From a virus: a stretch of DNA of 46,769 nucleotides. The notes below the pieces were generated by a model that saw nothing but the letters and a program-made list of their open reading frames with translations, made no database searches and was not told where the DNA came from. Numbering within the stretch: the first letter of the stretch is position 1; each line of letters starts with the position of its first letter. The DNA lies in IMG/VR virus record IMGVR_UViG_3300030098_006380, positions 1-46,769 of that record. The stretch is one strand, 5' to 3'. Of this stretch, positions 1-46,769 are shown one piece after another. The translations under genes were made by a program, and so were the position numbers.

Positions 1-1
1 T

Positions 2-97
2 CGCATTGTCAAGGCGCGGGATGAATACGAAGCTGCTCGCCTCGTTGTACTTCCGGCTAATGCCATGCGAACCCTGAACATCAAAGAGATCAAGTAG
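2..97 (+). CDS. 3' end of a truncated gene, product unknown
   Basis: An open frame enters from the left edge and ends at TAG 95-97, giving 31 C-terminal residues that finish in RTLNIKEIK. The peptide is mixed charged/hydrophobic and shows no recognisable motif, so no function can be given. It is followed at once by a strong promoter for the next gene, so this is the end of a transcription unit. Real coding is likely because no stop interrupts the frame and codon use is ordinary, but the fragment is short. Confidence 0.5.
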   Translation, partial: RIVKARDEYEAARLVVLPANAMRTLNIKEIK

Positions 98-126
98 TCT
101 CTGACATTCTCTTGACAACTTAGTTG

Positions 127-155
127 TTGACTTTTACCCTCGCGGGTGTTATATT
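127..155 (+). promoter_or_regulatory. sigma70-type promoter
   Basis: TTGACT (127-132), a 17-nt spacer and TATATT (150-155) lie just upstream of the gene at 184, which has an AAGGAG ribosome site at 171-176. A second TTGACA at 112-117 may be an alternative -35. This is a host-type early promoter by pattern only. Confidence 0.65.
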
Positions 156-183
156 ATAAGTATAGAAAGAAAGGAGTTCATCT

Positions 184-519
184 ATGCAACGCGCTATCGA
201 CCAAATCAAGATTCAGACCGCTAAACAGTACAAGCCAGCACCTGCGCCTCCAACGCGCAAGCAGATCGACGGCTGGACCGTTGAGCAGTGCGGCCCGCAA
301 ATGTGGGTTGTGTTCCGCAACTCCAGCACGCAGGGCAAGCAAGCTGTGATGGACTTCCCTGATCGCGAGTGGGCGCAATCGTTCGCTGATGGCTGCAACG
401 CCGAGCACAAGAACCCCACGCGCATGAGTGCGGCAAGCCTTCGCAAGAAGAACAAAGAGCACTTGACTGAAGATGACAAGATCGCTCTCGCTGCGCTCCA
501 AGATGGCGAAGGCATTTAA
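184..519 (+). CDS. hypothetical protein, 111 aa
   Basis: The gene begins with ATG behind a good Shine-Dalgarno (AAGGAG) and a sigma70-type promoter, which fixes the start. The product is small, soluble and basic at both ends, with a proline-rich stretch (PAPAPPTRKQ, about residues 18-27) followed by a compact region rich in Trp and Phe (GWTVEQCGPQMWVVFRN). I do not recognise the family. Base composition here is more GC-rich than in most of the window. Its strong promoter and position among tiny genes fit an early host-takeover type gene, but that is inference. Confidence 0.8.
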   Translation: MQRAIDQIKIQTAKQYKPAPAPPTRKQIDGWTVEQCGPQMWVVFRNSSTQGKQAVMDFPDREWAQSFADGCNAEHKNPTRMSAASLRKKNKEHLTEDDKIALAALQDGEGI

Positions 520-763
520 TCAACACCCAACCCGTAAAGCGCAAAGCGCGAGAGGTCAAAGAAAATGAAAACCCCCAACTACATAGCGCCGGACTGTGGC
601 GGGCTTGGGTAAGTCACAGAGGGAACCTATCAACCCTAACCTTTGAGGTTAAAGATAATGAAGTTCCGACAATAACGGCTATAAGAGGATTAGCCACCCT
701 CATAACATACCAACACACTCGAAAGGGCCGCGAGTATTAAAACAAAGATCCCCCTTTTATATT
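520..763 (+). other. intergenic stretch, no gene seen
   Basis: There is no convincing coding frame; the only ATG frame with any length encodes 15 residues. A small perfect hairpin (TAACCT, loop TTG, AGGTTA) lies at 637-651 without a following T-run. The stretch ends in TATATT directly before the ATG at 764. It may be a leader or a small RNA; I see nothing decisive. Confidence 0.4.
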
Positions 764-1072
764 ATGAAATACTACATTTCCCAATCCATAGTTGAACTCA
801 TTGACGGTCGCTTGACCGGTCGAGAAGTAGTATTGACACGTGCCGATGCCAAGGTTGATAAGGATGGCGCGAGACTACAAAATGTTAAACTGTTTAAGGC
901 AAAGCTGGAAGCCCTTGGTATTCCCAACCTTCACGTTAACAAGTATGAGAAGAAGCGTTACAATAAACTTGTGAGAGAACAGAACAAGTTTAGAAAAACC
1001 AAGGCTCTAACTGTGGCCGACATCGCGCAGATGACAGAACAGTTTGAATCAGAAACAGAAACAAAAGAATAG
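764..1072 (+). CDS. hypothetical protein, 102 aa
   Basis: A 102-residue soluble protein that begins MKYYISQSIVELIDG and becomes strongly basic in the middle (residues about 55-80, many Lys/Arg/Asn). It ends in an acidic Glu/Thr tail. No family is recognised. The start has no clear Shine-Dalgarno, since the preceding bases are C/T-rich. It is followed 11 nt later by a small membrane-protein gene with a perfect AGGAGG, so the two are probably cotranscribed. Confidence 0.7.
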   Translation: MKYYISQSIVELIDGRLTGREVVLTRADAKVDKDGARLQNVKLFKAKLEALGIPNLHVNKYEKKRYNKLVREQNKFRKTKALTVADIAQMTEQFESETETKE

Positions 1073-1083
1073 GAGGTTGTTAT

Positions 1084-1221
1084 ATGTTTATTGGTGGTAT
1101 GTTAACAGGCATGGGTGTGGTTGGAATGTTCTGGGCCGCATGGTATAATGCCCAACGAGAGCAGGCATTTTTAGAACGTGTCAAGGCGCTGGAGGTGCGG
1201 TGTTCAAAGTCGGAGAGTTAG
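1084..1221 (+). CDS. small membrane protein, 45 aa
   Basis: ATG 1084 sits 7 nt after a perfect AGGAGG (1071-1076). The product starts MFIGGMLTGMGVVGMFWAA, a single Gly/Met-rich transmembrane helix, followed by a short charged cytoplasmic tail. Its end overlaps the GTG start of the next small gene by 22 nt, which indicates translational coupling. Function is unknown; tiny single-pass proteins of phages are often host-membrane effectors or lysis helpers, but nothing here shows which. Confidence 0.65.
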   Translation: MFIGGMLTGMGVVGMFWAAWYNAQREQAFLERVKALEVRCSKSES

Positions 1222-1376
1222 TAAAAAGAAAAGCATTAGATCGTAGCCGCTCACGTTCACACTGTGTGATAGTAGACAGAACCGGAGATAACTATACATT
1301 ATATAATAACTCTCTTAAGTGTTTACAGATTGTTGCCTACCCTGTAGTAGAAGCATTATATAGCAAAGTGGTATAA
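1200..1376 (+). CDS. small SH3-barrel-like protein, 58 aa
   Basis: GTG 1200 is preceded by GGAGG (1191-1195). The peptide begins VFKVGELVKRK and continues to a β-rich stretch (HCVIVDRTGDNYTLYN). This 'VGELV ... CVIV' layout matches several other small proteins in the window (2469, 2758, 3829, 4130, 15673, 43859) whose strands resemble a small SH3-like β-barrel. Function is unknown. Family membership is inferred from the pattern of the first strands, not from an alignment. Confidence 0.6.
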   Translation: MFKVGELVKRKALDRSRSRSHCVIVDRTGDNYTLYNNSLKCLQIVAYPVVEALYSKVV

Positions 1377-1665
1377 AGTGGCTTAAGGTGTCTGACAGTC
1401 TCACAGTAATATGTATGCGTAATGTATAGTGTATTATAATATGTTTGTAAATGTGTCGTAATGACTGTTTAGGTTTAGTATATACACGCTATCACTGTTT
1501 GTCAAGTGTCAAGTCATATTCTGTCCGCATTGCTATTTAATGCATGCGCCAACATAGCCAGCAATATCAAGCACTTACGCGACACTACAAATACTTGACA
1601 TGTGACAGCTTGACAAGCGGTGATGAGCATGCTATACTATTAAGTGGAAATAAGGAGAAGCAGCA
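1377..1665 (+). other. AT-rich non-coding leader region
   Basis: Nearly 290 nt with no credible gene. The sequence is AT-rich with several TATA-like words (for example TATAAT at 1435-1440) that lack a well-spaced -35. The right end carries two TTGACA boxes 15 nt apart (1595 and 1610), the second of which is part of a good promoter. A GACACTA word at 1581 recurs at 1752 and 1816, so this is probably a regulatory region. Confidence 0.45.
1610..1638 (+). promoter_or_regulatory. sigma70-type promoter
   Basis: TTGACA (1610-1615), a 17-nt spacer and TATACT (1633-1638). It drives the 24-codon ORF at 1666 and probably the gene at 1826. A second TTGACA at 1595-1600 overlaps the region. Confidence 0.75.
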
Positions 1666-1740
1666 ATGCAGTATGATGTAGCAGATGTGTTCGGAGCGAT
1701 TGTGTTTAGTGGCCTTTTGATTATGGCAATGGCGCTATGA
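1666..1740 (+). CDS. 24-residue membrane peptide
   Basis: ATG 1666 follows AAGGAG (1652-1657) and a strong promoter. The 24-residue product MQYDVADVFGAIVFSGLLIM... is almost wholly one hydrophobic helix. The promoter and ribosome site argue that it is made, despite its size. It could be a membrane effector or a leader peptide for the gene at 1826. No family is recognised. Confidence 0.55.
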   Translation: MQYDVADVFGAIVFSGLLIMAMAL

Positions 1741-1751
1741 CTGTATATGGT

Positions 1752-1769
1752 GACACTACATATAGTGTC
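1752..1769 (+). repeat. perfect inverted repeat, possible operator
   Basis: GACACTA (1752-1758), CATA, TAGTGTC (1763-1769): a 7-bp-arm perfect dyad between the membrane peptide and the gene at 1826. The half-site GACACTA also occurs at 1581 and at 1816, just before the ATG at 1826. This suggests a protein-binding operator or a start-occluding hairpin. Confidence 0.4.
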
Positions 1770-1825
1770 TGTACATATAGATGTTTAGCTGATTCCCGTA
1801 GTAGAGAGAGGCATAGACACTATAT

Positions 1826-2173
1826 ATGGATTTATGTCTGATTGCCATTGGTGATATTAAATTCTGCGCGCCTGAGATTGACGTTGTACATCTTATCATG
1901 GAGGACGACGATCCTGATTGGACAGTCGCCGAGATTGCAGCTTCTTTGCCCTATACCGTCGAGGAGACATGGGAGTATGTACAGTCACTAATATTATCCG
2001 GCCTGCTAGTTAGGACGGACATGTCACAAAGTTTCGAGAACATAGATATTATTACATTAACTGTACATGATGATAGCAGAGACTGGTTGAATGATAACCA
2101 GCGCGATATAGACGATGCCTTTATCATGCTAAACCCTGACATGTTTGATGTGATGGAGGCTGCGGAAGCATGA
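1826..2173 (+). CDS. acidic protein with winged-helix-like segment, 115 aa
   Basis: The product is acidic (many Asp/Glu). Its middle (residues about 31-65, WTVAEIAASLPYTVEETWE then VQSLILSGLLV) has the spacing of a winged-helix DNA-binding domain. That reading is from helix pattern only. Start: ATG 1826; an in-frame alternative is not evident and the ribosome site is weak, with a purine-rich GAGAGAGG about 15 nt upstream. An inverted repeat and GACACTA words lie before it, so it may be a regulator acting on its own leader; that is inference. Confidence 0.65.
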   Translation: MDLCLIAIGDIKFCAPEIDVVHLIMEDDDPDWTVAEIAASLPYTVEETWEYVQSLILSGLLVRTDMSQSFENIDIITLTVHDDSRDWLNDNQRDIDDAFIMLNPDMFDVMEAAEA

Positions 2174-2313
2174 GAGCGAGACTTAAAGCGAGAGTAGGTA
2201 AAGCAATAGACACAGGTATAATAATAATATCTTATGTGCCTGTTGTGTTATATGTTTATGCGTGTGTATTAAGGGGAACTAATATTACATACAACTGTTC
2301 ATGTCATGATTGA
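2170..2313 (+). CDS. small membrane protein, 47 aa
   Basis: ATG 2170 overlaps the preceding stop (ATGA), a typical coupled start. The product has a basic N-terminus (MRARLKARVGK) followed by one hydrophobic helix (about residues 16-36) and a short Cys/His-containing tail (NCSCHD). The positive-inside rule predicts a cytoplasmic N-terminus. Function is unknown. Confidence 0.55.
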   Translation: MRARLKARVGKAIDTGIIIISYVPVVLYVYACVLRGTNITYNCSCHD

Positions 2314-2468
2314 CAATTGATTGACATGTGGTAGGCCTACCCCCCTACCCCCCCACTGCCCGGGGAACATGTGCCATGCATAATGTGGGCCGTGTCAGCG
2401 GTGCTAAGCCCGTTTTCGATCGCGCGGTAAAAATTTGAGCTATAACCACCTAGCGTAGTAGTTACAAT
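2314..2468 (+). other. non-coding spacer with palindrome and C-tract
   Basis: This 155-nt spacer holds TTGACA at 2321-2326 without a matching -10, the palindrome GTAGGCCTAC (2331-2340), a long C-rich run, and two copies of ACATGTG. It ends in the start-site element TAGTTACAATGTGGGA. No gene is seen. Confidence 0.4.
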
Positions 2469-2474
2469 GTGGGA
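2459..2474 (+). repeat. TAGTTA-NN-RTGTGGR start-site element, copy 1
   Basis: TAGTTACAATGTGGGA lies over the GTG start at 2469. It is one of three 16-nt copies with identical spacing (others at 2748 and 3573) plus a one-base-longer copy at 26084. The genes behind them share no coding similarity at the start, so the conservation is regulatory. Confidence 0.5.
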
Positions 2475-2750
2475 TTTAAGGAGCTATTCGAAAAGGCGCC
2501 TGATCACGACTTGAAGGTCGGGGACATCGTCACATGTGGTTGCCACGGTGGCTTAGCCGTCATACTTCGCATCTTTGACGGCGTTAATGAGAAGGACGCC
2601 GACTACCCTTCCATGAACATGGCCGAGATTTGGTGGCTAAAGTACCCACACCCCGGGGTCAAGGAGCGCTTATGGATGCACACTATAACGAGATTAAAAA
2701 AGACCACACCCGAAAATTACGCGCCCAAAAATTTGCCGTCTAGACCATAG
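2469..2750 (+). CDS. small SH3-barrel-like protein, 93 aa
   Basis: GTG start. No Shine-Dalgarno is present upstream; the start lies inside the repeated TAGTTA-RTGTGG element. The product has LKVGDIVTCGCHGGLAVILRI (reported here as the LKVGDIV ... AVILRI core) then IWWLKYP and a Lys/Arg-rich end. The pattern of Gly-Asp-Ile-Val, a second β-strand and a WW/WV strand recurs in at least nine small proteins of the window and looks like an SH3-like barrel. Function is unknown. It forms a run with the related genes at 2758, 3583, 3829 and 4130. Confidence 0.7.
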   Translation: MGFKELFEKAPDHDLKVGDIVTCGCHGGLAVILRIFDGVNEKDADYPSMNMAEIWWLKYPHPGVKERLWMHTITRLKKTTPENYAPKNLPSRP

Positions 2751-2763
2751 TTAGAGTGTGGAT
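2748..2763 (+). repeat. TAGTTA-NN-RTGTGGR start-site element, copy 2
   Basis: TAGTTAGAGTGTGGAT. The TAG is also the stop of the upstream gene and the second GTG (2758) is the start of the next. The spacing is identical to copies 1 and 3. Confidence 0.5.
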
Positions 2764-3012
2764 GATCCGTTAGACTTTATGTCAGAGCTTAGGGCCGGCG
2801 ATTTAGTGTACTACGCAGAGTACTACTATTACCCCGGCATGACGTCGTCTATTAGAGACGATATAATCGATGGCGATATGGGGATAGTGGTACAAGAAAT
2901 AGTTACAGTATTGGGCTATAGGACATACCAAGTGTGGTGGGTCAGAGCCGGCTTAACAACGAATGTTGCACGTGCCAACCTTAAATTGGCATATACTATA
3001 AAACCGAACTAA
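2758..3012 (+). CDS. small SH3-barrel-like protein, 84 aa
   Basis: GTG start within the repeated element. The N-terminus is MDDPLDFMSELRAGDLVYYAE, and the core continues with GDMGIVVQEI and YQVWWVRAG. This is the same order of strands as in the 2469 product (GDIV, GIVV/AVIL, WW), so the two are probably paralogues. It is acidic at the start, Tyr-rich at residues 18-28, and soluble. Function is unknown; small SH3-like barrels bind proteins or nucleic acids in many systems. Confidence 0.7.
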   Translation: MDDPLDFMSELRAGDLVYYAEYYYYPGMTSSIRDDIIDGDMGIVVQEIVTVLGYRTYQVWWVRAGLTTNVARANLKLAYTIKPN

Positions 3013-3020
3013 TTAATAGC

Positions 3021-3266
3021 ATGAAGATTACTAAATCCAGATTGCAGGAAATCATTGTCGAAGAGCTAACAAAAACCGACAAAGCGGAAATAAAGCGTAT
3101 GATTGCCAGAGAACTTAAGTCTATGGTGGAAGACGAAGTTGCGAAAGCTATCAAATCTAAAGATATTAAAGACGATATCGGTGACATATCGAAAAAGATT
3201 TTGAAGAAGTTGTACAAAGACATGTCGGTGCACCACCCATATATTATTGATAGAATAAAGGTATAA
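3021..3266 (+). CDS. small helical protein with IIxEEL leader, 81 aa
   Basis: The product begins MKITKSRLQEIIVEELTK. This leader recurs at the start of many small proteins in marine phage genomes (general recollection, not checked). The rest is helical and highly charged (IKRMIARELKSMVEDEV), ending in a Lys-rich, Tyr-containing tail. A similar L-x-x-II-x-EE-I block occurs twice inside the protein at 6810-7715. Its form suggests a removable head-targeting or assembly tag; in T4, prohead protease cuts after I/L-x-E. Function is unknown. Confidence 0.7.
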   Translation: MKITKSRLQEIIVEELTKTDKAEIKRMIARELKSMVEDEVAKAIKSKDIKDDIGDISKKILKKLYKDMSVHHPYIIDRIKV

Positions 3267-3306
3267 CACTACTTATACATTTACTAACTGGATTTAAGGA
3301 TTAATC

Positions 3307-3567
3307 ATGATTAAAACCAAAGCTGTAATGATGGCGCTAGCGGCCATCACTGCTGCCACGACTACGGCGCAAGTACAATCATCGCGAGGCCCAAGCATAT
3401 ACAATGGCGCCACAGATACGGCCATACCCCTGCAACCTGTGGGCGATACTATGAAGGTGAAGCCTGATTACTCACCAGCGCTGCACTGTAGAGCGCTTAA
3501 GCCTGACATGGATGTCGACATTATTAGTGCATGCGCTGTTAAACGAGTTGGCTGGTTAAAGCTTTAG
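3307..3567 (+). CDS. small secreted protein, 86 aa
   Basis: The N-terminus MIKTKAVMMALAAITAATTTAQ is a clear Sec signal peptide, with predicted cleavage near AQ (residues 21-22). The mature part is about 64 residues with two or three Cys (LHCRALKPD, SACAVKR), so it may be disulfide-bonded in the periplasm. An AAGGA ribosome site precedes the ATG. No family is recognised. It is one of several envelope-directed products in this arm of the genome. Confidence 0.7.
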   Translation: MIKTKAVMMALAAITAATTTAQVQSSRGPSIYNGATDTAIPLQPVGDTMKVKPDYSPALHCRALKPDMDVDIISACAVKRVGWLKL

Positions 3568-3572
3568 TGCCC

Positions 3573-3588
3573 TAGTTAAGGTGTGGAC
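3573..3588 (+). repeat. TAGTTA-NN-RTGTGGR start-site element, copy 3
   Basis: TAGTTAAGGTGTGGAC; the GTG at 3583 is the start of the next gene. Same spacing as copies 1 and 2. Confidence 0.5.
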
Positions 3589-3825
3589 CTTAGCCCGGGC
3601 ATATTCTTGTATGACGTCAAGGATAAGAGTATAAGTATTCTTATTCGGCGTTTTTGGTCGTACGAAGGACTGTCTCCTCCGAGTTATACATACGGGGACC
3701 CTGACTTCTTTAAAATATGGGTGTGGGAAATCGTATCGTCGAAAGAGGGTAGAATCTTTTATTCTGAATCGGGTTTGATTAATTTGATAAAGGCGGACGT
3801 ATTCGTGGTATTGGGTGATATATAG
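3583..3825 (+). CDS. small SH3-barrel-like protein, 80 aa (divergent)
   Basis: GTG start inside the repeated element. The product is β-rich: SPGIFLYDV, SISILIRRFW, FKIWVWEIVSS, and a C-terminal VFVVLGDI. The order of strands fits the small-barrel family of its neighbours, but the Gly-Asp-Ile-Val signature is changed to PGIFLYD, so membership is tentative. It lies 15 nt after the secreted-protein gene and 3 nt before the next family member. Confidence 0.65.
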   Translation: MDLSPGIFLYDVKDKSISILIRRFWSYEGLSPPSYTYGDPDFFKIWVWEIVSSKEGRIFYSESGLINLIKADVFVVLGDI

Positions 3826-3828
3826 AAT

Positions 3829-4104
3829 ATGGGATTTTCTTTACGCCATGAATGTGAGCGATTAGCGCTAAAGTGCGGCGATATGATAATCGATACTACA
3901 TGTAATAACGTAGGCATATTGGTCGAGCGTATTCGACGTATTCATATGGAAAACGATGATGTCTATTTTTGGTCAATAGTGTGGTCGGAAGAACCTCAAA
4001 GTGGTAATGGTACGCCTATGACTCTTCAAATGGAAGAGGAAGGATTAAAGTTATCGATTGCAATAGGCCTTTATGACCTATTTTGTCCGGAAGACAAGCC
4101 ATAG
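3829..4104 (+). CDS. small SH3-barrel-like protein, 91 aa
   Basis: ATG 3829 follows the previous stop by 3 nt. The core reads LKCGDMIIDTTCNNVGILVERI, with the GDMI and GILV strands of the small-barrel family, then FWSIVWSEEP as the WW-type strand. It is acidic and soluble. The end overlaps a longer upstream frame of the next gene, but that gene's own start is at 4130. Function is unknown; probably a paralogue of the 2469, 2758 and 4130 products. Confidence 0.7.
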   Translation: MGFSLRHECERLALKCGDMIIDTTCNNVGILVERIRRIHMENDDVYFWSIVWSEEPQSGNGTPMTLQMEEEGLKLSIAIGLYDLFCPEDKP

Positions 4105-4129
4105 GTTGAAAAAAAATTTAGGAAAAAAT

Positions 4130-4387
4130 ATGGAAAAAAATTCGTCGTTTGAAGAACAAAAACTTTCAACTAGAGAATGGCGTATTGGCGATCTTGTTAA
4201 AATAAGTTCTCATGATTGGGATGCTACACCCTACAATCATGGCCTAGGCGTCGTTGTTTCTGTTGAGCAGGGACGCCTTCATAAGCAAATGGATCTTTTC
4301 CCTATGGTGTCTGTCTATAACTTCAATACTCATCAAGTTGATAAATTATATTCCTACAACGTGGAGATTGTCTCCCCGCGCCAATAG
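4130..4387 (+). CDS. small SH3-barrel-like protein, 85 aa
   Basis: The start chosen is ATG 4130, behind AGGA (4119-4122), rather than the upstream ATG at 4073, which would overlap the previous gene. The product begins MEKNSSFEEQK and has WRIGDLVKISSHDW, a loop, then HGLGVVVSVEQG and a final β-strand YSYNVEIVSPRQ. This is the clearest example of the family layout (GD[IL]V ... G[IV]VV ... terminal strand). Function is unknown. Confidence 0.7.
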   Translation: MEKNSSFEEQKLSTREWRIGDLVKISSHDWDATPYNHGLGVVVSVEQGRLHKQMDLFPMVSVYNFNTHQVDKLYSYNVEIVSPRQ

Positions 4388-4398
4388 TTACTTATGGT

Positions 4399-4569
4399 AT
4401 GGGAAGTTTAATGCAAGTTTACAAGAAGGTGTGTTTGGGGGCGTTTATTTTGAATATATTTTTATTTTCATTTGCCTACAAGGCCGATCTCTATAACTTG
4501 GAAATATTGAGCCTTGTAAATATGGTTTTTCTTAGTTTTGCATTTCTGATTAACTCAAATAAAACTTAA
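4399..4569 (+). CDS. small two-helix membrane protein, 56 aa
   Basis: The frame starts at ATG 4399, with ATG 4411 as an alternative behind GGGAAG. It encodes two hydrophobic segments (GAFILNIFLFSFA and VNMVFLSFAFLI) joined by a short loop with Asp/Glu, and ends in NSNKT. This hairpin topology resembles small holin-like or immunity-type membrane proteins, but size and topology alone do not decide. A TAGTTAC word precedes it. Confidence 0.5.
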   Translation: MGSLMQVYKKVCLGAFILNIFLFSFAYKADLYNLEILSLVNMVFLSFAFLINSNKT

Positions 4570-4597
4570 TGCCATATTTACTAAAGGGGATTATAAT

Positions 4598-5614
4598 ATG
4601 ATATTAGCATTTGTTCTTGGCCTAATGTCCTGCATGACGGACTATTCAGTAATCAATTCAAAAGAGCCAGAAACTATTGTGGTGACGGAAACCGTTACGG
4701 AAACCGTAACTGAAACTGTTGAGATTGAGGTGCCTGTTTATGTTGAGGTCGAGGTGCCCGTTAATGAGGGAGAGATTTGGATAGACTCTTTTACCCAACA
4801 TATGTCAATCGACGGAATTGACATTTTGTGGGTAGTCGATCGGTCTGGTTCAATGAATCGATTCAATGCGGATCTTTTGGCTGGTGTCGAGGCCATGCTG
4901 CTAGCACTCCCTGTGTCTGACTGGAGATTGGTCATGATTAGTGCCGATCCAAGCCGAGCAGTTGCCAGTAACGAGTTTCCATTAGTGCCCGGCGATGATA
5001 TAGATGATGCTGCAGCAATGTTGGCAACACTTACAAGTGCTCCCTACGAAGAAGGCTTTAACGCTGTTTACGAATACATAAATCATAACCCTTATTCTAC
5101 TACTTGGATGCGACCTGATGCAGGTTTGCTCGTGGTCTTTGTTTCCGACGAGGAAGAGCAAAGTTATGCTGATTATCCGAATCCCTCGGATTTTATAAGT
5201 TGGTATGGCTCATTGCGTATGGGATCGGTCTTTATGGCCAGTATTGTGAATCAGGACGCTTCCACTTCTTTATGTGGATTTGCCCCTAGTCCGATTGACG
5301 TGGGGGAAAGATATATGGAAGCCACCGGGATGTTGGGGGGTGTTATATTAGATATCTGTGACACTGATTGGTCCCCCGGCGTGACGGATGCGACTCACTC
5401 CATAGAGCCCGTTGAACAACTTGAACTGAGCCATAAAGCTGAGCCCGATTCAATCCGAGTATTCATTAATGGCTCCTTGAACAATGACTGGTACTATCAA
5501 GACTCCGACAATACAGTTTATTTTACAATCATTCCTTCTGCCGGTCAACTTGTAGAAATCGGATATAGATATATAGAGGCACCCGATTCGGGTAGCACTG
5601 ATACAGGTTCATAG
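4598..5614 (+). CDS. lipoprotein with von Willebrand A domain
   Basis: A 338-aa envelope protein. The N-terminus LGLMSC (Cys12) is a lipobox after a short hydrophobic stretch. Next comes a Thr/Val/Glu-rich stalk with the repeat TVTET (residues about 28-55). A vWA domain starts near residue 70, with the metal-binding DxSxS motif D81-R-S83-G-S85 and a downstream VVFVSDEEEQ strand. The C-terminal β-domain (about 285-330) ends in a Ser/Thr/Asp/Gly tail. vWA domains bind partner proteins through a divalent metal. As a surface lipoprotein of a phage it might block receptors or bind envelope proteins; that is inference. An AAGGGG ribosome site precedes the ATG. Confidence 0.85.
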   Translation: MILAFVLGLMSCMTDYSVINSKEPETIVVTETVTETVTETVEIEVPVYVEVEVPVNEGEIWIDSFTQHMSIDGIDILWVVDRSGSMNRFNADLLAGVEAMLLALPVSDWRLVMISADPSRAVASNEFPLVPGDDIDDAAAMLATLTSAPYEEGFNAVYEYINHNPYSTTWMRPDAGLLVVFVSDEEEQSYADYPNPSDFISWYGSLRMGSVFMASIVNQDASTSLCGFAPSPIDVGERYMEATGMLGGVILDICDTDWSPGVTDATHSIEPVEQLELSHKAEPDSIRVFINGSLNNDWYYQDSDNTVYFTIIPSAGQLVEIGYRYIEAPDSGSTDTGS

Positions 5615-5623
5615 GAGAAAAAA

Positions 5624-6367
5624 ATGAAATACTTATCTTTAATCTTGGTTGCTCTAATAAGTTTTGTGCAGCCAATCTCTGCGCAGTCCCCTGTCGATAG
5701 CGCTTCAATTCCGATGCCAATTGAACAAATTAACTCCTCAATGAATATGGCACAAAAACGCGTCCGAGAAGCAGCCGTTAAGATATCCACAGGACTCAAT
5801 GGTCATGGCTCGGGTTCATACATAGTTTATAAAGACGTCCACTTGGTATTCACCGCTCAACATGTTACTGATGGACCCGTTGGTTCAACCTATCACGTAT
5901 TCAAAGGCAACGAAGTAAGAATAGCTACGTTGTTGTGGTCAGATGCTGATGCAGACATGGCAGTGTTGCGTCTAACAAAGAAATTTGTAACCATAGAGCC
6001 CATGAAGTGGAATCCTCAAAAGCGCTTAGCCGAAGTGGGCACTACTATCACCTATTCAGGATACCCATCTGATCATAAACTTATGACATTTGCGGGGTCA
6101 GTGGCCGGATATGCCGACAAGCATGGGGTAGGAAAACAAGTAATCGTCAACACCTACGGATGGTTTGGGTGTTCTGGTTCGGTGGTATATACAATGAGCG
6201 GCGAAATAGTTGGGATCCTCTACGGAGTAGATGTTGAATATTATCCCGATATTCAGGTGCAGGAAAATATGATTTGGGTGGTACCTATACAACGTCTTCA
6301 AATGGATGTAGTATTGAAACAAATGTGTAGAGAGTTTCCTAACAAAAACTATCGGGCTTGTAGATAG
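5624..6367 (+). CDS. secreted trypsin-like serine protease
   Basis: A 247-aa protein with a Sec signal peptide (MKYLSLILVALISF..., cleavage near A20-Q21). The chymotrypsin/trypsin-fold triad is visible: His80 in FTAQHV, Asp111 in DADMAVLRL, and Ser184 in GCSGSVV. Gly-Ser-Gly strands (HGSGSYIVY) precede the His as in trypsin/DegS-type enzymes, and no PDZ domain follows. It should act in the periplasm. It is 9 nt downstream of the vWA lipoprotein with AGGAG between, so the two are coexpressed and may form a functional pair. Its substrate is unknown. Confidence 0.85.
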   Translation: MKYLSLILVALISFVQPISAQSPVDSASIPMPIEQINSSMNMAQKRVREAAVKISTGLNGHGSGSYIVYKDVHLVFTAQHVTDGPVGSTYHVFKGNEVRIATLLWSDADADMAVLRLTKKFVTIEPMKWNPQKRLAEVGTTITYSGYPSDHKLMTFAGSVAGYADKHGVGKQVIVNTYGWFGCSGSVVYTMSGEIVGILYGVDVEYYPDIQVQENMIWVVPIQRLQMDVVLKQMCREFPNKNYRACR

Positions 6368-6817
6368 ATGAACCCAAAATGGGGTAAATATATCAGTGAA
6401 GGCGATCTTAAAGACGCTGCGATCACTGTTTGTATTGATTCGAAAGAGAGAATATTAATAATTCGGCGTTCTAACATCGATAAACGAGAGGGGCAGTGGA
6501 CCCTCCCGGGAGGACATGTGGACGACGAGGACGGCTCTATAGAGGCGGCAGCAGTCCGAGAGTTAGAAGAAGAAACTGGGTTGACCTCGGATAGCGCCCA
6601 AATGAAGTATCTGGGAGAACCAAAACCCGGAAAGTATTACTTTTTAGCCAAATCATGGTCAGGTGAGGTAGATGTGCTTATTCCAAACCCCGAAACTGGC
6701 TTAATTGAGCATGATGATTATAAATGGGCCTCAATTAATGATATAAAAGACATTGACAATAGTGAAATTCCGATCTATTTATTGGAGAAAGCTTTGGAGA
6801 TGTCAAGAAATGAGTGA
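6368..6817 (+). CDS. Nudix hydrolase
   Basis: A 149-aa protein with a Nudix box at about residues 47-71: GGHVDDEDGSIEAAAVREL followed by EEETGL. The catalytic RE-x-x-EE-x-G helix is intact. The loop before it has one more residue than the classic GX5EX7REUXEEXGU, and the first Glu is not aligned. The N-terminus (AAITVCIDSKERILIIRR) is the usual first strand. Nudix enzymes cleave nucleoside-diphosphate-linked compounds such as oxidised dNTPs, NAD, nucleotide sugars or RNA caps; the substrate cannot be told here. ATG directly follows the protease stop. Confidence 0.9.
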   Translation: MNPKWGKYISEGDLKDAAITVCIDSKERILIIRRSNIDKREGQWTLPGGHVDDEDGSIEAAAVRELEEETGLTSDSAQMKYLGEPKPGKYYFLAKSWSGEVDVLIPNPETGLIEHDDYKWASINDIKDIDNSEIPIYLLEKALEMSRNE

Positions 6818-7715
6818 TTTATACGGTGATCTTGATGAAAAAAAGAAAAAAGCCGGCACCGAATCAAGCAAAGAATCGTCTTTAAGGGACTGGTTTGGTC
6901 GAAAAGGCGAAAAGGGCTCCAAAAAAGGATGGGTTGACTGCAATGCACCTGATGGGAAAGGCGGTTACAAATCCTGTGGCCGCGGTTCTGGCGAGAAAAG
7001 AAGCAAATATCCTGCATGCAGACCTACACCCGGCGCGTGTAAAGAACGCGGCAAGGGTAAATCATGGGGCAAAAAAGGAAAATCTAAGAAAAACGAGGAC
7101 TTACACATGGATGTAGATTTAGAGAAAATAATATTTGAGGAAATCGTCCAAGTTTTAGACGAAGTATCCTCCGAAAAACAACGAAGATGGGCCTGTGCAC
7201 AAAAAGATAAGCCCGCATCTGAGAGGCCAGAAGACTTATCAGCTGCAGAGGCAGAAGAAATGTGTAAATCTGAGGTAAAGGAAGAGAAAGGCAAGAAGGA
7301 TGCCTGCTATCACAAGGTAAAATCACGCTATAAAGTCTGGCCAAGTGCTTATGCTTCTGGTGCTCTTGTTAAATGTCGCAAAGTTGGCGCTAAAAACTGG
7401 GGTAATTCCAAAAAAGAATCACTAGAAATCATGATTGAGGATGAAATAGCACACGTTTTAGACGAAAAGGCAAAAAAACCCTGTAAACCCTCCAAGGGAA
7501 AGCGATTCGCTAAGCGTGTAAACGGAAAATGTCGCTCATATGGCCAATCTGGACAAGCAAAAAGTGGTGGAGACCGCATTAGACCCGGCACTAAGAAGGG
7601 AGACGCATACTGCGCGCGTTCAGCAAAGATTAAAAAGTGTAAAAACCCCCCATGTGCCAACGATTTATCACGTAAAAAATGGAAATGTCGTGGCTCAAAG
7701 TCAATGAAAGAGTAA
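6810..7715 (+). CDS. Cys-rich basic multidomain phage protein
   Basis: The start chosen is ATG 6810 (MSDLYGDLDEKKKK), overlapping the Nudix stop by 8 nt; an upstream ATG at 6753 is buried in that gene. The 301-aa product has three basic Cys-rich blocks: WVDCNAPDG...YKSCGR...PACRPTPGACKERG (about 40-85), CYHKVKSRYKVWPSAYASG...CRK (about 160-190), and RIRPGTKKGDAYCARS near 255. They are separated by two copies of an L-E-x-I[IM]-x-[ED]-E-I-x-x-VLDE block (about 103-117 and 208-222). Blocks like these recur in marine phages as unnamed domains, probably DNA- or metal-binding. An internal GAGG-ATG at 7107 could start a shorter product. Confidence 0.8.
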   Translation: MSDLYGDLDEKKKKAGTESSKESSLRDWFGRKGEKGSKKGWVDCNAPDGKGGYKSCGRGSGEKRSKYPACRPTPGACKERGKGKSWGKKGKSKKNEDLHMDVDLEKIIFEEIVQVLDEVSSEKQRRWACAQKDKPASERPEDLSAAEAEEMCKSEVKEEKGKKDACYHKVKSRYKVWPSAYASGALVKCRKVGAKNWGNSKKESLEIMIEDEIAHVLDEKAKKPCKPSKGKRFAKRVNGKCRSYGQSGQAKSGGDRIRPGTKKGDAYCARSAKIKKCKNPPCANDLSRKKWKCRGSKSMKE

Positions 7716-7718
7716 AAA

Positions 7719-10151
7719 ATGCTAAATGACGAACAAATTCTGTTAAAAACAGCCAATCTATTAGATACTTTGCAAGAAAAGTGCTGGGATGGTTACAAAC
7801 AGGTGGGAATGAAAGATAAAAGTGGCAAAAAAGTGCCAAATTGTGTTCCTGTTGATGAAAAAGTACTCCGAGAAGTCACCGAAGATGAAATGAGGGTGCT
7901 TGAAGACGTGTTGGATGACTTAAATCCAGCAAATTTGCCCTTAAATGACCTTTTTAGTGGCAAAATGCGTGTTGTCATACCATTTCCAACTGTAGATACC
8001 AACTCAGAGCTTGGAAAGTTCTCAGAATTCTTCAGATCTCAAGAATATGAAGTAGATTGGGAGAAAGGTATGGTATATGCCGAGCGTGATCTGCGTACAT
8101 CCGACGATTTTCTTGATACTTTGATGGGCGGACCTCAACCAAAGAAGAAAACTAAGAAGATTCAGATGAAAATCGGCAAGCTTTTCGCTAAAATAGCCGA
8201 TTTGAGCAGAAAAAAGGATGCATTATACCAAAAAGTCTACAAACACATGGCTGATATCAACTATATGTTGCCAGATGGCGGAGGTGTCCGGTCGCCTCAC
8301 CGCGTTACCGGAAAAATGCTTAAAGCAGCACTCGATGAGAAAGAATATGAGAATTTTCAGAGAATTAACACTCAAATTTACTTATATATTGTAAATCCGG
8401 GCGTTGCAGGTCCAGCAGGTTACAATTTAACCGATTTAGCGACTGAATACGGCGAATATTGGAAAAAGAACGCCGGATTCATCAAAAAAGAAATAAATAA
8501 CATCGATAATGACAAATTTTCCATTATTATCACCCGACATCCGATAGATGTGCTTCGAATGAGTGATTTTGACACAATTACCTCGTGCCACTCTCCAGCT
8601 AGTCGCCAAAATGCCTATCAATCGTACTATAAATGCGCTGTAGCCGAGGCTCAGGGCCATGGAGCGGTAGCATACGTGGTTGAGACAGAAGACCTTCTGA
8701 GCGCCACTAACACGGGTAATATTGATAGCGCAGAGCAAGAAATTCAAGAAGGTGAGATATTTGCTGACGATAAGCGTCCATTTACCGGCGATATTGAGCC
8801 AATTTCTCGCACACGCATCCGTCATGTTAGATATTACCGAGGAATAAGCCCTCCAAAGCGCTGGGATGATGGACAAGACGTTGGAATGCCTGAAAAGCGT
8901 GTCTATGGTATGGATATCCCCGGTTTAGTTAACAGAGTTACTGATTGGGCGAGAAATAATCAAGAAGAAGTCATCGCAAATATGCCAAAACAAGATGGAA
9001 TGATTGATCTCAGTAAATTTATGTTGTTTGGCGGCTCATATGAAGATACTTCGGGCAAGGAGGGGCGCCGCCGATTGGTGCGTCAACTAGTTGGTCCCGG
9101 CGTGGAAGTTGAAGGCTCAATGAAACAAAACACCGACACAGAAGACGACTTGGATGCCAATTTAGTTGGCGATATTATCGCACAATATGAAGGTGAATGC
9201 GAAGAAATAATGAATGAGTATAATAATAGGATGGCTCAAACATATTCTGATTATGAAGTTCAAGATGATGGCGGTGAGGGGGCTTATATTGCTCCTTTCG
9301 CAGCGTTTATTGCGAAGTGGCCCGTTGATGAATGGAAAAGGTTGCCCGGCAACCAAGAAGAAGTAGTGTGGAACTCTGTTGATGAAGTGATTGCCATATA
9401 TGGTGATATATTTGTTGATTCTAACAACTATACACCTGTTATTCGTCGTGTGCGTGAAGAAATACACTTAACTATGAAGATTAACTTTGAGCATCCTGAC
9501 ATTTATGGTAACAGTTATATGGCAATGCCAGACGAATACAGAGATGCACTTCAGAATATTGATGTAATAATCGACGACAGAAGAGATCAGTTTGAAGCTG
9601 TTCTAACTGACTACTTTAAACGAGAAGGGCAAATGGAAGGTGGTACATATATGAATCTTGCTATGTCCATTGAAGATGGAGCACTTACCTCCTATGAGTG
9701 GGATCTTGACACTGATGGGGAATACTCCGAATCATATGAATCATCTGCACGGTATACACATTACTACGATCCAGAAGATTTAGGATTGGGAATTGATGTG
9801 CTAAAGCAGATTGTTGATTCTCGCGATTTTAGAATTGAATTGAGAAAACAACTGCTCGAAGCGCCAAGAAAAGAAATAAATACTCAATATTACTTATCTA
9901 TGAATGCAATAACAGTAGACCAGAGCGGAGAGGTCGCATTTACCGCTGTATTCACGATTAACGCTGATGAGCCGGACCTTATGGCTGAGTTGTTTCAAGA
10001 GCTTGTAGAGGGTGAGATGGACGATGAAGACAACCTTAATGTGGTATTTAATAGAGTATTAGCCCAGTTTGTTAATTCTCGCCAGCCCGCATCGATGCAA
10101 ACAAATGAAAACCTTGTAAGAACTTGGAAAGGGTTTTTAAATGGCCAATAA
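7719..10151 (+). CDS. large protein of unknown function, 810 aa
   Basis: The second largest kind of product in the window, starting 3 nt after the previous stop. The N-terminus carries a short Cys block (CWDGYKQVGMKDKSG then VPNCVP, residues about 22-45) of the kind seen at the ends of phage structural or packaged proteins. An acidic helical linker (EVTEDEMRVLEDVLDDL) follows. The central part has DTITSCHSPASRQNAYQSYYKCAVAEA with GAVAYVVE. The C-terminal 350 residues are acidic and mixed α/β. No catalytic motif is clear. Size and neighbours with head-targeting leaders suggest a virion-internal or injected protein; that is inference. Confidence 0.75.
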   Translation: MLNDEQILLKTANLLDTLQEKCWDGYKQVGMKDKSGKKVPNCVPVDEKVLREVTEDEMRVLEDVLDDLNPANLPLNDLFSGKMRVVIPFPTVDTNSELGKFSEFFRSQEYEVDWEKGMVYAERDLRTSDDFLDTLMGGPQPKKKTKKIQMKIGKLFAKIADLSRKKDALYQKVYKHMADINYMLPDGGGVRSPHRVTGKMLKAALDEKEYENFQRINTQIYLYIVNPGVAGPAGYNLTDLATEYGEYWKKNAGFIKKEINNIDNDKFSIIITRHPIDVLRMSDFDTITSCHSPASRQNAYQSYYKCAVAEAQGHGAVAYVVETEDLLSATNTGNIDSAEQEIQEGEIFADDKRPFTGDIEPISRTRIRHVRYYRGISPPKRWDDGQDVGMPEKRVYGMDIPGLVNRVTDWARNNQEEVIANMPKQDGMIDLSKFMLFGGSYEDTSGKEGRRRLVRQLVGPGVEVEGSMKQNTDTEDDLDANLVGDIIAQYEGECEEIMNEYNNRMAQTYSDYEVQDDGGEGAYIAPFAAFIAKWPVDEWKRLPGNQEEVVWNSVDEVIAIYGDIFVDSNNYTPVIRRVREEIHLTMKINFEHPDIYGNSYMAMPDEYRDALQNIDVIIDDRRDQFEAVLTDYFKREGQMEGGTYMNLAMSIEDGALTSYEWDLDTDGEYSESYESSARYTHYYDPEDLGLGIDVLKQIVDSRDFRIELRKQLLEAPRKEINTQYYLSMNAITVDQSGEVAFTAVFTINADEPDLMAELFQELVEGEMDDEDNLNVVFNRVLAQFVNSRQPASMQTNENLVRTWKGFLNGQ

Positions 10152-10392
10152 ATATTTAAATGACCCCGACTATCTTTTTAGTATTTTAACAATGCTCGTA
10201 AAAAAGAACGGTGGGAAAATCACTATCACAGAAGAAGAGATGAAAAACGTAAACAAGGGCGATCTTATTGGAATGTATTATGAACCAGACACTGGAAACC
10301 TGATACTTAAAGAAGTTGATGCGGAGGACATGCTACAGGCCACATCAATGGTCAGAGACAAGAAAAAAGACGAAAAGGTATATGATAACTAA
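10141..10392 (+). CDS. hypothetical protein, 83 aa
   Basis: ATG 10141 overlaps the end of the 810-aa gene. The product is small, soluble and charged: an N-terminal helix (DPDYLFSILTMLVKKN), a β-hairpin (GKITITEEEM ... NLILKEV) and a Lys/Asp-rich tail. The layout resembles small conserved phage proteins of unknown role. It is coupled on both sides (the next start overlaps its stop TAATG). Confidence 0.75.
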   Translation: MANKYLNDPDYLFSILTMLVKKNGGKITITEEEMKNVNKGDLIGMYYEPDTGNLILKEVDAEDMLQATSMVRDKKKDEKVYDN

Positions 10393-10637
10393 TGTTAAAA
10401 AAGTTTACACAACACCCTGAAGACCAAGGAGAGACATATTTTGAGCATATGTTTAACTCTTGGAAAATTATAATGATTCTCAAAAGATTAGAGCTGAAGT
10501 GTTTCGTACATTCTATTTTTCCTTTTTGTTATACTGACGCGTTGTCTTCCAAAATAGATTGTCTACAGAAAATGGCCAACCGAGGAAAACTTGCCGAAGA
10601 AGACGTAGAGCTATATGAGGTATATGGTGGTGATTGA
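10392..10637 (+). CDS. DUF6356-like small membrane-associated protein
   Basis: The 81-residue product starts with TQHPEDQGETYFEHMF and continues with a hydrophobic segment CFVHSIFPFCYTDAL and SSKIDCLQKM. The order HP-x-x-x-GE-[ST]-Y-x-x-H, a helix, then VH-[AS]-[IV]-FPF is the signature I associate with bacterial DUF6356-type proteins (from memory). The hydrophobic stretch suggests membrane association. Function is unknown in the family. TAATG coupling links it to the gene before, and its end overlaps the start of a tiny membrane gene. Confidence 0.65.
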   Translation: MLKKFTQHPEDQGETYFEHMFNSWKIIMILKRLELKCFVHSIFPFCYTDALSSKIDCLQKMANRGKLAEEDVELYEVYGGD

Positions 10638-10740
10638 ACTATTTATATTGGGTTTTGCCTGCATGAGCTTGGTAGTTGTCGCGACATCCGACATAGAAAA
10701 ACAGGAAAAAACTCATACCGAAGAGGAGCAAACAGAATGA
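10624..10740 (+). CDS. 38-residue membrane peptide
   Basis: ATG 10624 lies inside the end of the upstream gene; the frame stops at TGA 10738-10740, overlapping the next ATG (ATGA). The product is MVVIELFILGFACMSLVVVAT followed by a short acidic/Gln-rich tail (EKQEKTHTEEEQTE), one transmembrane helix with a soluble C-terminus. A Cys in the helix (FAC) could allow lipidation but the lipobox is poor. The nested, coupled arrangement with a secreted protein is reminiscent of two-gene spanin or membrane pairs, without proof. Confidence 0.5.
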   Translation: MVVIELFILGFACMSLVVVATSDIEKQEKTHTEEEQTE

Positions 10741-10982
10741 AATACGCACTATTATTTTTACTTTCTAGTGTTGCGTACGCAGATGATAGCAATGAAGAGC
10801 CCAAAGTAGTATACAAGCAGAAAACCGAAATTGATTTTGATGGAGTGGAAGTCCAAGGAGAACTGGTAAAACCACAAGGATCCTTGCTTTTAGAGCGAAA
10901 ACATGCTAAATTTAATCCTATGATTAAACTGCGTACTGATTTTGACGATTTAATGGAAGATTCGATACAGGAGATAAAGTAA
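10737..10982 (+). CDS. small secreted protein with KPQGS motif
   Basis: An 81-aa product with signal peptide MKYALLFLLSSVAYA (cleavage near A15-D16). The mature part reads VVYKQKTEIDFDGVEVQGE, LVKPQGSLLLERK, FNPMIKLRTDF. I recall similar short secreted proteins with an 'IDF-x-G-x-x-V-x-G-E-L-x-KP-x-G-S' motif in Myxococcota/Bdellovibrionota, some linked with motility machinery; this is unverified. If correct, the phage carries a homologue of a host envelope protein. It is coupled to the membrane peptide before it (ATGA) and lies immediately before the 10983 gene. Confidence 0.7.
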   Translation: MKYALLFLLSSVAYADDSNEEPKVVYKQKTEIDFDGVEVQGELVKPQGSLLLERKHAKFNPMIKLRTDFDDLMEDSIQEIK

Positions 10983-11906
10983 ATGAAACTTTTAATGGAA
11001 AACTGGCGATTATACTGCGAAGAAGATTTTGTAGTTTTGTGTGAAAGTTATGAACAAGGCATTATCACGGAAGAACGTCTTCTGATGCTTTGGGAAGACA
11101 GCGTTGACAGGAAATACCAGCAGTTGTTAAACGAGGGTATTATGGATATTCTTGCTGTCGGATACGAAAAAGGCAAACAACTTGCTGGTAAAGCAAAAGC
11201 AGTATACGATAATGCAGTTTCTAAGGTCAGCAATTTTTATATGGATCTCCTCAATCAAGTTTGGCTACTCACCCAAAAAATAAAGCAAGGGCTCGGTAAG
11301 CTTGCTTCTGTATTAAAAAGTGTTTATAATAAAGTGTCTGCTTTTTGTGAACTTCATCCGATCATATGTAACGCTACCAAGATCTTAATTGTTATGTTTG
11401 CAATCGCCGGCGCGGCGTTATTTTTCAGTTCAAGTCTTCGCGAAGCACTCGCTAGCGCAGTAAAAAACATACCAACGGATGCGCTTACTGGAGATCTAAA
11501 AGTGCAGAGTATGACAACACCGGGAAAAGTAATTAATCTGAATGATGCAGGAATAGATGCCCTGAAGGGTGTTTTGAGTCTAGGTGCGGATCCCAAGGTT
11601 GACTCCCCAGAGTTAAACCAACTTTATGCTGACGCTTATAAATTCCTAGAGCAGGCCCATGCCTCGAAAGAGGTTATTGAGTTGGCGCAAGCAACAGATA
11701 AAGGTGCTAATGTTGTACAGGGTGCTTTCGAAATTTTAAATAAGACTCTCGATGCGGGTGATGCTACCTTTCAGGAGTTTGTTAACTTAGGGAAGAATGC
11801 GGAACTCATAACAGTAAAATCAAGCACCACGGTATCAACATTAACAGCAGAAAATAGTGGGTTTGCAAAATCAGTTATTGAATTTCAATCCGTAGTTTCT
11901 CCGTAA
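10983..11906 (+). CDS. membrane-spanning protein with capsid-targeting-like leader
   Basis: A 307-aa product starting MKLLMENWRLYCEEDF. The leader MKLL-x-ENWR-x-[YF] is shared with the two following proteins and ends in E-E like T4 internal-protein leaders. A second E-rich helical part follows, then helices with coiled-coil character (about 70-120), one strong transmembrane segment (ILIVMFAIAGAALFF, about 134-150) and a soluble Ala/Val-rich helical C-terminal half. A packaged protein that inserts into the host membrane on DNA entry would fit; that is inference. No family is recognised. Confidence 0.75.
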   Translation: MKLLMENWRLYCEEDFVVLCESYEQGIITEERLLMLWEDSVDRKYQQLLNEGIMDILAVGYEKGKQLAGKAKAVYDNAVSKVSNFYMDLLNQVWLLTQKIKQGLGKLASVLKSVYNKVSAFCELHPIICNATKILIVMFAIAGAALFFSSSLREALASAVKNIPTDALTGDLKVQSMTTPGKVINLNDAGIDALKGVLSLGADPKVDSPELNQLYADAYKFLEQAHASKEVIELAQATDKGANVVQGAFEILNKTLDAGDATFQEFVNLGKNAELITVKSSTTVSTLTAENSGFAKSVIEFQSVVSP

Positions 11907-11928
11907 TGCAATAAAAAGAATAATCAAA

Positions 11929-12129
11929 ATGAAACTCCTACTTGAAAATTGGCGCGAGTATTTAAACGAAGCCCATGGGCTATCTCAAAAAGATCTGGAC
12001 TATGTGAGAGACTTCGCAGGCAAGACCGACGACAAAGAATTAAAAAGAATATTAAAGTTTATTATTAAGTCAAATGTTTTAGTCGATAAGACACAAGATG
12101 TAACCAAGATGAAAGACAAAGATAAATGA
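11929..12129 (+). CDS. small protein with capsid-targeting-like leader, 66 aa
   Basis: The product begins MKLLLENWREYLNEAHG, almost the same leader as the flanking genes; the E-A junction after residue 14 matches the cut site of T4 internal proteins (…E|A). The remaining 50 residues are a charged helical domain (LSQKDLDYVRDFAGK ... LKRILKFIIK) rich in Lys and Asp. It resembles a miniature internal head protein. Coupled to the next gene (ATGA at 12126-12129). Confidence 0.7.
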   Translation: MKLLLENWREYLNEAHGLSQKDLDYVRDFAGKTDDKELKRILKFIIKSNVLVDKTQDVTKMKDKDK

Positions 12130-12812
12130 AACTCCTGTTTGAAAATTGGCGGAAGTTTATTGCAGAAGATTATGAGCCTATCACAACCCTTCGCATTTTT
12201 GACTTTGACGAAACAATAGCTCATACCGAATCAGAAACCCGAGTAACAGCGCCGGATGGCTCAACAGCCACTCTACGCAACCAGCAAGAGTTTGAAGAGT
12301 ATATGAACGCTGCAGCAGAAAAAGAAGGTATTGAGGCCTTTGACGCTGTAGATAAACTTATGGAAATGGGGTATCAAATCGATTTAAGTGATTTTTCTAT
12401 TGTCAAGAACCCAACCGAAATAAAAGCAATCACAGATATAATGAAAGAATTCCCCAGAGACTCCAAAACTTTTATTATGACTGCTCGAAGAGGTCAGTCC
12501 TTGGGCCCTATTATGGACTACTTGGAGGAAATAGGAATAGATACCTCTCAGGTTAGACCGATGGCAACACAGGGAGAATCAAAAGGTGACGTTATTGCTA
12601 CAATGATAGGCAATAAAATCCTCCCGAATGGAAAATCCAACATAAACAAAATTGAATATTTTGAAGACTCCACAAAAAATATTCAGGATGTTTTAGAAAA
12701 GGTATGTAGAAATCCTGACATAAAAGATATCAAACCGGACGACTTCGTACTAATTATTAAGCAAGTCATACGAAAAGGTGACTCTTATACGCTTCAAAAC
12801 ATTGAATGTTAA
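12126..12812 (+). CDS. HAD-superfamily hydrolase with capsid-targeting-like leader
   Basis: A 228-aa product. Residues 1-14 are the shared leader (MKLLFENWRKFIAE), very close to the T4 IPIII type leader MKTYQEFIAE. The HAD domain follows directly: motif I FDFDETIAHT (D25 and D27 by count from the start), a cap region, motif II in FIMTARR, and a late acidic motif IEYFEDSTKN. HAD enzymes of this form are phosphatases acting on small molecules or on polynucleotide 3' ends (PNKP-like). The leader suggests it is packaged in the head. ATGA overlap with the gene before. Confidence 0.85.
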   Translation: MKLLFENWRKFIAEDYEPITTLRIFDFDETIAHTESETRVTAPDGSTATLRNQQEFEEYMNAAAEKEGIEAFDAVDKLMEMGYQIDLSDFSIVKNPTEIKAITDIMKEFPRDSKTFIMTARRGQSLGPIMDYLEEIGIDTSQVRPMATQGESKGDVIATMIGNKILPNGKSNINKIEYFEDSTKNIQDVLEKVCRNPDIKDIKPDDFVLIIKQVIRKGDSYTLQNIEC

Positions 12813-12829
12813 AAAGATTACTTTTTTCA

Positions 12830-12838
12830 TGATATAAT
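12830..12838 (+). promoter_or_regulatory. extended -10 promoter
   Basis: TGATATAAT gives a perfect -10 (TATAAT 12833-12838) with the TG extension, in an AT-rich spacer. No good -35 is found at 17 nt. It lies 27 nt before the radical-SAM gene, which has GGAG before its ATG. Confidence 0.6.
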
Positions 12839-12865
12839 ATTTTTTCAAGTTAGGATGGAGAGATT

Positions 12866-14590
12866 ATGAAAGTTTTATTAACATGTACAAGCATCGAAGA
12901 TTCAAGCCGCACGGAAGATTCGCCAGATAGCCATTACCCACTAGGATTGGCTTATTTGCATTCGTACTTAGAAAAACATTCAGATCATCAAGTAGAAACT
13001 CACTTTTTAAATAATGTAGATAATGATACTTGTTTTAAAAAGATAACAGAGGAGATAGAGACTTTTAAACCAGATGTGGTTGGAATATCTGTCATGACCT
13101 TTAGTCGTACAAGCTCATATCGAATGATAGAATATTTAGCTGAAAATCATCCGCATATTAAAATAGTTTTAGGTGGAATGCATCCGACCGTAATGTGGAA
13201 AAACATGCTTAAGAAATATACAGATTGTGTGGTTGTTATCGGAGAAGGTGAACTAACATTTCATGAGTTGTTGGATTATTTTGAAGAAGATAAAGACATT
13301 TCCGAAGTTATGGGAATCGCATACCACAACGGTGAAGAACCGGTCAAAACCGGAGAAAGAGATCTAATCGATAATCTTGACACTCTAGAATTTCCAAAGC
13401 ACGAAATATTCTTATGGGAAGGCAAAAAAATGGCCAATCTGCTTACAAGTCGCGGCTGTCCATTTAAATGTAACTTCTGTGTGCTTGACCACATATCCCT
13501 AAGAAAGGTTAGATTTAGAAGTGCAGAAGATGTTTGTGATGAAATCGAAGAGATTTTAAGAATATGTCCAACTGTCGACACAATCTGGCTACATGATGAT
13601 GCCTTTATGATTAATAAAAAGAGCACAATGGCACTCTGTAGAGAAATTATCAAAAGAGGAATCAAGACCAACTTTACGTGTAGCGCTAGGTTTAGGCCCG
13701 TATCACGGGAGCTTATCCAACTGATGGAAGAGGCTGGGTTCAATCACGTTCTATTTGGACTTGAGTCAGGCGCGCAGAATATCATGGATGATATGAAAAA
13801 GGGAATCACCAAAGACCATATCAGATATGCTACGTCTTTGTTCGCAGAAAGCAACATCAAGACAACAGCCTTCTTGATTGTGGGCCTTCCGGGAGAAACT
13901 CAAGAAACAATCGATGAAACCATAGACTTCGTACAAGAAATGCAGTTCAACAACTATCTTTACTATGATGATATCGGCACGGCGATGATATATCCCGGTG
14001 CCGAGGTGTACACTATTGCAAAATCTAGAAACTTAGAAGTAGAAGGCTATGGATTACTGGATGATGATTATTGGTTGACAGATTTAGAAGTTCCTTATTA
14101 TCTCTGTGAAAATACATTAGAGCAACTCCGAGAATGGAAAGAACAAATTCGTAATGCTATTTCTTTGAACAGGTTCAATGAGCCGGCAAACTTCTTGAAA
14201 CAAAAGAAGATGTTACCTTCATTGATCAAATACAGCTTTAAGTTTGGGATGGTTGGGGTTGTTAACTTACTTCATCAAACATTGCAAAAACATCAACTAG
14301 TTCCTGATCTTATTAAGACCTTCTTTATTGGTAACCCAGAAGACATGTATAGTAAGATTGCCAAAAATATGGAAAAAGATCTGATTGCAGGAATGATGGA
14401 AAAAATGACGATTGAAGAAAAGAAGCAGTTTATTGTCGATTATCAAAGACAAACTAAAGAAGATCAGCTTACTATTGCTAAATGGAAAGAACAACACCAT
14501 CCGGCAGCAGACGAGTATACTGCACTTCATAAACAAAGAGCAAAAACAGAGCCAGAAATGACCAATCTGCTAAATATAGTTAGCAAATAA
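12866..14590 (+). CDS. B12-binding radical SAM enzyme
   Basis: A 574-aa product. Residues 1-150 form a cobalamin-binding-type α/β domain (YPLGLAYLHSYLEKH, VVGISVMTFSR, IVLGGMHPTV). The radical-SAM core follows, with the cluster motif C198-PFK-C202-NF-C205 (CxxxCxxC) and typical later strands (WLHDDAFM, FGLESGAQNIMD, FLIVGLPGET). The class (BchE/ cobalamin-dependent methylases and cyclases) performs radical reactions such as methylation of unactivated carbons. A C-terminal helical region of about 170 residues is unassigned. The enzyme needs a [4Fe-4S] cluster and reductant. The window has a ferredoxin and cluster-assembly genes. Substrate unknown; natural-product, lipid, glycan or nucleotide modification are possible. 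Confidence 0.9.
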   Translation: MKVLLTCTSIEDSSRTEDSPDSHYPLGLAYLHSYLEKHSDHQVETHFLNNVDNDTCFKKITEEIETFKPDVVGISVMTFSRTSSYRMIEYLAENHPHIKIVLGGMHPTVMWKNMLKKYTDCVVVIGEGELTFHELLDYFEEDKDISEVMGIAYHNGEEPVKTGERDLIDNLDTLEFPKHEIFLWEGKKMANLLTSRGCPFKCNFCVLDHISLRKVRFRSAEDVCDEIEEILRICPTVDTIWLHDDAFMINKKSTMALCREIIKRGIKTNFTCSARFRPVSRELIQLMEEAGFNHVLFGLESGAQNIMDDMKKGITKDHIRYATSLFAESNIKTTAFLIVGLPGETQETIDETIDFVQEMQFNNYLYYDDIGTAMIYPGAEVYTIAKSRNLEVEGYGLLDDDYWLTDLEVPYYLCENTLEQLREWKEQIRNAISLNRFNEPANFLKQKKMLPSLIKYSFKFGMVGVVNLLHQTLQKHQLVPDLIKTFFIGNPEDMYSKIAKNMEKDLIAGMMEKMTIEEKKQFIVDYQRQTKEDQLTIAKWKEQHHPAADEYTALHKQRAKTEPEMTNLLNIVSK

Positions 14591-14606
14591 TAGGGGGTAC
14601 TTTGAA

Positions 14607-14930
14607 GTGGAAAATCATAACGGATGGGAGACTTACTCTAAGTTAGTTCTTCAGCAGCTTGAAACTATGTCAACCGGCATTGAATCGCTACGCACAGAAC
14701 TACAAGATGTGAAAAGCCAACTAACGTCTCTAAAGGCCAAGGAAGATAGGGTTCAAGATCTCAAAGCGTGGAAAGAAAAAATGGATGAGGCGGCCACTCC
14801 ATCTCAAGTTAAAGAGGTTCTGCAAGAAGTAGAAGAACTTAAAGTTTTTCGTACGAAAGCTGTCACCATGTTCATGGTTGTTCAAACGATCATGGGAATT
14901 GCCATGGCATGGGCATTAGAAATATTTTAG
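14607..14930 (+). CDS. coiled-coil membrane protein, 107 aa
   Basis: GTG start behind AGGGGG. The N-terminus MENHNGWETYSKLVLQQLE is followed by a long coiled coil (about 20-85, heptads of Leu/Val with Glu/Lys) and a C-terminal transmembrane segment (AVTMFMVVQTIMGIAMAWA). I recall similar 'GW-x-x-Y-x-x-LVL' coiled-coil membrane proteins as conserved hypotheticals in marine T4-like phages. The layout resembles XhlA-type small phage proteins. Function is unknown. Confidence 0.75.
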   Translation: MENHNGWETYSKLVLQQLETMSTGIESLRTELQDVKSQLTSLKAKEDRVQDLKAWKEKMDEAATPSQVKEVLQEVEELKVFRTKAVTMFMVVQTIMGIAMAWALEIF

Positions 14931-15020
14931 TTTTTGGAACGTTGCTTCATAATGAGGCCATATTGTTTGCGGCTTAATATTGTTAATCAACGCATGTCTC
15001 TTTGATTTCTAGTTACTTTG

Positions 15021-15311
15021 ATGACTAGAGATTTGGAAAAGATTAAAAAAATAGCCAAGCTGATAACAAAGCAGATTGGCGGAAGCCCCGTAGAAGATCA
15101 AGAGATGTTGCCGGAGTACGGAATTCAAGGCTCTGGGATTCTTTATTGTTACGAATATAATACAAAACTACATGTCAAAGTCAGTAGGGGTCAAAAAGTT
15201 TGGCTTATTGATTCGGCTAGAGATTTTCTTAATAGAGTTTTAATTTATACAAACTGTGGTAGAATAGTAGAGATTGACTTTGATGAGTTAATCTGCACGG
15301 AGGCTGATTAA
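15021..15311 (+). CDS. hypothetical protein, 96 aa
   Basis: The start taken is ATG 15021, just after a TAGTTAC word; an in-frame TTG lies at 15018. The product is soluble, with an N-terminal helix (DLEKIKKIAKLITKQIGG) and a β-rich body (GILYCYEYNTKLHVKV, VWLIDSARDFL, RIVEIDFDELI). There is no recognised family. TAATG coupling links it to the following membrane peptide. Confidence 0.7.
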   Translation: MTRDLEKIKKIAKLITKQIGGSPVEDQEMLPEYGIQGSGILYCYEYNTKLHVKVSRGQKVWLIDSARDFLNRVLIYTNCGRIVEIDFDELICTEAD

Positions 15312-15463
15312 TGCTTTTTACATTTGGAAAGGGGTGGAAAACCCTAGCCGCACTGGCGGCAGCGTGGTTAGGTTGCGAGTTCGTTGGTTTTGAGTTAACA
15401 ACTGTTACTCTTTTGGTTTTATTAGTGTGCAAAAATACTGACGATTCTCGGCACTTAATTTAA
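15311..15463 (+). CDS. small membrane protein, 50 aa
   Basis: ATG 15311 overlaps the previous stop (TAATG). The product has an amphipathic Lys/Trp start (MLFTFGKGWKTLAALAAAW), a Cys-containing hydrophobic region and a second hydrophobic stretch (TTVTLLVLLVC), ending in a polar tail. Two closely spaced helices or one re-entrant helix are possible. Function is unknown. Confidence 0.55.
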   Translation: MLFTFGKGWKTLAALAAAWLGCEFVGFELTTVTLLVLLVCKNTDDSRHLI

Positions 15464-15482
15464 AAAAAGCCCTATTTATGGC

Positions 15483-15680
15483 GTGGGTAAGAATAAAAAA
15501 AATAACACCAAAGATATTAAAGTGCGTGGAGGCCAAATATTTTTGGTAAAACTCTTGGACGACGATAAAAACAAAATATCACAAGTGGGGCCTTTCCACG
15601 ACAAAGAAGAAGCAATCAACACGTGTCATCATTTTTTGAAAAAGGGTACCTGTTCGTGGCTTGTGAGATATAATGGATGA
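15483..15680 (+). CDS. small basic protein, 65 aa
   Basis: GTG start; no clear ribosome site is present. The product has a Lys/Asn-rich N-terminus (MGKNKKNNTKDIKVRGG) and a compact α/β domain (IFLVKLLDDDKNKIS, GPFHDKEEAINTCHHFLKKG). The order strand-helix with 'PF-x-x-KEEA' is like small domains that repeat an 'amplified cue' β-α unit (SPOR-like), but this is uncertain. Its end overlaps the next gene by 8 nt. Confidence 0.6.
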   Translation: MGKNKKNNTKDIKVRGGQIFLVKLLDDDKNKISQVGPFHDKEEAINTCHHFLKKGTCSWLVRYNG

Positions 15681-15918
15681 AAGAGAAGCTTTCGGACAGG
15701 TGACTGCCGAGGATTTTGAAACTGGTGATATCGTAGAATGGAATGTTTGGGACGAAAAAGAAGAAACATGGATTCCTCACTATGGTATCATAGTAAAAAC
15801 CGAGAACCAAATACAGTCTAACCGAGTTGTATCTGTTTCAAAAGTTATGCCAATAAATGGTCCACAAATAGAGAGGGAATTTTTTACTTTGACCCTAAAG
15901 TTGGTAAACAAGCTATAA
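15673..15918 (+). CDS. small SH3-barrel-like protein, 81 aa
   Basis: ATG 15673 overlaps the upstream gene. The core FETGDIVEWNVWDEK, HYGIIVKTEN and VVSVSKVMP follows the family layout (GDIV, GIIV, third strand) seen in at least five genes at the left end of the window. It is acidic at its N-terminus and soluble. Function is unknown. A possible promoter for the next gene overlaps its 3' end. Confidence 0.75.
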   Translation: MDEREAFGQVTAEDFETGDIVEWNVWDEKEETWIPHYGIIVKTENQIQSNRVVSVSKVMPINGPQIEREFFTLTLKLVNKL

Positions 15919-15919
15919 T
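15889..15919 (+). promoter_or_regulatory. possible sigma70-type promoter
   Basis: TTGACC (15889-15894), a 19-nt spacer and TATAAT (15914-15919). The -10 is perfect but the spacer is long. It is placed about 40 nt before the metalloprotease gene. Confidence 0.4.
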
Positions 15920-15957
15920 TTAAACTATTTAGTCTGTACCTATAACTGGTATCTATT

Positions 15958-17289
15958 ATGAATAATGTACTTAAAGATTTGATTAAACAGTTCATGCCTT
16001 TTGCGCAGCAGCACATTGGCTTTGAAAACCCTCCAAGTCTTTTTCTGAAAAACGATGAAGAAAATGCCAAAAATCCGTTAGGAAAAACAGCATTCTATGA
16101 TCCAGAAGAAAAGTCAGTAACACTTTTTATTACTGGTCGTCATCCTAAAGATATTTTAAGATCTTTGGGTCACGAACTGGTTCACCACAAGCAAAATTGT
16201 GATGGCGAGTTTAGCGATGTGGACGATTTGGGTCCCGGATATGCTCAAAGAGATCCTCATTTGAGAGATATGGAAGAAAAAGCAAATTTGCATGGAAGCA
16301 TGTGTTTAAGAGATTTTGAGGATATGTTAAAGAAAGAAAACACTATTTATTACGAACATCTACAAAAAGGAGATAAAAAGATGTCTACAAAAGATTGGAA
16401 AAATGGAGAATTAACAACCATTTTATCGGAAGCATTCGGATTTAAGTTCAGCTTGGACAAGTTAAACGAAGCTGCCGATAAAAACACTGGAATGTCCGGT
16501 GTCAAAGGAGATGATGACGATGACACATATATGGGTCACGTAAAAGAAGAAGAAGAACTCGAAGAAGGAAATGAGCAAATATTTGCTCCTAACCACTATT
16601 GTGTTCACCATGGCGGTGTCGAGCATAACGGCGCTGTTCAAATGGCAGAAGCGATCAGCCATAACTTTGATAGAAAGCTGAACAGAGTAACTCACTACAC
16701 AATGAAACTTGCTGATGGCACGATTCTTGAAAATGTAGCTGCTGAGGATATCCACGTTACTGATGCGAGTCTGGCTGAAGGTCACTCTCACCCACCCGGC
16801 AAAAGAGATGATGGCGAGTCCAAAGGCGACAAGGGCAAAGACAAAGATGACCCCAAAGCACGCGACTACACAGATGGTGGAGATCGTAAGGGTGATGAGT
16901 CAAGAACCCATAAGGGCGAGAAAGACTATACAACCAAGAAAGATGACGAGCTTAAGCACAGCGGTAAGGGCCGCGGCGAGAAGAAGGGTGACAAAGCCTA
17001 TGTGAACGAAGATAGCGGATGGGACGAGAAAGAGCACGACGAGCACAATGCTTGGAGTGATGAAGATCACATTGAGGCCATTGAAAAGCACTTGCGTGCC
17101 CTGAAGCATGATCGTGACTACGAGGAAGACCACGAAGAACTGGAAGAAGCTGGCACGGCTAACCGCATGGAAAACTCCCCCGGTATTGGTCAAGGAAAAG
17201 ACGTTGGTCGCAACCGCGCTAGCGCTGACAGGACCCAAGGTCTAGCAGAGGCGATTGCTAAGGCACTTCGCAAACATCTCAAGGGCTAG
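15958..17289 (+). CDS. metalloprotease domain fused to phage domain of unknown function
   Basis: A 443-aa frame. Residues 1-140 are a zinc-metallopeptidase-like domain with H72-ELV-H76 (GHELVHHKQN), then a Glu/His-containing helix (MEEKANLHGSM) that may give the third ligand. From Met142 a second module begins (MSTKDWKNGELTTILSEAFGF) with its own perfect AAGGAG at 16367-16372. It contains NHYCVHHGGVEHNG and MKLADGTILENV, then a low-complexity Lys/Asp/Gly stretch (about 280-345) and a C-terminal helix (LAEAIAKALRKHLKG). These C-terminal blocks recur in marine phages. The gene may therefore give two products. Role unknown; a head or tail protein processed by the protease domain is one possibility. 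Confidence 0.8.
   Translation: MNNVLKDLIKQFMPFAQQHIGFENPPSLFLKNDEENAKNPLGKTAFYDPEEKSVTLFITGRHPKDILRSLGHELVHHKQNCDGEFSDVDDLGPGYAQRDPHLRDMEEKANLHGSMCLRDFEDMLKKENTIYYEHLQKGDKKMSTKDWKNGELTTILSEAFGFKFSLDKLNEAADKNTGMSGVKGDDDDDTYMGHVKEEEELEEGNEQIFAPNHYCVHHGGVEHNGAVQMAEAISHNFDRKLNRVTHYTMKLADGTILENVAAEDIHVTDASLAEGHSHPPGKRDDGESKGDKGKDKDDPKARDYTDGGDRKGDESRTHKGEKDYTTKKDDELKHSGKGRGEKKGDKAYVNEDSGWDEKEHDEHNAWSDEDHIEAIEKHLRALKHDRDYEEDHEELEEAGTANRMENSPGIGQGKDVGRNRASADRTQGLAEAIAKALRKHLKG
16367..16383 (+). promoter_or_regulatory. strong internal ribosome binding site and start
   Basis: AAGGAG (16367-16372), 8 nt, then ATG 16381, in frame within the metalloprotease ORF. This is better than the site at the main start (15958), which lacks a clear Shine-Dalgarno. 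Use of it would give a 302-aa protein without the metallopeptidase domain. Confidence 0.55.
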
Positions 17290-17384
17290 TCTCATGACCG
17301 GTAAGTACAAAAATTGAGCTTAAAAAGTTACGAAATCGCTTTATTCAAAAGCTATTATTGTTGCAAATACACGAGGAACAACAA

Positions 17385-17636
17385 ATGTCATTAAATTCCG
17401 ATTGGCAGGCTTTTCTTAATGAGAGTCTTGATGAAAAGAACATCTTTACCTACATTCAGGGTCTCCAAGAGATAATTTCCAATCTTAAACCCAAGACGAT
17501 GACTGAGAAGCGCAGATTACAGCTTGCAAAAAATCATTTGCGAGAAGTTAAGAAGTTTGCTCGTCGGATGGATAGTGACATAAGCGTTCTTCAAGAAAAG
17601 CTTAATATTTTGGAAGAGTCAAAAGGGGACGAGTAA
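17385..17636 (+). CDS. small helical protein with leader-like N-terminus, 83 aa
   Basis: The start is ATG 17385, which has GAGGA 7 nt upstream; the TTG at 17358 is rejected. The product begins MSLNSDWQAFLNESLDEK, resembling the DW-x-x-[YF]-L-x-E leader of the 10983-12126 genes, then becomes a Lys/Arg-rich helix pair (KRRLQLAKNHLREVKKFARR). It ends with an acidic helix. It is translationally coupled (TAATG) to the large fusion gene that follows, with which I recall it paired in other marine phages. Confidence 0.75.
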   Translation: MSLNSDWQAFLNESLDEKNIFTYIQGLQEIISNLKPKTMTEKRRLQLAKNHLREVKKFARRMDSDISVLQEKLNILEESKGDE

Positions 17637-19612
17637 TGGCGAAAGCTAACACTCATCTCACCCACCTTGAAGAGTTGGTTCTTACTCAAGGTCCAGCTGG
17701 CTATAAAATGGCCAGAGCGTTCCTTCTAGAGCTTTTAAAGACTCTTAAGGGGAATACTGGCTCTAAGATTCAAACGTCCGTTAAATGGGATGGGGCGCCG
17801 GCAATTTTTGCCGGCGTCAATCCTGAAAATGGAAAGTTTTTTGTTGGTACCAAATCAATCTTCAATAAAGTTCCAAAAATTAACTATACAAAAGAAGATA
17901 TTATTAAGAACCACGGTCATGCACCGGGTCTCGTAGACAAGTTAACCAAAGCCTTAGAGTACCTGCCGGCACTGAACATCAAGAATATCCTTCAAGGTGA
18001 CTTCATGTTTGATGACGAGATGATTAGTACCGTTGAGATAGATGGCGAACCTCATTATAAGTTTAAACCTAACACTATTGTTTATGCAGTGCCAGTTGAT
18101 TCAGAGCTGGGAAGGCAAATAGAGCAAGCTAAGTTTGGTATTGTTTTCCACACCACCTATGATAGCTTAGATAGTGGTGCAAGTTTCGGCGCCGATATAT
18201 CAGGCCTTCGGAGAGCGCCGGGGGTTTGGTTTGACGACGCTTTTTTCACAGATGACACAGGCGTTGTAACTTTGACAGAGGATGAAGAAGCCGAGATAGT
18301 TAGATTGGTAAAAGAAGCAGACGCTGTAAATAATGAAATCAACTATGATGATTTACCATTTGCGTTTTTAAATATTTACATAAACAGCGAGATTAAGGCC
18401 GGCAGCTTTCTAGAAGATCCTGCAAAATCTTTTCAAGGCTTCGTCAACTGGTATTCTCAGAGAGCACAAAAGAAGATAAATAATCTTAAAAGTGATAAGG
18501 GAAGGCAAAGGGCCACCCAGAACGCTCAACAAACTTTACAATCTTTCAATGAAAGAAGAGAGGATATTCTCAATATTTTTAAAGTAAGTCGGCTGCTCTT
18601 TGATGCGAAAAACATTTTTATCGAGAAATATAACAACGCAGTTTATAATACTAAGCACTTCGTCGACGATGGTTCTGGGGATTTAGTTGTCAGCAATCCA
18701 GAAGGTTATGTAGCCGTTGATCATAAAGGAAACGGTATTAAGTTTGTAGACAGATTAGAATTTAGCAGGGCTAACTTTGCTGTTGATAAGGGTGATAAAT
18801 TCACTGGTGATATCAACGAACAAGAAGATGAATTTGATATTGGCGATGAGGATGACGATCCAGTAGTCGATGCTGACTATCCCAAGACCGTAGCTGTTGT
18901 TCCGGGAGCATTCAAGCCACCTCACAAGGGGCATCTAGATATGGTGCGAAAATATGCCAACGTTGCAGATGAAGTTATTGTATTGATATCTAAACCAACC
19001 AAAAAAGGAAGATATCTGCCAAATGGGAGAGAGATAACTTCCGATGATTCTCTTAAAATATGGAATGTCTTAACGGCGGGATTATCCAATGTTAAAGTGG
19101 AGATATCTTCCCATGCCTCCCCCATTAATGCCGCATATGAATATGTGGGAGAAGAAGGGCCCCTTAATATTGGTGACAAAGTAATGCTGGGTTGCAGTAC
19201 CAAAGGCGGCGATTGTGGCCGTTGGGCAGGAGCAGAGAAGTATATCAAACAAGGGGTGGAGTTGATTCCAGTTACCGGTGTGGAACCTACTGTGCGTGCT
19301 AGTGGAGAGCCATATAGTGCAACTGCATTTAGAAATGCATTGGGTGGACCTCTCGACAATAGAGCAGAGATAGCTGATTTTGTGGGCGAAGAAAACCTAG
19401 ATGCTATTTTAGATATACTTGGGCTCGCGAACGTTGAGGAGACGTCATCAATGGCAGGAGGCGCAGTAGCGGGGGCATCGATCCCTTTGGGATCTACATC
19501 GGGTAAAGGCCGGAGAAAGGCCAAACAAAATACTATTATCAGACATGAAAATATCGATTTAAGTATCGTGGAGACAGTTTTGGAACTAATTAAAGAAAGA
19601 GGCATAATTTAA
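17636..19612 (+). CDS. ligase-like domain (DUF6267-type) fused to HxGH nucleotidyltransferase
   Basis: A 658-aa two-part protein. Part one (about 1-400) matches a phage family I know as DUF6267. It contains K50-WDG (KxDG, as in motif I of ATP/NAD ligases), ILQGDFMF near 117, a FKPNTIVYAV strand and E356-GYV...IK369-F, like ligase motifs IV and V. The I-to-IV distance of about 300 residues is long for a ligase, so the ligase reading is inference. Part two (about 415-620) is a clear HxGH-class nucleotidyltransferase: GAFKPPH430-KGH433, ending with an S/T-x-x-FR type motif (YSATAFRNAL), as in NMNAT or PPAT. Such a pairing could transfer or seal nucleotides. An acidic linker (about 395-412) joins the parts. 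Confidence 0.8.
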   Translation: MAKANTHLTHLEELVLTQGPAGYKMARAFLLELLKTLKGNTGSKIQTSVKWDGAPAIFAGVNPENGKFFVGTKSIFNKVPKINYTKEDIIKNHGHAPGLVDKLTKALEYLPALNIKNILQGDFMFDDEMISTVEIDGEPHYKFKPNTIVYAVPVDSELGRQIEQAKFGIVFHTTYDSLDSGASFGADISGLRRAPGVWFDDAFFTDDTGVVTLTEDEEAEIVRLVKEADAVNNEINYDDLPFAFLNIYINSEIKAGSFLEDPAKSFQGFVNWYSQRAQKKINNLKSDKGRQRATQNAQQTLQSFNERREDILNIFKVSRLLFDAKNIFIEKYNNAVYNTKHFVDDGSGDLVVSNPEGYVAVDHKGNGIKFVDRLEFSRANFAVDKGDKFTGDINEQEDEFDIGDEDDDPVVDADYPKTVAVVPGAFKPPHKGHLDMVRKYANVADEVIVLISKPTKKGRYLPNGREITSDDSLKIWNVLTAGLSNVKVEISSHASPINAAYEYVGEEGPLNIGDKVMLGCSTKGGDCGRWAGAEKYIKQGVELIPVTGVEPTVRASGEPYSATAFRNALGGPLDNRAEIADFVGEENLDAILDILGLANVEETSSMAGGAVAGASIPLGSTSGKGRRKAKQNTIIRHENIDLSIVETVLELIKERGII

Positions 19613-20376
19613 TGGAAAATCAAGAAGAAAAAACCCTTAGAGAGAGTATAAGGCATTTAATACGACATGTCAAGAGAAAGAAGTTAAACGAAGAAAATGA
19701 ACTTCGACAAATCATTCGTCACATGATCGACTATGATCTGTCAGAGTCTCAGACTCCTGACGTGGATCCGGCGCCGAATCGGTCAACGGGTATCAATGTA
19801 TTAGAAGAACTTCTTAAGAAGATTATACCAATTTTAGAAACAGATTACAAGTCTCTTACGACAAATCCTGACCAAAGAGATTCTTTTCGAGCACACGTAA
19901 TCAACGCAGTGGACAACTCTCTAACCCCTGCTAAATTAAATAACCAAGCCGCAAGCGAGATGTCTAGCGATTTAGAAGAGGAGGTAGAAATTAATGTTGG
20001 TGATGATGCTGGTGATGACAAGTTTATCGATATTCGCACTGATGCCGAAAAATCAGCAGACGCTGAAGAAGAGGAAGAAGATCCGCGCGATTCGTTCGGC
20101 GCGGGCGTCGAAGGTGACGAAACTGGGCGTAACATGGCGTACCAATCGTATAAAAAAATAGAAAGTAGTATCATTGACGCTTATGAGCTTCTTGCAGCAC
20201 CTGAAGACCAAGAGCTTTTTTATGATTATTTGATTGCTAACCTTAAATTATATTTTGAAAAGTTTGAAGAAGAGCTGGCCAATCAAGTCGACGAGCCAAC
20301 AAACCAAGCCTATGATATGGCAAAACAAGACCAATCTACACAAACTTCTGAAGATGATATAGAATTAGATCTATAA
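19612..20376 (+). CDS. acidic conserved phage protein, 254 aa
   Basis: The N-terminus carries two helical repeats, LRESIRHLIRHVKRKKLNEE and LRQIIRHMIDYDLSES, like the II-x-E leaders elsewhere. Next is a conserved block (NVLEELLKKIIPILETDYKSL ... RDSFRAHVINAVDNSL), a very acidic linker (about 118-160) and a helical C-terminus (YDYLIANLKLYFEKFEEEL). I recall this block next to the DUF6267-type gene in marine T4-like phages. Function is unknown; a scaffold or chaperone-like role would suit the acidic helical make-up. TAATG coupling with the gene before. Confidence 0.75.
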   Translation: MENQEEKTLRESIRHLIRHVKRKKLNEENELRQIIRHMIDYDLSESQTPDVDPAPNRSTGINVLEELLKKIIPILETDYKSLTTNPDQRDSFRAHVINAVDNSLTPAKLNNQAASEMSSDLEEEVEINVGDDAGDDKFIDIRTDAEKSADAEEEEEDPRDSFGAGVEGDETGRNMAYQSYKKIESSIIDAYELLAAPEDQELFYDYLIANLKLYFEKFEEELANQVDEPTNQAYDMAKQDQSTQTSEDDIELDL

Positions 20377-20388
20377 ACAGGAGATATA

Positions 20389-20643
20389 ATGAGTCTTGAA
20401 GAACTAGATGAACCTGAGAAAGCGCTAGCGGAGTCTCTCATTGCAGCCGACTCAGAAGAAGGCGATGAGGTTGACGTCGGGCCTGACTCGGGTCTGACAC
20501 AGGACGAAAAAGAAGAAGTCATGACTGCCGCGGCCGAAAAGGGTCTAAGCGACCGGGCCGTCGCCGTGACAAAGGCAATCCAAACATACATAGAAGCCAA
20601 ACTTACCGAGCACGACAGCGGCGGCGACAGTGGCTCGACATAA
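20389..20643 (+). CDS. small acidic protein, 84 aa
   Basis: AGGAGAT precedes the ATG. The product is strongly acidic (many Asp/Glu) with helices (EKALAESLIAADSEEG, DRAVAVTKAIQTYIEAKL) and a Gly/Ser/Asp tail. No family is recognised. Base composition is notably more GC-rich than in the genes around. It closes a cotranscribed set with 17385-20376; a new promoter follows. Confidence 0.7.
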   Translation: MSLEELDEPEKALAESLIAADSEEGDEVDVGPDSGLTQDEKEEVMTAAAEKGLSDRAVAVTKAIQTYIEAKLTEHDSGGDSGST

Positions 20644-20659
20644 TTAATAAGTTTTTAAT

Positions 20660-20688
20660 TTGACAAAATCTGATTTTATCATTATAAT
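20660..20688 (+). promoter_or_regulatory. consensus sigma70 promoter
   Basis: TTGACA (20660-20665), exactly 17 nt, TATAAT (20683-20688): perfect consensus in both boxes. It drives the 20717 gene and likely the thioredoxin lipoprotein, the 69-aa gene and the tmRNA that follow. Confidence 0.9.
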
Positions 20689-20716
20689 GAATTTGTGTTC
20701 TGCTTGCGATAGTTAG

Positions 20717-21073
20717 ATGACAGTACAATCAAAGAAGATCACTACTAAATTTAAAAGTGTAATTAAACAATTAAAAGATCAAAACAAGCTAGATGACAAA
20801 ACTCTAATTTATATCAGCCATCTAACCCTAGAAGATCTTATTGCAGTCAAGCTGGAGTTAGCTAGCAGTCACCTTAACAATAGACTATATGGGTTTGATA
20901 TCTGGCGTGGCCTCCCTCATATTGTGAAAGAAGCAACCCTTAAGTTTGCTATATCCACAACCAACTCCAAAAAGGATGCATCCAGATTTTTAGGATTAAC
21001 GTATTTGGAATTCCTAAATATATGTAAGAAGTATAAAATCAACGACTTCTTTAATAGACAAGATAAGGAATGA
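20717..21073 (+). CDS. conserved phage DNA-binding-like protein, 118 aa
   Basis: The 118-aa product matches in layout a small protein conserved in marine T4-like phages (remembered pattern): KITTKFKSVIKQLKDQNKLDD, LELASSHLNNRLYGFDIW and a C-terminal helix-turn-helix-like part (KKDASRFLGLTYLEFLNICKKYKI) close to Fis-type HTH. The last part suggests DNA binding. Its ATG follows a TAGTTAG word and a consensus promoter, so it is highly transcribed early by host polymerase. Probable role: transcription regulator; not proven. Confidence 0.75.
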   Translation: MTVQSKKITTKFKSVIKQLKDQNKLDDKTLIYISHLTLEDLIAVKLELASSHLNNRLYGFDIWRGLPHIVKEATLKFAISTTNSKKDASRFLGLTYLEFLNICKKYKINDFFNRQDKE

Positions 21074-21657
21074 AAATGGGTTTAATATTAGCATTAATGC
21101 TTTCACTTGGTTGCGAGCCGGCAGCCCTCCAAACCACAGACTCAGCGCCACCACCACCTGAACCAATACCTGAGTTGGGTATGCATGTAACAGAAGATTG
21201 TGGACAAACAGCGATTGGGGACACCGCATGCAACTTTGCACTGATCGATCAAAATGGAGAATATTGGCAACTTAAGCATCACTTAGGAGAAATAGTGGTA
21301 CTAGATTTTAGTGCAGGGTGGTGCGGTCCATGCAGACTGGCTGCAGCCAGCACTCAGGCTATTCAAGATGATTACGAGAACTCCGCCGTTATCGTTACTA
21401 TATTAATCGATGGACCTCACGTATCAATAGCGCCAACCACCGAAGATATATCAGACTGGGTAACGTCATATGGCATAACAACAGCACCGGTGCTACAAGG
21501 ATCTAGAGATTTAATGTTTGACATGTCGGGTGAATCAGGTTATTCTATTGGTGGATTCCCTACATATATCTATATCGATAAAAATGGGACCATATATGGA
21601 GGCCATTCAGGCTTCAGTGACGAGTACGTCAGACAAGTAATCAATAGTTTATTATAA
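21070..21657 (+). CDS. thioredoxin/TlpA-like lipoprotein
   Basis: A 195-aa protein. The N-terminus MKMGLILALMLSLGC (Cys15) is a lipoprotein signal, followed by a Pro/Ser linker (SAPPPPEPIPE). The thioredoxin-fold domain has the active site FSAGWCGPC and the cis-Pro in GGFPTYIYID. Two more Cys (EDCGQ, TACNF) lie before the fold. TlpA/ResA-type proteins reduce or exchange disulfides in the periplasm. ATGA overlap with the gene before. As a phage product it could aid folding of secreted phage proteins or alter the host envelope; that is inference. Confidence 0.9.
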   Translation: MKMGLILALMLSLGCEPAALQTTDSAPPPPEPIPELGMHVTEDCGQTAIGDTACNFALIDQNGEYWQLKHHLGEIVVLDFSAGWCGPCRLAAASTQAIQDDYENSAVIVTILIDGPHVSIAPTTEDISDWVTSYGITTAPVLQGSRDLMFDMSGESGYSIGGFPTYIYIDKNGTIYGGHSGFSDEYVRQVINSLL

Positions 21658-21858
21658 TGTGGAAAATATACAAATACAACGGTCGCTACATTCAAGGCGA
21701 CTTCATCAGCAAACACTCGACAGAGAGCGCTGCATTGAAAAAAGCCAAAAAAGAAATAAATTTTAAGTTTTCAGAGAAGCAAAAAGTGAACAAAGAAATA
21801 CGTATCTGGCTAGACGATAAGGAACATACGCCAATGGGAGTGATCATCAAAAAAACTC

Positions 21859-21866
<8 letters not shown>
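21657..21866 (+). CDS. small basic protein, 69 aa
   Basis: TAATG coupling with the thioredoxin lipoprotein. The product begins MWKIYKYNGRYIQGDFISK, then a Lys-rich helix (ESAALKKAKKEINFKF) and a β-strand (EIRIWLDDK), ending in KKTRG. It resembles small phage domains of strand-helix-strand form with an 'A-x-x-x-AK-x-E' helix. Its stop codon overlaps the 5' end of the tmRNA gene by 8 nt. Function unknown. Confidence 0.7.
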
Positions 21867-22195
<329 letters not shown>

Positions 22196-22209
22196 TAGGA
22201 AAATAACAT

Positions 22210-22467
22210 ATGGCCGATCCAAAAGACAAATGGGAAGACAACGTTGGTGAGTTTTCCATCATTGCAGGTAAAAAAGTATCATTTTATGTAGACCAAGAAT
22301 GTATCCTTTGTTCGGTATGTTCGGATGCAGCGCCCAACAACTTTCGCATCAGCGATGATGGCGATCATGATATTTGTTTCAAACAGCCCGAGAATGAGCA
22401 AGAGCTTGATCAATGTTATGAAGCGCTAGAAAGCTGTCCGGTCGAAGCTATTGGAGATGATGGGTAA
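22210..22467 (+). CDS. ferredoxin-like single [4Fe-4S] protein
   Basis: An 85-aa acidic protein with C31-IL-C34-SV-C37 (CxxCxxC) and a distant SCPVEAI motif giving the fourth Cys. This is the layout of one-cluster [4Fe-4S] ferredoxins. Two extra Cys (DICF, DQCYE) may be structural or form a disulfide. It carries electrons at low potential. In this phage it could feed the radical-SAM enzyme (12866) or the RfbH sugar dehydratase (39689), whose reaction needs an electron donor. The gene lies 17 nt after the tmRNA. Confidence 0.9.
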   Translation: MADPKDKWEDNVGEFSIIAGKKVSFYVDQECILCSVCSDAAPNNFRISDDGDHDICFKQPENEQELDQCYEALESCPVEAIGDDG

Positions 22468-22533
22468 CTCTTGACATACCACGCGTTTTAAAATACGCAA
22501 ACTATTTATATTATACCCATGGGAGGTTATAAT

Positions 22534-22728
22534 ATGTTCAACTGGAAAAACCTTTGGAAATCTTCCTCAGAACCAGTGAAAGAAAAGAGATCTCATAACG
22601 ATCAGATGGAAAAAGCCCTTTGGGAAATAAAAGACATCTATGATCTAGAAACTGAAGAGGTCGACCGTGTTGTTTTCCAAAAACGAAATAACATGGAAAA
22701 AATCAAGTTAAGAACAAAAAACAAGTAG
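22534..22728 (+). CDS. small basic hypothetical protein, 64 aa
   Basis: ATG 22534 is chosen because GGGAGG (22523-22528) lies 5 nt upstream; the ATG at 22519 has no such site. The product is charged and helical (MFNWKNLWKSSSEP, then DQMEKALWEIKDIYDLE) with a Lys-rich end. No family is recognised. Upstream are TTGACA (22471) and an AT-rich CTATTTATATTATA stretch, so a promoter is likely but its -10 is unclear. Confidence 0.65.
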   Translation: MFNWKNLWKSSSEPVKEKRSHNDQMEKALWEIKDIYDLETEEVDRVVFQKRNNMEKIKLRTKNK

Positions 22729-22771
22729 ATTTTATTTGTAAACCATAATACATATTTTAGAGGATAATATT

Positions 22772-23257
22772 GTGAAGATCTCCATTGCATTTTACAAAGG
22801 AAAAGGCAATATACTCAATAAAATTGTAAGATGCTGGACAAAGAGCAAATATAGTCATGCTGAGTTGATTTTAAACGACAACAAAACGTGGATATCTATC
22901 AGCCCCAAGTTGTGTTCTGAGATTGAAAGTACGACTCCTCTTTTAGTGGATTATGGCCAATGGGATGTCATCACTTTAAATGTTACTCCTGAACAACACC
23001 AAGTTATCTTGGATTTCTTTGAGGAAACCGCGGGGTGTGGCTATGATTGGATTGGAATGTTATGCTCTCAGTTCCTTCCATTTAGAATAAAAACAAAAAA
23101 CCGATGGTATTGCAGCGAGTGGATAGCCTATGCATTACGGATTGCTTGCATTATTGATTGGAAAATTATTAAAATATATGATAGAAAAGATCTCTCGCCC
23201 GGTGTATTATACAACATTGTCACCCAAATAAAAGACGATGAAGACACGAAAATATAA
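22772..23257 (+). CDS. NlpC/P60 superfamily (YiiX-like) cysteine hydrolase
   Basis: GTG start behind AGAGGA. The 161-aa product has FYKGKGNILNKIVRCWTK and KYSHAELIL (catalytic His) early, and RWYCSEWIAYALR (catalytic Cys) late. His before Cys is the permuted papain-like order of the YiiX/poxvirus G6R group. These enzymes cleave amide or ester bonds in peptidoglycan peptides or lipids. No signal peptide is seen, so it may act in the cytoplasm, in the virion, or after release. It overlaps the next gene by 20 nt. Confidence 0.85.
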   Translation: MKISIAFYKGKGNILNKIVRCWTKSKYSHAELILNDNKTWISISPKLCSEIESTTPLLVDYGQWDVITLNVTPEQHQVILDFFEETAGCGYDWIGMLCSQFLPFRIKTKNRWYCSEWIAYALRIACIIDWKIIKIYDRKDLSPGVLYNIVTQIKDDEDTKI

Positions 23258-23450
23258 AGTAGATGAGTGGGTTCTTTATAACATGCTGCAACCCCCCTCA
23301 GAAACAAGTGATTTTGATTACAGCAAGAAAGCTCTTATATTGAACATATGTTCTGAGCAGGATTATTATGATTATGAGATCTATATCGAAGACGATCAAA
23401 AGTTTAAAAAAGTTAGAGAAGAATATCTTTTTCCTTTGACAGACTCATAA
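23238..23450 (+). CDS. small SH3-barrel-like protein, 70 aa
   Basis: ATG 23238 lies inside the end of the hydrolase gene. The core YKVDEWVLYNML, KALILNICSEQDYYDYEIYI and a terminal VREEYLFPL strand has the layout of the small-barrel family with the GDIV signature changed to DEWV. It is acidic and Tyr-rich. Function unknown. Its 3' end contains the -35 of the next promoter. Confidence 0.65.
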   Translation: MKTRKYKVDEWVLYNMLQPPSETSDFDYSKKALILNICSEQDYYDYEIYIEDDQKFKKVREEYLFPLTDS

Positions 23451-23463
23451 AACGTGTTATACT
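23436..23463 (+). promoter_or_regulatory. sigma70-type promoter, near-leaderless
   Basis: TTGACA (23436-23441), 16 nt, TATACT (23458-23463). The ATG of the next gene is at 23473, so a start site about 7 nt after the -10 would leave only about 3 nt of leader. No Shine-Dalgarno is present. Confidence 0.6.
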
Positions 23464-23472
23464 GAGTTTGAT

Positions 23473-24264
23473 ATGCATAATCTAATATTGTTTGATGTTG
23501 ATGGAACGCTCACCGAATCCAGAGAACACTTGAAAACAAAGATGCTCAAAGCATTGCGTGAGCTTTGCCGGCACGCAGAGATTGGTTTTTTGACTGGAAG
23601 TGGTTTAGAATATATCAAAGAACAGCTGTGGCCTGCTCTGAATGATCCAATCATCAAGCATAACTGTCACTTATTACCCTGTAATGGTACAGAGTACTTA
23701 ATCACGTCAGGTGACGATGAAATCATATTCAATAATGTGTCTAAGGCAATAATGGTAGATGAAATCGGAGAAGGCATGATGCAGGAGCTAATGCAGTTAT
23801 TGTGTCGCCTTCAAGCTCAAGTGGTGGAGGAATATAACATTCCTTTGGCCGGCAACTTTATTCACAATAGAGAGTCTATGGTTAACTGGTGCCCCATCGG
23901 CCGCATCTCTAAGAAGCAAGGTCGAGAAGCCTTCAAGATATTAGACAGCAAATTGGGAATCCGCCGAAAGTATTTTGACATCCTTAGCGCTGAAATACGT
24001 GACAAAGGAATCCCTCTTACTTTAAAGTTAGGTGGTGATACTTCTTTTGATATTTATCCTCATGGGTGGGACAAGACATTTGCGTTGAAGCATTTTAATA
24101 GAGCAGACTGGGATTTTTGGTTTGTAGGCGACAGGTGTTACCCCGAAGGTAATGATTATGAGATATTTGAACTACTTAAAGAGACCGGCCGAGCTTTTGA
24201 GACGGGCGGACCAGACGAGACATTGGAAATAATAGATTTTCATATTCTCAGAGATTTAATATAG
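23473..24264 (+). CDS. eukaryote-type phosphomannomutase
   Basis: A 263-aa HAD-fold protein that follows human/yeast PMM closely in motif order: FDVDGTLTESRE (D8, D10), GFLTGSGLEYIKEQL, NRESMVNWCPIGR, LKLGGDTSFDIYPHGWDK and FVGDRCYPEGNDYEIF. PMM converts mannose-6-phosphate to mannose-1-phosphate, the precursor of GDP-mannose. Bacteria normally use the unrelated ManB/AlgC type. The product would feed Gmd and Fcl encoded at 41976-43869. The first Met is fixed by the promoter only 10 nt upstream. No Shine-Dalgarno. Confidence 0.9.
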   Translation: MHNLILFDVDGTLTESREHLKTKMLKALRELCRHAEIGFLTGSGLEYIKEQLWPALNDPIIKHNCHLLPCNGTEYLITSGDDEIIFNNVSKAIMVDEIGEGMMQELMQLLCRLQAQVVEEYNIPLAGNFIHNRESMVNWCPIGRISKKQGREAFKILDSKLGIRRKYFDILSAEIRDKGIPLTLKLGGDTSFDIYPHGWDKTFALKHFNRADWDFWFVGDRCYPEGNDYEIFELLKETGRAFETGGPDETLEIIDFHILRDLI

Positions 24265-24271
24265 GAAAAAA

Positions 24272-24781
24272 ATGGTTATACATAAAGAAATGTTTGATAA
24301 AACATCTGAAACAGAAAGAACTACAGTAATGGTGTCCGGAGGTTTTGACCCTGTGCACGTGGGGCATATCCGAATGATTCGAGAGGCTGCCAAATATGGC
24401 GATGTTATTGTGATCGCTAATTCTGATGATTGGTTATATCGCAAAAAAGGCTATGTTTTTATGGATTTTGAAAAAAGATCCGAGATATTAAGCTCCATTA
24501 AGGGAGTCTTATTGGTTGATTCCGTGGATGACTCGGATGGCACTGTTTGTGACGCTATTAGGAGACACAACCCAACTTATTTTGCTAATGGCGGTGACCG
24601 TGGCAAATCCAACACCCCGGAGCAAGATGTTTGCGAAGATTTGGGTGTGGAGCTTTTGTGGGGGATTGGTGGTGACTATAAAGCTGACGCGTCATCAACA
24701 CTGGTCGACAGGTTCCGAAAAAACACAGAAAACGAAGAAGTTGCACCAGTTAGGGCCAAAAGTAAGCACTCCGGACGCTAA
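24272..24781 (+). CDS. HxGH-class nucleotidyltransferase (cytidylyltransferase-like)
   Basis: A 169-aa protein with GGFDPVH29-VGH32 (HxGH), then VIVIANSDDWLYRKKG and FMDFEKRSEIL, the pattern of RfaE/HldE C-domain and glycerol-3-phosphate cytidylyltransferases. These attach CMP or AMP to phosphorylated sugars or polyols. It directly follows PMM, so it may activate a sugar-1-phosphate, but the family usually acts on heptose-1-P, glycerol-3-P or ethanolamine-P rather than mannose-1-P. The exact substrate is unknown. Confidence 0.85.
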   Translation: MVIHKEMFDKTSETERTTVMVSGGFDPVHVGHIRMIREAAKYGDVIVIANSDDWLYRKKGYVFMDFEKRSEILSSIKGVLLVDSVDDSDGTVCDAIRRHNPTYFANGGDRGKSNTPEQDVCEDLGVELLWGIGGDYKADASSTLVDRFRKNTENEEVAPVRAKSKHSGR

Positions 24782-24837
24782 TATAACGCGGATGAAAACT
24801 TAAGCACTAGTTAAAATATAAACTAGAAGTTGAGATT

Positions 24838-25362
24838 ATGAATCTTGCATTTGAAAATACGAAAGCGTTGAAACTAGATTCTTCGTATCGACCTCTAGAG
24901 ATTGTAGATGCCGTAGAAGCACTGGTTTTATGCTTAATAGGAAAAGCATATGCTGTGGAAACTTATAAAGAAAAGATTCGCTCGGTGTCGCAATCGTTTG
25001 ATTTGCCGGCAGTCATTGTGTTGACTCGTTATGTTAAGTTTAAATTTAAGACTATCTCTCCTACTAGAAAAAATATAATATGGAGAGACGAGAATAAATG
25101 TCAATATTGTGCAAAAGAGTTTGAAAGTAGAACTTTAACATTGGATCACATCGTGCCACGCTCAAAGGGTGGTAAAAATACTTGGATCAACTTGGTTGCA
25201 GCATGTAAGAAATGTAATCAGAAAAAAGGTGACAGAACCCCAGAAGCCGCAGGCATGAAGCTTATCCGATCCCCAGAGCGGCCAAAAACCACTATCTGGA
25301 ACATGTTAGGGACCGAAAAAGTAAACGATTTGTGGAAAAACTATTTGTGGGATTTTAGTTGA
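24838..25362 (+). CDS. HNH endonuclease
   Basis: A 174-aa protein. The HNH region (about 78-135) shows C-x-x-C (CQYCAKEF), LDHIVPRSKGG (catalytic His) and NLVAACKKCNQKKGD with the paired Cys for zinc. The N-terminal 75 residues (LKLDSSYRPLEIVDAVEALVL) are typical of free-standing McrA-like HNH proteins common in phages and marine bacteria. It may be a homing, recombination or host-DNA-degrading nuclease. It lies alone with its own leader; a CTAGTT/AACTAG dyad is found just upstream (24807-24826). Confidence 0.9.
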   Translation: MNLAFENTKALKLDSSYRPLEIVDAVEALVLCLIGKAYAVETYKEKIRSVSQSFDLPAVIVLTRYVKFKFKTISPTRKNIIWRDENKCQYCAKEFESRTLTLDHIVPRSKGGKNTWINLVAACKKCNQKKGDRTPEAAGMKLIRSPERPKTTIWNMLGTEKVNDLWKNYLWDFS

Positions 25363-25387
25363 CAATAATCTCGCAATGGGTTAAAAT
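25359..25387 (+). promoter_or_regulatory. sigma70-type promoter
   Basis: TTGACA (25359-25364), 17 nt, TAAAAT (25382-25387), overlapping the stop of the HNH gene. An AAGGAG site follows before the ATG at 25409. Confidence 0.8.
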
Positions 25388-25408
25388 CATTACAACAAAG
25401 GAGAAAAC

Positions 25409-25885
25409 ATGTCTGTTGTAAAAAGACTACAATCCCTCAAGTTGCCAGAGGATGCAATGGTGACACTTACCTATGAAGAGGGGACTGATGTCTTCGTTCA
25501 TAATGAAACCGAGGTGGAGGACGCCATTAACAACACTAGTGTAGTTAACGAATATGCGGCCCTAATCGCACACAGCAAGTTGGATGCTCGTCATCGCTGG
25601 AGCGGTAATGTGCTGCAACACCTAAGAAGCGAAGATTATTTACATGATTATGAGCGCGGAACCTATGGATTTGAAGAATATTTAGCAGAAACACTTGCAG
25701 AGAATTTTTATGATACTGATTTAATCGAATATTCTACAGAAAAATACGACCATAAACGAGGTTTTTGTACCCTAACTGCTCAAGTGGATGTGCCTTACAA
25801 TAATCTTGTTGAGGTTAATCCGTATATTGCTGGTTGGACTGTCTCGGTCGAGACTGACAATGGCACCCTCAGTTTTGATGCATAA
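25409..25885 (+). CDS. hypothetical protein, 158 aa
   Basis: A strong promoter and ribosome site fix the start. The product is soluble and acidic, with an N-terminal helix (VVKRLQSLKLPEDAM), a β-strand (VTLTYEEGTD), a Glu/Asn/Ala-rich helical middle including ARHRWSGNVLQHL, and a C-terminal β-hairpin (VNPYIAGWTVSVET). I do not recognise the family. It is followed by a 7-bp hairpin and tRNA-Asn. Confidence 0.75.
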   Translation: MSVVKRLQSLKLPEDAMVTLTYEEGTDVFVHNETEVEDAINNTSVVNEYAALIAHSKLDARHRWSGNVLQHLRSEDYLHDYERGTYGFEEYLAETLAENFYDTDLIEYSTEKYDHKRGFCTLTAQVDVPYNNLVEVNPYIAGWTVSVETDNGTLSFDA

Positions 25886-25908
25886 TGCGCGCTATTCTGC
25901 TCGCGCAT
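25885..25908 (+). terminator. stable hairpin after the 25409 gene
   Basis: ATGCGCG (25885-25891), a 10-nt loop, CGCGCAT (25902-25908): a perfect GC-rich stem overlapping the stop. No T-run follows, so it may be an RNA-processing or stability hairpin rather than an intrinsic terminator. Confidence 0.4.
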
Positions 25909-25989
25909 ATAATAAGCAGGACGTGGTTGCCGATCGTCACGTAGGCAAAGGTTTCCGGGTTTCCTAGTCCATGGCAAAAAACCGGTTAT

Positions 25990-26066
25990 TGGGGTGAAGC
26001 GCCACAGGCAGGTGCACCGGGTTGTTACCCCGGCCGTTGTTGGTTCGAGTCCAACCGCCCCAGCCA
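25990..26066 (+). tRNA. tRNA-Asn (GUU)
   Basis: A 77-nt cloverleaf: acceptor TGGGGTG/CGCCCCA, D-stem GCGC/GTGC, anticodon stem CCGGG/CCCGG with loop TTGTTAC (anticodon GTT at 26024-26026), T-stem GTTGG/CCAAC with loop TTCGAGT. Discriminator G and an encoded CCA (26064-26066) fit tRNA-Asn. A T-run follows. It is the only tRNA I see besides the tmRNA's own half-tRNA. Confidence 0.93.
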
Positions 26067-26083
26067 TTTTTTATTTTAAGCCA

Positions 26084-26100
26084 TAGTTACTAATGTGGAA
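26084..26100 (+). repeat. TAGTTA-NNN-RTGTGGR start-site element, copy 4
   Basis: TAGTTACTAATGTGGAA over the GTG start at 26095: the same word as at 2459, 2748 and 3573 with one extra base, more than 22 kb away. Confidence 0.45.
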
Positions 26101-26244
26101 ACAGTGGCAGAATTGGCAATATTAGCTATGAGTATGTTTTTAGCGGCTTTCTTTTGTATGAAAGTTTTGTTTATACCTGATTCAGCCATAAAAACCATAG
26201 ACAAAATTTATGAAGTCGAAGAAGAGATATACCAGAAACGATAG
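26095..26244 (+). CDS. small membrane protein, 49 aa
   Basis: GTG 26095 in the repeated start-site element. The product has one helix (AELAILAMSMFLAAFFCM) with a Lys/Asp/Glu-rich tail (KTIDKIYEVEEEIYQK). It overlaps the next start (26210) by 35 nt. There is no Shine-Dalgarno. Function unknown. Confidence 0.5.
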   Translation: METVAELAILAMSMFLAAFFCMKVLFIPDSAIKTIDKIYEVEEEIYQKR

Positions 26245-26467
26245 AGTTTTGGTTAAAACGTTTGCTGGCCCTAATGTCTGTGTGATACTAAAAAAAAGAT
26301 ATCTTGTATCAAAATCAACACACAAACTTGGCGTCGATGGGTGGGATGCGCAGATAACAAATCAGAAAGAAGTTGACAAATTACGCAAAAAGGGAGTACC
26401 CTACAAAAAAGCCGAGAAACCTAAAGTTTGGGTTTTTGATTGGCAAATAATAAGAAAGTGTGACTAG
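26210..26467 (+). CDS. small basic SH3-barrel-like protein, 85 aa
   Basis: The product begins MKSKKRYTRNDRVLVKTF and continues PNVCVILKKRYL, a Lys-rich middle and a WVFDWQIIRK strand. The order (N-D-R-V-L-V, C-V-I-L, WVFDW) is like the small-barrel family, but this member is strongly basic where most are acidic. Nucleic-acid binding is possible. Its end carries a TAGTTAC word that leads into PhoH. Confidence 0.65.
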   Translation: MKSKKRYTRNDRVLVKTFAGPNVCVILKKRYLVSKSTHKLGVDGWDAQITNQKEVDKLRKKGVPYKKAEKPKVWVFDWQIIRKCD

Positions 26468-26487
26468 TTACTGCAGCAAGGTTGTGT

Positions 26488-27825
26488 ATGGCGCCTAAGA
26501 AAAATTATGTTTTAGATACTAGCGTATATTTGACAGAAGCTAGCTCTATTTTTAAGTTTGATAACAATGATATATTCGTCCCTCTAAAAGTTCTGGAAGA
26601 GGTTGACGGACACAAAAAACGGCAAGATTCGGTTGGATCAAATGCTAGGCATTTTATCAGAATACTGGATGACCTCCGAAGTAAAGGCTCTTTGGAAAAA
26701 GGTGTTCGTTTAGGAAAAGGCCTAGGAATCTTGCGAGTCATGTCGTATTCATCTTTAGATAATGTGATATTTCCGCCGGATTTAGACATCAGGTTGCCTG
26801 ATCATACCATCATAGCCACAGCAAAAGCGATTCAAGTGAATGAATCAAAAAGAAAAACAATAGTTGTTTCTCGTGATATCAATATGAGAGTCATTTGTGA
26901 CTCAATAGGTTTAACAGCCGAAGATTATACATCCGAAAAAGCAGTAACTTCTTCAGAAGAGTTATATAACGGGTTTGTTGTCCAACCTGTTGATGATCAG
27001 GTCATTGACAGATATTATACCGGAGAAGAGGTTTTTATTGATGAGGATGAAATAGAAGGTCAGTGGTATCCAAATCAATATGTCATGTTGGTATCTAACG
27101 AAAATGACAAAAAATCAGCATTAGCTAGATTTAAATGTCATCACGAACCATTAATCAATGTGATACATAAGAATATTCCTGATTGGAAGATTGATGCACG
27201 AAATAAAGAACAAGCGTTCGCGATCGACATGTTAATGGATCCCGACATTAAGATTGTTTCTTTAGTTGGTCGCGCTGGCTCTGGGAAGACATTAATGGCT
27301 ATAGCGGCAGGCCTGCAGCAAACTATAGGATTAAGAGCCGAGAACAACCACTACAATCGTCTTATAGTCTCCAGACCGGTCCAACCACTGGGTAAGGACA
27401 TTGGATACCTTCCGGGCACCATGGAGGAGAAAATGCTGCCATGGCTGATGCCAATCCAAGATAATCTTAAGTTTTTGATGGGTGATAGAACTTCTCTAGA
27501 GATGTATATGGAAAAAGGGAAAATAGAACTTGAAGCACTAACTTATATCCGCGGCCGCTCAATTGCAAATGCCTTCATCATTATTGATGAGGCCCAAAAC
27601 CTTACTAAGCATGAGGTTAAAACTATCATCACCAGAATTGGCGAAGGTACAAAGATTATTTTAACTGGAGATGTTGAACAAATTGATAACGTGTACGTCA
27701 ATGAGACATCCAACGGTCTAGCACACGCAATAGAGAAATTTAAAGAGTATAGAATATCAGGACACGTTACTTTCCGAAAAGGTGAAAGATCTGAGTTGGC
27801 AACCCTTGCATCTAAAGTTTTGTAA
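26488..27825 (+). CDS. phoH: PIN-PhoH fusion ATPase
   Basis: The start is ATG 26488, with AAGG 6 nt upstream; a TTG at 26482 is in frame. The 445-aa product has an N-terminal PIN ribonuclease-like domain (YVLDTSVYL, LEEVDGHKKR, VVSRDINMRV: the spaced acidic residues). The C-terminal PhoH ATPase has Walker A (GRAGSGKTLMA), RPVQPLGKDIGYLPG, and Walker B (AFIIIDEAQNL) with ILTGDVEQID. PIN-PhoH (PhoH2) proteins are proposed RNA helicase/nucleases. PhoH is among the most common genes of marine phages; its role there is unsettled. Confidence 0.95.
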   Translation: MAPKKNYVLDTSVYLTEASSIFKFDNNDIFVPLKVLEEVDGHKKRQDSVGSNARHFIRILDDLRSKGSLEKGVRLGKGLGILRVMSYSSLDNVIFPPDLDIRLPDHTIIATAKAIQVNESKRKTIVVSRDINMRVICDSIGLTAEDYTSEKAVTSSEELYNGFVVQPVDDQVIDRYYTGEEVFIDEDEIEGQWYPNQYVMLVSNENDKKSALARFKCHHEPLINVIHKNIPDWKIDARNKEQAFAIDMLMDPDIKIVSLVGRAGSGKTLMAIAAGLQQTIGLRAENNHYNRLIVSRPVQPLGKDIGYLPGTMEEKMLPWLMPIQDNLKFLMGDRTSLEMYMEKGKIELEALTYIRGRSIANAFIIIDEAQNLTKHEVKTIITRIGEGTKIILTGDVEQIDNVYVNETSNGLAHAIEKFKEYRISGHVTFRKGERSELATLASKVL

Positions 27826-27826
27826 A

Positions 27827-27855
27827 TTTACAAAGTCAAAGATACGTGTTATAGT
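27827..27855 (+). promoter_or_regulatory. sigma70-type promoter of Fe-S operon
   Basis: TTTACA (27827-27832), 17 nt, TATAGT (27850-27855) just before the iscU start at 27887. Each box differs from consensus by one base. Confidence 0.65.
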
Positions 27856-27886
27856 CTATATAGCTTAGGCGGAGATGTACACTACA

Positions 27887-28282
27887 ATGAGTTATTCTGA
27901 AAAAGTAATCGATCACCTAGAGAACCCGCGCAATGTGGGCACTATGGACAAAGACGCGGATGACGTGGGTACGGGACTGGTTGGTGCGCCGGCCTGTGGT
28001 GATGTGATGAGATTACAACTTAAGATTAATGATAATGGAATAATAGAAGATGCAAAGTTTAAAACATTCGGATGTGGTTCGGCCATAGCATCTAGTTCTC
28101 TTATTACCACCATGGTGAAGGGAAAATCTATTGATTTTGCAAAAGATATATCAAACGCAGAAATCGCCAAAGAGTTGTCACTGCCCCCCGTAAAAATACA
28201 TTGCTCTGTATTGGCGGAAGACGCCATCAAAGCGGCCATCCAAGATTGGGAAAACAAACAACAAGAAGTAGAAAATGAATAA
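27887..28282 (+). CDS. iscU: IscU-type iron-sulfur scaffold protein
   Basis: Starting at ATG 27887, the 131-residue product carries the scaffold residues at the same numbers as in bacterial IscU: C37 and D39 (GAPACGDV), C63 (FGCGS) and C106 (KIHC106SVLAEDA). It also has the LPPVK motif at 99-103 that binds the HscA chaperone. An upstream in-frame ATG at 27875 is less likely. IscU assembles [2Fe-2S] clusters with the host desulfurase IscS, which is not encoded in the window. First gene of an iscU-nfu-iscA trio under its own promoter. Confidence 0.96.
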   Translation: MSYSEKVIDHLENPRNVGTMDKDADDVGTGLVGAPACGDVMRLQLKINDNGIIEDAKFKTFGCGSAIASSSLITTMVKGKSIDFAKDISNAEIAKELSLPPVKIHCSVLAEDAIKAAIQDWENKQQEVENE

Positions 28283-28535
28283 ACAAGATATACAAGATTT
28301 TATTGACGAAGACATTAACCCAGCTTTATCTATGCACGGAGGTCATTTGGAGATTGTATCGGTAAGCGATGGTGTCGTGGAGATACAACTCAGCGGCGGA
28401 TGCCAAGGCTGCTCTTCAGCGAGTGATACCATAAAAACCGCTGCCGGCGAACTTATGCAGAATAAGTTTCCCGATATTACACAAATCGTCGACATAACTG
28501 ATCACGCCGCAGGCAAGGACCCCTATCGCACATGA
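28275..28535 (+). CDS. Nfu (NifU C-terminal domain) cluster carrier
   Basis: An 86-aa single-domain Nfu protein: LSMHGGHLEIVSVSDG, EIQLSGGCQGCSSA (the C-x-x-C that binds a [4Fe-4S] cluster between two subunits) and a closing helix. It has no A-type N-domain, unlike NfuA. Nfu proteins pass [4Fe-4S] clusters to client enzymes. Overlaps iscU by 8 nt and the A-type carrier gene by 4 nt (ATGA), so the three are translationally coupled. Confidence 0.95.
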   Translation: MNKQDIQDFIDEDINPALSMHGGHLEIVSVSDGVVEIQLSGGCQGCSSASDTIKTAAGELMQNKFPDITQIVDITDHAAGKDPYRT

Positions 28536-28855
28536 TCACTATGACTGAAAATGCAAAAGACAAAATAAGGCTTTTAATGAACAAAAGACAAACCCCTGAA
28601 TACTATTTGCGTATCGCGCTGCAAGGGGGCGGCTGCTCCGGTTTTAAATATCATTATGATTTGGTAGAATCTCCGGACGAAAAAGATAAAGTATTTGAAT
28701 TTGATGATATCAAAGTATGCATAGATATCAAGTCCTATTTGTTTTTAAGTGGTACAGAGATAGACTACGAAGAAACAATAATGAGGACTGGTATCGTGAT
28801 AAATAATCCAAATGCCACAAGAAGTTGTGGGTGCGGAGAATCCATATCGTTTTAA
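28532..28855 (+). CDS. A-type iron-sulfur carrier (IscA/ErpA family)
   Basis: A 107-aa protein with the three family cysteines: GGGCSGFKYHY and the C-terminal SCGCGESISF. Flanking strands (LRIALQG, KVCIDIKSYLFLSG) fit the HesB-like fold. A-type carriers bind iron or clusters and hand them to target enzymes such as radical-SAM and dehydratase proteins. Whether IscA or ErpA is closer cannot be decided here. Third gene of the trio. AAACAGGAG follows, leading to the next gene. Confidence 0.95.
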   Translation: MITMTENAKDKIRLLMNKRQTPEYYLRIALQGGGCSGFKYHYDLVESPDEKDKVFEFDDIKVCIDIKSYLFLSGTEIDYEETIMRTGIVINNPNATRSCGCGESISF

Positions 28856-28867
28856 ACAGGAGAAAAG

Positions 28868-29149
28868 ATGAGCGATAAAACAATAACAGAAAAAGAGGCA
28901 ACAGGTAACCCGCTGTTGTCACTAGTAGTAGAAAAAGATTCAGAGTTGAAAGACTATCTGGTAGAATATGTGGGAACAAAACTTCATAACGAAGAAGTTA
29001 CCGTGGAGATGATTACGGAAACACTTGCCGTTGAATTTCCTGAGTTTATGTATGCCATGGCAGAAGAAAACTTTCTGTTGGGATACAAGCAAGGACTGGA
29101 TGATGCTGAGAAATTATATAATAGAACAACAGAAACAACTGAAGAATAG
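28868..29149 (+). CDS. acidic hypothetical protein, 93 aa
   Basis: Good AGGAG before the ATG. The product is acidic and helical (NPLLSLVVEKDSELKDYLVEYV, VTVEMITETLAVEFPEFM), with YAMAEENFLLGYKQGLDDAEKLY near the end. This last block recalls small conserved phage proteins but I cannot name it. It may be part of the Fe-S operon by position (10 nt after the A-type carrier). Confidence 0.75.
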   Translation: MSDKTITEKEATGNPLLSLVVEKDSELKDYLVEYVGTKLHNEEVTVEMITETLAVEFPEFMYAMAEENFLLGYKQGLDDAEKLYNRTTETTEE

Positions 29150-29153
29150 AACA

Positions 29154-29792
29154 ATGGATTTCTATACTCCATCTGGGCTCCATGTGTTCTTTCAACATGA
29201 AGTTCCGGGCGTAGATACAGAAGCAGTTATCCAAAAAGTCGAAGACCTGCTTCCGTCTCATTTGATGAGTGAAGTAGAGATGATCATTTTTGGATGGTTT
29301 GATGAATTTGAAGAACGTTCAATAAATGCGTTTTATGACGATAACGCTCTTTATATATCATATTTGCAAGACAGTGAGGATGATTTGTTCGACGATATTA
29401 TTCATGAAATCGCCCACTCTCTGGAAGAAGCATATGGATATGAGATATATGCTGATGAAAAAATTAAGAATGAGTTTTTACGCAAGAGAAAACATCTGCA
29501 TGATATACTTTGGAAGGCCGGATATAGGGCCCCCGAATCTTTTTTTGAAGATATTGAATATAACGAAGAGTTTGATAACTTTCTGTACCAAAAGATAGGG
29601 TATGACAAGCTTGCATCTTTGATGCAAGGAATGTTTATTAATCCTTATGCAGCCACGTCACTGAGAGAATACTTTGCCACAGCGTTTACTGATTTTTATC
29701 TTGATACTGACCACAAGTTTCTAAGCACTGTGTCCCCAGCGGTGTATGAAAAGATTGCAGGCCTACAAAAGATAAAAAACCTTGACTTTTAA
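29154..29792 (+). CDS. putative zinc metallopeptidase
   Basis: The start taken is ATG 29154 (MDFYTPSGLHVFF), 4 nt after the previous stop; the longer frame from 29025 overlaps that gene fully. The 212-aa product has H84-EIA-H88 (IIHEIAHSLEEAYG), a classic HExxH zinc motif, with acidic residues downstream (Y-I-E/D-type, EDIEYNEEFD) and a C-terminal LREYFATAFTDFYL helix that could provide the third ligand. No signal peptide. Similar 'HEIAHS-x-E' proteins occur in phages as unassigned peptidases. Confidence 0.8.
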   Translation: MDFYTPSGLHVFFQHEVPGVDTEAVIQKVEDLLPSHLMSEVEMIIFGWFDEFEERSINAFYDDNALYISYLQDSEDDLFDDIIHEIAHSLEEAYGYEIYADEKIKNEFLRKRKHLHDILWKAGYRAPESFFEDIEYNEEFDNFLYQKIGYDKLASLMQGMFINPYAATSLREYFATAFTDFYLDTDHKFLSTVSPAVYEKIAGLQKIKNLDF

Positions 29793-29810
29793 TCATAAAT
29801 AGGATATATT
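29782..29810 (+). promoter_or_regulatory. sigma70-type promoter
   Basis: TTGACT (29782-29787), 17 nt, TATATT (29805-29810). A CATAAATA word (29795-29802), close to the T4 late TATAAATA, overlaps the spacer. It precedes the nuclease gene (GTG 29833, with AAGGAG) and the long glycan operon. Confidence 0.7.
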
Positions 29811-29832
29811 AAATAAAACAGAAGGAGCTGGG

Positions 29833-30597
29833 GTGCCTCATATATCATATTCAGAACTAAAAGATTGGAAATTTTGTGCTTTTTATCACAAACTTACGCG
29901 AGTTGATGGAATCGATGGGTTTACTGGGAACGAGTATACTGCATTTGGTTCTGCCATACACTCAGTTTGTGAGAAAAAACTGCTTAAAGAAGAGTTGAGT
30001 GATGATTTTTTTGTTCAAGAGTTAAAGAAAAACATTTCCGAGCTTGACGGAGAGGTAGACAATAAGCTTGTTCATCAGATGATGAAGCAAGGTGGCAACA
30101 TCATTCCAGAAATCGATGACGCCATTAGCCAATATTTTGATGAGTTTGAAGTATTGGCCGTAGAGATGCCTTTAATGGAAGAAATCCAAAATGAAGATGG
30201 TTATCGTTTCAAAGGATATATTGACGCTGTAGTGGCCACTCCTGATGGAAAAGTTCACATATTTGATTGGAAAACGTGTTCGTGGGGCTGGGATAGAAAA
30301 AGAAGATCCGATCCAATGGTCACCTATCAGCTAACATTATATAAACATTTCTTTTGTCAAAAAATGAATATTGATCCAAAAAATGTAGAAACTCATTTCG
30401 CACTACTTAAGAGAACCGCCACAAAAAATAATGTAGAGTTTTTCCGCGTCACCAGCGGCCCCAGAAAAACTGAAAATGCTCTTAAACTTTTGAACATGGC
30501 GTTATACAATATCAAAAACAGCCGCTACATCAAGAATCGTTTATCGTGCACCGGTGGATTTGGTTGTAAATTTTATAAGACAGAACACTGTCCTTGA
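29833..30597 (+). CDS. PD-(D/E)XK (RecB/Cas4-like) nuclease
   Basis: GTG start 5 nt behind AAGGAG. The 254-aa product begins YSELKDWKFCAFYHKL, has AFGSAIHSVCEKKLL (the conserved G-x-x-H helix), GYIDAVV (catalytic Asp) and HIFDWKTC (D-x-K), and ends with a Cys-containing segment (LSCTGGFGCKFYKTEHC). With the first Cys (KFC), these three may form the [4Fe-4S] site of Cas4/AddB-type nucleases. Such enzymes trim DNA ends in recombination. First gene of a long cotranscribed run. Confidence 0.9.
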   Translation: MPHISYSELKDWKFCAFYHKLTRVDGIDGFTGNEYTAFGSAIHSVCEKKLLKEELSDDFFVQELKKNISELDGEVDNKLVHQMMKQGGNIIPEIDDAISQYFDEFEVLAVEMPLMEEIQNEDGYRFKGYIDAVVATPDGKVHIFDWKTCSWGWDRKRRSDPMVTYQLTLYKHFFCQKMNIDPKNVETHFALLKRTATKNNVEFFRVTSGPRKTENALKLLNMALYNIKNSRYIKNRLSCTGGFGCKFYKTEHCP

Positions 30598-30604
30598 GGA
30601 ATAA

Positions 30605-31894
30605 ATGAAAAAAAAGAAAATACTGGTCTTAGCGGACCACCCCTTATCTCCTTCGGGAGTGGGAACCCAAACAAAATACATGATCGAGGCCCTGTTGAAG
30701 ACGGGCCGTTATAAGTTTATTTGTTTGGGCGGCGCCATGCAGCACAACAACTATGAACCAACGCATGTGGAACCATATAAGGATGACTGGGTCATATATC
30801 CCGTCGACGGCTACGGAAATCATGAGATTATTCGTTCACTGTTGACAAAAGAAAAACCAGATTTGCTGTGGTTTATGACAGATCCTCGCTTCTACGAGTG
30901 GTTGTGGGAAATCGAAAATGAAGTTCGAGCAAATGTTCCCATGCTTTATTATCATGTATGGGATAACTTTCCAGCGCCGCATTTCAACGGAAAATGGTAT
31001 CGCTCAAATGATCATATCGCGTGTATTTCCAAAGTAACTCACCAGATTGTACAAGAGGTGGCTCCAGAGATCCCCTCCACATATGTACCTCATGCTGTTC
31101 CGAGGACAGTTTTTCATCCTTCTAAAACACCGGAACAAAAAACGGCAGTAGCAGAACTTAGAGAACAAATTTTCGCTAATGATGAAACTAGAAAGTTTGC
31201 CAATCCAAAAAAGAAGATATTCTTCTGGAATAGTCGAAACGCACGACGTAAGCAAAGTGGCACGCTTGTATGGTGGTTTAAGGAGTTTTTAGACGAAGTA
31301 GGACACGATAAGGCATGTCTTCTTATGCATACAGAACCAAGAGACCCTCACGGTCAAGATTTGCCTCACATTATTGAACACTTAGGCTTGATTCACGGGC
31401 AGGTTTTGCTATCTTCCGTAAAGGTCGGACCAGAACAATTGGCCATGATGTATAGAGCAGCAGATTATACCATTGGTATTAGTGACGCGGAGGGTTTTGG
31501 ATTGTCTACTCTTGAATCGTTGACGTGCGGTACGCCCATTATTGTCAATATGACTGGCGGCTTACAAGAGCAGGTTACTGACGGCAAAAACTGGTTTGGA
31601 TGGGGAATACAGCCAAGCAGTAAAGCCGTAATTGGTTCTCTTCAGGTACCTTACATTTATGAAGACAGGATCAACCAACAAGATTTCAACAAGGTTATGA
31701 AAAAAGCACTTAATCTAAGCGCACCCAAATATAAAAAGATGAGCGAGATGGGTATAGAGCATATTCGGCAAAATTATAATTTTGAAGATTATGAGAAAAA
31801 CTGGATCTCTCTTATTGATCGGGTTATTGAAGAAGAAGGTGCGTGGGAAAACAGAAAGAACTATAAAACATGGCACTTGTTGGAGGTGGCCTAA
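30605..31894 (+). CDS. GT4-type glycosyltransferase
   Basis: A 429-aa GT-B fold enzyme. The N-domain has ILVLADHPLSPSGVGTQTKYM (the Gly-rich start of GT4 proteins) and LLWFMTDPRFYEWL. The C-domain has IFFWNSRNARRKQSG, DYTIGISDAEGFGLSTLES (the E-x-x-x-x-x-x-x-E nucleotide-sugar motif) and VNMTGGLQEQ. It transfers a sugar from a nucleotide donor, with retention. AGGAATAA precedes the ATG. It is coupled to the next gene (TAATG) and lies at the start of the glycan block. Confidence 0.92.
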   Translation: MKKKKILVLADHPLSPSGVGTQTKYMIEALLKTGRYKFICLGGAMQHNNYEPTHVEPYKDDWVIYPVDGYGNHEIIRSLLTKEKPDLLWFMTDPRFYEWLWEIENEVRANVPMLYYHVWDNFPAPHFNGKWYRSNDHIACISKVTHQIVQEVAPEIPSTYVPHAVPRTVFHPSKTPEQKTAVAELREQIFANDETRKFANPKKKIFFWNSRNARRKQSGTLVWWFKEFLDEVGHDKACLLMHTEPRDPHGQDLPHIIEHLGLIHGQVLLSSVKVGPEQLAMMYRAADYTIGISDAEGFGLSTLESLTCGTPIIVNMTGGLQEQVTDGKNWFGWGIQPSSKAVIGSLQVPYIYEDRINQQDFNKVMKKALNLSAPKYKKMSEMGIEHIRQNYNFEDYEKNWISLIDRVIEEEGAWENRKNYKTWHLLEVA

Positions 31895-33144
31895 TGAAAA
31901 AGAAAGTAATACTAAGAGGCCCTCTCTTAACCAGATCGGGCTATGGAGAACAAGCTCGCTTTGCACTTCGCTCTCTGAGGAGTCGAGAAGACATTTTCGA
32001 TATTTATATTCACCCCCTCCAGTGGGGTCACACTAGTTGGCTAAATGAGGAAAACGATGAAAGAAAATGGATCGACACTAAGATCGAACAAACAATCAGT
32101 TATGTGCAGAACGGAGGAACATTTGATTACTCAGTTCAAGTGACCATTCCTAATGAATGGGAATCAATAGCAGCCAAAAATATTGGATATACAGCCGGTA
32201 TCGAAACAACCCGTATCGCTCACGAATGGATACAGAAGGGTAATGAGATGGACTCGATTATAGTTGTTTCAAATCATTCTAAAGATGTATATGAAAATAC
32301 CAAGTATGATGGAGTAAATCAACAAACCGGAGAACCGGCAGTCCTTGAAAATCTGAGGCCCATCGCCGCTGTTAACTATCCTGTTAAACAATACGATTCT
32401 TTGGAACCAACCAATCTAAATCTTACCACAGAATATAACTTTCTCTGCGTTGCGCAGTTTGGGCCACGAAAAAATATTGAAAATACAATCAAGTGGTTTT
32501 TAGAAGAGTTTAAAAATGATGAGAATGTTGGACTGGTGGTGAAAACTAATGTGGCTAAAAACTGCTTGGTTGATAGAGAGCTTTGTCAAACTAGATTAAG
32601 CGCGCTGAAAAAACAAGTGCCGGATCATAAATGCAAGCTCTATCTTTTACATGGTGACATGTCTGACGAAGAAATGCACGGCCTGTACATGCACCCCAAC
32701 ATCTCAGCCGCCTTATCTCTTACTCATGGCGAGGGTTTTGGATTACCTTTGTTTGAGGCAGCATACATGGGGGTACCCGTAATCGCTACCGGCTGGTCGG
32801 GACAACTAGACTTCCTGAGAGACGAGAAAGGCAAAGATAAGTTTTACAATGTTAGTTTTGATTTAACTCAAGTGCCGGATGGTGTGGTTTGGGAAGGTGT
32901 TCTCATCAAAGATTCAATGTGGGCAGTCCCCCGAGAAGAGTCGGCTAAAATCAATATGAGAGAATGCCTCAAAGACATTCAGGCAGGCAACACTAAATAT
33001 GTTGAAAAACATGTTGCCGATCTGAAAGAGAGGTTTTCTGAAGAAAAAATGTATGCCGCCTTTATCGATGGTATGGGGATAGACATGGAAGAATTTAATG
33101 TTGAAAGTTGGCTGGACGGCTTGGATATCGAAGAGATTGACTAA
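31894..33144 (+). CDS. GT4-type glycosyltransferase
   Basis: The start is ATG 31894 with GGAGG 7 nt upstream and TAATG coupling; the ATG at 31870 is within the previous gene. The 416-aa product has ILRGPLLTRSGYGEQARF, NFLCVAQFGPRKNIENT and THGEGFGLPLFEAAYMGVPVIATGWSG, all typical GT4 motifs. It is probably a paralogue of the 30605 product in this operon. Acceptor unknown. Confidence 0.92.
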   Translation: MKKKVILRGPLLTRSGYGEQARFALRSLRSREDIFDIYIHPLQWGHTSWLNEENDERKWIDTKIEQTISYVQNGGTFDYSVQVTIPNEWESIAAKNIGYTAGIETTRIAHEWIQKGNEMDSIIVVSNHSKDVYENTKYDGVNQQTGEPAVLENLRPIAAVNYPVKQYDSLEPTNLNLTTEYNFLCVAQFGPRKNIENTIKWFLEEFKNDENVGLVVKTNVAKNCLVDRELCQTRLSALKKQVPDHKCKLYLLHGDMSDEEMHGLYMHPNISAALSLTHGEGFGLPLFEAAYMGVPVIATGWSGQLDFLRDEKGKDKFYNVSFDLTQVPDGVVWEGVLIKDSMWAVPREESAKINMRECLKDIQAGNTKYVEKHVADLKERFSEEKMYAAFIDGMGIDMEEFNVESWLDGLDIEEID

Positions 33145-35150
33145 TGAGTCCCCCCTTAAACGATAAACAGACATATGTGTTTATTGCTGACTTTTTTGCT
33201 AGTGATGTGATGGGGGGCGGTGAGTTAAATAACGATGAACTCATATCAATGCTTCGAGATGAGGGCCACAAGGTTCACACGATTCATAGTCATGACGTCA
33301 CTGAAGATTTTATCAAAAAACACGAGCAAGATAGTTTTATAATAGCTAATTTTGTTAACCTAAATAAAGCACTGATACCACAATTTTATGATAAAAAGTA
33401 CATCATATACGAGCATGACCATAAATATATTATTAGCAGAAACCCCGGCGATTACGAAGACTTCAAAGCCCCAAAAGAGCATTTGATAAATGTTGAGTTT
33501 TACAAATGCGCCGCCGCCGTTTTGTGCCAATCTAGATTTCACCGAGAAATTGTTAAGAAAAATCTAGAACTTGGTAACCTGATTAGCTTGGGGGGAAATC
33601 TCTGGTCCACTAAATCCTTAGACTTAATGGAGAAGATGGCATTAAAGACCAAATCTGATGCATGCTCTATTATGAATTCACTGATTCCGCACAAGAACAC
33701 CAGTGACGCGGTCAGCTTTTGTGAGATTACAAAAAAGCCCTATAAGTTAATCTCTAATCCCAATTATGAATCTTTTTTAGATCAACTTAGTGATAATGGT
33801 AGGCTCGTCTTTTTCCCAAAAACACCAGAGACTTTATCAAGAGTGGTTGTTGAAGCCAGAATGATGGGGATGGGTGTTACTGTTAATAAAAGAATAGGAG
33901 CATCCTATGAATGGTGGTATCAAATGAAGGGAAAAGCATTGATTGACATTATGCGTGCTAAAAGAAATGAAATAAAAGAAATAGTAAAAATGTCATTTAA
34001 TACAACTTCATTCGATGATGACGAAAAAAGCAGTAATTTGATGCTTTCTTATCCAAGAAGTGGTAGCACCTTTGTTAGGTATATCATAGAATATTTTACA
34101 AAACGACCAACTCTAGGGCCAAGTGAGGACGGTGTTGACCTCCCGGTTATTGGAAACTTCGGTACGGCGCCGCCCGTAGTTTTTAAGCAACATGCCCAAG
34201 ATTCACATAACAAAGCTATAGCTCAGAACCTTCTAGACGGACGTAGTCCGTTAATTTTTTTGATAAGGGATCCACTAGAAGTTCTTCCTCGACACACTTC
34301 CCGCAGCGAAGCCGAAAGCATAATGCACTCTGATGATTTCAGCGACATTCCTGATACTGTATCCTACTATTTTGAACACCTCCAAATGTATACAGAATAT
34401 GAAGGTAAAAAACAAATCTTTTATTACGAAGATCTGGTGAAGTATCCTGCTGAGTTTATTAAAAAAATGTGTGATTTTTTGGAGGTAGATCAAGATGGAA
34501 ATATCCAAAAAGATTTTATAGAAAACTATGAGTATCATTCTAATAAAAGTCGCTCATTCTACAATGAATACCAGAGTTCCGATGCACTCGCATCTCTTCA
34601 GATGAGCATCCAGCGTGGCTCAACACCAGAGGAGCAAAAGCGAGAGACGACATTTCTGGCAGTTAAGGATATTGTGGATGGATTCAATTCCGGACTCCAC
34701 ATTCCTGATGGAGACGAGTCTAAAAAGATTAAAGCAGAAGATCTCCAACATCTAAAAGTATATGACTGCGTAAGGGAGGTGATAACCGACGATCGAGAAG
34801 AGACCCACTCCGCCGAAGAAGCACACGCAGCATATGGTCAAGAATTTACTTGGCAGTTGACGCGCGTTCGTCTTCAACAACAAGTAGAAGATGGTTATAT
34901 AGCAGTTCCCACTCTCTGTGTTGAAGTAAATCATGGAAATGCTTTTCTTAAAAAACAAAATCCCAAACTTCTCTCACTATTTCTAGAACTCGAAACCAAT
35001 ATTACTGTGAATGGAACTCGTTCCGATGGAAAGACGGTATCGAAATATAAATCAGAATATTCAGAGGCTCAAATACAGACATATTGGGAAAATTTTAAAA
35101 CTTTATGTAGTGGAGACAGTTGGAAGCTTTGCGAGAGGTACATGAAATGA
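33144..35150 (+). CDS. glycosyltransferase-sulfotransferase fusion
   Basis: A 668-aa protein. Residues about 5-270 resemble a GT-B type half with a Gly-rich start (ASDVMGGGELNNDEL), YIIYEHDHKY, and FFPKTPETLSRVVVEARMMG. Residues about 295-470 are a sulfotransferase domain: YPR305-SGST-FVR (PAPS 5'-phosphosulfate loop) and FLIR375-DPLEVLPRHTS (3'-phosphate motif), with YYEDL as the later strand. The last 150 residues are unassigned. It would add a sugar and sulfate, or simply sulfate, to a glycan. It needs PAPS from the host. The fusion is unusual for a phage. Confidence 0.85.
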   Translation: MSPPLNDKQTYVFIADFFASDVMGGGELNNDELISMLRDEGHKVHTIHSHDVTEDFIKKHEQDSFIIANFVNLNKALIPQFYDKKYIIYEHDHKYIISRNPGDYEDFKAPKEHLINVEFYKCAAAVLCQSRFHREIVKKNLELGNLISLGGNLWSTKSLDLMEKMALKTKSDACSIMNSLIPHKNTSDAVSFCEITKKPYKLISNPNYESFLDQLSDNGRLVFFPKTPETLSRVVVEARMMGMGVTVNKRIGASYEWWYQMKGKALIDIMRAKRNEIKEIVKMSFNTTSFDDDEKSSNLMLSYPRSGSTFVRYIIEYFTKRPTLGPSEDGVDLPVIGNFGTAPPVVFKQHAQDSHNKAIAQNLLDGRSPLIFLIRDPLEVLPRHTSRSEAESIMHSDDFSDIPDTVSYYFEHLQMYTEYEGKKQIFYYEDLVKYPAEFIKKMCDFLEVDQDGNIQKDFIENYEYHSNKSRSFYNEYQSSDALASLQMSIQRGSTPEEQKRETTFLAVKDIVDGFNSGLHIPDGDESKKIKAEDLQHLKVYDCVREVITDDREETHSAEEAHAAYGQEFTWQLTRVRLQQQVEDGYIAVPTLCVEVNHGNAFLKKQNPKLLSLFLELETNITVNGTRSDGKTVSKYKSEYSEAQIQTYWENFKTLCSGDSWKLCERYMK

Positions 35151-36097
35151 AAGCATATATACCAAGATATTTAGAATACGCCGGCCGATGGATTTATGAC
35201 GGATACAGGAGTGCATGGCAACACTTAGGGTTTGAGGTTAACCAAGTCATTCCTGAACCTCAGCCGGAACTCATAATGATGCAAATACCGTACGGCCCGT
35301 GGCTGAACGAAGATTACATAATGATGGCAGTCGATGATTGCATCAACGTACACCCCGAGTATTTTTTGGAAGCGGCACATAATAGTCATAAAACTTTTAT
35401 ATATGTGCAACCTCATACATTTCCAAGCCCATGGGGAAGTCATCCCAACTTTATCTCTAGGGTGCCTGATGGGATCATAACAGAGTTGAAGAAACTTTCC
35501 AATGTTCATTTTTGGGCTTTTTCGGATGCTGTTAACGTTGAGGGGTATTATGAAAAATGGGGTAAAGTAAACTGTGTGCCACTGGCCTTTGATTCCATAG
35601 GTTATCAAGCAGTGGATGTTCCTCAGTACAAAAAGTTTGATGTAAGCTTTGTTGGCGGCTGGGCCAACAATGGCTTTAATGAGAAAAAACAAATAATTAT
35701 AAAAACATTTAGCGCATTTCAAGACGCGGGGTTTAAATGTGGATTTTTTGTAAATAAGAATCTAACACACGAGCAAGAGTGTGGCCTACTGGCAAACAGT
35801 AAAATAACTTTAAACATACACGATGCATACCAAAGAATTTTAGGATATGACACCAACGAAAGAACGTTTAAGTCTTTGGGGCTAAATGGCGCGATGGTAG
35901 GCGATTCAATCACCCAACTAAGCCGACTGTTTCCTGATATAAAAACATCCTCAGAACCCAAAGAGATGGTTAGGTTGGTTAAGGAGCTGTTATCACTCTC
36001 CGAAGCAGAGCTAAATCAAATAAAGGAAAAAAATAAACAAGACATTCTGGACAATCACTGTTATACTAATAGGGTGAGGCAACTTCTAGAGTTATGA
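35147..36097 (+). CDS. glycosyltransferase-like protein (GT-B C-domain)
   Basis: ATG 35147 overlaps the previous stop (ATGA); a TTG at 35120 is rejected. The 316-aa product has YAGRWIYDGYRSAWQHLGFEV, FVYVQPHTF-type strands, VSFVGGWANNGFNEKKQI and NSKITLNIHDAYQRI ... RTFKSLGLNGAMVGDS, the layout of CgeB-like glycosyltransferases (Glyco_trans_1-like, spore-protein type). Sugar and acceptor are unknown. Related in layout to the 37969 gene. Confidence 0.8.
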   Translation: MKAYIPRYLEYAGRWIYDGYRSAWQHLGFEVNQVIPEPQPELIMMQIPYGPWLNEDYIMMAVDDCINVHPEYFLEAAHNSHKTFIYVQPHTFPSPWGSHPNFISRVPDGIITELKKLSNVHFWAFSDAVNVEGYYEKWGKVNCVPLAFDSIGYQAVDVPQYKKFDVSFVGGWANNGFNEKKQIIIKTFSAFQDAGFKCGFFVNKNLTHEQECGLLANSKITLNIHDAYQRILGYDTNERTFKSLGLNGAMVGDSITQLSRLFPDIKTSSEPKEMVRLVKELLSLSEAELNQIKEKNKQDILDNHCYTNRVRQLLEL

Positions 36098-36831
36098 ACC
36101 CCCTAATATCGATTATTATTCCATGCTACAATGCAGAAAATTGGATAGAAGAAAGTATCATGTCGGCCCTTAACCAAACGTATGATAAAACAGAAGTTAT
36201 TTTTGTGGATAATGAAAGCACAGACAAGAGTTACGAGGTGGCGAAAAGGATTCAAAAAAAACACAACAAGTTGCAAGTCTTTACTGCCCCAAATCTATAT
36301 CGATATTCTTGGGAAGAGCCAGTAAATGAAGCGTTAAAGCATGCTACCGGTGAGTACTTTACCATTTTAGGTGCGGATGATTTTATAACTGATGATTACA
36401 TTGAAAATATTGCGAAGATAATCTCCAGCGCCCCCGATAAAATCAAGGTTCTTCAATCTCCTATTCGTGGAATCAGAGAAACCATAGACAATCCAATGGG
36501 TGAACTGAGGCACGATTATAAGAGCATGCAAGAACTAAAGCAACTTTTGTTTTCTAAGTGCCCTGTTACTACTCCCACGGTTGTCTATAAAAAACAACTT
36601 TACGACGAGGGAATTGTACGATGGGATTCAGAAAATTACTTAGGCGCTGTGGATTACGAGCTGTATTTCAATATTGTTGACAACGACATTTTTATTTATC
36701 CGTATCCCAGCTGGTTGGGGTATTATTATCGCTGGCACAAAGATCAAGCCACGTGGGGAATGCACAAAGAGACTGTCAACTATGATGAAAAAATTAAACA
36801 ACACTGGAGAGAAAAGTGGAATCTAACTTGA
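36094..36831 (+). CDS. GT2 family glycosyltransferase
   Basis: A 245-aa GT-A enzyme: ISIIIPCYNAENWIEESI at the N-terminus, EVIFVDNESTDKSYEV, and the metal-binding ILGADDFITDD (DxD-like). Short for the family but complete in its catalytic half, with a C-terminal aromatic-rich segment (YPSWLGYYYRWHKDQ). Uses an NDP-sugar with inversion. ATGA overlap with the gene before; overlaps the next gene by 16 nt. Confidence 0.93.
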   Translation: MNPLISIIIPCYNAENWIEESIMSALNQTYDKTEVIFVDNESTDKSYEVAKRIQKKHNKLQVFTAPNLYRYSWEEPVNEALKHATGEYFTILGADDFITDDYIENIAKIISSAPDKIKVLQSPIRGIRETIDNPMGELRHDYKSMQELKQLLFSKCPVTTPTVVYKKQLYDEGIVRWDSENYLGAVDYELYFNIVDNDIFIYPYPSWLGYYYRWHKDQATWGMHKETVNYDEKIKQHWREKWNLT

Positions 36832-37424
36832 CCCCTCAAGATTTAAGAGAGTTTGAACTAGAAATTTTTGAACTTTTTAAAAATAAAAAAATTACTTCTC
36901 CTATCCATTTACGGGGTGGCAATGAAGAACAACTGATAGAAATATTCAAGGATATAAGGCCTCAAGATTATTGTTTTGCCACTTGGGCTAGCCACCTTGA
37001 GTGTCTGCTAAAGGGAGTACCCCGAGATCAAGTCAGGGCTGCGATTTTGAACAATAAATCTATTTGCTTGTCTTTTAAAGAATATAACATAATGTCATCT
37101 GCTATTGTGGGGGGCAATGCGCCGATTGCAACTGGGATTGCTATGGGTATAAAAAGGAGCCATCAAGATAGGAAAGTGTGGTGCTTTGTGGGGGATATGT
37201 CGTTTTACACAGGCTCTGTACAGGAAAGCCTAAGATATGCAGAAGTTCACGATCTTCCTATAACATTTATAGTGGCCAACAATCACAAAAGCGTGGAGAC
37301 GCCGACAACCGCAGTATGGGGAGATGATATTAAAAAGATCGCGACAAACTCTCCAAAGTGCTTATATTATGAATATGAAAATTTCTTCCCACATGCGGGA
37401 ATTGGTGAAAAGGTGCTGTTTTGA
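36816..37424 (+). CDS. TPP-dependent enzyme α-subunit-like (split)
   Basis: GTG start within the GT2 gene. The 202-aa product resembles the PP domain of pyruvate-dehydrogenase E1α/transketolase: HLRGGNEEQL, IVGGNAPIATGIAMGIK and the TPP motif GDMSFYTGSVQES...NN (G-D-x then N-N after about 28 residues). It is shorter than usual E1α (about 320 aa). The second half-enzyme is the next gene. Pairs of this kind occur in sugar-biosynthesis clusters, where TPP enzymes add a two-carbon unit to make branched sugars (inference). Confidence 0.85.
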   Translation: MESNLTPQDLREFELEIFELFKNKKITSPIHLRGGNEEQLIEIFKDIRPQDYCFATWASHLECLLKGVPRDQVRAAILNNKSICLSFKEYNIMSSAIVGGNAPIATGIAMGIKRSHQDRKVWCFVGDMSFYTGSVQESLRYAEVHDLPITFIVANNHKSVETPTTAVWGDDIKKIATNSPKCLYYEYENFFPHAGIGEKVLF

Positions 37425-37960
37425 AATCTAATCTAGTATATGCCGAGGAGCTTAAAAAAGCTATGATGTATTTGTCGGAGCAAGAAGATACCTTGTTTCT
37501 TGGGCAAAGTATGGAATATGGCGGTATTGCTATAGCAAACTCGTTTGATTGTATTGATTCATCCAAAAAGATTGAAATGCCAGTAGCAGAAAACTTACAA
37601 CTCGGTCTGTCGACAGGATTGGCGTTGACCGGTTACGTGCCCGTATCGGTTTATCCACGGTGGAATTTTCTTCTGTTAGCCGCAGATCAGCTTGTGAATC
37701 ATTTGGATAAAATATCTGAAATGACCAATGAGCAGTACATGCCCAAAGTGATTATTCGGGTTGCTGTGGGGGTTCGCTCACCCATAGATCCGCAAGAACA
37801 ACATGTAGGCGACTTTACGGAAGGTTTTAAAAAGATTGTAAAAAACATCAATATCGTTAAACTTGATAAAGCAGAAGATGTGCTTCCTGAATATAAAAAA
37901 GCGTATGAACGAACTGATGGAATTTCAACTATTCTTGTAGAAGAACATCAATTTGCGTGA
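37421..37960 (+). CDS. TPP-dependent enzyme β-subunit-like (split)
   Basis: TTG start overlapping the previous TGA (TTGA). The 179-aa product matches the pyrimidine-binding domain of E1β: FLGQSMEYGGIA, RPVAENLQLGLSTGLAL-like (here MPVAENLQLGLSTGLALTGY), VSVYPRWNFLLLAADQL, with the Glu of VAEN as the likely activator of TPP. The usual C-terminal transketolase domain is absent (ends at HQFA). It would form the active site together with the 36816 product. Substrate unknown; likely a sugar or keto-acid. Confidence 0.85.
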   Translation: MKSNLVYAEELKKAMMYLSEQEDTLFLGQSMEYGGIAIANSFDCIDSSKKIEMPVAENLQLGLSTGLALTGYVPVSVYPRWNFLLLAADQLVNHLDKISEMTNEQYMPKVIIRVAVGVRSPIDPQEQHVGDFTEGFKKIVKNINIVKLDKAEDVLPEYKKAYERTDGISTILVEEHQFA

Positions 37961-37968
37961 GGCATTAA

Positions 37969-38871
37969 GTGAAGATTCTTTTTGTAAGCAATAAGACTTA
38001 TCGTGGCCAACTTGACGGCTGCTGGTGGTATTTCTATATACCCCTTCAGAAGTTGGGACACGAGACTTATTTTTACGATACTGTGGAGCCTGACGAGAAA
38101 AGCTTAAATAAAGTTATAGAACAATTTCGACCTGACCTTATTTTTTGTATACTGACAGGTGACGCTAATATCGCACCTTGCGAGCCATGGAATGACTTGT
38201 TAGCAGAGACACAGAGCGGCCGTACCAAAACGTTTAATTGGTTTTGTGATGACACGTGGAGGTTCGACACTTTTTCTAAAGTTGCATGCGCCTATTTCAC
38301 AATATGCTCCACGCCGGAAAGAGATCATTTACAAAAGTATAAAAATCTTGGATACCAGAACATTATAGTTGGAAACTGGCATTCATATTCTGAGTATTTT
38401 AATCCCGTGCCAATGCACAACAGGAGTTATGCGGTATCTTTTATCGGCGCACCCACTCCATCAAGAATGCGGTTTTTTAATGAATCTTTGATACCTATCG
38501 AGTTTCTCACGCAACTTTCCCAAAAGCAGCTTTTTGAGGCTCATAGTCAAACTCAAATAGGAGTCAACTTGTCGGTTAACGATAATGATCCTCAAGGTGG
38601 AACACAGATGAAACAACGTATGTTTGAAATACCTGCAGGAGGGGGCGCACTTCTTACCCAATATCATCCCGGAATCGAAGAATACTATAAAATAGACGAA
38701 GAAATCATGACTTTTGAGAACGTCGATGAGTTTACCGAAAAGGCTATTTTTTTACTTTCTGATGAGAAAAAGCTGGATTCTGTGGCCAGCGCCGGCCACA
38801 AGAGATTCTTGAAAGATCATAACTCTCCTATTAGATTACAAAAAGTATTATCGGAGATAATGGCCATATGA
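37969..38871 (+). CDS. CgeB-like glycosyltransferase
   Basis: GTG start. The 300-aa product has ILFVSNKTYRGQLDGCWWYF, FCDDTWRFDTFSKVACAYFT, YAVSFIGAPTPSRM and QMKQRMFEIPAGGGALLT with FENVDEFTEKA, which is the pattern of CgeB/spore-maturation glycosyltransferases. GT-B fold without an obvious DxD. It follows the split TPP enzyme and precedes an SDR epimerase, so it may use the sugar made there. Confidence 0.85.
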   Translation: MKILFVSNKTYRGQLDGCWWYFYIPLQKLGHETYFYDTVEPDEKSLNKVIEQFRPDLIFCILTGDANIAPCEPWNDLLAETQSGRTKTFNWFCDDTWRFDTFSKVACAYFTICSTPERDHLQKYKNLGYQNIIVGNWHSYSEYFNPVPMHNRSYAVSFIGAPTPSRMRFFNESLIPIEFLTQLSQKQLFEAHSQTQIGVNLSVNDNDPQGGTQMKQRMFEIPAGGGALLTQYHPGIEEYYKIDEEIMTFENVDEFTEKAIFLLSDEKKLDSVASAGHKRFLKDHNSPIRLQKVLSEIMAI

Positions 38872-39716
38872 ATATTTTGATTACGGGCAAAAACGGTTTT
38901 CTTGCAAAAGAGATAACCTCCTATTACAAAGACAGGGCTGACGTCAATCTTATATTGACTGATCGAAAGACCCTTGACCCTCGCTGTTTTTTGGCTGTGA
39001 AGGATTTCTTTGACAATAATAAAATCGATATTGTTATTCATGCCGCCGTGAGGGGAGGAAAAAGAGGACATCATCCTGATATCGCGGATATATTCGACAA
39101 CCTTTCCATGTTTCAAAACCTCACAAGGTTTTCGGACAAGTTCCAGATCATGTTTAACTTTGGATCTGGTGCAGAGTTTGATAGGGCGCGCATAATCGAT
39201 AGTCTCTCGGAAGACCGAATACAAGATGTTTTACCCAGCGACTACTATGGTTTGGCAAAAAATCTAATGTCTCGCCAAATAGTGAGCCTACAAAGCAATA
39301 TTTATAATCTCCGGCTCTTTGGGTGCTTTGGTGTGTACGAAGAACCCCAACGTCTTTTTCGCGCATGTTACGAAAACTTTCACCAAAGAAGAGATGCTGA
39401 AATACACCGGGATAAATATATGGATTATTTTTATGCTCAGGATGTTGGACGGGTGATGGATCATATTATTCAACATCATGGGAAAAAATTACCAAGAGAC
39501 ATCAATCTGTGTTATAATGAAAAATATACCCTGAGTCAATATGCTCAGAAAATTAAACAATTGACAAAAACCGATTGCTGCGTTATAATACACAATAAAG
39601 ACTTGGACGCTCCATATACGGGCGACCATGCGGTTTTAGAGTCACTTGGTATTGAAGACTTGACAGGCCTAGAAGGAGGATTAAACGAATGTCTGACAAA
39701 ATGGAGAAAATCCTAG
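38868..39716 (+). CDS. NAD(P)-dependent sugar epimerase/dehydratase (SDR)
   Basis: A 282-aa extended SDR protein: ILITGKNGFLAKEI (the G-x-x-G-x-x-[GA] nucleotide motif), IVIHAAVRGG, FGSGAEFD and SDYYGLAKNLM (Y-x-x-x-K catalytic pair). It differs in detail from the neighbouring RmlB-like and Fcl-like SDRs, which makes its reaction unclear; reduction or epimerisation of a 4-keto sugar next to RfbH would fit. ATGA overlap at 38868. Confidence 0.88.
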   Translation: MNILITGKNGFLAKEITSYYKDRADVNLILTDRKTLDPRCFLAVKDFFDNNKIDIVIHAAVRGGKRGHHPDIADIFDNLSMFQNLTRFSDKFQIMFNFGSGAEFDRARIIDSLSEDRIQDVLPSDYYGLAKNLMSRQIVSLQSNIYNLRLFGCFGVYEEPQRLFRACYENFHQRRDAEIHRDKYMDYFYAQDVGRVMDHIIQHHGKKLPRDINLCYNEKYTLSQYAQKIKQLTKTDCCVIIHNKDLDAPYTGDHAVLESLGIEDLTGLEGGLNECLTKWRKS

Positions 39717-41026
39717 AACTAGTATCTGAATATATTTCAGACAAAACACAAGGTGAACAGTGGACACCGGGTGAAGATTGGGTTGCATATTCAGGCCCGG
39801 TTTTTGATCAAGAAGAGTATTTAGCCGCTGTCAAACAAATTTTAGATGGCTGGATGATTTTCGGGAAGAATGCCCGAGAGTTTGAAAAGGTTTTCCCCGC
39901 TAAGCTAGGGAAACTGTACGGCTCTTTGACCAATTCGGGATCTTCCGCAAACCTTCTGATGGTCGCGACAACAAAGTCAAGAAGATTCCAAAAACAACTA
40001 AAAGATGGAGACAAAGTTATCACACCTGTGGTTTGTTTTCCAACCACCATTAATCCGCTCATTCAGCATAACTTGATTCCTGTTTTTGTTGATGTTGAGT
40101 TACCCAGTGTCAACTTGGACTTAGACAAGGTGGAGGAAGCCCTAGAGGCCGATCCCAGCATTCGTGGCATTATGTTCGCTCATGTCTTAGGAAATCCTCC
40201 AGACATGGATAGATTGATGGCCTTAGTGAAGAAATATGATCTAGTGTTCTTGGAAGATGCTTGTGATGCTTTGGGTTCTTACTACGACGGCAAAAAGCTC
40301 GGTTCGTATGGGGATATGTCCACGTGCTCCTTTTTTCCGGCACACCACATGACAATGGGTGAAGGTGGCTTTATTGCCACAAATAGTCAGCGAACACGCA
40401 CAATATTGGCGAGTATACGAGACTGGGGCCGAGCCTGCTACTGCAATACGCAGAAACCGGGGAATGTAACAAGTGGAACTGCGTGCGGTAATCGATTTAA
40501 AAACTGGCTACCGGGCCTTAAGGATGCGGTTTATGATCATCGATATGTGTTCGACGAGATTGGGTATAACCTAAAACCCTTAGATATGCAGGCTGCTATG
40601 GGCTTACAGCAAGTTAAGAAGCTTCCAATGCTCGATAAGGCCCGTCGAGAAAACTTTGTGAAACTCAAAGAGATTTTTGAACCATATAGTCAATACTTCC
40701 ACATGCCCGAAGCTACCGAGAAGGCTGACCCGTGCTGGTTTGCATTTTTGTTAACAATTCGAGACGATGCACCGTTTGGAAGGGCGGATATTGTATCTCA
40801 CCTTGAAGATGCTAAGATTCAGACACGCTCTTATTTTTCTGGAAACATCCTAGCTCACCCGGGATACATTCATCTCGCTGAAGAATATGGAGATATGGAT
40901 GTGACATTTCCCAATGCACAGTTGGTGACAACCAATTCGTTTTTCTTGGGCACCTATGTCGGCTTAACAGACGAGAAGATGCAATACATCAAGGAAGCTG
41001 TAGACCGCTTTTTCGAGGGTGTGTGA
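39689..41026 (+). CDS. rfbH: RfbH-type PMP/[2Fe-2S] sugar 3-dehydratase
   Basis: A 445-aa DegT-family protein in which the PLP lysine is replaced by His: FFPAH-H220-MTMGEGG, as in CDP-4-keto-6-deoxyglucose 3-dehydratase (E1/RfbH). The cluster cysteines are also there: C192 (EDACDALGS), then exactly 57 residues to C250, C252 (ACYC), and C266. E1 of Yersinia has C-x57-C-x-C-x7-C; here the last gap is 13. The enzyme removes the 3-OH of a 4-keto sugar and needs electrons from a reductase or ferredoxin. Ribosome site AGGAGG at 39676-39681. A ferredoxin is encoded at 22210. Confidence 0.93.
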   Translation: MSDKMEKILELVSEYISDKTQGEQWTPGEDWVAYSGPVFDQEEYLAAVKQILDGWMIFGKNAREFEKVFPAKLGKLYGSLTNSGSSANLLMVATTKSRRFQKQLKDGDKVITPVVCFPTTINPLIQHNLIPVFVDVELPSVNLDLDKVEEALEADPSIRGIMFAHVLGNPPDMDRLMALVKKYDLVFLEDACDALGSYYDGKKLGSYGDMSTCSFFPAHHMTMGEGGFIATNSQRTRTILASIRDWGRACYCNTQKPGNVTSGTACGNRFKNWLPGLKDAVYDHRYVFDEIGYNLKPLDMQAAMGLQQVKKLPMLDKARRENFVKLKEIFEPYSQYFHMPEATEKADPCWFAFLLTIRDDAPFGRADIVSHLEDAKIQTRSYFSGNILAHPGYIHLAEEYGDMDVTFPNAQLVTTNSFFLGTYVGLTDEKMQYIKEAVDRFFEGV

Positions 41027-41976
41027 TGAAGCTTGTGTATGTTACAGGCTGCTTGGGGTTCATCGGTTCCTATGTAACCAGAAAGTGCTTAGAAAGAGGT
41101 TGGAAAGTATACGGAGTCGATAAAGAGACTTATGTAGCTAACACCTCGTTGCTGCAAGAGTTTTTGCAGCATGATAACTTTGAGTATTTAAATGTCGATA
41201 TTAAAGATTTAACTCACTTATATGATTGTGACTACGTCATAAATACCGCTGCCGAATCACACGTTGGTAACAGCATCATCAGCAGCAAAGAGTTTGTTGA
41301 CAGCAATGTTGTAGGTGTTCAAAATCTGCTTGATCTTGTAAGAAACAAGCCAGTCAATTGCAATAGGCGCCCAATATTCTTTCACTTTAGTACAGATGAG
41401 GTATACGGCGACATTGTAGAGGGAGAGCATACTGAGTCGGATATATTACATCCAAGCAATCCATATTCAGCAGCAAAGGCTGCAGCGGACATGCTTGTGC
41501 TAGCTTGGGCAAGAACATACGATTTAGAGTATATAATCTTACGACCCACCAATAACTACGGCATCGGCCAGTATCCAGAGAAGCTCATCCCCCTTTCAGT
41601 CAAAAATCTCATGAGAGATAAGAAAATTAGACTGCACAACGCCGGCACACCAGTCCGCAACTGGCTGCATGCTGATGACACGGCAGAAGCAGTCATGGCT
41701 ATAATCGACGCTGGTGCCACAAACGAAGTGTTTAACGTTGCTGGTGGTTTTGAACAAAAGAACATTGATACCGTATTGAAGGTTATTGAGCACTTTCATG
41801 AGTCTGAATATAAATGGGAAGATCACGTGGACTTCTCTTACTCGCGAGAAGGGCAAGATGTGAGGTACGCTTTAAATGATGATAAGCTGAGAGCCCTCGG
41901 GTGGACTCCTAAGCGAGTTTTCGCCGATGAGATTGGCGATATTGTAAAATATTATAAGGAAAATTTTATATGGTAA
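41026..41976 (+). CDS. dTDP/NDP-sugar 4,6-dehydratase-like SDR
   Basis: ATG 41026 overlaps the rfbH stop (GTGTGATG); GTG 41023 is an alternative. The 316-aa product has VTGCLGFIGSYVTRK, STDEVYGDIVEGEH, NPYSAAKAAADML (Y-x-x-x-K) and RPTNNYGIGQYPEKLIP, all RmlB-type motifs, with VRNWLHADDTAEAV later. RmlB makes dTDP-4-keto-6-deoxyglucose; the CDP version (RfbG) would make the substrate of RfbH. Which nucleotide is used is not visible. Next gene overlaps by one base. Confidence 0.9.
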   Translation: MKLVYVTGCLGFIGSYVTRKCLERGWKVYGVDKETYVANTSLLQEFLQHDNFEYLNVDIKDLTHLYDCDYVINTAAESHVGNSIISSKEFVDSNVVGVQNLLDLVRNKPVNCNRRPIFFHFSTDEVYGDIVEGEHTESDILHPSNPYSAAKAAADMLVLAWARTYDLEYIILRPTNNYGIGQYPEKLIPLSVKNLMRDKKIRLHNAGTPVRNWLHADDTAEAVMAIIDAGATNEVFNVAGGFEQKNIDTVLKVIEHFHESEYKWEDHVDFSYSREGQDVRYALNDDKLRALGWTPKRVFADEIGDIVKYYKENFIW

Positions 41977-42878
41977 TGTCAAAAACAGTATTAGTTACGG
42001 GCGGCTCGGGATTTGTCGGCCAGCGCTTGAAACTTCAACAGCCTTATTGGACCTACATCTCTTCTGAAGATTGTGATCTTACCTCGGCTGAACAAGTCGC
42101 GGACTTGTATGCCACAATTAAGCCGGATGCTGTTGTGCATCTAGCTGCAAGAGTGGGAGGAATAAAGGATAACATCAATAATCAGGCTGATTTTTATCAC
42201 TTGAATACTATGATGAACACCAATGTTTTACATGAGGCTCACAAGGCCGACATTCCGCGCGTCCTCTCCTCGCTGAGCACGTGCGCCTACCCAGAAGATT
42301 TGAATAACTTTCCATTTACTGAAGACGACTTTTTCGGCGGCCCGCCCGCACAAACAAACTTTTCATACGGAATGACAAAGAGAATGTTGCATGTTGCATC
42401 CTGTGCTTATCGCACTCAATATGGATTAAACTATTCAACTTTTTGTCCTTCTAATATATATGGTCCCGGAGATCACTTTGGGGCCGAAGGATCACACTTT
42501 GTGGCGGCCCTCGTACATAAGGTATGTTCAGCCAAGCATGCCGGCACAATTGAGCTGTGGGGTAGCGGTCTGCCGCTCCGACAGCAGCTATATGTCGATG
42601 ACTTGTGTAAAATTATTCCCCTTCTTTTGCAAAATCACAACAGTGAGTTGCCTGTTATTGTGAGTCCACCGGAGAATCTTTCGATTCTCGACCTCGCTAG
42701 AACTTTAACTGAACAACTTGACAAAAATGTGAGATTATCATTTAATGGAAAGATGGACGGGCAATTTAGAAAAGATGGCTCCAATCAAGAGCTTATGAAG
42801 CTTATCGGGCCATTTAAATTTACATCTTTCAAGGAAGGGGTAATGAAAACTTATAACTGGTATTCGGAGAATAAATAA
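41976..42878 (+). CDS. fcl: GDP-L-fucose synthase-like (Fcl)
   Basis: The start is ATG 41976 ([15 protein letters not shown] overlap); ATG 41970 is in frame. The 300-aa product has [34 protein letters not shown] (the S-x-S-x-C-x-YP of Fcl), [11 protein letters not shown] (Y-x-x-x-K), and IYGPGDHFG. Fcl epimerises at C3/C5 and reduces C4 of GDP-4-keto-6-deoxymannose to give GDP-L-fucose, with NADPH. It directly precedes Gmd, which makes its substrate. Confidence 0.94.
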
Positions 42879-42879
42879 T

Positions 42880-43869
42880 ATGCAAGAAAAACAAAAAACA
42901 GCACTCGTCACGGGTGTGACTGGTCAGGATGGCTCCTATCTGGCTGATCTCTTATTAGAGAAGGGCTACAATGTTGTTGCTGTTAAGCGCCGCACATCCC
43001 TCATTAGCACTGACAGGATTAATCACATATTTGACGATCCCGATAAGGTGGTAGATTTTACCCTAACCTACGGTAATATGATAGACTCGGGGAATATTCA
43101 TAGAATTTTAATGAAATATAAGCCTGATGAGATTTATAACTTAGCTGCTCAGTCGCACGTGCGCGTATCTTTTGATACTCCCGAAGAAACAGCTGAAATC
43201 GTTGGTATGGGGACTTTGCGCTTGCTTGAAGCCGCCAGAAATGTTTGCCCGAATGTAAAAATCTACCAAGCCTCGTCTTCTGAGATGTTTGGCGACAACC
43301 CTGAAAATCCTCAATCCGAGGCCACGCGCCTGATGCCGGCTTCTCCTTATGCTTGTGCAAAAGTATTCGCCCACAACATCTGTCGAAACTATAGAGAAAG
43401 TTATGGGATGCATATTTCTAGCGGTATCCTTTTTAATCATGAATCTCCGCGCCGCGGCGAAACCTTTGTTACGCGAAAGATTACAAGAGCCGCTGCCCGC
43501 ATCCGCCTCGGATTACAGGATAAGCTGTACCTTGGCAACCTTGAGGCTAAGAGAGATTGGGGGTTCGCAGGAGATTATGTAGAAGCCATGTGGCTAATGC
43601 TGCAACAAGAAAAGCCAGATGATTATGTCATTGCAACTGGTGAAACGCACTCTGTCGAGGAGTTTTTACACGAGGTGTTTGATTATGCTGGTCTTGACGT
43701 TGGAAAGTATGTAGAGATTGATGAACGCCTTTTTAGGCCCCACGAAGTTCCATTGTTATTAGGAGATCCCACAAAGGCGAGAGAAAAGCTCGGCTGGGAA
43801 CCGAGAGTCAAGTTTAAAGAACTTGCCCGCATGATGTACGACGAGGATCTTAAGACAATTGTCAGGTGA
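42880..43869 (+). CDS. gmd: GDP-mannose 4,6-dehydratase
   Basis: A 329-aa protein with near-textbook Gmd motifs: [66 protein letters not shown] (Y-x-x-x-K), [19 protein letters not shown] and [20 protein letters not shown]. It turns GDP-mannose into GDP-4-keto-6-deoxymannose, the substrate of Fcl upstream. PMM at 23473 supplies mannose-1-phosphate; a guanylyltransferase is not seen in the window. Last gene of the glycan block, overlapping a small-barrel gene at its 3' end. Confidence 0.97.
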
Positions 43870-44095
43870 CGAATCGAACATAAAAGTGGGTGATATAGTT
43901 AAGTGGTGGACGCGTTACGCGGACGATATTGTACATGAAGGTGGAACAGGAATGGTTTTAAACGTAAATAAGTTTGAATATTGGTCGCCCATGAGTGACG
44001 ACACCATAGAGTACTTAAACTTTGACGTATACAGATTTAAATTTAATGATATAATGTCTATAAATCAAAGAGATATAGAAATCTTAAAGGAGTAA
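43859..44095 (+). CDS. small SH3-barrel-like protein, 78 aa
   Basis: TTG 43859 lies in the end of gmd; the true start could be slightly downstream but no ATG is near. The core is [37 protein letters not shown] and a terminal [11 protein letters not shown] strand. It is the clearest VGDIVKWW member of the small-barrel family of the window. AAGGAG follows and leads to 44098. Function unknown. Confidence 0.7.
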
Positions 44096-44097
44096 AG

Positions 44098-44304
44098 ATG
44101 CAATTATCAAATCAAGCACTGGGAGCTATCATGATGGCTCTGCAGGAATCTTTGTTAAACGAGTTGGACATCGTTCCAATCCTTAGTGGGTTTAACTTAA
44201 CGGAGACAGACGATGGTCTAGTGGTAGAAAACCCACCCACCGTTCGTTTTAGTGATAACTCAGAAATCACACCAGAAGATTTAGAGAAGCTTGCGGCCCG
44301 CTAA
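44098..44304 (+). CDS. conserved small phage protein, 68 aa
   Basis: AAGGAG precedes the ATG. The product (MQLSNQALGAIMMALQESLLNE ... LNELDIVPILSGFNL, DDGLVVENPPTVRF) matches in layout a short protein I recall between the FmdB-like and upstream genes in marine T4-like phages. A helix is followed by a β-hairpin and an acidic end. Function unknown. TAATG coupling with the next gene. Confidence 0.75.
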   Translation: MQLSNQALGAIMMALQESLLNELDIVPILSGFNLTETDDGLVVENPPTVRFSDNSEITPEDLEKLAAR

Positions 44305-44567
44305 TGCCCATTTTTTCTTATCGTTGCTCAGAATGTGACGAAATCACCAAGGCAATGCACTTAATCGGAGAAGATTTAACTGATTGTCCTCAGTGTGGAA
44401 AAGAAAATAGTTTATCTAAAATGCTTACAACACCTTTCGCCCAAAAGAAAAGGGCGCCCAATCCGTCTAAAACGGGAGACTTGACTAAGAAATTTATCGA
44501 AGAAAATAGAAAAATCTTAGAACAGCAAAAAAGCGAAGTAAAAGAGAGGGTACATGACGACTCTTGA
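44304..44567 (+). CDS. FmdB-type zinc-ribbon protein
   Basis: An 87-aa protein. MPIFSYRCSECDEI and DCPQCGKENS give two C-x-x-C pairs of a zinc ribbon of the FmdB type. The C-terminal half is basic and helical (KKFIEENRKILEQQKSEVKER). These proteins may bind nucleic acid or act as regulators; the role in phages is unknown. Overlaps the next gene by 14 nt. Lies just before the late sigma factor gene, which is a common context. Confidence 0.88.
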   Translation: MPIFSYRCSECDEITKAMHLIGEDLTDCPQCGKENSLSKMLTTPFAQKKRAPNPSKTGDLTKKFIEENRKILEQQKSEVKERVHDDS

Positions 44568-44889
44568 AATAATCTTAGCCGTTATCCTTTTGCTTTCTAT
44601 TATTCTTAATATTGCTTTAGGTTATTATGTTCGAACCGCAATCGTCCGTTTATTGAGTATATCTGAAGAGATGTACGATTTTAAAGAGATGGTTGATTCA
44701 TTCTCTACTCACGTTGAAAATGTATATGAGTTAGAAATGTTTTACGGAGATGATACTCTTGGCGCGCTTATGGAGCACGCCCGGTCTTTCAATGAACAAT
44801 TGGAGACCTTTGAATATATTTATGGACTAATAGAAGAAGATGCCGAACCCGAAGCCGACGACACCGAAGAAGAAACGACGCAGTCGTAA
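44554..44889 (+). CDS. membrane-anchored acidic protein, 111 aa
   Basis: One N-terminal transmembrane helix (LEIILAVILLLSIILNIALGYYV, about residues 4-26) followed by a soluble helical part (SEEMYDFKEMVDSF, NEQLETFEYIYGLIEED) and a very acidic tail. Cytoplasmic domain likely. I recall the same order (zinc ribbon, membrane protein, gp55) in marine T4-like phages. Function unknown. The end overlaps the sigma factor gene by 50 nt in another frame. Confidence 0.8.
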   Translation: MTTLEIILAVILLLSIILNIALGYYVRTAIVRLLSISEEMYDFKEMVDSFSTHVENVYELEMFYGDDTLGALMEHARSFNEQLETFEYIYGLIEEDAEPEADDTEEETTQS

Positions 44890-45556
44890 AAAAAATCACT
44901 ACTTTACTAAAGATCACGAAGATGCAATAATTAGATATTGTCAAACTCAATGCATTCGCGAGAGGACTGATCTGTATGTTAAGTGGATAGAACCAGCCTT
45001 TAATGAAATGGTTGACAAAATAGTTTTTACTTATAAGTTTACCAACTTACCAAATATAGATTCTTTGAGAGACGAGTGTAAGATTTGGTTGATGACAATC
45101 TTAGACAAGTATGACCCTTCCAAAGGTTCAAAGGCCTTTTCATATTTCAGTGTCATTACTAAAAACTGGTTTATTCATAAAGTTAAGCGCCAACAAAGAA
45201 AAAACAGAACAGAAGTAAATTTTGACAACTTAGCCAAGAACTACGAAGAACAGTATTTGTCAACGACAGAATCGTATATAACAGAGAGAGAGGAAAATGA
45301 GTTCTGGAACCTGTTCTACCAAGAACTCAAATCGTGGGATACAACTCAAATGAAAGAGAACGATCTGAAGGTATATCAGGCTATTTGCGTTCTTTTCGAT
45401 TCTAAAGATGATATTCAAATTTTTAACAAGAAGGCTATTTATTTATACCTTCGTGAGATTACAGGCTTAAACACGAAACAAATCGTGAACTCTCTTAAGA
45501 AGTTTAAAAAGAAATATTATTATTTCACGCAAAATTGGAACAACGGCGCATTATGA
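44840..45556 (+). CDS. gp55-like late-transcription sigma factor
   Basis: A 238-aa protein with a basic N-terminus (PKPTTPKKKRRSRKKN) and a region-2-like core: LRDECKIWLMTILDKYDPSKGSKAFSYF, with FSYFSVITKNWFIHKVKR. The DKYDP-x-KG-x-x-AFSYF pattern is the one seen in T4 gp55 and its marine relatives. gp55 replaces host sigma70 and directs polymerase to late promoters, with the sliding clamp. The N-terminal Lys/Arg stretch comes from the out-of-frame overlap with the membrane gene upstream. The next gene overlaps its stop (ATGA). Confidence 0.9.
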   Translation: MPNPKPTTPKKKRRSRKKNHYFTKDHEDAIIRYCQTQCIRERTDLYVKWIEPAFNEMVDKIVFTYKFTNLPNIDSLRDECKIWLMTILDKYDPSKGSKAFSYFSVITKNWFIHKVKRQQRKNRTEVNFDNLAKNYEEQYLSTTESYITEREENEFWNLFYQELKSWDTTQMKENDLKVYQAICVLFDSKDDIQIFNKKAIYLYLREITGLNTKQIVNSLKKFKKKYYYFTQNWNNGAL

Positions 45557-45852
45557 AAAAAAACGATCTAGATTCACTCATTGATGAGGCCTTGGATAAC
45601 ATCCGAGGAGATCGTAAAGCTGCGAGGGAATTCCTAAATGAGATAGCCAACTGTATTGCTACCGCGCCCGATGAAAATAAGTATTTGAGCCCAGTTGCAG
45701 CTAAACACATAGAAACCTTACAGCGTTCGAACGAACAGCTTGTAAAAATTATCTCAATCCAAAAGAAGGATCAAAGCACCTCTTTTGAGCTTTCTGAAGA
45801 AGACAAAGACAATATTTTTAACATGATTCAAGGAGAAGCGGCAGATGGCTAA
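45553..45852 (+). CDS. small helical phage protein, 99 aa
   Basis: ATG 45553 overlaps the sigma stop (ATGA); a TTG at 45535 is rejected. The product is charged and helical: KKNDLDSLIDEALDNIRGDR, ARFLNEIANCI-type helix (REFLNEIANCIATAPD), then LQRSNEQLVKIISIQKK. Reminiscent of conserved small proteins next to baseplate genes, in which the helix order is kept. It may be a regulator or assembly factor. Function unknown. Confidence 0.75.
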   Translation: MKKNDLDSLIDEALDNIRGDRKAAREFLNEIANCIATAPDENKYLSPVAAKHIETLQRSNEQLVKIISIQKKDQSTSFELSEEDKDNIFNMIQGEAADG

Positions 45853-46769
45853 AGATTTGATTCCATTCGCCGACATAGTTAGCAACAACGGACCCCTAGA
45901 AGCGCTGGGTTCCGCAATACGTAAGGCTGCAGCACCCTCGAATAAGTTCACAGGAAAAAACACCTTTAAGGCCACAGTTTTAAGACCGGTCCAATTCGGC
46001 CGTGTCAATACGCAGGCTCAGCAGAATATGTACGGCATCGAACCCGGCGCTCAAGGTCAGAGTGCCGGGTCAAGAGCTTATTATGTAAAAGTCGAAGAAG
46101 ACCATCCCCATTCCTTTCTTCCCGATCCTTGCTTCCAAGGAACACCCGGAGCCCTCGGCATCGGTGCGAATAAGATTCGCCAAGCTGCATATACGACTGC
46201 TCTTTATAGCGGCCCATTGAATATTAAACCCGGAGACGATGTGTTAGTTGCTTTTGATCACAAAGATTTTTCATATGACACAGATATTTGCAGAATAGTA
46301 GAAAAAATCGGCTCCAATATTAATAACGCCAAAAGAAAACTTTATTCATGCACAAGCCCGGGCAGCGCATTTAATATGGGCGGTCTTGGTAGTGTGGGCT
46401 ACGGCGCCGGCGGAGGCTCCTATAGTTCTGATGGTACCGGCGGTTTACTTGGGTTTATCGCTAGCGGCGAAGGTGGATACAATTCCATGAACAATGGAAC
46501 CGATGCGAACTCTATTGTGCAGAGTACTCACGATGCTAGCGAGTATCTAGGTAAAAATCTCACCGATATGACGATTGGTGAGGTGATGGCTGCACAAAAC
46601 AGCAAGCCCCGTAAGCTCTTTGCGGCAGGAAGATATCAGATTATACCAAAAACAATGAGGAACTACGCATTCCCGGAGTCAGGCCTCAAGACGACGGATA
46701 TGTTTTCCCCCGAGAATCAAGACAAGCTCGGAAGATCACTGCTTTTTGGTTCTAAGCGAAAAGACCTTG
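45845..46769 (+). CDS. baseplate/tail lysozyme-type protein, truncated at right edge
   Basis: The frame opens at ATG 45845 (8-nt overlap with the gene before) and stays open to the end of the window (308 codons). Residues about 35-170 are β-rich (KATVLRPVQFGRVN, RAYYVKVEEDHPHS, DVLVAFDHKDFSYD) like the OB-type N-domain of T4 gp5. After a Gly-rich linker, a muramidase-like domain starts: LLGFIASGEGGYNSMN (catalytic Glu in SGEGGY), RKLFAAGRYQIIPKTM. Such proteins sit at the tail tip and open peptidoglycan. The end is missing. No signal peptide, as expected for a virion part. Confidence 0.8.
   Translation, partial: MAKDLIPFADIVSNNGPLEALGSAIRKAAAPSNKFTGKNTFKATVLRPVQFGRVNTQAQQNMYGIEPGAQGQSAGSRAYYVKVEEDHPHSFLPDPCFQGTPGALGIGANKIRQAAYTTALYSGPLNIKPGDDVLVAFDHKDFSYDTDICRIVEKIGSNINNAKRKLYSCTSPGSAFNMGGLGSVGYGAGGGSYSSDGTGGLLGFIASGEGGYNSMNNGTDANSIVQSTHDASEYLGKNLTDMTIGEVMAAQNSKPRKLFAAGRYQIIPKTMRNYAFPESGLKTTDMFSPENQDKLGRSLLFGSKRKDL

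Follow-up and report, generated by a model that had tools for sequence, protein, structure and literature searches.

A short N-terminal leader common to unrelated phage proteins, probably a capsid-targeting tag of T4-like phages

The window and its leader-bearing genes

The window analyzed here is the whole of a 46.8-kb virus record, a fragment without a head module. A domain search identified the 658-aa protein encoded at 17636 as a fusion of DUF6267 and a cytidylyltransferase, and its matches were to cyanomyoviruses and to Pelagibacter phage HTVC008M, which points to a T4-like phage as the source of the window. The features discussed below are as follows:

3021-3266, + strand: 81-aa protein with a second class of leader, MKITKSRLQEIIVEELTK; missed by the first-pass annotation
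10104-10148, + strand: C-terminal end of an 810-aa protein (7719-10151), NENLVRTWKGFLNGQ, with a W-x-x-F-L core lacking the final Glu; also missed at first
10393-14606, no strand: variable slot for candidate cargo genes, with conserved flanks (left, 7719 and 10141; right, 14607 onward)
10983-11906, + strand: tagged membrane protein, 307 aa, all-helical by prediction; leader MKLLMENWRLYCEE at 10983-11024
11929-12129, + strand: tagged 66-aa protein; leader MKLLLENWREYLNE at 11929-11970
12126-12812, + strand: tagged protein, predicted HAD-like phosphatase, 228 aa; leader MKLLFENWRKFIAE at 12126-12167
17385-17636, + strand: 83-aa protein with a core-only leader, MSLNSDWQAFLNES, of the form W-x-x-[FY]-L-(x)-N-E

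The adjacent ORFs 10983, 11929 and 12126, all on the + strand, had been described in the first-pass annotation as sharing a leader and diverging after about residue 14. This was confirmed: the leaders have the common form M-K-L-L-x-E-N-W-R-x-[YF]-x-x-E, any two of them are identical at 9-10 of their 14 residues, nothing is in common past residue 14, and the bodies fall into separate sequence clusters. No other N-terminal pair of this kind exists among the 70 ORFs (≥60 aa) of the window, and the same 70 ORFs gave no comparable pair at residues 20-33, at residues 40-53 or at the C-terminus. Searches of the 66-aa protein against Pfam and PHROG returned no match.

The leaders of 11929 (YLNE) and 12126 (FIAE) end in L/I-x-E, and that of 10983 (YCEE) does not. 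The first [LI]-x-E sites of this membrane protein are L19-x-E21, I28-x-E30 and L49-x-E51; its structure prediction left the leader uncertain and was silent on the leader's binding partner. The weaker leader that had been proposed at 17385 is real, as the relatives of the protein retain its core in the variants WKDFLNE, WKNFLNE, WRNFLLNE and WQQYLINE.

Several other features of the window were recorded. A tmRNA gene with the tag peptide ANNNLHFEQRLAA, unusual on a phage contig, lies at 21859-22193. Three small genes in a row at 27875-28855 appear by eye to be IscU-, NfuA- and IscA-like (iron-sulphur cluster assembly), and a ferredoxin-like gene at 22210 accompanies this set. By eye, the long block at 30605-43869 looks rich in glycosyltransferase- and nucleotide-sugar-epimerase-like genes, many of which have relatives in other leader-bearing phages.

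Occurrence and conservation of the leader

Viral contigs were scanned with a DNA pattern for M-K-x-x-x-E-N-W-R that fixed residues 1, 2 and 6-8 and, in part, 4 and 9, leaving residues 3, 5 and 10-14 free; at least 120 stretches matched. Among the matches listed, there were at least 149 distinct tagged proteins (≥50 aa) in at least 88 clusters, as defined by BLASTP after residue 20. At the free positions L3, M/L/F5, K/E10, Y/F11, L/I12 and E14 prevail; past residue 14 there is an acidic bias and otherwise no conserved residue. A looser collection, built with a position matrix, comprised at least 211 non-redundant proteins in 106 clusters. Some clusters (e.g., several of HAD proteins) are probably remotely related, so 106 should be read as a ceiling for independent families.

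The domains that follow the leader include DUF192, M23 peptidase, amidase, guanylate kinase, DEDD exonuclease, NUDIX, GNAT, tRNA-ligase-type (2H) phosphodiesterase, DUF3293 and phosphatase, among others. The expectation that unrelated domains would follow an ENWR leader was therefore borne out, over 88 to 106 clusters at least, and the leader is supported as an N-terminal tag independent of protein family. The remote kinship of some clusters would also suit descent of all tagged proteins from one old family whose bodies diverged beyond recognition, but we regard this as extremely improbable: guanylate kinase, DEDD exonuclease, GNAT, amidase and DUF192 bodies are unrelated, and HAD relatives in other lineages bear different N-terminal extensions. 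Three tagged proteins (L095:1743-2468, L016:4765-5892 and L110:9894-10448) appear by eye to be ADP-ribosyltransferase-like, with a YHxT motif; T4 Alt, an injected protein, belongs to this enzyme class. A Pfam search returned no match for the three.

Long contigs carry 4-15 tagged genes each, often in runs. The numbers of tag-initiated genes in six of them are 13-15 (G041), 11 (G003), 10 (G036), 9 (G032), 6-7 (G006) and 4-5 (G033), the true start being uncertain for four strong "internal" matches (two in G041, one each in G033 and G006) because they lie within 25 residues of a rule-chosen ORF start. About a dozen of the genes in G041 are contained within 8.3 kb. The leader was absent from the cultured phages HTVC008M, immuto and Mel-JY01, and a tblastn search of a phage collection with the bare leader returned no match, and hence no cultured carrier there. 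No paper containing the leader sequences was found in the limited literature collection searched.

A stricter pattern, applied to one genome per species for 84,980 prokaryote species, gave a single match, compared with 74 in the 120 viral loci. This match lies on an 'Opitutia' MAG contig that bears several leader genes and so resembles a phage fragment. Such restriction to phage DNA would be unexplained if the leader were a generic stability or oligomerisation helix with no connection to the head, as would the invariant W8 and E14 and the L/I-x-E site; the helical prediction and the acidic bias after residue 14 agree with a helix of this kind, an explanation that we nevertheless consider very unlikely.

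We also compared the leaders at the nucleotide level, with one member per cluster. Conservation is found at the bases that determine the amino acids, whereas third positions and the upstream 40 nt vary almost freely, which indicates selection on the peptide rather than on the DNA. The alternative, that the stretch works at the level of DNA or RNA, as a recombination seed or a translation-start element, and that the peptide has no role, draws on an exact 26-nt start, ATGAAACTCCTACTTGAAAATTGGCG, that is found repeatedly in unrelated genes, both in the same phage and in different ones. This recurrence suggests that leaders are sometimes also copied as DNA, which is compatible with a peptide function. 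With wobble and upstream bases nearly free, and with conservation that reaches codon 14 and ends at a protease-like site, a role as nucleic acid only seems highly improbable. Leader genes could not be tied to head genes through T4-like late promoters (TATAAATA), the counts of which were mostly no higher than those of a shifted control word.

Likeness to T4 cleavage sites and the head genes

In the T4 record, IPII and IPIII start with MKTYQEFIAE, and gp23 is cleaved after residue 65, at FGSFLTE. Relative to the cleaved Glu, the T4 sites have aromatic residues at -6 and -3 and I/L at -2. W8, Y/F11, L/I12 and E14 of the leader fall in this same register, the aromatic-x-x-aromatic-[LI]-x-E core matching YQEFIAE and FGSFLTE position by position; the first-pass annotation had pointed out the likeness of the HAD leader end, FIAE, to the T4 CTS. 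Mutational data assign residues 4 and 7 of the T4 CTS to targeting and residues 8 and 10 to processing, and T4 gp21 cleaves after L/I-x-E (PMC9026906).

Among the 106 cluster representatives, W8 is present in all, W being part of the search pattern, and residue 11, left free in the search, is Y, F, W or H in 102. The leader ends in [LI]-x-E in 79/106 (84/106 when LIVM is allowed), and [LI]-x-E occurs within residues 10-25 in 90% of the representatives, against 10-16% in control stretches. The 22 representatives without [LIVM]-x-E at residues 12-14 include 15 in which [LI]-x-E lies elsewhere in the 10-25 stretch; the controls gave 2-4. Judged by these counts, the protease-like site is under a constraint of its own that survives shifts in spacing.

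It should be noted that the leader is not the T4 leader proper (MKTYQEF or MKTFKEF) and that the likeness is confined to the aromatic-x-x-aromatic-L/I-x-E core, so the leader is better said to work like the T4 CTS than to be a member of it. Residue 15 of the in-register leaders is E (27), G (16), S (9), D (7) or A (7); as this residue is mostly E or G and is A in the T4 sites read, the cleavage specificity may differ. Two cultured marine phages encode N-termini nearer to the T4 leader than to ENWR: MKNFKNHIAEE in Melnitz (L449:4982-5377) and MKSFKDFQNVNE in HTVC008M (113582-113995).

Packaging in the head would require a gp21-type prohead protease, as the first-pass annotation pointed out. A gp21 homolog (Peptidase_S77) was present in 19 of the 46 records searched. 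These include every leader record in which T4-type gp23 amounts to more than a contig-end scrap (14/14; one is G032, the window's closest long contig) and four in which gp23 was not found. The head module is probably missing from long fragments without gp21 (such as G001 and G009), because gp23 is absent there too. For G041, the PHROGs names include major head protein and head maturation protease; its gp21 relative is encoded at 17536-18144 and a scaffold-like protein at 13357-14391. The presence of gp21 is necessary but not specific evidence, as gp21 accompanies gp23 in T4-type phages anyway. Genes bearing the leader or its core adjoin gp21 in G018, G029 and G032, and in the major capsid proteins of the carriers L-[RK]-E lies in an N-terminal stretch close to the T4 cut position.

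The HAD protein offers a view of the leader within one family. The FDFDET, TAR and [DE]DS motifs are kept in 12 relatives. In the structural model (mean pLDDT 73), the leader is a separate low-confidence helix and the fold begins at residue 21; this model, too, is silent on a binding partner. A fold search gave weak matches only, in which certain HAD effector domains (TM 0.35-0.4) were interspersed with methyltransferases, and the protein had no match in the phage collection. Its relatives on viral contigs comprise 32 with the ENWR leader and 47 without, many of the latter bearing other extensions, some core-only (MLKKWKQFLSE, MKNFNNIWRNYLTE) and others unrelated. The GKVYSN... extension of HAD relatives in another phage group was considered as a shared tag and rejected, as it occurs at most once per contig searched. 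In the 24 residues before the catalytic domain, [LIVMF]-x-E is found in 64/64 examined members of the window's HAD clade, those with unrelated extensions included, and 5/16 of a sister clade. This contrast serves as an illustration and not as an independent test, because the absence of such junctions was what set the sister clade apart, by eye, and because the proteins are related to one another. Similarly, gp21 was found in six records (all >100 kb) of the first clade and in none of the sister clade, a contrast confounded by the shortness of the sister contigs.

An amphipathic N-terminal helix, separate from the fold in the HAD model, could dock anywhere, and the tagged set includes peptidoglycan hydrolases and membrane proteins, which would suit a role at the tail or envelope. 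The leader might thus be an uncleaved docking tag for a target other than the prohead core, such as the tail, the membrane of the host or some enzyme complex that operates in the infected cell. We find this unlikely, since L/I-x-E is kept despite spacing shifts, which would be purposeless in an uncleaved helix, since the register is that of the T4 CTS, and since tagged genes adjoin gp21 in some contigs. Our favored reading, which we hold to be likely, is that the leader is a capsid-targeting tag for injected proteins, probably cleaved by gp21, with a mode of action like that of the T4 CTS, a different sequence and a far wider cargo. The first-pass inference that a set of enzymes and a membrane protein is packaged in the head and delivered with the DNA is thereby supported in part.

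The leader would then be the capsid-targeting propeptide of a large, mainly marine group of phages with a T4-type head. Cargo would be made with the N-terminal amphipathic helix, which would attach through W8 and Y/F11 to the core or scaffold of the prohead before shell closure. During prohead maturation, the gp21-type protease would cleave after E14, at L/I-x-E, freeing the cargo inside the head. DNA would be packaged around the cargo, which would enter the next host with the DNA and could act before any phage gene is expressed.

Additional tags, the variable slot and biological meaning

A second leader class, represented in the window at 3021, has the form MKITKxxLxxIIKEEL. The distinct proteins that open with it number 199 and fall into 169 clusters; most are small, and another L-x-E often follows near residue 22. 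The motif occurs in the same phages as the ENWR leader. A looser version of the motif was found at N-termini 3-6 times per carrier contig, a few weak matches included, against 0.1-0.3 expected. Genes of this class adjoin gp21 in G018, G040 and G041, and the cultured Flavobacterium phage immuto (host Flavobacterium sp. LMO8) has a related form, at 81525, 102294, 102880, 113188 and 123355, once within the head cluster. This motif may be a second targeting tag, an inference weaker than that for the ENWR leader.

In the 810-aa family, the last residues of nearly all relatives are W-[KR]-x-[FY]-[LI]. The motif is N-terminal, however, in a tagged protein homologous to part of the 810-aa protein (L121:8901-9560). 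The C-terminal core may be a form of the tag that escapes cleavage, a function that we infer.

About a dozen contigs share the flanks of the window's variable slot, with the 810-aa protein and, mostly, an 83-aa protein on the left and the genes from 14607 onward on the right; flank identity is mostly 50-85%, and lower in G032. Between these flanks, related contigs have one to six different leader genes, which vary in number and kind. A B12-binding radical-SAM-like protein without a leader (12866-14590) also lies in the slot, with only a weak match in relatives. The T-even internal proteins Ip1-3, which have the leader alone in common, block different type IV restriction enzymes (PMC12373910), and by analogy the slot resembles the loci encoding them. 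As the tag is short and separable, we propose that unrelated genes gain it and turn over in hotspots, as in those loci.

Compared with the T4 CTS of IPI-IPIII and Alt, the leader is likewise a short N-terminal sequence common to otherwise unrelated proteins, with aromatics at -6 and -3 and I/L at -2 from the Glu and a gp21-type protease in the same phages, and the genes of T-even internal proteins likewise occupy variable loci (PMC12373910). It differs in sequence (MKLLxENWRxYLxE versus MKTYQEFIAE), in length (14 versus 10 residues) and in the residue after the Glu, often E or G. It also heads 4-15 genes per phage, many enzyme-like, instead of a few. The gp23 site FGSFLTE has the same pattern; however, gp23 is a shell protein with a propeptide of approximately 65 residues, whereas the leader heads many non-shell proteins. 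In the giant phages SPN3US and phiKZ, diverse head-packaged proteins are cut by a gp21 relative after a short Glu-ending motif (PMC5694885, PMC9026906); their propeptides are mostly longer than 100 residues, and the phiKZ motif is S/A-x-E.

We give roughly even chances to the broader proposal that marine T4-like phages address a dozen or more unrelated proteins to the head, for injection, by at least two short swappable tags (MKLLxENWRxYLxE and MKITKxxLxxIIKEEL) and perhaps by a C-terminal form that is not cleaved. If true, the injected set of a phage could be listed from its sequence, and this set would comprise a hundred or more protein families, mostly functionally uncharacterized. Injected proteins are known for few phages, normally through proteomics phage by phage, and the tag makes a sequence search possible. 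It singles out approximately 100 candidate clusters, most of them functionally uncharacterized, whose members would act at the very start of infection. As the T-even internal proteins of known function block restriction enzymes, the variable slots are places to seek early counter-defence proteins, and the tag offers a direct test of how prohead cores outside T4 recognize their cargo.
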